From Tetmemena sp. SeJ-2015 (Eukaryota > Ciliophora > Spirotrichea > Sporadotrichida > Oxytrichidae): a stretch of 64,000 nt of DNA. Numbering within the stretch: the stretch's first letter is position 1; the number at the start of each line of letters is the position of its first letter. The notes beneath the pieces are model-generated. The model was not told the DNA's origin, did no database searches, and was given only the letters and a program-made list of their open reading frames with translations. The position numbers and the translations under genes were made by a program. Below are positions 1 through 64,000 of the stretch, one piece after another. The stretch is from NCBI GenBank assembly GCA_027382625.1, contig JAJKFJ010022743.1, positions 62,001 through 126,000 on the forward strand, written 5' to 3'.

Positions 1-1388
1 AGCAGAGAGTACTCCTTCTCCAAATTCTGAATCTTTTCAGTCTAATCGTAGATTTTATCAAGAGCTTTATTCAAATTAGATTGCATCTCCAAATTATTTT
101 TATTTTCCACATAAGATAAAATTGATTTGCTATGAAGAATTGTTGATGCTGCCATACTGATTGCCAAATTAATGCTGATTGATTCCAAAGGATTTATCAA
201 CAGATTTCACCTGCTGGCTCCTTCTTAAGTTACCATGATCTACTTAGCCGAAATTTTCAATCGTGCCCTGTCCACTATAAGCTCCACAGTTCCCATTAAG
301 CTCTTAATTATGAATCAACGTTTAATTTACCCCACCTGCAGTAGAGTTAGGTGACTGCTGCAAACGGTTCCCTGACTTTGTGCGCTGCTTCTTTTGCTAT
401 TTTCTTTCTTTTTGCTTGAGCTGCTTTTCTTACTCTTGAATTTTCTGATTTAGTTCGACTATCTGCTACTCAAGAGCGAATACATTTTCTTATTTTAAGC
501 TTTGGTAGCCCTTTTAAGAAAACGTAAGAAAATATACTGACTAGAAGGAGCTACAGACCTATCTTGAATTTTCTTGAATAGGTTTAAAATCTGAGCTGAG
601 ACACCATCAAGAGCTTGCAATTCAACAAACTCTCTTTACAATTTAAAGTATTCCGCCAGAGTCTTCTGATTCAAATTTCTTAACTCATCTAGTACTCTTT
701 CGTCTGAGCTGCTCTCTGGGCTGTCATGGCTGAATACTGAATCTTAAATTACTAATCTTCATCATAATTGCATTAATCATTATAGAATCTAGTTGAAGGA
801 AGGTTTCCTCTAATTTTTGATTTTTGAGTTCGAAGGCTTTGCTCTTAACGTAAATTTCATAGAATTTCACCACTGCTTCTTCCATCATGTTATAGAGATC
901 CTTGAAGCTTCTATTTTTGGATTCAATTAGCTCACTCTGGCTCTAGCCTGGCTTCACTGCTGAAAAGAACTCTTAGTATAACACATCTAAGAGTGGTACG
1001 TTCACCATTCCGCAAAATTTAGTATCGTACTTTGCCTGACTGTTTTGAAGGCCGTTTTAAGCTTATGTAGAGGGCTTGGTAAAATCAGATACACAAGTCT
1101 GCTATGAAGGTCTTTCATCTCTCTATGCTCTATTTGGAGAATTTATATTAGGAAGAGTAGACACATTCTGCAGTAATTTAAAAGTATTAGAATAAATTTG
1201 GAGTCTATGTACTTCTTGATGTCCAGCAGTTGATCTAAGAGGGAGATAGAGCTGCCCCTCAAATTGTAAGGCTTGGTCTGAGATGGAATCTGGAAGTAGA
1301 TATCTTGAATCAGCTCCACCACTTACGGATTATCAAGTAAAGACAATTGGCCCCTCTCGTTCTGATCTACCATCCCAATATCACTCAT
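1..1388 (-). CDS. Coiled-coil protein, runs off the left edge
   Basis: I do not recognise the family. Reading minus from ATG at 1388 (MSDIGMVDQNERG...), the protein is rich in Lys, Glu, Gln and Asn and has heptad-like stretches such as LNQKTLAEYFKLQREFVELQ and, near the left edge, QTEKIQNLEKEYSLL, so a coiled coil is likely. A Ser/Lys-rich linker and an Asn/Gln-rich stretch (about 350-150) separate two coiled regions. In-frame TAA/TAG are read as Gln. The frame changes several times. One change is explained by an IES at 1175-1199; others near 740-790 and 90-150 were not resolved. The 3' end lies outside the window. Coding status is inferred from long TGA-free, compositionally protein-like frames. 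Confidence 0.6.
1175..1194. other. IES, pointer AATTT, in the coiled-coil gene
   Basis: AATTT occurs at 1175-1179 and again at 1195-1199. Removing 20 bp with one copy joins the minus-strand frame ...KKYIDSK to ...LLQNVSTLP, turning two out-of-phase TGA-free frames into one. The insert has no GT-AG ends in the gene direction. Confidence 0.6.
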
Positions 1389-1513
1389 CACCTTATTCTC
1401 TTTATAATTGTATAAGAAGCAAAAATATAGTCAAAAGTAGTTGTTAAGATTAATTTAAATTCGGAAAGAGGTGTTTGCTAAAATTAAAAGAGTTAATTGT
1501 TAATTTGTCAAAG

Positions 1514-2847
1514 ATGTCTAACAAACTCTCGCAGTCGAGTTCTCACAGAATAAATTAGCATCAAAATAATGGTGGCTAGCAGATAGGATATTCTTAGATC
1601 CATGGTAACACACACGGGACATACTCTCATAGCAACCAATCAACTTCTAATAACAACAGTATCGCAACGGCGGGTTCAATATCTCATAAGCAGTCAACAA
1701 GTTAGCAGCCTCATGGTTTCTCTAACACTAATCAGTTCGATATCGTAAGTTTTCGTATGTGTAAAGGTTTCTTTAGATCCTCGGAAAAGCTTTAAATATA
1801 CAAGAGCAGATGGTGGGAGTAGCCAAAAATGTACAAAAAGTTACTAAGCAGACAAAGGTAAGTATGGATCATAATTTATTTTGAGTAGACTTTTAAAGAC
1901 ATCGCGGAGGCTCTGATTTCGCAAATGTAATACCTGAAGGACGGTAATTTCACCCCTCTCTCCTTGGTTGCATCCCCAACTTTTAATAACTTGAAGCTTG
2001 CGAATCATAACATGAGTAATCCTAAGAAGGCAGCATTTTTAACTGGCAAGTTGCATTAAAGCAGCCAGTAGCAAATGGACGATGACATGGAGGTTGCTAC
2101 TATCAGCACTCAAATGGGCAACTTTTTTGAAGAGGAGACTAACTAGCTGAGAGAAATGATAACCGAGAAAGATAACTCCATAGAGGCACTTACAAAAGAG
2201 AAGAACTACTACATCAGAAAATGCGAATAGTAGCTCAAGCAAATGCAATAGCAAATTATTTATTGTCGCAAATTGATTTTCTATTCTAATGAATAGGTAA
2301 AAGTTATTATTTTTAAAGCAAGCCAATAATTCTTTATCTAATCAAGCAGCACAGTTTTTATTTGTAAAAGTCACTTCAAGATAGAATATGCGAGTTAGAG
2401 AAAGAATTGCAGGAGAGTGTTCCAACTCTCAAAGAAGCACAATAAACTGTGAAGAGCCAAAACGAGGTAATAGAGAGACAAGCAGCTTACATAATGCAGT
2501 TCGATTAAACAGTAACGCCTGCTTTTAAAGTTGAAAGAGAATCTCTAACTAAGAAAATTTAGGAGCTCGAAGCAGAAATCTAAAAGCTAAACAGAGAAAA
2601 TATGCTACTTTCTCATGAGAATGAAAAAGCAAGGTCACTAAATACTACTGCTGTTAATGCTACTGCAAATTTTAAGAAAGATTAGTTGAATTAGAACAAG
2701 AGAGATTTGGAGAGAGTTTCTTCAGTACAAACTAAGATGTGTGAACAGCTTGTCAAGGAGAATTCTAATCTTAAGAATCAGCTGTAAGCAGCAAGGAAAG
2801 AGAATAAGTGTAGAGATTAAAAATCATTTACTGCTGAATTAACATGA
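1514..2847 (+). CDS. Coiled-coil protein with short introns
   Basis: Starts at ATG 1514 (MSNKLSQSSSHRINQ) and ends at TGA 2845-2847. The first ~75 residues are Ser/Asn/Gln-rich low-complexity sequence. The remainder, from about 2050, is a charged coiled coil (for example LRDRICELEKELQES-like and EKARSLNTT stretches). Two introns are clear: about 1746-1778 (GTAAGT...TTTAG) and about 1860-1890 (GTAAGT...GAGTAG), both near 31-33 nt. A third interruption (about 2245-2375) is an intron, an IES or both, because the frame is lost and then regained there. The gene is divergently arranged with the minus coiled-coil gene at the left edge, 125 bp away. Function unknown. Confidence 0.6.
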
Positions 2848-2883
2848 AATTTTAAAAAGTAAAATTTATTTAAAGAATTGAAA

Positions 2884-3545
2884 ATGATGAAATCATAACA
2901 ATTTATAAATGACAGCATGGATGGAGTGTTCAACAGAGATCTCTCGAAAAAGTCTACTAACGCAGGAGACACCATCCCTATCGACACTTCAGTCAATCAC
3001 TATGAGCTACCAAATCTAACTTAATGTATATTTCATAAGATAATTTACTATAATTGCCTCAAAGCTTACTTATTAACAGTTTTATAGTACTTTATGACTA
3101 TACGAATAAGGAGTAGGAGCTGATCTAGAGGTGTTTCAGAACGGGAAATTGTAATTTAATTCTAGTATTTTAAACAATTTTGACGATAGACAATTCTTTG
3201 AGGGAACTTCCAGCGAAAATTCAACCAAATGTGCTCCTTAAATTCTTGAAAAAGAAGATGGATCAAAATTTACTCGCTAAAATGCCAAACGATCAAAAGA
3301 AATTAGTTGGTGGCGGGTTGTTTCAAGATTTCGAATGGATACCTGACTCTTATGATAACTGTAAGCTTATCATTTCTAAATAAAGAAAACTGACATAAAA
3401 AATTATAGATCAAAAGCAAAAATAAGAGGAGGCAAGGTTTCATAAGTAGCTGATGCAGAACATTTCAGAGAAGCCTTTTATTTTGGGAAGTGATAGCTTT
3501 AAATGTAAGAATAAAGTTTTCAAAGAAAAATTTAACAAATAATTC
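2884..3545 (+). CDS. Small hypothetical protein
   Basis: ATG 2884 begins MMKSQQFINDSMDGVFNRDL. After one intron-like interruption (about 3025-3078, GTATAT...ATAG) and a second near 3153-3180, the frame continues through NSLRELPAKIQPNVLLKFLKK and IPDSYDNCKLIISK to about 3540. The protein is basic, Lys/Gln-rich and about 170 residues. No domain recognised. The 3' end is unclear because the convergent minus gene appears to reach the same place, and no TGA was found in frame close to the last convincing codons. Confidence 0.45.
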
Positions 3546-4526
3546 TAAAGCTCAAGATATTCAATTCGTTCCTTCATTTATTCCTTCTCTTGTCGAAGCT
3601 GGATCATTTCTAATGATAATTTTTCACTTAATTTGAGCTCTCCATAAACGGTGTTACTAGAATTACCTTCAGCAGCTTATCCCATTTCAGATTAACTTCT
3701 CTTGGGTGAGTGCATCTCGCTCTACCTCTTTTCCTTTGTTAACTTTCTGCTATCTTTTTCGAACATAGGCAACAGATAACTCCTTACAACTTAAGCAGCA
3801 ATTTCAGGAGTTATATCGCTTATGTCAATCTTAAAATAGTAAAAATTATCTTCATTGGAAGATGGCTCCTATTAGAGCTACTGTTGCCCCCTCCTCTCGG
3901 ATCAGTTGATTTATGCCTTTGAGTTGCTAGTCCTTTTATTTGACTTTGCTATCTTGAAGTCAACTAATCCACATTTATTTTGGGAGTAACGTAGAGCCCA
4001 TTTGTGAAATTTTATTCTGCCTAAGTTGATGATTTCTTTTTACCTTGCTTCTTAGATTTATCTCTCTTTGTATTTGCACCCCCCTCTTGCTGTGAAATTT
4101 TGCTCAAGATTTTACCTAAGCTGTCTTTTGGTTTAGCTAATTTTACTGATTTTAGATTGAGGGATTGAGCATATTCAAATTAATTCCATAATAGTAATAA
4201 GTATTGCTAAACATATTCAAGCTTTGAAGAGAGTTATCTTGCTCTTCACTTATCCTTGGAGATAGATTGCTGTTATTTTGATTGAAGAAGCGGCCGGAGG
4301 AATTACTAAACATATCACTGGTTTAGCCATTTAGGTTATGTCTTCCTGAATTCTGCATCATTAGCTAGCTATTCTAATTCATAAAGCTGTTTTGATTCCC
4401 ATACTAGGTCGATAAATTTAAGTTAAATCACCTTAAGATATAAATCCTACAGATCAGACTGAGACCTCAGTTCAAGTTAAGGATTGGAGGTTATCATTTG
4501 TTTGTAGTTCTACTCATTTTATTCAT
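3545..4526 (-). CDS. Hypothetical Asn/Ser-rich protein
   Basis: Minus-strand coding stretches in two or three phases: an Asn/Ser-rich N-terminal part (SNSSGRFFNQNNSNLSPR), a Lys-rich part (KRDKSKKQGKKKSSTQAE), then a folded-looking part with DNFYYFKIDISDITPEIAAQ and a C-terminal helix (LSLEMIQLRQEKEQMKER). Phase changes near 4160 and 3860 imply IESs or introns that I did not delimit. The candidate start is near 4526 (ATG AAT AAA ATG). No family recognised. It converges on the small plus-strand gene to its left with little or no spacer. Confidence 0.45.
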
Positions 4527-4599
4527 TTCCTATTCTTGGACTTGGAGATCTGCTACTTAAATTAATTAAGGTCAATTTTTTTAAAAAGAATAGAATACA

Positions 4600-5486
4600 A
4601 AAAGTGTATGAGTTATATCGCTAATTAAATAAATTGAAGCGCGTCTTAACATTATCATAATTAAATGCTTCAAAGATATTTATTCTATTATTAAAATACT
4701 TAAATGGATTTGTTGTGTCATTGATGACTAAATCTAATTTCTATTTTTACTGGTCTTCTGAGGCTTCCCGAGATTTTATTAAGACTAATTTTGAGTTTTG
4801 TTTTCCATTCTACTGCTGTTCTAGCCTGAAGGTGGGAATCCAAACTTCGTCTTTGAGGAATTCATTTGAGAACTGAGCATATTGACTTGCTAAAAAATAT
4901 GTATTTATATATAATAAGCTATCTTTGTGGAGAGTAATTTGCAATGGCCTTATCTTCTCCGAACTATGCAAGTTAGGGTTGGATTTGGAAACTTGACACA
5001 GCACTATCCAGATAGTTGCTTATTTGCCTTTAATTTGGCTAACCTTGAATTTATTGAAGCATCTAACCATTATAGAATTGACTTGCTTGATTCTGAGTCA
5101 GCTAATTTGAATCTAACACCATTTGGTTATTAGCCTACTCAAAATTAGTAAATGCCAACATAAATACGTCTTAAAATTAAAATGGAGATCTATTCTTGGA
5201 CTTTGATTACTTTAGGGTGAATTATTATTGTCCTGGAAAATTATGCCAGAAAATTGATGACTGGAAGATTCATTCAACATTTGATTTGAACTCAGTACAT
5301 AGGGGTTTAATTACTGAGCTTGATTTGATAGATTTTAGAAAGCTGTATTTTATGGGCTTATTTGGTTTGAGGGTTCTTATTTTTATGGATAATTTTGCGC
5401 CTGGCTAAGAAAAGGCTACTATGAATTCATATTTTTATTCATTGCTTTCTTAAATTATAACTTTTTTAAGAATTATTTATATGTGA
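4600..5486 (+). CDS. Uncertain plus-strand gene in pieces
   Basis: Three plus-strand segments without TGA look coding: 4600-4875 (with NFYFYWSSEASRDFIKTNF), about 4870-5180 (LQWPYLLRTMQVRVGFGNL, then NHYRIDLLDSESANLNL) and 5190-5486 (FRVNYYCPGKLCQKIDDWKI to TGA 5484). They lie in different phases, so at least two IESs or introns would be needed. No start codon could be chosen and no family recognised. The aromatic-rich composition differs from the low-complexity neighbours. It could also be a decayed or scrambled piece. Confidence 0.3.
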
Positions 5487-6095
5487 GAGCTATTTTCTAG
5501 AATAGAGAGCTAATTTAAATGTAGGGCTCAAAATATATATTTCAATTGAGATAAGTAATATCATTAAACACATATTTAAACCTAAAATCTAATGTATTAG
5601 TTATGCAAATTATTTCCATATAAAATGATTTTTTATTATCCTTTATAATAAATTGAATCATAAAAATAAAAATAACTCGATAAAAGGATGATTTGATTTC
5701 TCTGATATCCTAATCATCTAAATTTATGGTATTTATATTAAATTGACTGATAATTGTAAATGAACTCATAAAAGTAGGCAGCAACACTCCATAGAGTTTA
5801 GAACTTACTCAAGCACATTGAAATGCAAAGTATTAAATCTAAAACTCAACCAAAATATTTTTAATTTAACCAGCAGTAATATAAGGAATGAGAAACAGTT
5901 TATATGCATAGTCAAGCTTCCTAAATCAAACTATGAGCAAATAATTTATACAAATAATTGCAAATTGCCTTTTTAGGAATCCAAAATTTATCCAAATTTT
6001 TATTACTCCATTTATATTGAATTAAAACTATTTTTATGAGGTTCATAAATAATGCAGTTCAAAAAGAATAAAGCAGATTAGTAAACAAAAAGCAA
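5487..6095. other. AT-rich intergenic stretch
   Basis: No convincing coding sequence, repeat array or RNA gene seen. Very AT-rich with short oligo-A/T runs. Confidence 0.5.
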
Positions 6096-6364
6096 ATGTC
6101 ATTTATTCCTTCTAGAAACTTTTCACAATAAACGAGATTACTGCAGAGAGGATTATAATTTAGCAAGCGGTTGCAGAGCAATACTTATCACAGTCCAGTA
6201 TTAGTTTAGAATAAATTTGGAGTGAGAAATTTCGCATCGGGCAGCAATCAGTAGAATTATGAGCAAGCTAAAGCTTAATGGGAAATATGAATAAAAGGAA
6301 TGATTGTGGAGTTTAAAAGTAATTAACTTCGTAGGGTGTAAAAAGCAGAATATGCTTAATTTGA
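6096..6364 (+). CDS. Small basic protein or first exon, mitochondrial-like N-terminus
   Basis: ATG 6096 opens MSFIPSRNFSQQTRLLQRG, followed by a basic, Ser/Gln/Asn-rich stretch (FGVRNFASGSNQQNYEQA) and runs to TGA 6362-6364. Arg/Ser-rich sequence without acidic residues over the first ~40 residues resembles a mitochondrial presequence; this is inference only. The next segment on the same strand opens immediately after the TGA in another phase, so this may be the 5' MDS of the following membrane-protein gene with an unresolved IES or intron near 6310-6400. Confidence 0.4.
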
Positions 6365-8649
6365 CATCTCGGTAGTCAGCATATTCTCGTATAATAGCTT
6401 TGTTTAAGCATCGAAAAGCTTAAAATTTTCTTGTGCTCTTGTTAAAATACAATACTTAAAGATAGGCTAAATCAATTCTTAAAAGCATATCTTTAAATCT
6501 TTAGATCGGTTCCCTCACAAATTTAACCCTTATTATTGCTCTTTATGGTCCATAATATTCTAAATAATTGTATCATTAAACTAGAGAAAGACAGGTCCAT
6601 CTTGTTGGGATATAGTTGTGTTCTCGTGCTGCTCACCATAATTCTCGCATCCTACAATTATAACATTAAACCTCATTTACCACTGGATTGCCAAACTAGA
6701 ATGCCTTTGGAGGAGTTCCCCAAAATATATTTAGATTAATGGCTATTCATGTGTAAACTAGCCTCTAAAATTTTACTTTATAGTATAAGATTTTTGAGAA
6801 ATAAATAAGAGCATCAGGCCAATTATTTTCAAGCCTAATAGAAATCTAGAGTTCATCGAAGTTCTCAAATTATTTTAAGTGAATAACATTGAGATCTGTT
6901 AGTTGATGAAAGCTAACTTCTTTTACAAAAGATCAGGCCTTATCTTTCTCTCATTATTATGAGAATCAATATATTATGAGATATTTTATTCCTGGCTCTA
7001 ACTTGGCAACTTCTGAAAATGACTAGGAGGCGATTCAAGGAGTCTAAATACTTCCGCAGTTTATTCTATCTAGCACTAATAGTGCCCATAGGAATGTACT
7101 TTTTGCATAACGTGCAGCTGCTAAAACTAATTAACTTTGAGATGTATTTGACTAGAGATGGAAAGAATTCTAACTTACTTTATCAATTAATAATGTGTAT
7201 GAATGTTATAATGAGGGCTCCCTTCTCAGCACCTCAAGTCTACGAGACAAAGTTCTTTAAGCAGATATCAGAGGCTGAACTAAAGTAAATTCAAATGACG
7301 GGTTTCCCTATTGTGAAGATTATGCAGAGCTTCATACCAGTTATGTATCAGGGGTATGTTAGGGGTATAGACGGCTAGATTATCAAAAGCAAGTCTGTTT
7401 AAAGGCAAAAAGGAGACGAGACAGACGAGGAGGATGATGGTTACCCTGGGTTTTAGCTTATACTCCTTAATTTAATGTAAAAAGGCTTTTCTATAAATCC
7501 TGCCTAAGAATGTAGATTATTTAGAGAAGGATATTGTAAAAGCAGTAATTTAAGGAAAAAAAATTGATACCAGATATGATAAATCATTAGAATAGGAAGA
7601 AAAGGCAGCTAAAAACTCTAAAAAGAAGCCATAACAAGAAGAGGAGGAGAAAACTATTGATCTGTTGACACCGAAAATTAATTTATCATGCATATTTTAT
7701 AATACGATTAAAGAGTGGAAGTTGTTGTTTTTAGTTTAAATCATAGGGAAGTTTCCTAGTGGCTATTATTTATTAGGTTATTTAAAAAGTTCTCATTAAA
7801 ACTAAATTGGGCATTATAAGTAAGAATCTGATAGAAAGTAAGCTTAGAAAATAGGATTAAACTCTGCCAGGGAAAGTGAAGTGAGTCAAGATAGATAAAT
7901 TAAGCATTGGAATTGAAACTCTATAATCATTTCAGTAACCTCTATGTCACATGAAATTTCCTTAAATTTGATTAATTTTTTGTCTCAAATACAAATCAAT
8001 CAGTTAAAGAAGCTTCCTAAACTTTGAGTCTTATTGTCTAGTGCTTCCATTTAGGAGAATTGCTGACATCATAAATCCGATAATCGCTTCCCTTAATAAG
8101 ATAATTAAAGTTAGACACTCTTCTTAGGCTATATTTTTATCTATCTTTTAAATTATTAACGATTTGGCTAAAAAGAAGGAGCTTGGGAAAGAGATTAGTC
8201 GCAAAAGCATTAATATCGTTATGAATTCAATTGAAATAGGAGATTGGTTAAATAATAATTAGGGTTATACAAATTCATGGTAATTAACAACCAACATATG
8301 CAGCTTCTAGATATCCATCTATAAATTAAAAAAAATTATCCCTTATCATATCCTCAGCTCTTCTAATTAGTAATATATGATTCAGGCACACTTCTACATC
8401 TTAAATATTAAAATCTACTAAACTTTCCTTGCTTTTTACTCTGAACTAAAAGTACAAGATTAAATACAATTGCGTAATTAGAATAAACAAGGGCTCCAAT
8501 AAAAATTTTAAAGTATATTAAGTTCTTAGAATTTCAAGCTAAATCGAATGGAAATTTTATTCAAATAAGTAGCATTAGCAATACTTTAATCCATTTTAAT
8601 TTTACTTTTTAAATTAATCATTCTAATAAATTTTCTGCTATAATATTGA
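6365..8649 (+). CDS. Large hypothetical membrane protein
   Basis: A chain of long TGA-free plus frames ends at TGA 8647. Hydrophobic segments suitable for membrane helices include CVLVLLTIILASYNY (about 6620) and FRSLFYLALIVPIGMYFL (about 7050). Between them are charged soluble parts, including an acidic DETDEEDDGYPG stretch and a Lys/Glu stretch QEEKAAKNSKKKPQQEEEE. The downstream half (RRIADIINPIIASLNKIIK..., then NDLAKKKELGKEISRKSIN) is helical. Phase shifts near 6880-7020, 7550 and 7915-8010 imply several IESs or introns. I could not name a family. The start is uncertain: ATG 6545 or the upstream small ORF at 6096. Confidence 0.45.
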
Positions 8650-8759
8650 TTACTTAAGTTTATATATCTATAATTAATATTTATTATATCCTATTACGTA
8701 CAGCTTAAATATAATCTTGGTCTGAAGAAGAGATTTATGTTTGTTTTAGCAAGTGAGCG

Positions 8760-11474
8760 ATGAGGTCTCGAACATTTGGAATTTACCCAAGACCAGATCA
8801 GGAGTTCAAGAAGAGAGAGTCTCTTGACTTTCAGATGCAGAAGAGTGCTATCTTTCAAACAAGGCCGCATGGTATGAAGATACATTTCTACAAGTGGTGC
8901 GTGCTCTTTTTAATCGGGCTATTCACAGGCTTTGTCTGCTTTGCTTGGGAATGGACTGTCGAGGAGCTTGTAAAATAAAAATGGAAGGTCACTCAGAACT
9001 ACCTTAACGACAATGGCAAATCAGGCCTTGGAGTCGGATTATTCAAATAAAATGAGTTTAAATAAGTAGGATACCTGATTTACATTGCTTTCAGTATCTT
9101 GTTCGGTTCTTTCTCATCTCTCCTCACTCTATATCTTGAGCCATTAGCTGCAGGAGGTGGTACTACTGAGATGATGGGCTACTTCAATCCATTCATATAT
9201 CATTGGATAATCGAGAACATTTAATTTAGTTATGAATGGAGTGAACTACCCCGGTGTGTTTTCAATTAAAACCTTGATCGTTAAGATATTCGGTCTGATG
9301 ACCGCCATTGCTGCTGGTCTGTGTATTGGAAAAGAAGGAGTGCTCGCTCATATTGGATCTATCATTGGATACATGATTGTCTACGTGCCCTTTCCTTTCG
9401 TGAAATACTTCCGCAACAATGCCGACAAAAGAGATATCGCCGCTGCAGGAACAGCAGCTGGTGTAGCTGCTGCTTTCGGATCACCTATCGGAGGTACTAT
9501 GTTCGCTTATGAGGTTGCTGCTCCCACAGTGTTTTGGAGCTTCGAACTCACTTGGTAACTCTTCTTCACTTCAAATTTTTAAAACTAATAAGAAAGAAAT
9601 TTAAAATCAGCTGTGACCTGCTTCTTCGTAAACATTTTCACCTCTTTAGCTGAGGGAGATGGATTCGGAGATATCACAAACTATTTATATTTACTAATGG
9701 ATATATTTATTTTACTGATAAACTCTGGAGTCATCAAGTTCGGAACTTATATCAATAAAAATTAACTTATTCACCCTTGATTTTATATATTGAATTATGA
9801 ATGACAAATACGAGATCGGCGATTTAGTTTCTTTCGGAATTATGGGTATTATCGGAGGATGCTTGGGTGCTCTCTTTTGCTTTGTTAACTACACCATGGG
9901 AAAACTGAGAAAGAAGTATCTGACCAATAACTTAAGAAAATTCGCGGAGACTATGTTCTATGTGATCGTCACTGGAACCCTTATGTACTTCGCTCCCATT
10001 ATATTTGCAGATAGCACTAATAAGGACGACTGCGTCCCAATTGACTTTGTTAAGCACCCTAGCTCTGAATTTGAAGAATTAAGCAAGAAATTGTAACGAT
10101 ACTTGTGCCCCGAGAATACCTACTCTCCAATAGCTTCTTCACTTTTTAACCCTCTGGGTAGTTGCTTTAAAATCTTCATGTCTGAAGATACTGAGTTTAG
10201 TTTTGGACAGCTTGCCATTTATTTGGTTATCTGGTACCCTATGACTATTTTCAGCTACGGCACCAATATCCCTGCTGGTCTTTTCGTATCTGGTATTTAA
10301 ATATTATTAGTATTCTGATCGGATGCGCTTATGGCAGACTCTTCGGTCTGTTTGTTGAAACCTATATCTATTCTGGAGTGAAGCCCTCTTCTTATGCCGT
10401 AGTAGGAGCTGCCTCTATTTTGTCAGGCTATGCGAGACACACTTTTTCACTAGCTATAATTATGATGGAGTCAACCGAGAACATTCATTATGGAATTAAG
10501 ATATTGATGAAAACTGAAGAGGTATAATAATTTGATTGACTTGTTCATCCCCATAGTTTTCGCTATCCTAGTAGCCTACGTGGTCGGTGGAATATTCCAA
10601 AAGTCAATATACATTAACGCAGTCAGATTCAAGAACATTCCATTCCTCGTCGAACAAGCTCCAAGAGCCTCATCTTACGTTAAAGCAGAGGACATCATGA
10701 AGGGAAATGTCAAGTGCCTCCACTTCAATAATCTACACTTAATTCATTTAAAATTGTTCAAAGCTGAAGTTTCTAAGATTGGTGAATACTTGAAGGAGAC
10801 TCCTTACAACGGATTCCCAGTAGTAAACACATAAGGGCAATTAGTCGGCCTCATCAACAGAGATTATTTGCACGTTCTGTTGTAAAACCGTTGCTGGGCT
10901 AGTGACATCCGCAAAGCTGATGGAAGCGTGGTCATGTATCATCCCTCAAACCATAAAACTCCTTATAAGCTGATTATAAATCTTATGTTACCGCCACAGT
11001 TTGAACAGTGAGTACAAGTCAGAGAAGAAGAACACTATCACTCGCCAAATGCTAGATACCATGGACAAAGAAAGCAAGAAGAAGCTTATTCTACAGCACT
11101 ACGATAACGAAGAGGATGAAGATTTCGATTACAATCTCGAGGATATCAAGGACTCATTGCCAGTAACTTGGGAAGATTTCCTAAATGAGTTCAATGATTA
11201 CATGCCCAAGTACGTTGAAGTTAAGGATATATGCGAATAGAACGCAGAAAAGAGAATGGATCTTAGACCATACATGGAGCATTCACCTCACTTTGTTGCC
11301 CCTCATGATAATATTCAAAAGGTGCTGGATACTTTCAGACTTCATCATCTCAGATACTTGCTTTTTTAAAAATGAAATTGCACTTACTATATTTTATTGC
11401 CTGTGATTGAGAAAGATCGTGTGGTTGGAATTATAACGAGACAAGACCTCTTCGCCTATATGTCTATAGTCTGA
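8760..11474 (+). CDS. ClC-family chloride channel/transporter with CBS domains
   Basis: Membrane protein of the CLC family (voltage-gated Cl- channels and Cl-/H+ exchangers). Starts at ATG 8760 (MRSRTFGIYPRPDQEF) and ends at TGA 11472-11474, about 760 residues after IES removal. Diagnostic blocks in order: LEPLAAGGGTTEMMGYFNGV (helix D region), GKEGVLAHIGS (gating-Glu motif), AAFGSPIGGTMFAYEVA, FWSFELTW, GTNIPAGLFVSGILIG, then the C-terminal CBS pair (AEDIMKGNVKCLH, KETPYNGFPVVNTQGQLVGL, and DRVVGIITRQDLFAYMSIV). The family selectivity sequence GSGIPE is replaced by GGGTTE, GKEGP by GKEGV, and GxFxP by GLFVS. At least eight IESs interrupt it; a further phase change near 10965-11000 was not resolved. 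Family assignment is secure. Channel versus exchanger and the subcellular membrane are unknown. Confidence 0.93.
9186..9234. other. IES 1 of the ClC gene, pointer AAT
   Basis: AAT at 9186-9188 and 9235-9237. Removal of 49 bp joins ...MMGYF to NGVNYPGVFS, the expected conserved order. The insert does not start with GT. Confidence 0.9.
9571..9606. other. IES 2 of the ClC gene, pointer TCA
   Basis: TCA at 9571-9573 and 9607-9609. Removing 36 AT-rich bp gives ...LFFTSAVTCFFVN, uninterrupted across a membrane helix. Confidence 0.9.
9678..9719. other. IES 3 of the ClC gene, pointer AAACT
   Basis: AAACT at 9678-9682 and 9720-9724. Removal of 42 bp gives GDITNSGVIKFG. Confidence 0.9.
9754..9799. 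other. IES 4 of the ClC gene, pointer AAT
   Basis: AAT at 9754-9756 and 9800-9802. Removal of 46 bp removes an in-frame TGA and joins KFGTYI to NDKYEIGD. Confidence 0.9.
10293..10309. other. IES 5 of the ClC gene, pointer GTATT
   Basis: GTATT at 10293-10297 and 10310-10314. Only 17 bp are removed, giving LFVSGILIGCAYGR, the expected pore-helix sequence. Confidence 0.9.
10483..10534. other. IES 6 of the ClC gene, pointer ATT
   Basis: ATT at 10483-10485 and 10535-10537. Removal of 52 bp gives MESTENIDLFIPIVFAI. Confidence 0.9.
10724..10756. other. IES 7 of the ClC gene, pointer TTCAA, frame-neutral
   Basis: TTCAA at 10724-10728 and 10757-10761. The 33-bp insert is a multiple of three and contains no TGA, so the unprocessed frame stays open. 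Only comparison with the CBS domain, where CLHFKAEVSKIGEYL is expected, exposes the 11 extra residues. Confidence 0.8.
11358..11396. other. IES 8 of the ClC gene, pointer TTGC
   Basis: TTGC at 11358-11361 and 11397-11400. Removal of 39 bp gives HHLRYLPVIEKDRVVG, the second CBS core. Confidence 0.9.
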
Positions 11475-12057
11475 TCTAATTATACTACTATTTCGCACAC
11501 ATCTAATAGCAAGAAATAGCAAAGTCTGCACTACTAATTTAGTAACCAAAATTATATTAATTTTAAGGATTAAATTAATCTAATCAATCTCAAAGATTAA
11601 AATTCGATGTTTAAAATGTCGTGAAATCAAATATTTGACGAGATTTAATTTAATAGAATATATTGACTGAAAGAAAGAGAAGTGAATCTATTATAAATTT
11701 TGATGGGCTGCTGTTTATAAATATAATTGTATAATATACAAGAGATTTAAGTACAAATCTATGAATAGAAGAAATGCAAATTTGACTTTATAAATTTTTG
11801 ATTTCTATAAAAAGCTCCTATTCATATCTTCATTTCTGCTTCTTTTTTCAATGGCTTTTAAAAACTTCTTATATGTGTAATTATCAGATTTATTCCACAC
11901 TTAACTCTGATTTAAAAAAATAAAAATAATAACATAAAAAATGGAGAGGATGGATAATATGAAAAGCTTAAGCTCAATAATAAAACTATAGGCTTTTTCT
12001 TTAATTTTTTTGAACTAGATTTAAAATTTAATCTTATTTCCTATAAATCTTGCTATA
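11475..12057. other. AT-rich intergenic stretch
   Basis: No gene-like frame or repeat recognised. Presumably untranslated ends and spacer. Confidence 0.5.
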
Positions 12058-15000
12058 ATGAGCAAAAACCTCTAACTGAAGAGAGACAACAACAGTCTCC
12101 AAGGTTCTAATCTACAATTTAAAAACCCAATTATTTTCATTTAAGTTAAATTATCTTCAAATGAAGGTAAAGACTCTAGATTCTGCAAAATTGATCCAAG
12201 AAAATGAGTAGCTATCTTAAAATGAGGTTAAAAAAGAGGGGAAGCAGCATCGATAAATAACATTGAAAAATCAAGGGGAGTCGAATTATATTTTCAGGGG
12301 ATATAAAATTTGGAAATTTATATAATCATTGATTAAACTCGAACAAAAAATAAAACAGTGAGTTATGATATCACCTGTCATCTTTTCTATTTTACCATTT
12401 ATGTTTTAATATCGAACTAAAACATGTTATCGGCCTCTCGTATAAATCCCGAACTGCGCTAAAGAGGAGAAGAATCTATTAGTCAAAAGAATCCATAAAC
12501 ATTGCCCTCCTATCGAGGAAACCCTAATGCGAACTAAATCATTTTCACAGATGATCTCTTATCTGAGGAAGGAAAAATGGATTCTCATGTTGATTTCTAA
12601 TTTGAGTAAAATCTAATTCTGGCGCCAGTAATATTTAACGAATAACTCAAAGAGCCTTTAAGATAGAGTCAAAAGATCCATTAGGCTTCGCTATTAGCAA
12701 GTCAAAATGCCAAAAATCACATTAAACTTATGAAATAAAATTTTCCAGCTACTAACGATCCTCACTAGGAACCAAATATGATTCTTAATGAGTATTAAAC
12801 TCCAACAACACTTCTAGGAAGTCAATAGCAAGCTTTGAGATAAAAACTTGGCGGGGCTATTGAAGGTGTGGGTCTCGGCAAGAGACACATTCAATAATCT
12901 AGGAATAATAGCAACGCACACAGCCATCCAATAAATTCTCAGCCTATAGCAAGCTTACAACAAGAGCACAGATAAGAAGACTAAAGATTGGCAACGGATG
13001 GGAATCATAACAATTACAGAGATGCTATGGGACCACAAGGCCAGCTTTACTAGAAATATTATAAGGAGGACTTTGGGGTAGATGAATCTGGAGGTTACGA
13101 ATTTAAAACCAACAATACTGGTGCAGAGGGATCCAATAAAAATGATTTCAACTTGTTAAGGTTTATAAATTTTTATCTTTTTACATCATTAAACTTATTC
13201 TCCCATCACAAATTGACTTCCACTGCTAGAGCATAAGGTGAGAATTACCATACACTGAAAGAAGCTTTACTTGAGCTCTATCTGTCTGTGAAAATAAGGT
13301 CAGATGAGGAAATAGATGCTTACACTGAGGAGTAGTTCAGGCAAGAGAAAGAAGCCATGAATTTGGTTGATGGCTTCACGCTCATAGATTATATCAAGAG
13401 CTCAATAGAAATACTGATGAACATGAAGATAGAAGAAAATGAAGTCAACTAATTCCAGGAACAGATAATTTAAATCAATTCATTATAAACATTTTCATTT
13501 TAAGAAAGGAGATGAGTATAAGCATTTTAATAGCAAGAAAACTCATAACAGAGAAGATCAGGATATTATCCACATTGATCTTAATCATTAAAGCATTGGA
13601 GAGAATGATGATGACTACCCTTAGAAGCAGCACTTTTATTTTCAGATAATATTTAATTGTAGACACTTAATAAATTTTGAAGAATCTGGAAATAAGGGAC
13701 GGAAGAAAAGATAGGATGCAACAAAAGATTATGAAAAAGCTTAGAGAAACAAAAACTCTAAAGAAGCTCCCGCATTAAAAGTTATCCCTAAGATAGATGA
13801 TAAGACCCCTACCTCAAGTATAATGGATCTGCAAAAGAAATTGGATCAAATCTCCTCTCCTGCTTCCAACATTAGTGTCTCTACAACTTCAATCCCTGCT
13901 GCTCATAAGGAATATGAAAAAGCACTGCGTCTCTTGGAATAAGAATGCAGAAATCATATTAAAGTTGAGCAGCAAATGAAGCTTCATATCGAGTGTGTTA
14001 ATACTTTTTGAAATTTTTCTTCTAGAGTGTCTGTAGGAAAAACTAGATTAGACGACTAAGGAAAGAGACACCTTTGAGAGCTAGATATAGGCAGATGACA
14101 CAAAGCATCTTGAGGAAGTTTCAAAACTCAATAAGATAATTAAAACTCTTGAGGAAGAACTAATGATCAAGGCAGAGAAACTTAAGACTGCAGAGTCAAA
14201 TGAAAGGCAATTAATAAGTGAGAAGGAAGGTCTTCTCAATCGAATTCAAGATCTCCAAAAGCAAAATGAGAAGATGAGAAAGGAAAAAGAAAAGAACATC
14301 GCCTCTAGAAATGTTGAAGGCTTAAATTTTTCAAACGTCAAAAACAATAATGATAGGATCAATGATTTACTCAGTGCTTCTGAATTAGCTGACTATAAAG
14401 ATGTAAAGCTATTTTAAGCTTTTTATTCCAAATTTTAGGGTTAAGAAAGTGGATCAAAGTTAAAGTCTTTTTAAAAGCTAGGCAACGTTCTTAGATCCCA
14501 TTCAGAACTGGGAGGTAGTAATCAATATAATAACAGAGCCTTAAATACCTCAAGAGATTCAACAAGATAGAAACGCTCATAGAATCCCAAGTTGTCCGCT
14601 TCGATGCTTGAAATTTAGAGAGACTCTTCAATGACTGAAAGAAACTCCAAAAATAACTAAAATCTATAGGCTATCTCTACAAATCCATATCTAGTTGATT
14701 CCTATAATAGGCTGCAAAAGCATATCATCAGTACAAACACCAATATGGATGTGGTTAACAAATCTATGAGCAATTTCTAACACAATGGGAGTCTGAGCAA
14801 TGGAAATGGTGCAATCCTTTCAGGAGGTATACTCACTGGGAATTAAGACTCAACTAGAAGAAGTAGCCAGATTTAACAGTCTTTAAATATTTTTAAATAA
14901 AATGAATTAAAACCCCCCTTAAAAAAAATCTTCCTCTGATAACCATAAGAGAAGCAAATCTTAAAGTAAGTTTCTTTCGGATTTAAATTATTCTAGGCTA

Positions 15001-16337
15001 AATGGGCTAATTAGCAAAGTCAGTAAACATCATTGGAAGTAAGAATACTCAAAACAACATCAATCAGGCTTCTTCAAATGCGAGCTTTTTCAAATCTAAT
15101 AAAATAACCAACTAGCTCAACCAAAACAGCTAGCAGTAGTAGAGCTAACCAAACTTTACTAAAGTAGGCCTTAAAAGTGGCTTCGACGCTCGAATTGGCT
15201 AAGCTAATACTTAATTGAATACGAGCCGGAATGAGGCTGCAGGAGCAGCTTAAAACCTTATAAATGAGTTGAACAATATTTAGAAAACACACATCAGAAG
15301 AAATATTCAGCAATCTCATTCGGTCTCATTTAATCATCCCTAAGGAGTGCAAATTGGCCTTTTAAACAACTCGTCAATTAATACTTCTCATATCAATTAT
15401 TAACCTTAAATTGCAAGCTCAGTTATTGCGAACTCAAATCTAATCCTCATAAACTCTAACCAAAGCTAGAATGATTTTTCAGCAGCTCATCATAGGAATT
15501 GGTCAGAGATTTAGTAATAGAATCACTTTGATGTGGGCAGAAGATCAGTCGATAATAGAAAGCAGCAAAGCTCAAATAATAACTTAAGCAAAAGCTTTGT
15601 GAACAATCAAGGCAGCTCATACGCCTAAATTAATAATCCTAATCTTAGTAACAATCAATCGTTTTAATTGATCAATAACCCTGTGATAACTCAGTAAGTT
15701 TAGCCATCCACTCTCATAGAAAGATCAATCATCAACACAACTAATCAGTGAGTCTGCTTGGCGGGATAAACCAAGGATCTCACTTCTAAGAGTTAAATCT
15801 TCAGTTGCAGCATTAGTAATCAAGCAATTCATAGCAATAGCAAATGTTGCAGGCATAACAAATGTAGGCACTCTAAACTGCTTAATAGTATGGCAACTCT
15901 TTCAAAAACCTTAATTACTCTGACATAAATGGCTAACTGCTAAGGCAAGGTTAACACTTGAGAACTACCTCAGGAGATGTGGTTAATGTGTATAGCGGCA
16001 GCTTTACAAGTAGAGAGCAATAGCAGCAATCAAGCCAAGAGAAGCTTACCAAAATATATCTTGATAAAAATTCGTAAACCTTAGTTTATATAGATAAATC
16101 TAGATTTTAAAAAGTTTCCAAAATTAATTTTAGGGATCTATGCACCAACACAATCCAAGTTTGAAAAAGATTCCAAAGGCATATTTATAAAAAGTTTTGG
16201 CAGACAGCAAGAAGCCCAGAAATGCTTAAAATGATGTAATTGACTATCGAGGTGGAGCATAAAATAGTCACAATATCGGTACATCAAACGATAGAAACCA
16301 AATCATAAACACATCATTTAAACAATCTAAGAAATGA
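12058..16337 (+). CDS. Large Asn/Gln-rich protein with a central coiled coil
   Basis: A chain of plus-strand frames to TGA 16335-16337. It may start at ATG 12058 (MSKNLQLKRDNNSLQ) or ATG 12424 (MLSASRINPELRQRGEES); the first ~120 residues read as a separate coiled region, so two genes are possible. From 12424: a disordered N-terminus, a helical part (KEALLELYLSVKIRSDEEID), an intron near 13158-13226, a coiled coil at about 14040-14330 (IIKTLEEELMIKAEKLKTAE, GLLNRIQDLQKQNEKMRKEK), then about 600 residues of Asn/Ser/Gln-rich low-complexity sequence ending QIINTSFKQSKK. Introns with GT-AG ends sit near 13995-14025 and 14970-15000. Phase changes near 13495 and 15750 suggest IESs. The prion-like composition is typical of ciliate cytoplasmic or RNA-granule proteins, but no function can be assigned. 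Confidence 0.6.
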
Positions 16338-16949
16338 ATTTCTGATTTGAAAATGAATTTTCAATATATTCAAAAGAATTATTCATGTCTTATAGGAAAA
16401 TTATAGAACCTCGCTGATAGAAATTGATAATTCTTTTTAAAGTGAGTCCAATAGTAGTCACTTTTTTTAGAGCTTGTGAAAATATCCACTTCCTCTTTAT
16501 TTATGAAGAAAAAAAAGAAATCACAAATGTTTTCTCTTTGGGGAATCTTTTCTATAGTAATTCCAATTTTCTTTCAGTAAAATTTGAGTCATATCTCAAT
16601 TTATCCGCGCTTTATTTATTGATTTTTCAATATAAACCTTGAGATAACACTATTTTTAATCAAATGAAAATAAAAGAGTATTTTCCGCATTTCTCTACAA
16701 AACTTAATTTAAGCATACAAGACATTTATACTTTATAATTGAAGTAAATTATTTTTTAAAAAATTCTTTCCTTTCTAGCTTAAGGTTAATTTAAAAAATC
16801 TGAGAAAAAGTTGATGAAGTTATTAATTCAGACATGCAAATGACTAAACTTTTTGAGAGTTATCTTAATTTCATTGGTATTAGAGCCTCTGAAAACTCCA
16901 TTCTTAAAATTATAAATACGAAATCTTTGCAAAAGTGCTTTTATGATTG
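16338..16949. other. AT-rich intergenic stretch
   Basis: No supported gene. A 72-codon open stretch (16424-16642) has no coding character. Confidence 0.45.
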
Positions 16950-17292
16950 ATGTCTGATAAGGAATACTCATCTGATCGATCCATAGATCCTATGAATCTA
17001 TTATTGTTGTCTCTATTTGTTTAGTTCTTATATTGCTCGTTATCTCTGACTCTGATAGTGGGCGTATTTATTAGACTTTATTAGAATAGGGAGTCACCTT
17101 GATTAGTTTTACTAATTGAGTTTCTTCTGTTTATGAAAGGCTTTTGATTTAGCATCATTAGGTTTGACTATTTCAAATATGTCTCTAAGATTCAATAATT
17201 AGTAATTTAAATAAAAATAAGTGCTGCTTGCCATCTACTTTACTTATAGAGCCACCTTTTAAGACAGAAGCCATAGTAGTTGGACTGTTTGA
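16950..17292 (+). CDS. Small membrane protein
   Basis: ATG 16950 gives MSDKEYSSDRSIDPMNLL followed by a hydrophobic helix (FVQFLYCSLSLTLIVGVF) and RLYQNRESP before a TGA at 17100. The frame resumes (LVLLIEFLLFMKGF, DLASLGLTISNMSLRF, then VLLAIYFTYRATFQDRS) and ends at TGA 17290. Two interruptions, an IES or intron near 17095-17110 and another near 17148, are needed. Product about 105 residues with two or three membrane helices. Family not recognised. It converges with the next minus gene, with about 5 bp between the two stops. Confidence 0.4.
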
Positions 17293-17297
17293 GACAG

Positions 17298-18285
17298 TCA
17301 AAGACACGAGCGGTCTTTTTTATTTAGGAATAAACACACTTTGATTCTATTTTTAGCTAAAAAAAATTAAGTTTTCAATAAAAAACAATAGCTTTCACTT
17401 TCTTTATCCTCTGAAGCTCTACTTTTATCTTTATTTTTCTTTCTATAGGTTCCAGTTGATTCATAATCATAATCTTTAGTAGGACTGATTGTCTTTCCAT
17501 CCTAGCTATTTCTATTAGATCCTACAGAATGCTTGATTGTAGTTTTAGCTCTAGCGATATGAGTCTAATCCTTACTTCTCTTTAATTTTTTTAACCTTAT
17601 CTTTTACAACACTTTCATTTGCACTGCCATCTAATTCGAAGTTCTCCATTTCATTAGGGGCAAGGTCAAAAGCAACAGAAGAGCTGTGAAGAAAAAATAA
17701 TAACTCTTAGTTATGTGCTTATGATTAGCAGAGGACTTGGATCGTTTTCCATCAGCCTATCCTGCAGTTGAAGGTTACTTTATGTGGTCTTTACTCTCTT
17801 CATTTATAGTTATGCCAGCTGTAGAAGGGATTCTGATGCTAGTAAGAGCTGTCTTTCTACCTCCCCAGAAAGCAGACCTCTAATTTTAAGTTGTATTAGT
17901 TCTTAAAGCAACATTAATTTAAGGAATAAATTAAAGCTAGAGTCAGTGAGTTACTAAGATCCGCTCCGCTGAGAAGATCTTAATCGTAACTGAGCTTTAG
18001 TCTCCTCTTCGTATCAGCTATTCTCTACTATAGAAGATCTACCTTCCCCTATAGTGGATCATTTTATGAACCAAAGAGCTAGGGATCAGGATGAGCTGAA
18101 ATTGAGCAGAGTCTAGTTGAGTGAATAGGAGTGGATGAGAGAGGCAAAGCAGTTTTACCATTATTCTAAAAGACAGAGGAAAGGTATTCGCAATTGGATG
18201 GTAAATCCCTGTACTTATCTATGTCTGAAACATCATTTACTATTGTTGCAGATATATTCAATCTTACTTTTTCATGAAATTTTAA
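17298..18285 (-). CDS. Hypothetical Ser/Lys-rich protein
   Basis: Minus-strand frames: N-terminal DVSDIDKYRDLPSNCEYLSS, a Pro/Ser-rich linker, an acidic/Lys segment (NEMENFELDGSANESV) and a Lys/Ser-rich C-terminus (YRKKNKDKSRASEDKESES). At least three phase shifts (near 17940, 17690 and 17575) mark IESs or introns not delimited here. The last TGA is at 17298-17300 in plus coordinates. Start uncertain, near 18285. Predicted disordered; no domain recognised. Confidence 0.45.
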
Positions 18286-18360
18286 AGGTGATAAGTTCCT
18301 AAAATAAGTGTAATAAAGGCTCATAAAAAACTAAATTTGATCATTCTGATGTATTTGTAT

Positions 18361-20196
18361 TCAAGAAGAAGAGGTGATTTTTAGATAGTTGTTGTAGTTT
18401 GCAAATACAAATAGCAACACTCCAAAGCAAATAAAGATATAGCTTCCTATTGTTGAAAACAGATTGGGCTGCTTATGAGCAATTTTAGTACTGTACAAGT
18501 AGAATAAGCCTGGCAAGAATGAAGTTAACAGTTGACTCTGAAATTGCAGCAAAAAAGCCAAAGATAATGGTGATGTCATCAATCAGAACTGCACACAACA
18601 TTTGTAGGGTAAATAGCCCAATAAATTCAGCAGAGATTTTAAGTAATCAATAGCTTAAATCAATAGTTTACTTTGAGAATAGTAGATTCCATTTGGTACT
18701 CTTTAAGCTATTTAAGCCCCATTGAAATCTTCGTCCTCGTCATTTCCTGCCAGATTATAGCCATGAGATATTGATACTCCTAACTTTCCTCCATGCATTT
18801 GGTCATAAATTTGAATTCTTTTTGCTATCTGCTTTGATATAGTCTTGTGTTTAGCCTCATCTATGATCATAAGCAAACACTCCTTTCCTGGCAAGAAAAT
18901 AAAGGGGATATTGCAGAAGAAGATTGCTAGGAATATGACTCTAATGAATATGGAGGCGAAGTTAGTTTACACTTGCAAGTTATCAAAAATGTTAGGGCTT
19001 AGATTTTCTCCATAAGTCTCAAGTGCCAAGAAAGAGAAGCATAAATATATCAGAAAACAGAAAAAGAGTGCTATGATAGTGGCGAGATAGCCATTTTTAT
19101 TTGATTTTTCCTAAAGCTGTGCAAACACTGGGTAGAAGTTTAGTATGAATCCGTAAGAAGTCAAAACTATCGTTACTGAATCTATTATGCTTCCCTTTTT
19201 GTAAGGCACCTGCTATTTATCATTTACGTTGGTAAAGTATTCTTTGAAAACTACCTAGGCCATAAATATGGCTAAAATAAGAAGCAAAAGCATAAAAGAA
19301 TATAAAAAGTTGAAGAGGTTAACATTGATACCACTCCGAAGATGAGCAAATAACTGGTTAATTTGAGCTCTGTGATATTCTTCTTGAGAACATTAGGCAG
19401 CAAAAGTAGGTATAGAAAGAGGATATAGAAGAACTTGCTTGTTAGAAGGTCTTCAAGGAAGTCTTTTCTTCCATCATCTTCATATACATTCCCCAAGTAG
19501 TTGTCTGCAAAAGAGACGCAAATTTTTCCAAAGAGAAGGGCATACATTATAACTATCAGAGATGTGGCTGCAGTAATCACAAAATTTATCACGAACACAC
19601 TTGGTCTCCCTAAACACGCAAATGCAATCTCTCCAAAGGACCTATTGAAAAAGTTAAGCAACTCATTCGATAGAATGCATTTATAAGATAGCTTACTCTA
19701 GATTGAGATTGGATCTTGACTCTAAAAGAAGATGCACAGCAAATAGAAGTACAAAAATCATGGTGATGTGTAGCAAAATTCCATAAAAATATCCAGCCTG
19801 CAAAAATACGTAGGGAAGTGACACTATTCCTGCTCCGATAATGGTAGATAGGAATGATATTGCTGCTCCTTTAACAGTGAGGTTCCTTTATTGATACTCT
19901 TGTTGGTTTAAGGGATCTATAGCTAGGCCATCTTGTGATTTAACTTGATGATGGCTGCCAAGATGGGATTTGTGGCTGATGAGTGGACTCCCTAATCCTG
20001 AGAGATGAAGTTTATTGTGATAAGTAATGCTGCTCTCAAATGGGTCGTAGATTTGGCCTCTCTTTGTGTGGGAAAGCACTGATTTATTTAGCAATGAGGC
20101 ATTTAGGGCTGAAGGCTAATTACCATGGGAAGGTGCTATATAGCTTGTCAAGCCGAGGAAAGAGTTTCCTTTTTGACTTCCTCTCGTTGAATCCAT
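18361..20196 (-). CDS. AAAP-family amino-acid transporter
   Basis: Amino acid/auxin permease family (SLC32/36/38, yeast AVT-like): proton- or sodium-coupled transport of neutral amino acids across plasma or vacuolar membrane. Starts at 20196 (MDSTRGSQKGNSFLG), with a ~100-residue hydrophilic tail. TM1 carries the family signature GAGIVSLPYVFLQAGYF, then LLHITMIFVLLFAVHLLL, SFGEIAFACLGRPSVFVIN, later helices including SYGFILNFYPVFAQL and FIFLPGKECLLMIIDEA, ending in KITSSS with TGA at 18361. Length about 560 residues and about 11 predicted helices, right for the family. Phase breaks near 19690 (after SRSNLNLE), 19290 and 18700-18560 indicate IESs or introns. Family secure; substrate unknown. 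Confidence 0.88.
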
Positions 20197-20490
20197 TCTA
20201 TCTTAATAACTTCTGTTTAGTACAAATTTAAATTGTAAGCAAGATTATTAGAGAGCCAAATCATCATTAAGATAGAGGTTTGAACTCAAAGTAATCTTAT
20301 TTAATTTAAAATGAGATAAGCAATTAAATAAGAATATTTGAAAACATATAGATCTATAGGCGTGAAACTAACTCTTACGTCACCTTTATATTTCTTTCAT
20401 AATCTCAGAGTATTGAATCACTATTAAGAAACATCAAATGAAAATAGAATACCTAAAATAGTTTGATAAATTTATTCCTTGGGTTATTCA

Positions 20491-20985
20491 TCAATGCAAA
20501 CTTTAATCTCTTCTTATTTAACTCTCTAAATCATCTTTTTCCGATCTACTGATCTGCGATCCCAAAGAAGAGGCTATATCTTCTTCATCTTCATTTTCAT
20601 CCTCTTGCGGAAGCTAATCATTAACTCCTTGACCTGGCATCATGGGTGCAGCTTATTTCTTATCAGCAGAGGTCTTTTACTTTTTATATTGAGTTTTCTG
20701 CTCTTCTCTACTGCGCTGATCATTATCAAAACTCATTCCCTCTTCCCTAGCTTGTCTTAATTGATTTAAGAGGTTGTTTTAATCTTGGGTTGCTCTCGGA
20801 TCCTATTTTCCAAAGGTGTTATTCTTCTAGTCTATCTTTTACTCTTGCCTCATAAACTATTTCATAGCCTCAGGAGACTAATTTTGACCATTAACTTTAT
20901 ATTTTTCTTTGGACATTTACTCTTGTATGATGATTTAATCAGGTACTAGTAGATCCTCAGGATCCATGAATTAGTTGTCCATCAT
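20491..20985 (-). CDS. Small Gln/Asp-rich protein
   Basis: A single uninterrupted minus frame from ATG 20985 (MMDNQFMDPEDLLVPDQ) to TGA at 20491-20493, about 164 residues, with many TAA/TAG Gln codons. Charged, Gln-rich and helical in the middle (QQFMRQEQKIDQKN, LLNQLRQAREEGMSFDND), with an acidic tail (EDENEDEEDIASSLGSQ). No known family recognised. The upstream minus LRR gene stays open right up to this start (first TGA at about 20984), so the two could be one gene joined by an IES, or two genes with a very short spacer. Confidence 0.6.
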
Positions 20986-21099
20986 CTTGTTCCTTAAAAA
21001 ATATAATAAATGGCTTCCATAATTATTAGAGGATAAAAAATAAAGAATTTCCTTTTTGTTAAGGTTTTCTTTAAATTGAATTACTTTAGTAATTTCCAT

Positions 21100-24000
21100 A
21101 TTTAATGAATAATTAATTTGTTGCCAGAGTTTTAAAGTCTGAGTTGCTGCTATTATTGCTATTGCATTGCCATCTATTACTACTGCATCATTTTATGTCT
21201 CATTTTCTGTTGTAGCTGTTGGGGCAAGAAGAACAAATTCTATTTTTCTTCCAGGAGATTTTCAAGGACTTATATTTCCTCTTGCCACTCTTAAGGCTTG
21301 ATAAATGTGATACGCTTGAGTTTATGATTATTGAATTGATCAATTTCATTTGGATTTTGAGGACCCTCAAGTATTGACTTTAGAGCTTTGCATATTTCAA
21401 CTAGTTGGTTTTAGCGCAAAATACTATCTAAAATGAGTTCTTCAATTTAAAACGTTTAATAAGTAAATCAAATAAAAGGTAGAATCAACATTAAAAGCTC
21501 CTTCTTTTATGAGACGATAGCACATATTCTCATCTGAAAGTCTTTTGAATTAGCCAAGGATCTCTAATCTTTAAAATGAGGACTTCATGCTTGAAAGAGT
21601 ACTGATTATTTATAAAGTAAATCTATATTTAATTCAAGAATTTTATTACGACATAGCAATAAGATTTTTCCTAAATCAGTCACCTCTCGATCATTTATCT
21701 AATTAGGGATTGAAAAGGACACATTTCTAAGAGTTTCATTCTCAGAAAATATATTCATGAATTCTTAAAGCCCGGCCAACTAATAATCGTTGAAAGAAAT
21801 TGATAGAGTCTCTAAACAGCCATTAGGTATCAGAGATTAGGGATAATTTTATCAGACCACTATCATCAATAACATTATTACTCAAGTCTAGCTTTTTTTC
21901 CAAAGCAATATTGCAGCTCAATCCTTCTTTGATTTATCCCACATTTTGAATTTAATTCTAAGATAGGTCAAGAATTTAGAGAGACTTAAGAAATATATTT
22001 TGACAGCTTTAAAATAATTCAGACTTATTTATCTTCAATCCATAACTAATTTGCTTGAGTTCGTTGTCACCAAGTTATGTTTTTGAGAGTTTCAAAGTTT
22101 CTATTGACTTTGAAGACTTAATAAATTTTCCAAGTTGTTATATACCCTACAAATCATTTTGGGATAAATTAAGACTGAGAATTTTGTGTGCTGGTCCAAG
22201 CTTTTCAAATATGGCATCAATTGAAGAGAAGGAGATTCCACATTACTTCAGATTAAGCTTTTGAAGTTCAGACATTTGAGGAATACAATCTGCTAAGCTT
22301 ATCACCGTGCTGTCGTTAATATTAGAGTAGCTAAAGTGAAGGTCTTTGACTTTACTTAATCTATAGAAGCAGGCCTTGAACTCAATTTCGTAGAAGCCGT
22401 AGAAGGAGCAAGACTTTAAGTAGAGAGATTCTAATTGAATGCAATCAGAGAGTGACTTGAAAAATAGTCCAGTATTCTTTATATAGTTATTGTTGAAAAT
22501 CATCTCCTTCAGATTTATCATATTCGAAAAGGAGTTAAAGATCATTGATTAAGCTCTTGAGGAGAACCAATTTGAAGAAAGATTGATTTGTGAGACTGAG
22601 TTTCCAAGGTAGTAGACATTCAAGTTCTAAATTTATGAAGAAAATTCCTAAATGCAAAGCCTTTCTGTTTCAGGCAAATTTTTTATAAGATGGCTATTAT
22701 AGTGGATGGCTATAAGCAGAAGTCTTTGCTCATCATCATAAAATTGCAAGCCTTTTAGTAGAAGTTACTTTACCTAACCATTTTTCTCTTTCATGAGATT
22801 AGCGCGCATAGATCGGAAGAATCTCATACTCAAATCCAAAGTTCTTATGGTAGGTACTATATCTATCTTAAATAGTGATTACAGTATTCTGTCTTATTAA
22901 TCACTGAAGGAAATTTTGACTTAGAATATTTCAAGCATTTTTGCTCCATTACCTTACATTTTGATTCTTGATAAATATCTAATGAAGTTTTGCTGAACTA
23001 TCTTAAAGTATTCAAAAACTAGAGAGAGGCTGAATTACTAAGTCTAGGGATCGCCTTTGTTTCTCTTCATATTGACATTTACTATGCTTGTATTTTATAT
23101 GGCTTTTAGAAGCTATTGAGCTCCAGTCTCAGATATTTTTCGAATAGTTTTAGCAATTATATAATTTTAATTAGAACAATGATAAATATCAGATTATGCT
23201 CCAAATTCAAGAGTAGCAATTCATTTTTGTTTTTCTATTGAAGATAATTAGCAATCAGCTTAGCTCCGTTATCTCCAATTCTATTCTCAGACAGGTTCAA
23301 TCTCATCAGTCTTTGAGGAAAGTAAAAGTAGGAGATGTGAATAGACTTAAGTCTGCATCGAGATAGAGTAAGGTCTTCAAGTGACTCAGAAGAGTTTACT
23401 ATAATTTCTTAGAGGTAATTTATTGTCTCTTCACTCATTTAGTTGGTGGAAAAGTTGAAGGATTAGACATCATACTCATGGTAGGCCAGAAAGTCATTTA
23501 TAAAACTCTATTCCAATATAATTTGAACTATACTTTATAATGATTTCATCTTTGTGCTTTGGATATCAGGTTAATCTTCAATGTAAAATTCAGCTATGAC
23601 TCTTGCTTAATTACCATCATAGTACTCTCTTAGTCTGTCTAATTCCTTCTTATAAATTTTAGATCCACTCTCTTCCTTATTTTTACTGGAACACATGTTG
23701 CTCAAAGAATAGAGAATGCAAACTGAGTTGAAATAGAGACTGATGATGATTACAGAGTTCAGGCCTGGATCGCAAACTTACTGTTAAAGATAGAGTGCCT
23801 GCATCGCTGCAAGTGGAGCATCCTCAATGATTGATTTTAGGTAGGAGTATCTCGACTTATGATAATTGAAGAGTTGAGATTTTCCTTGGTCAATATCCGG
23901 ATCGTAAAGTTTAGCTATTGTATCTTAGTCTAACCACAGAAGAAGTGACGTCAATAGTTTTTGATTTTGCGTTTACTATGAGATTTTATTTTTCATTAGA

Positions 24001-25344
24001 CTACCATCCTCTTTTTCCTCGTTTTTCTTTTCTTTTTTCTGAAGATCAAGGGGGGATTTGCCTAACTTTGTAAGCACAAAAACTGTAAAATAAGTCGTGA
24101 TTCCCAATTTCAACAAGAGAGTGACAGCTATAGAGAGAATAGTTATGGCAAAAATATAGGGCTTCATAGATTCTCTCTGATTTAGAACAAGTGAAAAGAA
24201 GCAGAAATTGGTATAAGTGTCGATAAGTTTCATGTTAGAAAGGATTTCTCTACAGCATCTACCTTGTGAACGCATCAAGCTATTAGAGTTTTCATAGCCG
24301 AACCCGCTTTTCTCATTTGACTATGGGGATCCATTCTTTTTCTTGTGGTAGAAGCTCGATATAATGATTAGCCCAACTTGCAAAACTGCAAAAATAATGT
24401 GCGACGCATATTGAGGAGAAGACTTGCAGTCTTCATAGAGTAACAGCGGAGGTACTAAAATGGAAGCTAAGAATAAGAAATTATAGAGCATCATAGGAAG
24501 GAGCTCAAGCCTAGTCATTTAAAGTTTCTTAGCTTCATTTTCAAAGTCAGAATCCTGGGATCGTTAAGAATCTAGAACTTATTGGTCTTCATCCACGCTC
24601 AAAGCATGTTAGCTTGGCATGTGAGAATACATACTGACGTTATCCCCGTCAAAGCTCTCATTGAAATCGTCTTCATCGTAGTCATCTTATCCCATCATCA
24701 TTACGTTTCTCGAGTTATCATTATCTCCATAATCATTCTCGGCCCCTAACATTTAATGAGTACTATTGATATTTTTTCGATGGCCAGGATTGTTTTAGTT
24801 CTCTTAGTCCTTAAACTTCATATCTATATCATCTAATCCTAAAGCCATATTCGCTCAATACTTGTTTCGTTTTTCTTCCTCCTCTTAACTTAAAAATTTG
24901 AAGTATATTATAAGTTAAGTGCGCATGTTATATCATTTAATAGTTTACATCTCTTCAATAATTGGCTGTCTGAAATCTGTTGTATTTTGCTAGTTATTGC
25001 TTTTGTTGTATGAGGTGGACATATTAGATTTTAATCCAGCAAGAGTTTGCACTTGTTCTGCTCTTAATCCTTTATCATCTTTATCAGCTTTCTCCTCCAT
25101 CATCTATTATCGAATAATTCATAACTTTCATTAAAAATACGAAAATATTAAAGCGTGGTAGGATCATGCAACATTTTAGAGTTTGTGGACTTACTGAATT
25201 ATCGTCAAGCTGACTCATATTAATTTGCTTATCTCCCCCATCATCATCATTTTCAAAATTTATAGGCCCATTTCTCACGGACTCCCCATCGTTGCTGGGA
25301 GAGCTTGGAACTGGGGAGTTTCCTCCCTGAACTAAACTATTCAT
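21100..25344 (-). CDS. Large membrane protein with leucine-rich repeats
   Basis: ATG 25344 opens MNSLVQGGNSPVPSSPSNDG, a long acidic disordered N-terminus with later pieces EKADKDDKGLRAEQVQ (about 25080) and MALGLDDIDMKFKDQ (24848, an alternative start). A membrane part follows: LELLPMMLYNFLFLASILV, HIIFAVLQVGLIIISSFY, YIFAITILSIAVTLLLKLG, NSVIIISLYFNSVCILY. From about 23450 down to 21600 come ribonuclease-inhibitor-like LRRs, for example LMRLNLSENRIGDNGAKLIA and LESLYLKSCSFYGFYEIEF. The C-terminus (about 21400-21110) is KALKSILEGPQNPNEIDQF followed by a poly-Gln tract. Many phase breaks, some in AT-rich inserts (for example 24900-24960), point to IESs. Role unknown; LRR faces suggest protein binding. 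The exact 3' end is unclear. Confidence 0.7.
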
Positions 25345-25537
25345 TTGTTTTCAAAAATATTTTTTAATTCATTTATCCTTCTTAATCAAATGCTATCAGG
25401 CTTTTCCTCGTAAGAGTAAGTAGAATATATTTTTCAAGCTAAAAGTTTTTTCTTTAAATAAAATAGATATTAATCATTACTAGCAGTGATAGATGAAAAA
25501 TAAAGCTTATTGAATTAATTCAAATTAATCTTTTAAA

Positions 25538-26437
25538 ATGGGAAACGTTTGTACATCAAGAGAGGGAGAAGTCTCTCTAGCAGAGTAAATATCCTTGCAA
25601 AACCTCAACTACGAAGAGAGACGCCTAAAATATGGACAGTATAGACTCGACTATGTACAAGACGCAGGAGAGCTTAGAATGATCTCCAAATTTGAAAGCA
25701 CCCTACCCCTCGCTAAGATAGATATTGATGAATTTGAGAGGAGACTCAAAAAACTTGCTAATGAGGAAACTGGAAATTTCCTTTCTGAAGCATAGATCAT
25801 ATCAAAAAATTGGATAAATCTATGAAAAAATTAATGATCGTAGAGAGCTTTAGAGATTCACCAGCACTCTAAGATATAACAGTAGAAGGAAGTTTAGTCA
25901 GGCAGCTACTACTTGATGAATCTCACAAGGATAAGAGAAAGAAGGCATATTCGATTCCTAATATACTCTTGCTCGCTAACATGTACTGTCCTTCAAACCC
26001 TGGCCTGAGGGCACAAAAATTCTTTGAGCTTTGTTAGGAAAATCTTGATCCATAGATTTCTGCTAATGATTATTCATAAGAAGTACTGTAATATATTTGA
26101 TAAGGAGCTCAAGCAGCTGTTTTTGAAAATGCTAGAATACTGCTACGTGTTTATAATCCGCATATACTAAAAGAACTAGCCAGAGGGCTCTAAGGCAGTA
26201 AAGCCAGAACTCATCCCTTCAGAGGACAAAATGGAGGAAGTTTGTGATACTATGATTGAAAAATTATAGGATGCTTTATTCAAGTCCAAGTCAAAAGACA
26301 CCAGAGAAGAGTTCCTACAAGAGCTAACTGAATCAATATTTTATAATTATGAAGGTTAAAAGTGTTGGCTGTAGCCTCATTTCTTGAGAAATGAAATGAT
26401 CGGAATATTGGCTGGTTCAATTAATTCAAAATAATGA
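25538..26437 (+). CDS. Predicted N-myristoylated protein of unknown function
   Basis: ATG 25538 gives MGNVCTSREGEVSL. Gly2 with Ser7 and Cys5 matches an N-myristoylation plus possible palmitoylation signal, so membrane attachment is likely; that is inference from the motif. The body is helical and charged: NYEERRLKYGQYRLDYVQD, KIDIDEFERRLKKLANEE, IPNILLLANMYCPSNPGLRA, and a C-terminal part EVCDTMIEKLQDALFKSK ending ILAGSINSK before TGA 26435. Phase changes at about 25800 and 26085-26100 indicate two interruptions. No domain recognised; the spacing vaguely recalls EF-hand-family helices, but no calcium loop is visible. Confidence 0.6.
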
Positions 26438-27362
26438 AAAGATGATAAGATATTCACTTATAAAGGTGTAAACTTCAACTGCTGTCTGAGCCTAATTTAA
26501 TGTTAAAAACACCATCAATATTTAAATTAACAAACGTTTATTCAACTTTTATTGCACCGTTTTCTTGAAGTTCACTCCAATTTCATGCATAAAACCCGAA
26601 TATTCTGTTTTATGAGCAATAAGAGAAAACAAAATATTATATAAATTAGGATTGTAGGTTAAAGGAAATAATAGTTATTAATATTCCTAAGATTAAAGCG
26701 AATAATGTAAAATTTTATTTGGTCAGATAAAATAAATGAAATGAGTGGCGGTTGAGGTATCTATAATTAAATAAAGTAAATTCTGCAATAAATTTAAGCA
26801 CATAATTCTTTACAATTTTTTTATAGCATTTTATTTTTAGCTTAAAGTTAGCTAAAACTTAAAATTCTAATATGATTAATTGAGATTTGCAAAAGCTATG
26901 AGATGAGAGGTAGAAAAAGTGAGCTGTAATTTAGAATAGCTTCCAAATGAATTTCAGATATAGGAATCATTTGAGAGTTTAACTGCAACCTTGCACTAAT
27001 TCTATAAAAAGTTCTTAAGGAATCTTTTTCTTTAATTAAATTGTCTTCTATATTATATTGAGAGAGTTTAAATGACTGACAGGCAGTGCAATTTCAAAAC
27101 ACATGTGTAAGTACTCTAAACTAGCTCTTAATACTTTGCTAAAATTTGAGGGATCTAGTTCCTGAGCATAATTTCTTAAAACTATTTTTAATTTTTGACG
27201 AAGAGCCATAATGTTTAATTTCCGATAATGGCCTTGTCTGATTTTTATTAAACTGGCAAAGTTAGCCTCCCCAACAGAATAAGTAGAGCGTTTGCCTATT
27301 CGAATTTAAGAATCGAGGCTTAAGAGATAAATTTAGTAAACTAAAAATGTTTTAGGGTGTTG
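26438..27362. other. Long AT-rich intergenic stretch
   Basis: More than 900 bp with no coding frame I can support on either strand, and no repeat array. It is a candidate place for germline-limited DNA, promoters or unrecognised MDSs. Confidence 0.45.
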
Positions 27363-27683
27363 ATGAAGGGGATCACATGGAGCAGAGACTCTCACGGGCT
27401 CTTTGACTACGAGAGCAGACATCTCACTAAGAAAACTATGAAGACCAGTCAGCCCCAACAAATCATCAGGAAAAACAATGAGCTTGAGCTCTTGCCCATC
27501 GAGAATGGAATTCCTCCTTACAGAAAGACCAACTAAAATGACGACTAAGAAAATAGACCCCTAGTCAATATCATCAATGAAAATGGTAAGTTACACCACA
27601 GACCATCCAAGCAAGTGATCAATAAGTCCTTTAATCCTAACAGGATTTTAAAGGAAGTTAGTCATTAATTATTGATCGATTGA
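27363..27683 (+). CDS. Small basic hypothetical protein
   Basis: One continuous frame from ATG 27363 (MKGITWSRDSHGLFDYESRH) to TGA 27681, 106 codons. Basic, with ENGIPPYRKTNQNDDQENRP in the centre and NKSFNPNRILKEVSHQ near the end. A GTAAG inside the frame (about 27575) could be a 5' splice site, but the frame stays open through it. No family recognised. It lies 90 bp upstream of, and codirectional with, the FHA/RINGv gene. Confidence 0.5.
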
Positions 27684-27773
27684 TTATCAAGGCCACTTAT
27701 TTTCTTTTAACCAGAGAAAAGGGTGCAAATTGAATTTCAGATTGCGCGAGTTTACTTTCAATTTCTTCTTAAA

Positions 27774-29435
27774 ATGGAAATAAATTATTAACCAATCGCC
27801 TATAGATGTGTTCTATCTTGGCAGTTGTAGTGAGCCTCAGACAAAACTTGAAAGCAAGGACCTAAATGAGCAGATGTACCTCGTTGTGAGAAGTCTAAAG
27901 AGGAGCTCAACTAAAGTGGTAAGTTTAATTTCTGTCACCAGATGGTGTTTATTAACGACGATCGAATTCTGATTTAAATATAGGAGTACGATATTCAACA
28001 GGGAGATATTCTCAAAGTGGGAAGAGTGAAGTTCGCAGTCAAGGAAATCAAATACAAGGAAAAGAAGGAAGCTATGGAAATAGATGATTCTAACAACTTG
28101 GACCATCTTCCAGTTGGCGACGTTTCGACTGGCTAGCCCGACTTTGAAGAATATGAGGATGTTGAGAGCGTGATCGACTTTTAGGGAGATGAAGATCAAT
28201 ACTAAACACAAAGTATGAATGAAGAGGACATTCCTAAGTGCAGATTCTGTTGGTCATCTGGGGCCAGCTTCGAGAATCCACTCTTCAGCTCTTGCAAGTG
28301 CTCTGGCTCCGTTGGTTACATTCACTTCTCATGTCTCAAAAATTGGCTCAATGAAAGGGTAAGTTTTATCACGTTTTTTGAGTTTCATTACTTGACAATC
28401 ATACCCTCATTTTTAATGGCTTGATGTGAAGAAGCAGTGTAAGATCTCTCAACCATTTTCGTCCTTCTACTGGAAATCCTTCGAGTGTGAAATCTGCAAA
28501 AAGGCCTATCCCTTGGTTATCAGAACTCACGGCAGAACTTACAACTTGGTTGACTATGAGAGACCAGATGGTGACTTCTTGGCACTTGAATCTTTGAATC
28601 AAGAGAAAAACACAAGCAGGATTATCCACATTATCAGACCTAACGACAAAAAGGACTCCTTCAAGTTTGGGAGAGGTCATGAATCTGACTTGAGAATCAA
28701 CGACATCTCAGTTTCGCGATGCCACGCCATTATCAAATTTAAAGATGGAAAGTTCTAACTCGAGGACAACCTCTCTAAGTTTGGAACTCTGGTCCTCATT
28801 AAGAATAAAACTCCCTTGATACCTAACTTCAATAAAGCAGTCTAGATTGGCAGAACTGTGATCAATTTCTCAGTAAAGTCAATAAACTCCCGCAACTTCG
28901 GCCCGAGACCCTCAGATGGCCTCCTCCGTGGAAAGATTGAAGGTCAGAAGCTCTAGCTCTAAGTCGCAGGTAAAAACTACTACGAAGAGGGCGAGCAGTA
29001 GGACTTGCAATTCGCAGACTTAGATAACGGAATTGGGGCTCAGAATCAGCTGCAGTAGCCATTTGATATGGCTGCCTTAAACAATCTTTAAAGTTTGCTA
29101 AATCAAAACCCAATAGCTAAAATAGAGATCATAAATTAATATAGTCAGAAGATTAATAATTAAAAGCGTTACTTTAGTTATGGGGTTTATTTTGATTGAA
29201 TGAGCACATTATTGTTTAGGTTGAAGATGCCGCCTCAAACAATATGTTTTAAGTGGACTAGAGCCTATAAAATTTGGCTCTGGAGGAAGAATCCCGCGAT
29301 GAAAATTAAGGTGAGCAGTAAAATAATGAAACATTAGAAATTTTAGATTATGATGAGCTAAGATAAGATGAAATACCAAACGAGATCCCAAATAAAAAAG
29401 GCAACGACGGTAACAATAATAACGGCGGCCTTTGA
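27774..29435 (+). CDS. FHA and RING-variant (RINGv) domain protein
   Basis: First part: a divergent FHA-like segment (QEYDIQQGDILKVGRVKFAV) at about 27960-28060. Then an acidic linker, then a RINGv (C4HC3, MARCH-type) zinc finger: CRFCWSSGASFENPLFSSC, CKCSG, HFSCLKNWLNER, and after an interruption FECEICKKAYPL at about 28490. A clear FHA domain follows (FKFGRGHESDLRINDISVSR, HAIIKFKDGKF, with the GR, S and R/H core residues). The C-terminus is acidic, Asn/Gln-rich and ends at TGA 29433. RINGv proteins are E3 ubiquitin ligases and FHA domains bind phosphothreonine, so a phospho-dependent ligase is inferred. Introns: 23 nt at about 27918 (GTAAGT...CACCAG) and one near 28360-28430. Start ATG about 27774; a phase shift near 27800 is unresolved, as is one near 29140-29200. 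Confidence 0.85.
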
Positions 29436-29902
29436 GTCCTCTCAAAACGAGGAAGCTGAATGCGAGGCAACAAATTTGCCCTGCTTTCCTGCAACATTAA
29501 AGATTAGAAGTCTTGATCGAGACCTGCACACTAGTGGTCAAAGAGGTTTGAGACACGCTTAAATAAGAATGATCTAGTAGTGTGTAATTGTTTAAAATAT
29601 TCAAAAAAGCTCATTCTTGTCTTAAATTTAATTATTAATGAATAAGAATGAAAGTGGAGAGTTGAAATCCTAAATAATTTTTCAATAATGTAATTTACCC
29701 AAAAGAGTTAGAATTGTTTATATATTCAAAATGATATTCACTTAATTTGAAATTAAGTGAGAACTTTTGTCTCACAATTGTTTTAAATTAAATGATAATA
29801 AGCTTCTATTTATAATCAAACCTTTATCAGATTTTATTATCTATTACAACTAAATTATTTGATGAGATTTTGAATATAAGTATTATATATCACTCTCGTT
29901 AG
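29436..29902. other. Intergenic stretch between convergent genes
   Basis: AT-rich. A TGA-free plus frame continues to about 29760, but with only one stop codon such frames arise by chance. The stretch contains the perfect hairpin listed separately. Confidence 0.4.
29738..29760. repeat. Perfect inverted repeat (hairpin/cruciform)
   Basis: CACTTAATTT at 29739-29748 and AAATTAAGTG at 29750-29759 are exact reverse complements around one G; the flanking T29738 and A29760 also pair. A second small stem follows at once (GTGAGA 29758-29763 with TCTCAC 29770-29775). It lies between two convergent genes, so a transcript-end or chromosome-breakage role is possible but unproven. Confidence 0.6.
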
Positions 29903-31755
29903 TCAGTCTCCTGTTTCAGGACGAATGATGTCGGCTCTCTCGAGTATCTTTTACTCTAACTCGTTGTGTTTGAGCATAGCAATTAACTCTTGGAATCTTT
30001 GACTTTTCTTGAAGTGCTGCTCATAACATTTTTTGAGCTAGTTGTAGGACTTAGTTTAGCAAAATGTGAAATCTATGGTTTCTATGTCCTTAGAAAACCG
30101 ATCTGCTCTCAGCGGCTACAACGGTAGGAAAGATCTTATATCACTGCTATATTAAATACGTATTTAAATTTGCTTAGTACACTATGTTGAAGACTGCTGA
30201 GATCATGACGAGCGAAGACTGGAGCAGCTGAGATATCGTGTCTAGTCATGTCAATCTAGAAGTGAGTTAACTAATGGAGTAGAATATAATCCAGCAGATT
30301 CTTTTTGTGACTCTCGTATTCCTCGTAAGTGAACTTAACCTGCTGACCTACATTTGAAGAAATACGATTAGCTTCTCCCGCATCTAAAACAACTTTAGAT
30401 TACTGCTGTAGAATCTCGTCTGCTAAAATTTCATCAGTCATCTCCTGGTAAAGTTTGGAAAGCACATATACGTTAAAGTAGGGAACAAAATGCTGTTGCT
30501 GTTCAACTACGAAATCATAGAATTTTTAGAAGGGGAGTTGAGATTTCAGCACTAAGTCAAACTCTAAGGCTTGCATTTCATTTTCAGGGTTCTTCAAATA
30601 AACTTATTGGGGCTTGCGATACATGGTGTAGATAGATAAAATGCAGACACTTTAAACATAATGAGTAGATAAGTGGTCAAGTTTATCAAAGTAGTAGCAC
30701 AAAGCGTACTGAAATTTCTAAGTATCAAAGATGCATAGATAAGCTTCTTGTAAAGCATCCTCTTATTTTTTTCATCTTATGAAGTGCTTACGTCTGCCTA
30801 TTAGAGGGAAAGGTTGAGTAGAAAATAGAGAATTGAGAAAGCAGTCCAGAAGAATAGGATTACTTGGATCTCTCTCTTGATATTCAACTCATTTCTAATG
30901 TTTCTAACTAGCCAAAAAGCATAGGCAAAGCCAACGATTTCCATCCAATTTAGGATAATGAAGGCGAATTAATTGAAAACTTGCATCCAGCAAGGCGTGA
31001 TAGGAATATTCCCAACACCTTCTTATTCGGCAAAGTAATTCCAACAGGTCTGAGTATCATAAACTGGAATTACCATGTAGATCTAGAAATTTAAAGTGAA
31101 TATTTTGGTATTTTTAAAGATGTAAGGACTAAGAAAAGAGAAGAAGGTAATTATCAGTAATGGCAAGATAAGATTGAAGATCATGAACGCAATCATAGTG
31201 TTTTCTCTGTAGTTAAGTGACTTGGAAAGCATATGATTTTCCTCGTGCGTAAAGTCTACAGTATCTCTGGCGTCTCTCTTCTCCTACCTGCCTTGCTAGA
31301 ATAACCTCCAGATATCATTGAAGTAAGATAGCACTTTATGTATTCTCATAGCCCTATTTTGCAAATAAATTAGATTAGTATGATTACCTCAGCAATATTG
31401 AAAAGTAAGATAGATAGTGAAAAACCAGAGTGCATATTATAGAGATAAAGCATTTCCAGGAATTATTTAGCTAAAACTGTAGTAGCGTGTTTAGAAAAGA
31501 GTCGAAGAAAAGTCCAATCGCACCTATGATTATGAGTTTTGGAGAGCGATTATAAATAGCTTGCTCGTTCTTCTTTCTCCAAATGAAGACTATCAACCCA
31601 AAGTAAACTAAGCTGAGAATGCTTATCACCACGACTCAAAATATAGTAAAGAATTTAATGCAAAATAATTTACAAATAGAATAATACAAACTTAAATTGC
31701 AAATAGGGACAAAGTAGTTTAGTTCAAGAACTGCTATTTGAGTTTTTTAGAACAT
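29903..31755 (-). CDS. Multi-TM receptor-like protein, possible RGS-type C-terminus
   Basis: Starts at ATG 31755 (MFQKTQIAVLELNYFVPI). An intron of about 39 nt (GTAAAT...TTTGAG) follows the first 29 codons. Six to seven hydrophobic helices: VVISILSLVYFGLIVFIW, KLIIIGAIGLFFDSFLNTLL, SIICTLVFHYLSYFSILLR, IAFMIFNLILPLLITFFSFL, QFAFIILNWMEIVGFAYAFW, VILFFWTAFSILYFLL. The soluble C-terminal half is helical (LKSQLPFQKFYDFVVEQQQH, YFNVYVLSKLYQEMTDEI, FQELIAMLKHNELEQKI) and ends ADIIRPETGD, TGA 29903. The architecture recalls 7TM-RGS proteins such as plant AtRGS1, but I see only helix-like similarity to RGS and not its signature residues. Phase changes near 31340, 30800 and 30150 mark introns or IESs. 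Confidence 0.55.
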
Positions 31756-32344
31756 TATTGCGTGCAATGTATTTTTTATTTATTTTTTTACTCTTCCTCG
31801 AGAAAGGAATATTTTTTGAAAATCGTTCAAAATAATAACTGCGAACACAGAAAGAGCTGAACAAATTAACATTTTTGAAATTAATTAATAACAATTTAGA
31901 AATAAAAGCTTCTCAATAAGAAAAGATTAATTAAAGTTATTACCTAATTTGGCCCTATCTATATTATAGTCTATAATGAATTTGAAATGAACAATAATTA
32001 AATTTGGGCAGAACTAACTGACATTTAAATACTTTAAGAATTAAGTAAAAATCATACAAATTTTTTGAACTAATTTCTAGCATAACTTGCGAACGAATTC
32101 AGATATAGTTGGATGATGAATTAAAAAATGTGAATTTTTTATTTAAAATTATAGAGAGGGAGCTTTCAAATTTATTTATTTTTTGCGAGCTGCAAGAGAG
32201 ATGTAAGCCAAAGTTGCTATAGCATAAGGCTTTTATTAAAACCGTTCCCTCTGGAAATATATACTTTTTTTTTAATCAAGTAGACCAAAATTAAATCGTC
32301 ATCTGCATCAATTAATTTATATTTAATTAAAGACATTTATTAAT
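31756..32344. other. AT-rich intergenic stretch
   Basis: Spacer between two minus-strand genes. No coding or RNA signal seen; it contains oligo-T/A runs. Confidence 0.5.
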
Positions 32345-34627
32345 TCACTATGCAAATCTTTTTGTCAATAATTTAGCCCTTTCTTCAACACTATCATTCA
32401 TTTATTCTAGATGCTTATAAAGATCATATGCCACTTCTTACCCAATAATTGAATCTTTATTGTAAGCTGGATGATTGTAGACGAATTCTCTCTAATACCT
32501 GGCCCCTGATACTATATTTCCCTTTGCTCTCTCAAGAAGAAAATCCAAATACACCTTAATTTAAGTCTACTAATCTAGAGGATACTGATTTTTTTCCATG
32601 AACTCATATATTAGTGGGTAGAGTCCCTTAAACTTAATTCCTTCTTCCTCGAAAATCTTTCCCTCAAAGATTTCGTATAGGTACATTTCCCTGTATTCCT
32701 CTTCGTCTTAGAAACAGCAACCGTTGCAATTTGGCTCAGTGGAATTTATGGCAAATTCATTTGATTTTATATAATCACTGTGCTCTAACTTGTTGAACTT
32801 GTAGCATTTTCCAGTGGGAAGAATATTTGTCCTAAACCAAAACTTTTGTTTGCAATAGGCGTCAATATCATGAGCTCGTTCCATGTTTTCATCTATTTTA
32901 GAAATATCCATGAGGAAATTAACATCGAAATAGTTCAAGATATTGTAGATCATTCCCACTAGTACAAATAGAGCAGAATTCTCAAAATCAGTCAGCTAAA
33001 TATCCATCGTTCTAAACTCTACTCTCCAACCAATTTTTGAGTCTGCAGAAGGAGGAGGCTTGAAACGCATAGAGTTCCAATTTGTTGACTGCAGGTTTTC
33101 AAAGTGAGCGGTGGTTTACTCATCATCAAATTTGGATTCATCATGCTCATAGTCATAAGTTGGGATTGGATCTCTGACGAAAAGAGAAGCTATATGAAAA
33201 GCCAGTCTTTCATCTACACCTTGGTTTTATAAGTATTCCATATGCGCTGGATTAACTTGGTACTGTGGTGTATTCATGTATCGCTGTTTGACATATTGAT
33301 GATTGGAGATGTAGTGATTCGTAGTGCTATATCTTGACTTGTGAATGTAGAATGGACTTTCAGGATTCCTCTCTTCAGGTTTTCTATCATCTACTGATTG
33401 AGAAATAACAGTCCATCTCAAGTCTATGCCAGAGACTTTTCCCTTGAAAAATGGAGCATTTTGAGAAAGTGCAGCTAAGATGGAAGTAAATGGTAGAAAC
33501 ATGTCATGGATGTAGCGTGAGTGGTTTAATGAAAGAGCTTCAAAGGTTACCTACAAGCAGCTGTTTCCCATTCCGCTGTGCATCGAATCTTGATATATTT
33601 CTCCCGCAAATGGCTCATCATCGGTTATAGAAGTCATTAAAATAAAAATTATTTCTATGATCATGTTAGTGTTCACATCCTGATAAAGAGGTAAAATAAT
33701 TACCAAACTGATTTTTCATATAAAAGTTTAAATTATTTTATTCTGATACACACCTTATCTCCCCTTCTTTATCTAATTGAAAGCATGAGACCGGGGAACC
33801 TTGGATGTGGATTTTCGGTTGAATCTATTGTGAACTTAGAAAGAGAATACTTGTTAACTTTCTCTAAATCTCCGTTGTTTAAAATATAGCAAAGAGTTAT
33901 CTTAAGAACAAACTTTAAGAGTATTTATATAAATAAATATAGATGTTTCTCTTAATCTCTTCTTTGAGCGCTTCATCGTTAAGTATTATGTTATCCTTTA
34001 AGCCAAGTATTACTGGAGTGGCCACTGAGAGCAGCTTGATATTTTTCTCAGAAAAGAATTTGGTCAAAACTTCACGCCTAAAAATAGTCTTATTTTATGA
34101 AATTCTTAAAAGTTGATTCTAATAGACAATCTGAATATCATTTAAAGGATAAAACAAGCAACTTATTTTCTTCTTCTTAATGATTTTTCCTCACTTACCT
34201 TCTCTATAGTTTGGGGAAGCAACTCAATAATTCCAATAAATCTTTAGTCGAGCCATAGGGATCAGTAGGCACTGCCTCCACCATCCAATTTCCAAACTCC
34301 GGGTGCAATGTGATTTCGGGGTGGTCTGGATATCTTTCAGCAAACTCGTGAATAAGATCAAACCCCTCAGTACTCAGGTATACCTTTTTCTCTTCGTCAT
34401 CAAATATGACCAATGTGTATTCCAACTCCTCGCCACAGTGCAGTTCTGAGGATATTATAAATTTATTTATGCTGATGCACACAGAATAAAATGGATGAAA
34501 TGTCTCTATGTTTGTGAGCGCTGAAAATGTGCACAAATTATTTTAGACCGTGCATTTTATATTTTTCGCAAAGATGTGAATACTCCTCATAGGTCATCAA
34601 GCGACCCATGATGGTCAGATAAGCCAT
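32345..34627 (-). CDS. GCLC: Glutamate-cysteine ligase catalytic subunit
   Basis: Catalyses ATP-dependent joining of L-glutamate and L-cysteine, the first and limiting step of glutathione synthesis (eukaryotic GCS family, cytosolic). Starts at 34627 ([19 protein letters not shown], matching the family start with L-W-E-E and a following HGLKQF) and ends TKRFAQ, TGA 32345. Conserved blocks in order: [20 protein letters not shown] (active-site GDE.EY region), [59 protein letters not shown] (family MGFGMGCCCLQVTFQ), [35 protein letters not shown] C-terminal helices. About 650 residues after removal of several inserts, close to the usual length. Breaks near 34500, 34190-34090, 33900 and 33720-33640 are IESs or introns. 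Identification is firm. Confidence 0.93.
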
Positions 34628-34762
34628 AATAAATCTTAAATCAAACTTCAATTAAATCTGATTTACTCTTCCTCGTCACACCTTTAAATCCAGCACATTA
34701 AGAGAGATCAATGTGAATGATTAAGATATCATTAACTGGAAAATACCATACTTTGATAGATG

Positions 34763-35424
34763 TCACTTCTTTTTCTTCTTTTAGTCTTGTGGCGCTTCTT
34801 GAGAGACTTTACTTGGTTGAGGTTTCTGTTTTATCTTTTCAGGGATATTCTTAGTTGCCTTTTAAGCTTATGGAGTTTCAGTTGTATTTTGATTATTAGA
34901 ATCTGAATCTGAGGTGGGTTACGTTGTTGACGATTCAACCTTGGTTCCTTGAGAGTCAAAGCCCTTAATGAGTTCAAGTCCCGCAATAACCACTAGTATC
35001 AACAGGGCCTCCTGCATTTTTTGAGCATCCCCAATAAAGAAGGGTGCTTAGTAGTCGGCGTAGAAAAACCAGAGAGAGAAACCCAGAATGTAAATCATTG
35101 GTTTGATAGTCAAGTGGTAATTCAGCAAAGCTATTCCAGACATGCGAAGCAGCATCAGAGAAAATAGTCTGCTCACTGTAGTTTGATATTGCATCACTGC
35201 ACTTAGAATCTTGTGTTAATCTATGAACACCCACGAAGATGCTGCTCTCAAATGCACACTCACTCTGTCTACAATCAGTGAAGGAGTGTCACTGTTGAAT
35301 ACCAGAATCTCAGTTGCTGATTTCAGGATCCCAGCCAAGATCATCAAATATATTTGCTAATTAAATTTGAGATCAATAGTCTGACAACAAAGAGAAATAC
35401 ACTCTAGTTTGAAAAATAGCCCAT
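34763..35424 (-). CDS. Small membrane protein with Lys/Ser-rich tail
   Basis: ATG 35424 gives MGYFSNQS, then a 20-nt GT-AG insert (GTATTT...TGTCAG) interrupts. Removing it gives TIDLKFNQQIYLMILAGILK and a frame open without break to TGA 34763. Membrane helices: MIYILGFSLWFFYADYQAPF and MQEALLILVVIAGLELIKGF. The last ~70 residues are disordered and basic (ATKNIPEKIKQKPQPSKV, ending KKKKK). About 215 residues. Family not recognised; a basic KKxK tail could act as an ER-retention or phosphoinositide-binding signal, but that is speculation. The start is 135 bp from the divergent Kelch-BTB gene. Confidence 0.6.
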
Positions 35425-35558
35425 TGCTTCTAATTATAAGATTTTACAGTATTAAAGAATACACCTTCAAATATCGATAGAACAAAGATATAATGTTTGA
35501 GTAGATTAATTAAAGAAATTTAATGGGAAATTATTAAAATTTGTCTTGAGAAAAATAG

Positions 35559-37800
35559 ATGGAAAGCACTCAGCAAATGACCACCCCAGGATTCAACCGA
35601 GATCTTGACTCCATTTCCTCCTCCTCCTCTTTCATGTGCCACACTCCTCAATCTAGAAAATAGCCTCCTAAACTAAAGTGGATTAGATTCATAGACATTA
35701 TTAGGGATATGTAAGTCACTAAATTCCCAATTGCTGGTTGCTTAAATAAACCATTAGTCTTTATTCTACCTGGAGAAGAAGAAGAAGAATCAAATTTCCT
35801 TTTCTTACAAAAGGCAATCAAAATATGCTTCTTCTAATTCATATTGTAATAAACAAAATTAAAAAGCAAATGTGCAAAACAAATCATTTTTATCAAATCT
35901 ATTATAAAGGAAAAAGTTTAAAGAAATGATATTCTTTTCAAATTATAAAAATTAATTTTGAAAAGCTTATTATATAATTGGTGTATAATTAAAGAAGATT
36001 TTCTAAAGTCAAAGTATAGAAATGATCCGATAATTACTCCCTCAATAAAGAACCACACTGCAACTCTCTACAATGGAAAACTGTACGTATTTGGGGGCTT
36101 TGACGGCAAGAAGAATCACAGTAACATAATGATTTTTGACACATAGACGCTCTAATGGACAAGGCCAGCTAAAATAGGAGGAAATGCCCCGCCTGGTAGA
36201 AATGGCCACACTGCCACTCTTGTCAGTAAGACTTCGCTCACTAAGATTTTATAGATTAAAATCTTTACATTTTGGGAGGCTGGTTGGGTCAAGGACCACT
36301 TGCAGCAGATGTTAAATTTACAAAAAACTAATTATTATAATGACATGCATATCCTTGATCTAGAAAATATGAGATGGCTTGACTTCCAGACTAAAGGAAT
36401 CCCACCTGGGCCTTGCAACATGCACAGTGCAGATGCTTACAATAAAAAGATCTATGTCTTCAGGGGAGGAGATGGCAAAGATTATCTAAATGACTTGCAT
36501 GAACTAGACACGCAACTAATGTAATGGAGAATCGTAGAAAAGTTAGGAGCCTGTCCTCCTCCTAGAGCTAATCACAGTTCTGCAATCATTAAAAGCAATC
36601 TTTATATATTCGGAGGATGGGATGGCTCCAAAAGATTGAACGATCTTTTCATGATCAACTTGGAAAATTAATTCTATCAAAATTATTCTAAAAATGAATA
36701 TGGATTTGATGATGTGGACGCAAGTAATCGTTGAAGGCGAATCTCCGGCTCCAAGAGCAGGTATGAGTTTATGCAACGTTGGCAATGAGCTCTATTTGTT
36801 CGGAGGTTTTAATATAATTAGCATTTAAATAGTTCTGGGCCTCATGCAAATTGCTATAATGATTTGCAAATATTCGATCCTCAATAATGCAGATGGTATT
36901 AATGTGATAACTTTTCAAACCCTGAAGAGCAACCGAAAGCAAGAGCTGGTCATACAAAAACAATAGTAGACAGTCGTCTGATGATTATTGGAGGCAGTTA
37001 TGGGCAGGATTATTTGAGGGATGTTTACATTTTAGACACAGATCCCCAGCCAGTTTTTGACTTCACCAAAGTTAGTGAGAGCAAACTTCTACAAGGAATC
37101 AGAGAATACGCCAATAATGAGGAATTATCAGATGTCACGTTTATAGTTGAGGGTAAGAAGTTTCATGCCCACAAAATCATCCTCTCCTTGTTGAGGTAAG
37201 AGATTAAAAGTTTTCTGAAGTATGATGTAGTGAAAAGTTCAGAGCAATGTTTTCAACAGGAATGATGGAATCTGTTCAGCGAGAGATCGAAATAAAAAAC
37301 ATCAGTTACCCAGTCTTCTCCTCAATTATGCACTTCTTGTACACTGGAGTTTTTCACTTTGGTGCTGATACAGAAGGCTAGGAGCTCTCCTTAGACTATG
37401 TATTTGAGTTCCTGAGAGTATCTGATGAATACATTCTTGAAGATGTAAGCAAAAGTCTTTAACTAGAATTAAAGCAGAGCGAAGCATTTTGAAATTATCT
37501 TTCCTTCAATTAAACATCTAATCATTTTTACAGGTCAAAATGTGTTGCGAACAGTATCTCATTAACTGCCTTACAGAGGAAAATATAGATAAGTATCACA
37601 GCTTTATGCAAATCGCAGATATGTACAACGCAGAAAAACTCAGAGAGTATTGCCAATGGTATTTCAGGCGCTTTGTTCGCAGCTAAACTGACATCATAGA
37701 AATGGAAGACGACATCCCACAGTCAGACAGTTTTATTTCAGAAGAAAAAATTTAACCACAAGAGTAAGCACTCCTAGAGGAAACTAAAGGAGAGGAATGA
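35559..37800 (+). CDS. Kelch-repeat and BTB/BACK protein
   Basis: ATG 35559 (MESTQQMTTPGFNRDLDS). After a Ser-rich N-terminus and an interruption at about 35711-36025, Kelch repeats follow: HTATLYNGKLYVFGGFDG, GRNGHTATLVSK then LGGWLGQGPLAADDMHILDL, HSADAYNKKIYVFRGGDG, NHSSAIIKSNLYIFGGWDG, GMSLCNVGNELYLFGGFN, RAGHTKTIVDSRLMIIGG. The C-terminus is a BTB domain (ELSDVTFIVEGKKFHAHKII, KFRAMFSTGMMESVQREIEI, FSSIMHFLYTGVF) and a BACK-like helix (NCLTEENIDKYHSFMQIADM). Ends TGA 37798. Such proteins are often Cullin-3 substrate adaptors. Two GT-AG introns lie in the BTB part (about 37196-37230 and 37447-37534), and two IESs in the Kelch part are listed. A further insert near 36660-36715 and one at about 36815-36835 are likely. 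Confidence 0.88.
36247..36263. other. IES in the Kelch gene, pointer TTT
   Basis: TTT at 36247-36249 and 36264-36266. Removal of 17 bp gives LTKIYILGGWLGQGP, the expected Kelch beta strand with GG. The insert contains an internal inverted repeat (AGATTTTA / TAAAATCT region). Confidence 0.65.
36309..36339. other. IES in the Kelch gene, pointer ATG
   Basis: ATG at 36309-36311 and 36340-36342. Removal of 31 bp deletes an in-frame TGA and gives GPLAADDMHILDLENMRW, a normal Kelch repeat. Confidence 0.85.
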
Positions 37801-37829
37801 AGACTGCCAATATTTCAAGAGATATGTAA

Positions 37830-40800
37830 ATGTATGTTTAAGTTAGGATTCCTTATATAGCTTTATCAGCTATTTTCCAGATAAATGTTTATTCACAAGA
37901 ATAATTTCCTTATGTTGCAGAGAATGAGCATGATCAAGAAGTTTTCTATGATCTTCTAAGACGCCGAGATAATCGTTAAGAGTATTTCTGTAGAGAGCAT
38001 CATATCTATCGAGCTCTCTATTGAAAGCATCATTTTCCCTCAGCAAATTTTGAATTTAGTCCCCAACTGGCTTTTGGATTTGCTGTAAATTTTAACTGAC
38101 TTCATCTATTTTTCTAATGACAAAGGATTTAAGAGTTTCGGCTTCTTGTTTCATAACTTAAATCTACTTTTGAATAGAATGAGGAGTTATTTAGTTAGTA
38201 TTGATTCCTCCAATTATATCATAAAACTAAAATATTGAGCATAAATTTGAATTATAGTGATGTTTTGAGTTGTGTTGTTGAAATTAGATCTAGTTGATTG
38301 CATGGCTGCGTCTTATGAGGGTCCAAATAGTGCACCTGTATCAAAGGCGGTACTATTGCCTCCAGTGATATCGAGAGACTTGAATTTAGCCTCTTACAGC
38401 TTCTTCTTAACAAGTTCAATGCCTTATCTGATATTTTCAGCAGTAGTCTCAAAACTCTTCATGCGCTTCTTGTAGTATCTTTATCCTCTATATACTGCTG
38501 CCTAATGGAAGACTGATCCTTCTCTAGACTAAGCTTCATTTTCTTAAACTCCTCAACTGACTTCTTGAGGAATCTCTCCTTCAACTTCTCATCATAAGAC
38601 TCATGCTCATGCAATCTTGCCGAAAGAGCTTCGAAGGACTTAAGCAGCGAAATCAGTTTATGATGGTGAGTACTGAAGAAGACGTGAGTCTATCTCCACT
38701 CACTCTCATGTAGCTTAACTGTGTCGTACAGATCCTTATGAGAATCCTTCATGAATGATATCTCCTTCTTGATATAAAATAAGAGAGTATAAATCCAAGA
38801 ATTTTAAGATATTTTCTATCTCTATGGGGTCTATGCTAGGCTAGCCAATTTTATTCTGGAGCATTTTCAGTTTGTTTCTTCTATAAGGAGAAGAGCTGAG
38901 TCCCACTATAATTAAAATGTTAAGTGAAGATGAAACTACTTTTAGAGTAGGTTTGCCTGAGGGAAGAATGCTATGAAACCATATCGTTGTTGTTGATTGT
39001 GCTATTGTGTTAGTTGTGTGGAGATTTGTCCCTTTGAGTATCTTGAGGGATCCCTCCATGGATACTGCTTATGGCTGCTCTGTTCACACTTTCCTCCTTG
39101 TCTATTTAGGACTTGGAGCTACTCTCTACCTTTATCTAGTTCCCACTCATTTTAATTGAAACTCCAATAGTTGGAATAGTCTCATTCAATCTCTTTGCTT
39201 CTAAATCTGCAACAGCTAATGCGAGGTTAGTTCCTTATTTCTCTGTGGCTCTCCTTGAAGTCAGCATTTTCTTGTCTTAGTTTGAAGAATTGACAAGTTG
39301 CTAAAATGTCTCAGTCAATTTCTGCTGTGAAGGTATTGCATTAGGAGTCTGAGTGTGGTGCTTACCCGAGTTAGACTAACTATCATTGGGCTTTAAAAAT
39401 GTGTGCTCAAATCCAGCTGGCTTGTGCTAATCGTCCTTTGATCCTCTTTTCTTTGAGAATGAATGCTCTATAGCTATAATCCCATCCTTAGTCTTCCTCT
39501 TATCCTTATAGTCAGGCAGGTCATTGGTCTACTTCTTGGAAACCTTACCATCTAAACTTGCTTTAACTAAGTCATCAATGATCTAGTCCTAGTTCTCTAT
39601 AAGTTTATGAGTGGTTGTGCTATTCTTGCCATGCCTGCTATCTCTTAGAGGGTGATTCTTGGCGCTCATCTTTGATATATCCTGTGCATTTTATCTTTCA
39701 TTTGCCAAGTCCATCTTATTTAGATCGTGGTAGACGTCTTCGTTGATGGAGAGTGACTGTTTATGAGGAGTTGACTTCTCCTCAACTGTGTTATTTAGCA
39801 CCTCGTCTCCAAACAAGTTCTAGTCATTACTGTTACTATGGTAGTTCATCTTCTTAAAACGAGAGGGCACCTGACTGTTATTCACCTCGTCCTTCAATTC
39901 AGCTGAGTCCACATCGTCAAAAGTCTGGTCGTCCTCGTCGAAGTCGTCTCTGTTTGAGCCACTCAGCACTTCCTGCATCAGCAACTCTAGTCTGTTCATT
40001 CGCTCTGTTATCTCATTCAAAAAGCAGTAAAGACAACCGACTTCTATTCATCTATATAAGATGATTGATGGCAGAGATATCTGCCTTATTTTTGTCTAGA
40101 TTCTCAACATCCACGAGCTCCGCCTTGTGCTACATCTTCTGTTATATTGAAACGTCAATGCTGCCAAGCACTTGGTCTATCTTGAGTTCACTCTCTTTGA
40201 CTATCTCCATGACTGAGCGGTAGTTGCTCTGCATGTCCTTTTTGCTGCCCTTCTCTTTCAGCTTCTTACTGGTCTCTACAGCGAATGCTTAGAATTGCTT
40301 TGTAAAACCATCTTGCAGATTCACAAATCGCTGTTCGATTGTTGCGTCGATGTGAGTCTGCAAGGAGTCCAGGTAACTTTGCAAACTGGCAGTGGTCACT
40401 AACTCATTAGATCTTCCAAGCATAGAACTCTTGTGCACCTGATCTTCAAGAATCAAATCTTAATAGACTTTGTATAAAATACTCAAGAGAGGCTATTCTC
40501 TCAAGAGATTGCTCAAACTTAAAAGAATATATTAGGTGAGGTTAAAACTAAGGACAATTTGAAACTTACATCCTGCTGTAACTTGAAGTAAGACTTCTTC
40601 ACTGTTAGGAAATCAGACAGTCCATCTCCTCTCCTCATTGCAAACTATGAATCATTAATCATATTAGGATGATAACTAAGCAAACTTCTTATGTTCTCTT
40701 GGTTGAGGTTGTCCTCGTCTAGGTTGATGAATTCTTACTGCTTCTTGCGAGTGATGCCATCATTCTTAGTACTCTTGACAGTGACCTTCTCCATGGGTTC

Positions 40801-40833
40801 ACCCAGCTCTTATTCGTTCTTGGATTCGAGCAT
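37830..40833 (-). CDS. Long coiled-coil protein
   Basis: Starts at ATG 40833 (MLESKNEQELGEPMEKVTVK). Coding stretches: a head (LSYHPNMINDSQFAMRRGDG), helical segments (LQSYLDSLQTHIDATIEQRF, ITERMNRLELLMQEVLSG), a long disordered Ser/Lys/Asp-rich middle (about 39950-39100) and a coiled-coil C-terminal half (HDSYDEKLKERFLKKSVEEF-like at about 38590, LLRENDAFNRELDRYDALY at about 38030). The C-terminus near 37830-37900 overlaps the end of the convergent Kelch gene if read on, so an IES or unresolved stop lies there. Phase breaks at about 40560-40450, 40040-40000, 39120-38790 and 38450-38210. Family not recognised; such proteins are common in the ciliary and cortical cytoskeleton. Confidence 0.55.
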
Positions 40834-41036
40834 TTTTAATTCGCTAAATTTAAATTATTCTTATTTCTAAAAGAGAGAACAAATGTTGTAACTAATCGCA
40901 TAATAGTCCCAAACAAAAGTTATTAAAAAAGCTTTTCAATTACTTGCTCAGTTAACTCCAAATTTTACGCTATGAGAGGAGATGATGATGTTAATGATTA
41001 TAGAATTTAATTTATTAGGAGAGAATAAAAAGCAAC

Positions 41037-44000
41037 ATGTACTCAGATGCAAAACAACTCCTAAACGAGAGATCATCCAGCTTGGGCCATAACTAGTCAG
41101 TGACTCAGTCTAATCTGCCTACGTTTAGCGGCCTCTCTTCTCATATTTAAAGTATAATATATATGTCCTCTTTATTCCTACAGCTAGAAGAAATCATATT
41201 AATGATTTTAAATTAATAAATGGAGACTATGGTTTACAGTTTCAGGGACCTACATAGACTCTAGGCAGAGAATCGTAACAGAAACATATCAGCACTGTGC
41301 CTTAAAAATTGCAATAGACTTTTGATGCCCTTCCTAACTATAAGATAGATCCTTTAAAGTGTAAGTTTTATATCCCCAACATAAATTATAGATATCCCAA
41401 AATCAATAGAGAGGAAGGTTCATAACATATAAACACTCATTAATAACAATACAGTCTAAAAATGCATTAAGAAGGAATGCAAAAAGAGAACTTTCAGAAG
41501 AGAGTAAGTTATAAATAAAAATCTTCTTACCCCCGATATAGTTTTTGTAAGAGGCATTTTTAAAATTTCGTGCTCAACCTAATGAGGAGAGAATTCAGGA
41601 ATGTTTTTCGAGGACCTGATAAAGCCTATTCCTCTATGGATTTTACTGGCATCGGATTCATTACTTAGAATGATTTCAGGGAGTCTAGGGCTATTTAAAG
41701 TATAGGCTTATCTGCTTAGGAAATGAACGACTTTCTATTCCTCTCTAACATTTTATCTTTATGAATGATAGTGATTTATTATTTTCAAGAGTGGAATGAA
41801 TTTTGACTCCTTCAAGAAGATCTTTTTCCCTCATCTGTCTTTGATTCAGGACGATGGAGATAGCGATGAGGAGCGAAGGGAGAACAAAGAAAAAGCTGAC
41901 ATGGTAGAAAACAAAGGAAAACAGCCAGAGATTATTCAAGAGAGGCTGAGAAAATTGGAGCGACTGTTGAAGGATAGATTCTCTAACAACTGGGACTCGG
42001 TTCGCAAGGCATTCTTAGGGCTAGACACAGATTATGATGGCTTCATCACAGTGGAGGACATATTGCGCTACTTTGGCCAGGACAATAAAGAGTTTATCTT
42101 TAATGACTTGAAAAAGCTTATCTTGGAGAAAGACTCGACCAAGAAAGGCAAACTAGGCTATTCAGACTTTTCAAAATGGGTCGGCAACTCTATCCATCAA
42201 AGTGAGGGTTTCTATTTCAGACACGACTCTGTTAAGAATCCACAGTTTGAAAAGAACCTTGAAAATTAGTAGTCACTTACAGGATAAGAAGAACGAAATA
42301 TCCACTAATCTGATGAATGAGGGACTTGAAAAGACTATCATAGAGAAGATCAGGATGCAGTGGAAAACCATAAGAAAGGCTTTTATTGATCTGAACAAAG
42401 AGAAGACTGGTTTTATAGAAGCAACTGAGCTCAGATTTTACTTTAAGCATTGGGGGCTCTACCTCACTGACGAGCAATTTCAGTTCATCTTCGACAAATT
42501 TGACGTCGATAAGGATGGAAAGATATCCTATAAGGATTTCCATAAGAGTGTGGGCTCAGAGATCCATCCTGGTGAGACTCTTTACTTCAGGCAAGATAAG
42601 CCTCACTAGATGAGGATGAACAAGTGCCAACACAATAAATGTTGGCAACCCACTCAAGGCTATGGAAATTTCTGCTAGCTCCACAATAAGATGTATGTAG
42701 ATCAAGGCATAGAGTTTTTCTAAAACTTGTTCAAGAAAATTGGGAGTGAGAAGTGGGCTAAATTCATAGCCAAGGTTAAGGAGAGTTCTGAGTTAGATGA
42801 CCACAGATAAATCTTCCTGGACAAGTTTGTTAGAATCCTTTAAGATTATGGAGTTATGCTAAGCGAGGAAAAGAAGCAGCTGTTGGTAGACACTTTCCCA
42901 GGTCGATTCGAAGGAGAGAGGCCCAGACTTCATATTGGAAAGCTCTATGAAGTGATAGTAATTTTAGTTTTAGAGTGATTATAATTAAAAGTGAGATACA
43001 ACGACAAGTTGAAGAAAATCTATGTGAAGATCTAAATGGCTGAGACATATTTATTTATCATTTGCATTGGTATGTATGTTTGACAGATGATGATGATGTG
43101 GCTGTTGACACTAGTGGCTACACTGGCAACTTTCACAGGGTTGAGAATACCAAAAATCTTTAAAATTGCTTTATTTGCAGATATCATTATTTCTTTAAGT
43201 GTACTCGATGGAGGAACTTGCAAAGCTAATTTTCAAAAATAACAAGCTAGTTGACATAATCAATTCAATACATTTTATACTCTATTTTGTGAATTATGGA
43301 TTTGAATGAATGAGAGCGATAAAGGACATAGACAAAGAGCACAATGGTTATGTAACTAGCACTGAACTAGATGACATCCTTAAGATAAGTTACAAGCAGG
43401 AGCTATCAGATAAAAACCTTAAACTCATGTTCAAGCCGTTCGCATCAATTCAGAACAAAATCTTAATTGACTATAAAAGGTTTAGAGACGAGTTACTTAC
43501 AGCCATCACTCAAATGATACAGTTTACACATGTTTTAAACTTAAATGAAGCAGCAAGATGCAATTAGAAAGGAGAACACTCTTAAATTCAATAAACTAGC
43601 AGAACAGAAAAGAGATTTACTAGAGAGAATAAAGAACAAGGATAGAAAGATTAGGAGGCTCTCCAGTGAAATTAAGAATGAGTACTAGGATATGAAAAAA
43701 GAATAAACTCAAATCAAGAATGAAGGTCTCTTTACTGCTTAGAATTTTCTCAATAGGAATTCCCTAACGACTAAGCAATCAACTTCCTAACTCCACAACT
43801 AATCACTTCAAGAACTAAATGGTGATACCTAAATTCAAAATCGTATAAACTTTAACAGGATCAATTAATCTCATAACACATCAGTCTATGAAACACCTTC
43901 TAACATGCTAAATCCAAACTAGTAATAGAACTTGAAGAAAAAGTATCTTTCCAACTTCTTGATCGCTAAAAAGGAAGCAGGCAAAGATGCAGGCTAGCTA

Positions 44001-44990
44001 TATTTCAGTCAAAGAAGACTCACAGACGGTTAAAGCTAAGAGCAGTAAAATTCAAACTTCAAGGAAAGTAAGGAAAGCAACAACAAAAATCTGGCATTCT
44101 TCAACTACTCCCAAAGACCTTAAACTAATTTGGCAAATAAGTATTATAAAATATAATAAAGATTATTTCTGATTAAATCGAAGGATGAGTTCTTATGAAG
44201 GTTCTCAAAAGCTAAACTCGACTACAAATCAGAGACTTTCGTAAAACAAACTGAATGATTCATCAACTTATGGACTTGATGGTGTCTCTCCTTATTTGAC
44301 TCTAGATCAATGCCGTTCCAAGGATTCTCAAACTTTCCAAACCAGGAATAAGTAAACAGATTATACAAGTTTGGAATAAGGCACAAACAACAAATCCCAC
44401 TTCTAAAGAATATCAAGCTCATTTATTAATCAAATGCCTTTGTAAGGTCGCAACTAGAATATTGGAAACAGAGTCAAAGAAGTTCAAAGTATGAGAAGTG
44501 TCTCATAACTCAAAGACTTTAAGCCAGCATTTTTTTAAAAATTTTTTTTGATAATATATAAGCTTCGAACATGAGCTAAAGCCAAACTCTTATTGGATTC
44601 AATTAGCATTAAAATCTTTAAAGCTAGGTAAAGGGTAGACTTCAGTACGAGTGGAAAAATCTATACAGGTGTTTGAGCAACCTTGATCTCGAAAAGAGAG
44701 GTGTCGTATCTAAGAAATAATTTGAGAAAGCTCTGGAAACCACTGGCGTATTTTTGAGTAAAGAGGACTTACACTATCTGTCCGATAATTTTGGAGATAG
44801 GTCCACAACCATCAATTATGATGCGGTGAGTTAGGGACTTGGCCTTCATTCAAGCTCTCTGAGTATTATGAAGAGCACTCATGAGAAGATTGCGAGGCTT
44901 AAGTCAGCTGGAAATTACAAAAGTGCACCTAGATCAAAGCGCAATGCTAATTACAATAGTCTCAATCTAATAAATTTCTCCCAAAAATGA
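41037..44990 (+). CDS. Multi-EF-hand calcium-binding protein (EFCAB6-like architecture)
   Basis: ATG 41037 (MYSDAKQLLNERSSSLGHN) to TGA 44988, about 1,150 residues, in several phases. EF-hand motifs in order: SMDFTGIGFITQNDFRE (about 41630), GLDTDYDGFITVEDILRYF (42010), DLNKEKTGFIEATELRFYF (42390), KFDVDKDGKISYKDFHKS (42500), IDKEHNGYVTSTELDDIL (43330), NLDLEKRGVVSKKQFEKAL (44670). The two loops GLDTDYDGF and DVDKDGK have full calcium-binding residues; others are degenerate. Between 43560 and 44500 is a Lys/Glu coiled segment followed by Asn/Gln/Ser-rich disorder. GT-AG introns near 41151-41182 and 41506-41540. Repeated degenerate EF pairs separated by linkers resemble the ciliary protein EFCAB6; that is similarity of layout, not a proven orthology. 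Three IESs are listed. Confidence 0.8.
42252..42288. other. IES in the EF-hand gene, pointer AAGAAC
   Basis: AAGAAC at 42252-42257 and 42289-42294. Removal of 37 bp joins NPQFEKN to EISTNLMNEG and fixes the phase between two EF-hand domains. Confidence 0.8.
42952..42990. other. IES in the EF-hand gene, pointer GTGA
   Basis: GTGA at 42952-42955 and 42991-42994 (a third copy lies inside at 42975-42978). Removal of 39 bp deletes an in-frame TGA and gives KLYEVRYNDKLKKIYVK. Confidence 0.8.
43044..43081. other. IES in the EF-hand gene, pointer GACA
   Basis: GACA at 43044-43047 and 43082-43085. Removal of 38 bp gives KIQMAETDDDDVAVDTSGY and removes a TGA. Confidence 0.8.
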
Positions 44991-45109
44991 AATGTTAATA
45001 ATAATACTTCAATCGAATATGCATAATTTTAATTAGCTTGAGAGATTTAGAGTGTTGCTGAGTGAGAAAGAAATATTTTGATAGATGAGTCAATCATTAT
45101 AATGCGATA

Positions 45110-45433
45110 ATGTCATAGATCAATTATAAAAATGGCTTTATTCCCATCCTCTACTCCACTTTAAATGAAAATCACGAGAATTTTGGAACCACTGAAAGCT
45201 AGATAAGTCTGCCTTAGTTGATGGAGCTCTATTAAGAATAGATAAGTTTCAAATAGCGATCCAAAGATAATAGGGATCAATAAAGTTTATTTACAAACTT
45301 AATTGCGTCAATTGACAATAGTGATGAAGGAATTTTTGGCAGCGGTGTTGCAAGTAAGTGTAAAGAATTAGTCTTTAATAAATTTCTTGAAAGATCTTTT
45401 TCTTTAAATCAGATTCTTCAGAAGTGTAATTGA
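45110..45433 (+). CDS. Small hypothetical protein
   Basis: One frame from ATG 45110 (MSQINYKNGFIPILYSTLNE) to TGA 45431, 107 codons, with QISLPQLMELYQEQISFKQR and a loop-like DNSDEGIFGSGVAS. A GTAAGT at about 45354 could start an intron, so the last ~25 codons are doubtful. No family recognised. Lies 120 bp after the EF-hand gene on the same strand. Confidence 0.4.
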
Positions 45434-45715
45434 TATCTGTTTTCTGTATTTAACTTGCAAATATTGATGTTAAGATTCTAAATTTTAGTCGTGGTCGACA
45501 TCCTACCTTCATATAAATTTTTTAATAGTTATTGCAAAAATCTACTCCTTATCAAATTTTTATTTAAATTTTAACTTTCAAAAATTGAAAAAGGTTTTAA
45601 TTTCAAATAAATTGGTGGTAATAAATATCTATCTAATTATTTGAGTATTTGAGATCTGTGATAGCAATATTAAAATTGCATTAAAGATTTTAAAGGAGGA
45701 AGTAAGTAGTCGCTG

Positions 45716-48098
45716 ATGGCATCAACTGAGTTTTACCCCCAGGCTCCCAGCCTGTTTTCAAATGCTTCAGGCCTTGGAGCAGCTATTGTTTCTAAGCAAC
45801 CTCAAAATGGCAACATATCAATAACAACGATTACAATTTAAGCCAAACGCCCAACGATCCTATTCAAGCAAATAGTGTAAATAATAGTCATTGATAGGTT
45901 AATCAGATTAATGATAGCAATTCTCAGTATCAAGTTAAGAAAGAGAATGGCATATATGGGAACTCAAACTTATAAGTCTAGTAAGTTAATTTAAGCAGGT
46001 AATAGTCTTAGAATGGAACTCAGCCCTTTGCTTCAAACTATCAAAATTACACTCCAAACTAAAGCTAATAAGCTTTTCAGACTTCATAAAAATCTATAAG
46101 ACCTCCCTTTGGAAATGGAGGAGGAATGAATATAGGAGGGAATCCCTTCTAAAATGGACCCTAAAATTTAGCATAGAAGTCTTTTCCTCCTCAAAATGGA
46201 TTTGATTATGGCTATTCTAATGAATCAGCTATCCGTGGTAGAAATTTTCAAAACACACCTCTTAACAGAAATGACCAGGGAGGAGCTTATAATCAAGGAT
46301 TAGATTATGGAAACTTAGGAATGGGATTAGGAGGCGCATCTTAGATAAATGGCTTAAGTGCTGCTTGTGAGGAAGTTGGAGCATTCACAGCATAACTTAA
46401 TCAAGCAATGCAATTCAATCATAGCCTCAGCAGCAATTAAACAATCCTGAGAATTTCAACATTATGGATCTCTAGACCTCTAACAATGGCTTCACTGCTA
46501 ATACCTTTTCATTTAATCCTCAAGCAAATTAAAGTAAGCCTGGAGGATAAATTTAAACACCTTCAAGCAATTAAGCAAAAGGAAACTAGTCAAATGGAAC
46601 TCATTTCAATCAAGGTTAAGGAACAAGTCTCAAGATCGAAAGCTAGAATTTAGTTCTGAAAAATCAAGGTTTGTAATCTGCAACGTCTAATTAAGTGAAT
46701 AAGCAAGAAGTAAATAAGTAGGTAGAGGAGAATGAAGACACTAAATAAGTTGAAATCACTCTTATCATAGAATAGTTAGGAACTCAAGAAAAATTCTAGT
46801 TCTGTTACTCTTAGTATTCTTGTGGACTGGATATGCTTATAGATGAGATTTGCTTTACGAAAAGTATGGAAAGAACTACAGATATGAGGCTCGTGCTAGA
46901 ACCAGATTTTATAGTCTTAGATATAGAATGTATTGAAGAAGGAGATACTATAATTTTAAAAAATGTATAGTAAGTGTAGAGCCTAGAATCGATTGCCCAA
47001 AGTTAGAGCATGGGCATGTATTATCAAAGTGACTTAGGTATGAGCTATGTACAGTAAAGGCCCCGTGGAAGAAGACCTTATAGAAGAAATCCAATGGCTC
47101 AAATGAGTAATATGGGAGGGTATTAGACTTAAATGAATCATAATATGGGTATGGGACTCCAAATGCAAGAATCTATGCTAATGGGTGCTGATGGAATGAC
47201 ATTTGACCCTAACTTTAATTCAATAGAAGATGGGTCAATGATGCAGCCCGCTGTAGGGAAAATTAGAAGGAGAGGCCGAAGAGGTAGACCTCCTAAAAAT
47301 GGGTATACTGATGATTCTGACTAGCCTCGAAACACCTATTACTTTTCTATTAAGCAAGCTACCTCTGGCCAAATACCTATCGACTACAACTCGCTAATAG
47401 ATACTCCAGATTTTGTTGAATTTGCTTTTCTAAGTAGCAGTAGAGATCAGTTAATTCATATGTTTAAGACTATAGCGGCAAAGAAAGGCTTTAAAGCAAT
47501 CATACCTTTTACAGATCGTAACAATAGAATGAGCACATCAACTGCTTTCTGTTGCAGTCTAGCTGGAACTTCAGCTAGGAAAAGAGCAACTAATTGTCCA
47601 TTCAAGGTTACGTACACAAAAAATTTCTAGGATCAGCATTATCGAATGGAGAGTAATTACTTTTAGCAGCACAATCATGAATTGCCAATTGAAGATTACA
47701 GTGTAAATGGAAACGATGCTCACGGAGATGGAGGCGGAGAAGCCTTCAAAGAGTAAGACTAAATACTAGAAAAGCTAATGAAAGGAGGAAAGAAAAGAGG
47801 CACTAGTGATGGCAGCGGGATGGCTTTTGGTTTTGGAGTAAATGAGTTCTCAGATCGATCCTCGATAAATGGATCGAATATGTCTAGTGATGACCTTAGT
47901 TAGAACAGTCGAAGAAGCGACAAAATATCAGATGAAGAGGGAGGATCAAGAAGGAAAAACAAAGAGAAGAAAAAGAACAAGAAAAAGAAGAAGAAAAGTG
48001 AAAAGAGAGAAAGAATGCATAACAATTTCGAGTCCGTTAGGAATCTTAGCAACGAGAATTCTCATTCGCAAGAGGTATTAATTTTTGATGAGGCATGA
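45716..48098 (+). CDS. AT-hook and FAR1/GCM-type zinc-finger DNA-binding protein
   Basis: ATG 45716 (MASTEFYPQAPSLFSNASG) to TGA 48096. The first ~350 residues are Asn/Gln/Gly-rich, with phase shifts near 45830, 45890 and 46435. From 46440 the frame is open for about 550 codons. An AT-hook (KIRRRGRRGRPPKNG, about 47260) precedes a domain at 47400-47700 with the FAR1/WRKY-GCM1 zinc-finger pattern: FCCSLAGTSARKRATNCPFK supplies the cysteines and QQHNHELP the two histidines. The C-terminus is Lys-rich (KKKKSEKRERMHNN). FAR1-type fingers derive from Mutator-like transposases and bind DNA in plant transcription factors. A nuclear DNA-binding or chromatin role is inferred; no transposase catalytic domain is seen, so it looks like a host gene. 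Confidence 0.75.
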
Positions 48099-48225
48099 AT
48101 TGTTAATATTCTTGATTAATATGGTAAATGAGGTCCTTATAAAAAGATAATTCAATTAAATCTATTTCAATTTAGCTCATTCAGTATCTTCTTTTATACA
48201 CTACTATCACTTCAAATTCTTAAGA

Positions 48226-51200
48226 TCAAAGCTTACTCTTTTCTTAAATATATAAATGTTATATTAACAAAATTTTCTGATTTTAGTCTCTGCTATTGCT
48301 CCTGATTATCATATCAAATCTTTTTTAATTATTTTTCCTGTTAGATAAAGGATTTTCTAAACTATTCTATTGCAATCTGCTATTTGGAGAAAATTGGTGA
48401 TTATCAGTCAGAGTTAGATTTGATCTCTATTAAGAAATGAAGTTGCTCACACCTCCTGAAGATAAAGTTGCATCTGATTTATCAGTCTGTCTCAAATTAG
48501 ACATTGAAAACTCATTGGCTCTTTCTCTGCTTAAAGATTTTGGAGTTAAGCTCTCTGTGTTTTATATCCTTTGCAATCCTGCCTTAGAAAATATGGAGCC
48601 TTTTTAGAAATTATCGGGATCAACACCTGTCTAAGATTTTTAGAGCTTCTTTCTCAACAAATTCTAAGAGTGAAGACCTTGAGAGATCTATGAAGGCTAA
48701 GTGATTGCCATTTTAGTTCTAAGCAAACATTCACAAGGCTTTCTGTTAATTAAGCACTAGCAATTGCAGTCCTTGTTGTTCTCCACTTTGCAAGTTCTAT
48801 TAAAAAATGAAGGACTATATGAATTTAATCTGCACTAAACAGAGGGAGGAGCATGAGTAGGAGCTTTATTCTAGTTTTCTTGTATTAAGAATGAGTCTCC
48901 ATCCAAAGTAGAGGCCAGTATTGATTTGTTGATATTGGTATCTAACTTTTGTTAACCTTCAGGTGTCATACCACTCATTGAAAATAAAGGCCTCATCTGA
49001 TCAAATGGAGCCTGTATTCTTTCTCTCGACCCATCACTAAATTAACTTTCCTTTCTATTTTTCCTTTGAGCAGCCCTGTCTCTCTCTTTTTTATTGACAA
49101 TGACTAAGTCTTTGCCAGTGGAGTTAAGCTTTTGTTTGATTGGGCGGGGGCTTCTCTGAATTTTAGAATATTTGGGGGATAAGGAGGGTTGTCTAAGTTT
49201 TTGTGTAGGCTCCTTCCTCTTGAGTTTGATTGGAATACTGCCCTTTGACTTGAGAGTGCTGATGTCATCATCGTCAGTGTCTTGTTCTCCTTCCTTTTTG
49301 TTTCCATAGAAATAGTCATGATCTTCTTCCTCCTCATCATCACTGCTTTCCTCATCATCAACATCTTTGCTCTTAATGAAGATGTTGCTTCTTGGCAGCA
49401 AAATCAGGTCGATGAAGTTTCTAAGTGGCCGTTCGCATAAGAGATAGAAGGGGATTGAAATTAAGTAAGACAAAATCACTGCAGAGATAGTCACTTAGAA
49501 AATATACCACATAGACAGAACTACATCTTGCTCTCTTGACGCGAAGAACCATACCAATAAACTCACAATTCTATACTGTAAACTCATATGGATATTTAAT
49601 AGGTTTATTATCTACAGCAATAGATATGCTGATAGAGTAATCTCTTCTAACAGCTGCCAGATATGGGAGCTTATCATTGGCCTAATGCAAACTGAGATGT
49701 TTATAAGGGTTGGAAGAAGTAGCAAGATCAAACCAAAGTAAAAGAAGTACTGGCTGAAAACATTGTATAGAGTTGAAATCCCCAAACCCCAGCAATAAGA
49801 TAGAGGCTTTATCTGCTCGAATTTCATCGGAGAATATATAAATTAAAAAGGAGTCTGATCTACGCATGCTGTGTTAGAGTATTGAAGGAACACGGGAAAT
49901 GCTCCAAATATAAGGCCAACTGAATAGACTATTGCTTTGAACCATTTCTTTATAAAAATACAAAATATTTTGCTGTATCTTTGCCTTCAATTTATCTATG
50001 ATTGTCTTGTGGAATGGGTATGTTCCATCATTCAACTTGTCAACATACTTGTACTCGAATTTGATAACTGCTAGAGCAATTCCCAATAAGAAGCCTGGCA
50101 GTCTGTAGTAGATTCTGGAGATTATTATCTCGCTCATGTTGGTGTCTAAATTAGGATACGAATTCACATTATTCTGTATCCCCAACACTATTACTGGTAT
50201 AACTGACAAGGACACAGCTATTACCAAGAATGAACTCAAAAACACTTTTCTGAAGGTGTTGCGGTACAAGAACAAGAAAAGGGGAACCAAGATAATTTCA
50301 AGCCAAAATAACATTCATTCATTAAATTCCTTACTCATAACTGTCAAAATATATTTGCGAGTAGAACAAGTGGAATTCCACACTAGTCTGCAAGTTTCCA
50401 AGGGTAGAAGTTGTTAATGATGAGAAGGTTGCTCCACCAGGAGTTTTTACAACTCTGCTCAAAAAATTTATTTGTCAGTAAAGCGTAAAGTGGTCCCTCT
50501 CCCAAGAAAGGAAAGAAGGCTACCATCAGAGCTGTCATGTAGAGCCTATCTTTTTATTTAATGAGCATAGAGAAGAAAATATACAGGAAGCTTCTGATAA
50601 AGAAAATTATAAAGTTAAAGTTCTGTCTTCGCACATACACCTGCAGCAAACTGTCATACATATGGGAGAAACCAAAATAGAAGAACATTGCTCCAAACCC
50701 ATAAGTTTAACCTTGCATTAAAAAGACTGCCACAGAATTTTTAATAGTTTCAGGTCTTTTTTTAATTTGTGGTTAGATAGGGAAAGTCCTGAAAGTTCTT
50801 TGGGAAAGAGTTGAAGGCAACAGCAATTACGAAGTTGAAGCTTACCCATACAAAACCTAGGACCTTTAAAAATCTTAGATAGCTGACTTTCTTAAAGCTA
50901 TCAGTATCATAGAACAAAAGCATTACATTTCTTGTTGGGGAGAAGCAAAGGAAGAAGATAGCCCATATCTTTTTTCTGTTTAATAGAAGTCTGTCAATCT
51001 AAGTAAGCAACTCTATATATTCAATTCATTTTATATATTAAAATAGATTATGAGATAAGACATAGAAAATCTTTATAATTTTGCCAATAAAATAAGATAT
51101 TGATTGCTGTTTGCCTTCTTTTTCAGAGAACTGAACTTGGAAGTTATGAGACTTTTACTTTAAGTCTCCGAACTTTGAATACTGCACTATCATGCCTAAA

Positions 51201-51789
51201 GTAGCTAGAGCCACTGTGGCGATCATGCTCCCTACCATCACATAGAAACCAGGCAAGAAAATTTTATAAATTCTGTATAAAATATAATTTACTATTTCAA
51301 ACTTCTCTAAGGGATTTAAGATCGTCTTTGGGAATCCTATAATTACTTACAGAGCCGTTCGATGCTATTGCTAAAGGAGATAAGTAAGATGCTTGATCCA
51401 TAAACTGTACATATTCAGTGGAGCACTCTTTTATCATGCATTTTCCCACTGCAAAAGCTGCATTTAGGCTTTGCTCATCATTGCTAATGAGTTAGAGAGA
51501 GTAATATGATGACGAGTTTTGGAATTTATAATATACTAGAATTAATCAGAATTAATCAATAGAAATATTTTGATTGCTCACACCAAGAATAATCTCCTAG
51601 CTCATTTAGGTAAAATCCGTTGGCCCCTGCGTTATCTTGGTATAAATCCCCATGAAGCACATTTTTTAAGAGGGCACTCTTACATCTCTTGCCATCTGAT
51701 ATGTTTTCCAGCTTTACAGAGGCTAGCACCCCAAGAATGCAAAACTATAATATTGGATTTTTCTCATTTTATTATTTTTCTTTTCTCAT
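48226..51789 (-). CDS. NRF-6-type membrane acyltransferase
   Basis: Family 'nose resistant to fluoxetine' with an extracellular NRF domain plus Acyltransferase_3 (10-12 TM). Starts at 51789: MRKEKQQNEKNPILQFCILG reads as a signal peptide, then the Cys-containing NRF domain (SDGKRCKSALLKNVLHGDLY, FYLNELGDYSWCEQS, AAFAVGKCMIKECSTEYVQF). TM part: FLPGFYVMVGSMIATVALAT, LRFLKVLGFVWVSFNFVIA, FWLEIILVPLFLFLYRNTF, IYYRLPGFLLGIALAVIKFE, YCWGLGISTLYNVFSQYFFY, and the family ending IPFYLLCERPLRNFIDLILL. A very long cytosolic tail follows: acidic (EESSDDEEEEDHD), then Lys/Ser-rich, open for another ~250 codons to TGA 48226. Several inserts (51570-51500, 51300, 51070-50990, 50800-50740, 50420-50320) break the frame. 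Substrate unknown. Upstream neighbours are unrelated. Confidence 0.85.
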
Positions 51790-52180
51790 TAATTTAGATA
51801 GAAGTATTGAAGAGTATTTATAGCACTTAAATCTTCGATGATCCCTAATGAAGAGACAATTTGATTCAGAAAGAGAAGGCGTAAATCAAAGAGATAATTG
51901 TAAAAATGTCTACAATAACTGATAAGATAGAAAACCTTACTACTATTTATCCCTCTTAGTAAAACCTCCACTTCAGGAAAAGACATGCATAAATGACTGT
52001 AGAAACTAATTTCTTCCAACCTCAAACTTCTCACAGCTAAAAATAGTCGCCACTTAAAAGACCAGCAAACACTAACATATTTATCAAATTTAATTTAAAT
52101 CAAAGCTATAGAGTAGTAATCTAAAATTCATTGTTACTCTGAAACTGCGCTAAATATTTTTATAGAGTTGCATAAGGTGT
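51790..52180. other. Intergenic stretch with a weak minus-strand ORF
   Basis: Minus frame from about 52130 to TGA 51786 has LRR-like spacing (VRSLRLEEISFYSHLCMSF, LGIIEDLSAINTLQYFYLN) but no ATG, and it overlaps the start of the acyltransferase gene. It could be a stray MDS or chance. Nothing else seen. Confidence 0.25.
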
Positions 52181-53464
52181 GAGTAGATGGATAGAATTTG
52201 AGAAGCGAACTTGCAGATGCAATTGAGTTAGGAAAATAGCCAGTTTTCGGGTATCCAATGATGAATTTCGATCCGCGAGAAACTCACCAGCAGTTTTGGA
52301 AAGCTATCTCATCCACAATCACTCACAAGTATACAACTGCCTTCCAGATACCAGATATGGTCTAGCAATTTTTCAAAGAGAAGAAAGAGTAGGAAAAACT
52401 GTAAGCACAGTCAATTAGCATCCTCTTATCTTGCTAAGCTATATTTATAGATAAAAGGACTTTGCCAAAGGCAGACAACTATCACTACGCAAGATAAGCG
52501 CTAAGTACAAGCAAGAGGATTTTGAGGCATCTCGCCCTAAGAGCAAGCAAGCAGCAAAGTTTAGGAGGAGAATAAGCAAGATCATAAAAGAGCCATTCTT
52601 TAAAAATCTAAACGACAACACTAAAATTTAGGTAAGATTCAATCATCATAATAAAATATAATCAAGAGCTTCACATACTTAATTGCATATCTATAAAATT
52701 TATTCTTAAAAATATTAATTTCTTTTTCAGGAGCCAAAGACTTTGCAAAGAAGGAGCACTCTCGCAGCATCAGATTTCAACAGGACTGATATCTTAAGAC
52801 TTCAGAGTTTTAATGATAAGTTAAAGACTTAGAATACCCAACCACGATGTTATTTTTATGCCCTGGGACTCCAAGCTGTCTTCAATCTAGAATCAGAGAG
52901 GAAAATTCCCTTCTGCCCATTAAGGCTTCCTTACATCCAGACATCCAGCTCAAAAATCATATCAAACTCAAAAATGACATTTCGTAATAAATAAATAAGA
53001 ATTGATTACTTATGTTTGTAAGCTTAGAGCTAGTTTGCAAGAAAAAAGGAATCTACTCCGCTAACTGACGAAGTTTCAGACCAGAGTGAGGAAAGTGTGA
53101 TAAACATAGAGCTATAAGGGACAGGACTCACAGAATTGAAGCCTAGGAAAAACTCAATACAATTCCACAAAAAGCAAGAGAGCCTCTAACAGAGTCTATC
53201 AATAGAAAGCTAACAAACAGCTGACGATGTATCTAAGCTCAATTCTTCAGTCCTGGCAGTTCATTAAGAGTAGAAGTAGAAGATATTTGGCCTGCTTGAT
53301 CAAGAGTTAATAATTTAATTTTATAGGTGGAGTTGCCATCAAGCGATGATAAAATAGAATTCGATAGAAAGAAGTTACAAAAATATTACTAATTTTTAAA
53401 TATCAGCACAATCAAAGAAGAAATATAGATATTAAAACTATCCCCCATTCACCTATACAAATGA
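52181..53464 (+). CDS. Basic hypothetical protein
   Basis: Coding from about 52181 (first ATG, out of phase) or ATG 52258 (MMNFDPRETHQQFWKAISST) to TGA 53462. Two GT-AG introns: about 52400-52450 (GTAAGC...TTATAG) and 52631-52730 (GTAAGA...TTTCAG), and probably a third near 53305-53325. The middle is strongly basic (KQAAKFRRRISKIIKEPFF, QRRSTLAASDFNRTDILR). The C-terminal third is acidic/Gln/Ser-rich (DEVSDQSEESVINIELQG) and ends in a helix (STIKEEIQILKLSPIHLYK). About 350 residues. Family not recognised. The frame upstream of 52258 is open and protein-like, so the true start may lie before an IES at about 52190-52205. Confidence 0.55.
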
Positions 53465-53547
53465 AATAAACTATATATAAATAATTAGCGACCAAACTTT
53501 ATTCAAAACAATCTGTTTTTTTTGGAAGGTTTTTCTATTTTTACTAA

Positions 53548-54222
53548 ATGAATGAGACTAGCGAGTCAGGAATTGGGAAGTCTTCTGCAATAAATTTTTC
53601 AAACATGAGCGGGACTGCTTTTTCGAGACAGCGATCTCAATCTCAACAAGAAAATGAAAATTTGCCAGATATAGCAAGAAAGTTCTCTCTGCCTTAAGCT
53701 GACAGCATACTCAAAATAAATGAAGAAAGCGCCCCTAAACTGGACTTAAAAATAGATAATCGTACAGTTACTACTAAAGATTAAACTTTAAAGACTCAAC
53801 AAGGATTAATCAATAAAACTGCAATATTAAATATAAAAAGGCCTGCAACTTCTCAAGTGAAAGACGATACCAACAATAAGAGATGGAGAGCATTTTCTCA
53901 TATTTCATCTTCATTTCATAACTCAAATAATTAGAAATAACTTTCTAATTTTCATCAGCCATTTGACAAATCCAAATCATCCCAAACTTCTAAGATCATT
54001 AAATAAAGATTATCAAATAAAAATCAGAGTAATTCGCCTCAAAAAAAGATTACCAATTTGAAATTTAAATCTCAAAATGAATAGCTTGTAGCCCATTTAT
54101 AGCTCAGGAGTTAGAGTACCGTTAGGCAGAGAAATTCAAAAATAAAGGTCATTGATACTAAACAGTTCGCCCAAAAAATACTAACCAAATTTTTACAGTC
54201 TCATTAAGAATTTAGATTATGA
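53548..54222 (+). CDS. Disordered Ser/Gln/Lys-rich protein
   Basis: A single frame with no visible IES or intron, from ATG 53548 (MNETSESGIGKSSAINFSN) to TGA 54220, 224 codons. Many Gln codons are TAA/TAG. The sequence is Ser-, Asn-, Gln- and Lys-rich (SSSFHNSNNQKQLSNFHQP, KVIDTKQFAQKILTKFLQSH) and predicted disordered. No domain recognised. 112 bp separate it from the universal stress protein gene downstream on the same strand. Confidence 0.6.
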
Positions 54223-54334
54223 CTATTTATATATTTGGTATCAATTACTTATAACTTTTGGTTGGTCTTATGATATCAGAAATAAAATAAAATAGAAGTT
54301 TCTCTTCTCTAATAAATTATATAGATCTTGATAA

Positions 54335-55299
54335 ATGCAGTCACTGAGTGCAATACACCACAACTACATGATTGCTGTAGATGGCTCTGAGGCCTCTCAT
54401 GATGCTTTCGAGGTAGTAACGCAGTCTCTCTTCACTAACGCAACTGATGTACTGACCGTGGCACACGTGTTCAACAGAACAAAGAACTATCTCCCCTTCA
54501 ACATGCACCCAGAGAATATTAGAGCAACTTATGAATCACTTATTATTGGGTATGGCAGCAAGGCAAAATTACTTTGGGAGGAGCTCGATTACAAGCTAAC
54601 TACCAAGGATCATATCTTGCAACTCGCATAAGTAGCTCATGCAGATGTGCTCGTTGTAGGAATGCACGGAAGAAAGGGTCCTAAAGCGTAACTTAAGCCC
54701 TTATTCTCATTTTATATATAGTGACCCAACTGTTCTTATTCATACATTAAGCTAGTAAATATTTGGTTCTTGGATCAGCTGTTCAGCATCTATCGTTGAA
54801 TACGTTCTGCCCTGTTCTCATGATTAAAGACAAGACTATCAGAGCTCAAAAACCAGGGGGAAAGTTGAGATGGGCTGTCTGTACTGACGGTTCAGAAAAG
54901 TCTATGAAGGCTCTTCACGTGCTTGCAAGACTCCTTGATAAGAGCAAAGATGAGGTTCTTGCCTTAACTGTCTTGAACAAGGGTCTTGATGCAGAAGCCA
55001 TTCAAGAGACTGTTCAGGATCACTTCAATCAAGAAGGGGTAAGCTCCAGTTTTTCTTTCTAACCTTCTTTAGATAATTGGAACTTTCGTCCAGATTAAAA
55101 AGGTGAACGAGCATGACCCAGTACACTCGACGATTGTGAATTTCTTGATGAATCAGGCAACTGCTGATACCTACATCGATTTCGTTGCAGTCGGTAATAA
55201 TGGAGCTGATTTCTCTCTCATTCAGATAAGAAGTATCTGGGATCCGTCGCTAACGGCATTATCAGAAATAGCAATCTAAATGTCCTATTTATTGCCTGA
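54335..55299 (+). CDS. Universal stress protein with two tandem USP domains
   Basis: UspA-fold nucleotide-binding protein, usually soluble and stress-related. ATG 54335 (MQSLSAIHHNYMIAVDGSEA) to TGA 55297. Domain 1: YMIAVDGSEASHDAFEVV to VLVVGMHGRKGPKADPTVLG. Domain 2: LRWAVCTDGSEKSMKALHVL to VAVGNNGADFSDKKYLGSVA, then NSNLNVLFIA. Both domains keep the ATP-binding G-x2-G-x9/10-G-S motif. That motif is split in domain 1 by a 34-nt intron (54688-54721, GTAACT...ATATAG) followed by an IES, and in domain 2 by an 8-bp insert. Another GT-AG intron lies at about 55037-55075. About 280 residues, as expected for a tandem USP. Confidence 0.9.
54732..54765. other. IES in the USP gene, pointer GTTCTT
   Basis: GTTCTT at 54732-54737 and 54766-54771. 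Removal of 34 bp gives ADPTVLGSAVQHL, restoring the ATP-binding motif. The insert lacks GT-AG ends at the required phase. Confidence 0.88.
55214..55221. other. Eight-bp insert (possible tiny IES, pointer TC) in the USP gene
   Basis: Removing exactly 8 bp between TC at 55214-55215 and TC at 55222-55223 changes GADFSLIQIRS to GADFSDKKYLGSVANG, which is the perfect G-x2-G-x9-G-S motif; the stop then falls at 55297. It is either a very short IES or a sequencing or assembly error. Confidence 0.55.
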
Positions 55300-55391
55300 C
55301 CTTGCTCAATATTTTGATTTCTAGGAGTAACTTATGAGATAAACAAGCTTAATTATAAGTGATTATCCTAATATGTATACACTTTATTTGA

Positions 55392-55406
55392 TGCTTAACT
55401 TGGATT
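55392..55406. repeat. Direct repeat copy A flanking the nested gene
   Basis: TGCTTAACTTGGATT, identical to 58259-58273 and in the same orientation. It sits 6 bp outside the AATATT pointer of the inverted PARN segment, so the unit TGCTTAACTTGGATT-N6-AATATT is duplicated at the other breakpoint with N5. Confidence 0.85.
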
Positions 55407-55412
55407 ATGAAG

Positions 55413-55778
55413 AATATTTAGTTACTACTTACTTGGAATACCATAGATTTGTCATCTATTTTTGACTTTGGGAAAATATAGAAGCAGAAAGGTCTGCATT
55501 TGTATTTCCTTGTGACCTCATCCCAAGTAAAGGTACAAATTCCATACTAAATTGCAGTGAAGGTTTTGACTGCATATTTGATCTTTTGATATCTGTCTTC
55601 CACTGAGTCAAACTAATTGTGTCTATCTAAGTCACCCACCTAGTGCCCTAATCAATTAATAAATATAAGTCTTAATTATACCTGTAAACTCTGTATCAAT
55701 TGCTATAAAGTCTGCGTTCAAAATACTCTCCTTTATTAAGGGAAACTACAGTTCAAAGTTGTCGCTTAAGATTTCCAT
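55413..55778 (-). CDS. PARN: PARN, inverted first MDS (N-terminus)
   Basis: N-terminal part of poly(A)-specific ribonuclease, the DEDD-family 3' exonuclease that shortens mRNA poly(A) tails. Start ATG at 55778: MEILSDNFELQFPLIKESI, then LNADFIAIDTEFTG with the first catalytic Asp and Glu (DxE). A 34-nt GT-AG intron (GTATAA...GATTAG) splits the codon after FT; then QVGDLDRHNQFDSVEDRYQK, AVKTFTAIQYGICTFTWDE and RPFCFYIFPKSKIDDKSMVF follow PARN in order. The segment ends VFQ followed at once by GTAAGTAG (5' splice site) and the pointer AATATT at 55413-55418. The remainder of the gene lies on the plus strand from 58279. Its upstream region is only 82 bp from the stop of the nested minus-strand gene. 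Confidence 0.88.
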
Positions 55779-55860
55779 CAAATTATTTAAAACAATAGCG
55801 AAATCCTTCCAAATATTAGTTCAAGAGAATATGGTAAATTTATAAAAATTTAATAGAAAG

Positions 55861-58164
55861 TCAAAAATAATTCTTATCCAATCCACCATATTCTGCAACT
55901 TCACTAAAGATTTTGTTAATAAAATCTACTCCTCTATTTATTTTCATATCTTCAAGAAAGCTTTCATCTCCATTGATAATATCCTTAATGATGGCTAAAC
56001 ATTTCTATTATCTCTATTTCCTAGAGCTGTCATCTTAGTTATCCTTAGCATAGGTAGGTCTATAGCTTCTCTCCCAAAGATGATAAATTACAGTTCTAGG
56101 AGGAGAGAATAGTTCATACCCATTCTTGAAAAATTAGTACAGCATATAGATTTCCTCACCAAAGAAAACATCGTCCAGGAATTCATTATCAAATTGCTGT
56201 TGTTCTTTGATATTTTCAGGAATCTAAGCTCTATATCCGCAATCTTTTATAAGAGAGCCAGAAGAGAAACTAAATCCAGCTGCCCAGAAAAGGGAACTGA
56301 AAGGTTTTTCAAAAGCATTCTTTTTCTTAATGATTTTAGAGCAGAACCTTGGCAAACCATCATTATGAGAAAATTCTTTGAAACACATAGCTAAGGGACC
56401 TTCAAGCTCTTAAACTTGTAAATCATTAACTTTTGATTCTTCTTGAGAAGAAGTATTTTGATAATAAGGTTTTGGATATACAGTGAGGATTGATTTAAAC
56501 TTAGTATCAAAATATTATTCAGTAATGTTTATTTAACAATAATTTTAGTTTAGTGGGATTTGGACACTATCTGAGATATAAAAATATAAATGCATGATAT
56601 CCTTTAAGGAGTTAATCCCAATTTTTGCAGACTCTCATGTGAGAATCTATCTGCAGATAGTAACCTTCACCCTCATACAAATCTTATACTTGAACACGAG
56701 CATAGAATGCATTTTTTGCCTCTCTAAAATCTACCTATCTTACTTTAAAAGTACAGCCCTGAGTCTCTAAAATTTTTATCTTTTCATTGAGATCTTCTTA
56801 GATTCTTTGATCTGCTTCATCTTACAAGTTTAACTGGTGAAAAATTCCAAAATTAAGATTCTCAGGATTAAGACTTTAAGCCACCAAACTCTCTATTGTC
56901 TAGATAATCTCTGGATCTTAAGATATAAAAATATTAAGATCTCTATAAGAAGGAATACCGATGAATATCTTCTCACTTGTAATATCACTTTATGAGACCA
57001 ACTATTTTGAAATGCAATTGTGAGTGTGTCTAAACCAAGTTGTAAGGGCAAATCTTTCATATCCTACAGTTGGTTTAACTTCGTGTTCTATCCTCTCACT
57101 TTTGAAAAGTATGCTTCGTCCAATGTGGGGAACAACATCTACTATCTTATCTTTGAGATAGAGTCTTAGCTCTCCCAATTTAGATTGACTAATTTGCTCC
57201 TGGATTTGATCTAAATTAGGATTCAGATAGATGATTGCTGTGATCTTTCTTAATCTTTGTCCTTCCGTCAAATTATTCTTGTCAGCTTTGAAAGCATCTT
57301 TGTGCCTGAGATAGTACTCTCCACTTCCAGAATAACTAGCTAGCTGCACTTCAAAATCATCTAGATTTTCATCTTTCTTTTAAAACTGGTTTGCTCTCTG
57401 AGAAATATTTGTCATGAACTAAGTTAATATTAATTAATTAGGAATTAAGTGAACCCCTAATAGGGCATATAATAACTTAATCGATTTAAAGTTAATTCAC
57501 AGGCGTAACTCCTTGATCAGTTGTGCCACGTCACGTGAGAGTCCAGACGTATGAACTAAGTTAAATTTATAAGTTAGCTGCTTCAAACCATTTTGAGAAA
57601 TGTTAACATGCTCTTCATTTTGATTCTTTGCTAGATTTGAAAGCCAGATAAATCTATCTCCACGCACTTTCTTATCCTTCTCATAACTCTCATTCTTTCC
57701 GAATCCTGAGTCTTTAAGCTTCCCTTCAGCACTAAGATTCTACCCTTCTTCTCTGCACCTTAGCAGAAAACTATCAATGTCTCCAACTTAATTTTGGTCC
57801 ACAAAGCATGATGGATCGTCAATTTAAAATTAATAATAAAGAAAAAGCTCAAATAGTTATATAGTAGCAAATGTCTTTATACATTATGATAATGACTCTA
57901 AATGAAATATATATTTTTAATAAAAATGCAAAAATATTTGATTAATATATCATCTACGATCAGATAGTCGATTTGATCTTCACATAGCAGCTTTAGGTTT
58001 TAATCTGTGAGAATATTTTTGACAGGATCTAATTTATCTACTTGGATAATCTCCCTATCATCTATCATATCAAGAAGTTTGAATTTGGTCTTTGCATCCA
58101 ATTTGTTTCCCAGAATTGCTGCCAATTATGCAAAATCAAATTATGAGTTGCTTAACTTTTCCAT
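55861..58164 (-). CDS. Fused prolyl 4-hydroxylase and GT60 GlcNAc transferase (Skp1 PhyA-Gnt1 type)
   Basis: A single gene encodes two enzymes. Start 58164 (MEKLSNSQFDFAQLAAILG). Residues about 60-330 form a 2-oxoglutarate/Fe(II) prolyl 4-hydroxylase of the EGLN/PhyA group: KVRGDRFIWL, SGSGEYYLRHKDAF (HxD iron ligands), RKITAIIYLNPN, SERIEHEVKP (second His), ERFALTTWF (2OG-binding Arg). From about 56960 the frame continues without a stop into a GlcNAc transferase domain of GT60: EKIFIGIPSYRD, EGEGYYLQIDSHMRV (DxD-like metal site), QCPNPTK-KSILTVYPKPYY, SSLFWAAGFSFSSGSL, LDDVFFGEEIYMLYQFFKNG, VIYHLWERSYRPT, ending LDKNYF TGA 55861. In Dictyostelium and Toxoplasma separate PhyA and Gnt1 act in series on one Skp1 proline; here they are joined, about 720 residues. 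Cytosolic (no signal or TM). Nested between two parts of PARN. Confidence 0.87.
56501..56549. other. IES in the GT60 domain, pointer TTAGT (ACTAA in gene sense)
   Basis: TTAGT at 56501-56505 and 56550-56554. Removal of 49 bp deletes two TGAs and gives NPTKFKSILTVYPKPY as expected for GT60. Confidence 0.82.
57425..57504. other. IES in the prolyl hydroxylase domain, pointer TAA (TTA in gene sense)
   Basis: TAA at 57425-57427 and 57505-57507. Removal of 80 bp joins AQLIKEL to TQFMTNISQRAN and deletes a TGA. The 3-bp pointer is the best of several possibilities. Confidence 0.6.
57815..57958. other. IES in the prolyl hydroxylase gene, pointer ATC (GAT in gene sense)
   Basis: ATC at 57815-57817 and 57959-57961. 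Removal of 144 very AT-rich bp gives DYLIVDDPSCFVDQN. It is the longest IES I could delimit here. Confidence 0.75.
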
Positions 58165-58258
58165 TTTATTATTTATCTAATGTGTTTTAATTATAAATCT
58201 ATTCTAATTAAGCAAGCATGATTTACTATTTTCTGGTTTATAATAAATAAACTATTGG

Positions 58259-58273
58259 TGCTTAACTTGGATT
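58259..58273. repeat. Direct repeat copy B flanking the nested gene
   Basis: TGCTTAACTTGGATT, identical to 55392-55406, 5 bp before the AATATT pointer (58279-58284) of the forward PARN block. Confidence 0.85.
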
Positions 58274-58278
58274 TGTTT

Positions 58279-60182
58279 AATATTGGTTGACTGATTTGTA
58301 TAGGCTTCTGCAGTTCAATTCTTGCTGTAGCACAACTTTGACTTTAATAAGCTGTTCAGTTCAGCAGTTGTAAGTTATTTGTATAGTTTTTGAAAGTTAA
58401 ATAGGGATACCACTAGTTGAGCCTCATTGATTAGCTTAAACTCAACTGTAAATACAAAGTCACTAAGAACTTCCCATCTATACGATCTTACACTGCTCTC
58501 AGTCTCCAACACTAAAAAGAATTGGATAGTATGATGAAGATTATTGAAAATTGGGTGTATGATCATAACTCTTACGATACTCTCACATTTGAGATTCAGT
58601 CCTACAGTCTTAAAAAGGCTCTATCTAAGTAAAATACACTATAAATTAATTTGTCATAGGGAAGTCACTCGAGTGTACATGGGCAAAAGGTATCTTTACC
58701 GAATTTATAAGAGGCAGTACTCAAACTATCATCAAGAAGGCTAAGAGCTTCAATTAACAAGACTTCTACAGGCCTGCATTAGAGGATGAAGAGATGGAAG
58801 AGCACAATTAAATGCCAAATGAAAGAGATATAAATATGAGGGATGAAGAATCTACTAAGTTTAATCAATAGAACAGTACTCAAAGGAAGCATGATCAAGA
58901 AAAAAACTAAAAGATAGAAAACGAAATTTTGGATCTATTTCAAAAAGAACTTGGATTCTCCAGAGTTATTTAAGTTCTCTAAGAGTCTAGGAAGCCTATC
59001 GTGGGTCATAATATGATGTATGACTTGATGTTTACATACTAGTTATTCATGGATGACTTGCCATCTACATTTAAATTAATTAAAATTGTTTATTTTACAT
59101 TTGAAGAGTTTTCTAGAGAATGGCTTAATAAATTCTCAGGAGGGATTTATGATACTAAGTCACTTTCTTTTGGTTCAAATGCATTTGCATTTACAGATTT
59201 GAAGAGTATATTTTAGAGATGCTCTTAGGATAAGAAACTGATTAACAATTTGAAGATAGAGTTCGATAAAGAGAAAGATTCTCTTTTTGGTTTGTATGAA
59301 TCCTTAGGATAAGAGCATGACGCTGGATACGATGCTTTTATGACTGGCTACATATTTGCTCATATAGCAAAATACATAGAGATAGGAAAGATATTCTAAG
59401 CCTCTCAAAAATATAAAAATACCTAATAAGATAACAAAGAGACTTAGGGAAGACAATTGGCATAATCAAACACTCCCAGTCAATATGAAGCAACCACCAA
59501 AGCAGCAAATAGAAAAGCTAGGAAAGGAAAAAAGCCAGTATAGTAGTAAGATAGCGACACTGATGCCTTCAGTGATTCAGAATCAAAAATTATCGCCTCT
59601 CAAAAATTAGTCTATTAAAAGCTAAGAATAATAGCCTACCTCATCATCATAATAGAGGCATGAGTAAATTCCTTATAGGCATTTCTCTTCAGCACAAAAT
59701 AATCCTATCTACTATTCAGATATAGCAGACCACAAAAATAGAGTGCTTCTTTGTGCAGACCTACCTAGATTTTTCAACTTTAACAGTAAATTTAATTTTA
59801 ATAACTTTGATAGAATAATTAAATGAGCAAGAGAAGATATTTTATAATATGATTTCGGCTTAATCTCTGCAAGTCTCACACAAATAGGGTGTGAGTGTGT
59901 AACTTTTATCAGAAATATTTTCAGAGTTTGGAGATGTAGAAGTAAGGTTAAATTTATAGTTTATTATCTTTAGGTATGTAAAGAAAATTAGGAACTCTCA
60001 TATATCTTGATGAATAATTTCGATAATGAAATCATTACTACTGGAAAAATAGAAGAAGTCTTAGAAAAGTCAAGCTTTTGATCCTAAAAGATTATGCTCA
60101 AATTATTCCAACAACTGAAGGAATCGAAACTGAATTTATTTTTACGTACGATAGAGCAAAGAAGTTCGTATGTCCCATTTGA
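58279..60182 (+). CDS. PARN: PARN, forward MDS block (rest of the gene)
   Basis: Begins with pointer AATATT (58279-58284) and a 3' splice site TTTGTATAG at 58295-58303. The first coding bases give ASAVQFLLQHNFDFNKLF, exactly the PARN block that follows the inverted segment. Then a helical/linker part (QKELDSMMKIIENWVYDHNS), an EVTRVYMGKRYLYRIYKRQ strand region, GFSRVI and VGHNMMYDLMFTYQLF (second catalytic Asp), LPSTFEEFSREWLNKFSGGI, YDTKSLSF, HDAGYDAFMTGYIFAHIAKY (third and fourth DEDD residues: HD and YDA), a Gln/Lys linker, an RRM-like end (NRVLLCADLPRFFNF, LLSEIFSEFGDVEVR) and TGA 60180. The second exonuclease half plus RRM order matches animal and plant PARN. Several introns or IESs remain unresolved (58350-58480, 58620-58660, 59630-59660, 59820-59960). 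Confidence 0.87.
59067..59096. other. IES in PARN, pointer ACATTT
   Basis: ACATTT at 59067-59072 and 59097-59102. Removal of 30 bp, a multiple of three with no TGA, gives DDLPSTFEEFSREW as in PARN; another frame-neutral insert. Confidence 0.82.
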
Positions 60183-60257
60183 ATTTAAGTAATTTTAAAT
60201 CCTTATCTCCCTAAGATATATTTTACTAAAAATATTGAAATAACTAAACTATTAAAT

Positions 60258-62458
60258 ATGAGCGAATAAGATCATTTGGAGCAAGCTAACTCAGATTTCG
60301 CAGTTCCTGAGACAGATCCAAATATTTAAAATCAAGAAAATATTCAAGAGGATGGAGAGATTCCTCACTGGGATTAGGGCCAAGATGCTGAATAAGAGAG
60401 CCAAAATTTAACAAATGAGCACAAAAGTTTTGACAGAGAAGATCATATTTAAATCTAAAACAATCAAATTGAAGAGGATTAGGATTAAGATCAAGAAAAA
60501 TCGCCATCAGAATAAAATCAGGATATTGAAGCAGAAAGTGAATAAAACTCAGAATAATCTCCAAGAGAAATGAATAACTAGAATCAACAGTCCTATTTAA
60601 ATGGTAAGAACCAATACTCAACTTCAAATCCTTCTTAATTTCACAGTTACCCTCCAAATTAATTAGGAAATGCCGCCATTCATCCCAATGCAAGTCACAT
60701 GAGTTATTATGGTCCTCAATATTCTTAAGCTTACTATCAAAATGCAATCTACCCACCTCCAAGGCTCTTTCAAACATAAAACTAACACAGTCAACAATTA
60801 GCTCAACCTCCTCTTGCTTTTTATCCTCCTCCTTATATGCATCCTTAAAATTACTACTATCCCCCAGCCAGCATCTAGGAAAGGATGTACCCTCCTCCTT
60901 CAGCATAAATATCAGCTTCTTATTAGCAGCAACTTTTTGGCTAAGGTTTCTCTCATTAGAAGACTAGTAATCCCTCTGCTCAAGCAAAAGAAAAGGTAGC
61001 AAACGAGGTTTAAGATAAGACCACTGATTCTTCTATTGCCAACTAAATGTTATCTGCAGTCTAGAAACCACCTATAATGACTCCTCACAACATCTATCCT
61101 CCACCCTCTTGCTTGCCTTAAACTTCTTAGTATGGATCTCTGTAATACCCTTTGAACGCAGTTTCGAATGTTATTCCTGACTCAGATTTATGTGGCTCTT
61201 GTGAAAAGCCAGGAGCAACTATAAAATGCATCGCTGCTTGTTCAAAACATTACCACAAGGAGTGCGTAGAAAAAATGACAATAAAAACAGTTTTCCCAAA
61301 TGAGCAACCAACTAAGGAATAGAATGAAAACATAGAGCAAGATTAATCCAAGGAAGAGGAAGTAGTAAATAAAACTCCTACTCAGACTAAGGAGTCTCAT
61401 CTATACAACATAAACTGTGAAAATTGCCTCTCTAGGATACAAAGATGTAGCCACTGTCATTAGCAAGGTCAAGTTGGGATGTCTTTAATTTAATGCGGTG
61501 TTTCAACCTGCAGCAATTATTTTCACAAGCAATGCAAGAAATAAGAGCAGGAATCTCTCCCCGAGAATATTAAAAACTTACTAAAATCTCCAATCTTTAT
61601 CTGTGGAAGTCATCACTGCCACAGCTGCTCCAAACCTTTTCGGGTTGATGATGATGTGTTGAGATGTACGAGATGCGTGGCCTCTTATCATTAAAAATGT
61701 TCCAAGGAGTTGATAGAAAATCAAACAATACAGCAAATTACCAAAAAGAAATTCCTTGTGCTGCAGTCATAATTTAAAGGAGTTAAATGACGAAGGGAGT
61801 TAACTTTGTGACAACAATAGAGTAGCAGGTCATAGGGAAGGAAAGATTAGGCCCTCAATAGGCTTAAGAGTAAAACGATAATGACAAAAATGAAAAAGAA
61901 AATCAAGCCTCAATAGACTATGTGAAAATGAGGACAGGCCTCAGTAAATCTTTGGAATCTGGCTAATTAGTTGCGATACAGAGACATATTGAGAGCTCAA
62001 ACATCCCTCAAAACTAGGTGATTAAACCTTAACTTCAAGGTCCTCCAATTAATACTCAGAGTGCTGCTCAATGGAGAAGACTAGATCCTTCTGAGACAAT
62101 AGTTTTGAATTAAAATACTCTCTCAAAGGTAAATGACATCATTTAGCAAGAAATTAACAAAAAGAAGAACAAATAGAAGCAAGTCTAGAAGAGTTAAGAG
62201 GAGAACGCAAGTAAAGCTGTTGAAGACAGTATACTATGCAAAAGAACAGCAGAAGCTACAGTAATAGAAGAGACTAAAACTTTGTAGAATGATGAACCTG
62301 CTAAAGGCACATAAGCTAAGCAGCTAATTAAAAAGTTTTCTAAAATAGATGGAGTCATCAAAAGATAGAAGAAACTCTACGAAAAGAAATACTAGCAGTT
62401 CTTAAAGTTCTCTCTTTAACAAATGGAGTAAAATGTATTTGTTCATCTATTTGAATGA
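60258..62458 (+). CDS. PHD-finger protein
   Basis: ATG 60258 (MSEQDHLEQANSDFAVPETD) to TGA 62456, about 725 residues with one IES. The first ~300 residues are Gln/Asn/Pro/Tyr-rich and disordered, with repeats of the type YPPP (AIYPPPRLF, AFYPPPYMHP, MYPPPSAQ, NIYPPPS). From about 61180 come Cys/His clusters: LCGSCEKPGATIKCIAACSK with HYHKEC, then CENCLSRIQRCSHCHQQGQV with CSNYFHKQC, then HHCHSCSKPFRVDDDVLRCT with SYHQKC. These are two or three PHD-type zinc fingers in NSD-like tandem form, which usually read histone H3 tails. The C-terminus is Lys/Gln-rich and helical. A chromatin role is inferred. It starts 75 bp after PARN on the same strand. Confidence 0.8.
61779..61795. other. IES in the PHD gene, pointer GGAGTTAA
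   Basis: GGAGTTAA at 61779-61786 and 61796-61803 (8 bp). Removal of 17 bp deletes the TGA in GTT AAA TGA and gives FKGVNFVTTIEQQV with the frame open to 62456. Confidence 0.88.
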
Positions 62459-62520
62459 TAATTTAAATTTATTCTTTCCTCTTTATCTTATAAAATATAA
62501 TTGAAATAATTAAAATCAAA

Positions 62521-63147
62521 ATGAAGGCAAGTGTGGACGTAGTTTTATTCCTAGTCACTGTATTTGATTACTTTTTCAGGAACAGCTCTTAATAACCATA
62601 GCCAGACGAGCCCTATCATGAAGATATCGAATAAGATACTGGAGACGGATACTCTAGAGCCTCATCCCTCATGGGTGGGTTTAAAAAAGGTGCTGAAGCA
62701 AGAAGATTCAAGAGTGTTTAGGATTCTGATAGAGATTCACATGGCAACAAGATTTTAAGACCTTCTCTATTTGATGATGACGAATTTGGAGATGAAAATG
62801 AAGGAACTGAGAACAGTTCTTTCATTAGAAGGCTTTATTAACCACTAAGTAACGATGAAAATCAAAACCAGTCATAAAATTAAGAGGGCCTAGTAGGCAG
62901 TGTTAAGAACAGAATCCATAAAGTCTGGAATGGAGCAAGTGTAATCATGACAAAGTATGCTCAAAGAAGAAATGAAATGAATAGATAAATGGTGGACCAA
63001 AGTGAGACTTTGACTAGCACAAGAGACTATATTGCCTATAAAGCTGAACAAGCTCAATTAAAAGTAGAAAAAATGTATCACATAAGAAGAGCAGCAACTG
63101 GAGTTAACAGCATTTAGCAAAGGCTAGATGATCTTGCCACTCTTTGA
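62521..63147 (+). CDS. Hypothetical protein, helical C-terminus
   Basis: ATG 62521 with a 4-codon first exon (ATG AAG GCA A), a 49-nt GT-AG intron (62531-62579, ending TTTTTCAG), then one open frame to TGA 63145: RNSSQQPQPDEPYHEDIEQD, GGFKKGAEARRFKSVQDSD, an acidic DDDEFGDENEGTENSS, and a long amphipathic helix (VGSVKNRIHKVWNGASVIM, QAQLKVEKMYHIRRAATG, VNSIQQRLDDLATL). About 190 residues. No family recognised. Only 63 bp after the PHD gene on the same strand. Confidence 0.65.
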
Positions 63148-63179
63148 TTATAAGTTCACAATATATTATTGCCTGTCGG

Positions 63180-64000
63180 AATATTTATTATGAATAATTT
63201 AGAGTGTAGCACTTATTTTCTTCTAACATTTAATTTTAACTTTTGATTGCTATACTACTAATTGATTAGTGTATTTTGTGGCTTAAGAAATGCCACTCTT
63301 ATCAGAGTAAGTATTGTTTGCGCCCATATTAAGTTAAAGAATAGAATGTTCATCCTCTGCATCAGAAGCATTTTAGCTTAGAACATTTTGACCCTCACTC
63401 TTTTTTTAGTGTTTTTTATTTTTGATTCCTTCCAAAGCATTCATAATTTACTGCTCGGTATCACTCTCACTCTCGTACTCGTCTTCTTATTTTAGATAAC
63501 TAGCATTTTTAAGTAATTTCTCTGGCGCGTCTACGCTCTTCTCGTGTCTATGGTGAATTAAGTTTTAATCTTCGTGATTATGCCTTCTGGATTGAGAGTC
63601 CTTTATTTCTTTGAACGAGTTCGTTTTCCTGATCGATCTCTGAGAACCATCAAAAGATATTTAATTAAGAATTCACAGCTTTACATTTTAACAAAGTTTG
63701 TTTATTAAGCAGGTAAATAAAATGAGTTGTTTTTATCTAACTTAAAAAATATTTTATCTTTATATTTTAAATGTATTTGAGTAAAAGCTGTAAATCTTGC
63801 TGTAGATTCCAATCCCAAGAATCTTTTGAAGACTGCTATATCAATTTAAGTGAAGTTTTTGCTTTAGCTTAGCAAGTAGTTAGTGATTTGTTGAACTTTA
63901 TTAGGGTCTTATAAGTATTGCTATAATATTTTGGCTACAACCAAGTAATGAGTCACTGCCTGCTTGTCCAAACCATAAGCACTTAAGAACTTTTCTGCAG
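63180..64000 (-). CDS. Hypothetical protein, runs off the right edge
   Basis: Minus frames: from the right edge AEKFLSAYGLDKQAVTHYLV, NKVQQITNYLLSQSKNFTQ, DIAVFKRFLGLESTARFTAF down to about 63790; after an AT-rich gap (probably an IES, about 63655-63790) DGSQRSIRKTNSFKEIKDS, YLKQEDEYESESDTEQQI, GANNTYSDKSGISQATKY. The 5' end is outside the window. No TGA was found before the frame runs into the convergent neighbour, so the 3' end is uncertain. The C-terminal part is Ser/Asp/Gln-rich and disordered. Family not recognised. Confidence 0.5.

Follow-up and report, generated by a model that had tools for sequence, protein, structure and literature searches.

In the Actin I gene of Stylonychia lemnae, segments 1 and 2, the 5′-most ones, are inverted, and the gene is assembled by inversion and pointer joining (PMC2394655). 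Scrambled genes of Oxytricha, Tetmemena, and Euplotes woodruffi show inversions and permutations; pointer positions are kept between their orthologs while pointer sequences differ, the scrambled genes have more paralogs, and some introns coincide with pointers (PMC9797194). Inversion-type chromosomes make up 69.4% of the scrambled chromosomes of Strombidium cf. sulcatum, where small introns measure 28-42 bp (PMC10901763). The inverted scrambled gene is a known phenomenon, of which the PARN gene described here is a new clear case; a literature search on PARN and Oxytricha returned, by title, nothing on PARN scrambling. Since scrambling with inversion is well documented, one further inverted gene adds little, and the point of interest is an intron-hosted inversion that is shared or recurrent across PARN paralogs. 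As in Actin I, the 5′ part of PARN is inverted relative to the remainder; Actin I consists of ten segments, with a further segment translocated (PMC2394655), whereas in PARN one inverted junction is seen, placed in an intron and bearing a short candidate pointer. PMC9797194 compares junctions across orthologs of different species, whereas the PARN comparison involves three paralogs within one genome, inverted at one intron. Unlike the cases in the pertinent passages of PMC9797194, the PARN junction intron would remain an intron after joining.

The window, the whole 64,000-nucleotide stretch of DNA analyzed here, belongs to a 146-Mb assembly that, judged by its genes, is the germline genome of a spirotrich ciliate with scrambled genes. 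Scrambled genes occur elsewhere in this genome too: two CAF1-family loci (C3956 and C2673) are permuted, with the first exon downstream of the remainder, and pieces of DNA polymerase B lie on opposite strands (C4161 and C1943). In C3956, the one permuted locus included in the pointer test, GTAGCTCAAAGATA is found at both borders as a 14-bp pointer within the coding sequence, a length reached in none of 300 shuffles. DNA polymerase delta is closest to those of Halteria grandinella (78%) and Stylonychia lemnae (68% along the full query; another entry gives 85% over 80%). Judged by this protein, no named relative stands nearer than Halteria, and 78% identity excludes that the two are the same species. 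Like the source of the present genome, S. cf. sulcatum and H. grandinella are spirotrichs, and both have many inversion-type scrambled chromosomes (PMC10901763). Their assemblies measure 135 Mb (52.0% G+C) and 225 Mb (42.4%), respectively, compared with 146 Mb here and about 34% G+C in the window (PMC10901763).

The sequence-only reading had placed the PARN N-terminus on the minus strand at 55778-55413, and exons 1 and 2 are indeed read there, including the catalytic DTEF. This segment encodes MEILSDNFELQFP...FIAIDTEFTG, then, after a GT-AG intron, HQVGDLD...KSKIDDKSMVFQ, followed by GTAAGTAGTAACTAAATATT. The remainder restarts on the plus strand with ASAVQFLLQHNFDFNKLF, contains further introns, and ends with the TGA at 60180-60182. 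The end at 60182 agrees with the earlier reading; the first coding base is 58304, not 58303. The protein obtained by joining the halves contains one full CAF1 domain (PF04857, 1.7e-77, 261 bits, profile positions 3-320 of 320), and aligns with the solved PARN structure 2a1r through the junction. Matches to PDB entries were 7.4e-39 for PARN 2a1r and 3.1e-38 for 3d45, but only 0.00058 for CCR4-NOT subunit 8. Among the matches listed in the protein search, the named ones are PARN or PNLDC1-type; the best match shows 39% identity over 90% of the query, and the top identity among the best 120 of 815 matches is 47%, with no same-species protein found among these 120. No macronuclear contig for PARN was found either. 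The split gene is, by these comparisons, a PARN gene, its product a predicted CAF1-family deadenylase nearer to PARN than to CNOT7/8 or other CAF1 proteins. In the 146-Mb assembly, the DNA of the 5′ half matches only itself, that of the 3′ half has, besides itself, a single 76-base match (79%) in the paralog contig C2309, and a joined copy was not found. The halves are each single-copy and mutually complementary; as in the earlier reading, neither strand alone holds a complete PARN.

Features of the split PARN locus, in window coordinates
Feature	Positions	Strand	Basis or remark
19-bp repeat, left copy	55388..55406	+	TTGATGCTTAACTTGGATT; 6 bases outside AATATT
Split intron 2, 5′ half	55413..55432	-	GTAAGTAGTAACTAAATATT; candidate pointer AATATT at 55413-55418
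PARN exon 2	55433..55647	-	last residues ..KSMVFQ
PARN intron 1	55648..55681	-	GT-AG, 34 nt
PARN exon 1	55682..55778	-	start codon and catalytic DTEF; CAF1 match in own genome
2OG-Fe(II) oxygenase and GlcNAc-transferase gene	55861..57950 (upstream border approximate)	-	between the PARN halves; PF13640 and PF11397
Small ORF MEKLSNSQ...	57930..58163	-	ORF list
19-bp repeat, right copy	58255..58273	+	TTGGTGCTTAACTTGGATT; 5 bases outside AATATT
Split intron 2, 3′ half	58279..58303	+	AATATTGGTTGACTGATTTGTATAG; candidate pointer AATATT at 58279-58284
PARN remainder	58304..60182	+	ASAVQFLL... up to TGA; introns include one of 31 nt at 58629-58659
Candidate small unscrambled IES	59067..59096	+	30-bp in-frame insertion, 93% A+T

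The plus-strand half has no clean reading frame as assembled, because of one frame shift near 58686, within a run of four A, and probably a second near 60065 (by eye). Such damage would be expected if a genuine inversion had ruined the gene, leaving a dead germline copy without programmed repair. This reading is extremely unlikely, given that the catalytic motifs DTEF, GHNMMYD, and HDAGYDAF are kept across both halves, the splice sites are intact, the frame shift falls in an A run, like a sequencing error, and the assembly holds no second intact PARN copy. A 35-bp AAGT...AAGT segment at 58627 was initially read as a small IES, since its removal leaves one frame open; this was rejected because the C2006 paralog has a 37-nt GT-AG intron there. 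Splicing of the 31-nt intron yields EVTRVYM, in line with homologs P0001 and P0002 (ITERFM and ITELYM), after which the frame moves one base in the A run. The candidate IES further downstream begins with ACATTT, with another ACATTT directly after it, and paralogs C2006, C2275, and C2309 are without the insertion at this place.

The inversion break falls within intron 2, and joining the halves at AATATT produces a 39-nt GT-AG intron in phase 0. The hexamer had been proposed as the pointer; its presence at both broken ends was confirmed, whereas its role as a pointer receives no statistical support. AATATT occurs 70 times in the 64 kb, and a 6-bp match at the junction was reached by 419 of 1000 shuffles; in a wider test, the best allowed match at this junction was 7 bp, reached by 209 of 300. 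AATATT is a candidate pointer, the best candidate at this junction, at chance level. This would also suit trans-splicing, in which the opposite-strand halves are transcribed apart and joined in RNA through the split intron, the DNA remaining unchanged, as would the finding that in three of three inverted paralogs the break falls in an intron, so placed that a good 5′ splice site and a 3′ splice site flank it. Trans-splicing, however, requires no shared repeats, yet the PARN paralogs C2006 and C2275, two of the three further ones and inverted at the same intron as the window copy, each have their own 12-bp pointer across the break (1/300 shuffles each), and the 14-bp repeat of C3956 lies within coding sequence, away from splice sites. 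Joining at the 12-bp repeats gives GT-AG introns of 37 nt (C2006) and 103 nt (C2275). A literature search on trans-splicing in ciliates yielded, by title, no paper on split genes in ciliates, and we consider this explanation very unlikely.

A 19-bp repeat, missing from the sequence-only reading, is present in direct orientation at both broken ends, 5-6 bases outside them. It has no further match in the genome at 0-1 mismatches, and was therefore rejected as a genome-wide IES-end motif. With up to 3 mismatches, 116 forward and 112 reverse matches were obtained, compared with 54 forward and 32 reverse ones when the control was the reversed repeat, but several of those listed are copies of one sequence. 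An origin as a Tc1/mariner-type or TBE-derived IES end was also rejected, as terminal inverted repeats in many copies were not found at 0-1 mismatches. By reasoning, a staggered break during inversion would have left inverted copies as its footprint, whereas these are direct, and this origin was likewise set aside. At the C2006 junction no comparable repeat of at least 9 bp was found, and at that of C2275 comparable repeats were limited to A+T-rich 9-mers.

Repeats at both ends might draw assembly errors, and this assembly seems to have base-level errors (the frame shift near 58686), so that a chimaeric contig or a wrongly inverted piece has to be considered. Direct copies, however, should favor collapse or expansion over inversion, which argues against an inversion created by mis-assembly. 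Moreover, C2006 and C2275, which are other contigs, are broken at the same place, and independent errors would not hit one intron. Mis-assembly is thus a highly improbable explanation.

The window PARN is very probably a scrambled micronuclear gene, its 5′ part inverted relative to the 3′ part and the two joined in the macronucleus. The earlier proposal of a germline gene with an inversion gains support from the C3956 pointer, the opposite-strand DNA polymerase B, and the inverted paralogs C2006 and C2275. The inverted unit, a putative first MDS as named in the earlier reading, would consist of exons 1 and 2 and half of intron 2, and may also include the upstream oxygenase-GlcNAc-transferase gene, which ends 82 bases ahead of the PARN start codon; the oxygenase gene may begin with the small ORF. 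PF11397 was found at this single locus in a genome search, and duplication of a whole segment including the GlcNAc-transferase gene was rejected, as the family is confined to the window locus in that search. In the developing macronucleus, one part would be flipped and both joined at a short repeat in intron 2, for which AATATT is the best candidate, and the restored intron would then be removed from the RNA by ordinary splicing. Maternal RNA templates have been proposed as guides in Oxytricha and Stylonychia, and would probably guide this rearrangement.

We infer that the PARN inversion is probably old, because the C2006 paralog is broken at the same position and agrees in some of the gene order past the break: some 4.0 kb from the broken end, the window (at 48.2-51.5 kb) and C2006 have paralogous genes, oriented alike. 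Descent from a single inversion is unproven, since the geometries differ (the broken ends point apart in the window and C2006, while in C2275 the N part aims at the C part), C2309 is without the inversion (by eye), and the protein tree, with support of 52-78 at the relevant nodes, does not separate the paralogs clearly. It is possible, although rather doubtful, that an ancestral PARN was inverted in intron 2 and inherited by at least three paralogs through duplication, and that a former palindrome left the 19-bp repeat behind. An in-place flip of 55413-58284 at AATATT would restore PARN, the 19-bp copies becoming the arms of a hairpin. If this proposal is true, the palindrome behind the repeat seeded or re-set the window inversion, and each inverted PARN paralog carries a different pointer at one old break. 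The intron would then be a durable safe site for DNA inversion, as a pointer there could drift in both sequence and position without cost. The PARN family, with several members inverted at a homologous intron and one not, provides a natural series on the origin and persistence of inversions, and on whether rearrangement junctions find shelter in introns. If both breakpoints bear a repeat confined to this locus, it would be a rare molecular record of the way in which a germline inversion came about.

The PARN gene of the window was found to be split, with its N-terminal part inverted, as the sequence-only reading had proposed. Exons 1 and 2, separated by a 34-nt GT-AG intron, are on the minus strand, and the remainder is read from the plus strand from 58304, where it translates as ASAVQFLLQHNFDFNKLF. 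The two halves are unique and complementary, and are broken inside an intron, within a genome bearing scrambled genes. Joining them at AATATT yields a 39-nt GT-AG intron in phase 0 and a protein with a single CAF1 domain (Pfam CAF1, 1.7e-77, profile positions 3-320 of 320), which aligns with the solved PARN 2a1r (7.4e-39) through the junction stretch, FQ-ASAVQFL in the window and CQ-SSSIDFL in 2a1r. For both comparisons, a 30-bp insertion at 59067 was left out and a frame shift was read through. In the 3′ half, an A run near 58686 contains a frame shift, and there may be another close to an A run at about 60065; assembly error is the likely cause.

Coordinates of the PARN halves, of their inverted paralogs and of the repeat outside the broken ends
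Feature	Position	Strand	Remark
PARN exon 1, window	55778-55682	minus	
PARN exon 2, window	55647-55433	minus	ends ..KSMVFQ, then GTAAGTAGTAACTAAATATT
3′ half of split intron, AATATTGGTTGACTGATTTGTATAG, window	58279-58303	plus	runs into GCTTCTGCA at 58304
19-bp repeat TTGRTGCTTAACTTGGATT, window	55388-55406 and 58255-58273	both plus	outside AATATT by 6 bases (left copy) and 5 bases (right copy)
PARN N part, contig C2006	46562-47122	plus	
PARN C part, contig C2006	about 39300 to 37489, or further	minus	
PARN N part, contig C2275	3105-3511	plus	
PARN C part, contig C2275	5839 down to 4467	minus	

DNA searches of the 146-Mb, 5213-contig assembly with each half returned, for the first half, only itself and, for the second, itself and 76 bases at 79% on contig C2309; the assembly therefore holds no joined copy of this gene. 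Among the 120 protein matches listed of 815, no entry was from the same species, the best match was 39% identical across 90% of the query, and no identity exceeded 47%. The in-frame insertion, 93% A+T and spanning 59067-59102 with its bounding ACATTT, is absent from three paralogs and is a candidate tiny IES (eliminated germline segment). The 35-bp segment at 58627, the first idea for an IES, proved to be wrong.

AATATT had also been proposed as the pointer, the short repeat at which the halves would be joined. It is the best candidate, because the resulting intron has the usual local size (two others are 34 and 31 nt), but the match alone is not significant: 419 of 1000 shuffles gave at least 6 bp when a joined intron of 25-60 nt was permitted. 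A wider test at the break found a 7-bp match, equalled in length by 209 of 300 shuffles. The 19-bp repeat outside the broken ends has no further copy in the whole genome at 0 or 1 mismatch. Viewed outward from each PARN half, its copies mirror each other like the ends of one element, and one fitting reading is that the intron once housed an element or IES of which they are the two ends. A second is that they are the arms of a palindrome whose central AATATT recombined with an AATATT of the intron, as a flip of 55413-58284 in place would rebuild PARN and set the copies head to head. Their near-identity suggests a recent event, whereas the inverted paralogs suggest an old inversion, two signals that point in different directions.

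Three of four PARN-type loci (the window, C2006 and C2275) are inverted at one intron, the break coming after the same residue in each. On C2006, CATCCTCTCTTT is present at both broken ends (47123 and 39323), and a join there leaves a GT-AG intron of 37 nt; on C2275, ATATTTAGGCAA is present at both ends (3595 and 5828), and the joined intron measures 103 nt. For each of these 12-bp matches, 1 of 300 block-wise shuffles was as long. By eye, the corresponding intron of C2309 looks unbroken: its two flanking exons fit into about 150 bases of the plus strand. The protein tree does not settle whether the inverted paralogs group together. The gene at window position 51479-49366 (minus), which looks like a putative acyltransferase-3 type membrane protein, has a paralog on C2006 (51137-53067, plus; 27-60% identity by segment). 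Each lies about 4.0 kb past the point where the N part breaks off, in the same direction, and this match of distance and orientation suggests, with limited weight, that the N part already faced this gene before the duplication.

Two neighboring genes were also noted. A colinear gene at 55861-57950 (minus) combines 2OG-Fe(II) oxygenase (PF13640) and GlcNAc-transferase (PF11397) domains and presumably recalls the Skp1 prolyl-hydroxylase/GlcNAc-transferase pair of Dictyostelium; no other PF11397 locus was found in the genome. This oxygenase gene contains a 14-bp direct repeat, ATGAACTAAGTTAA, at 57414-57427 and 57551-57564 (137 bases apart), whose copies are candidate pointers for an unscrambled IES; by eye, simple removal does not keep the frame. 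Only 75 bases (60183-60257) separate the PARN stop codon from the first ATG of a same-strand PHD-finger gene, which is very tight spacing for germline DNA.

Internal controls identify the genome as a scrambled germline. In the genes used, TAA and TAG encode glutamine and TGA is the stop; DNA polymerase delta, unbroken on C1785, is closest to Halteria grandinella (78%); next come Stylonychia lemnae, at 68% across the full query and, in another entry, at 85% across 80% of it, and Euplotes crassus, at 62%. CAF1-family matches occur on nine contigs. The three inverted PARN-type genes (on C3379, the contig of the window, C2006 and C2275) have the N part on one strand and the C part on the other, and on two contigs (C2673, at 24001-33000, and C3956, at 13001-21000), with genes that we take to be TOE1-like, the first exon lies downstream of the remainder on the same strand. 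On C3956, the 14-bp GTAGCTCAAAGATA closes the first-exon piece and opens the remainder within coding sequence (0 of 300 shuffles as long); on C2673, scrambling was read from exon order. The pieces seen on the other four (C2309, C2795, C4258 and C249, the last a single short piece) showed no scrambling. DNA polymerase B is likewise divided, with profile positions 3-171 on the minus and 155-239 on the plus strand of C4161, and 160-239 minus and 52-171 plus on C1943, the pieces being 3.5-4 kb apart. The scrambled polymerase alpha of hypotrichs similarly has pieces on opposite strands.

In the developing macronucleus, inversion would bring the PARN halves together for joining; the most likely route is recombination at pointers under the guidance of maternal RNA templates, a mechanism that PMC2394655 proposes for Stylonychia and Oxytricha. 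The nearest precedent, described in the same paper, is the actin I gene of Stylonychia lemnae, in which segments 1 and 2 are inverted. PMC9797194 reports that pointer positions are conserved while pointer sequences differ, that scrambled genes have more paralogs, and that some introns coincide with pointers; in Strombidium, according to PMC10901763, inversion is the main type of scrambling (69.4%). Given the actin I precedent and these findings, inverted scrambled genes are already known, and the PARN gene of the window is a further example.
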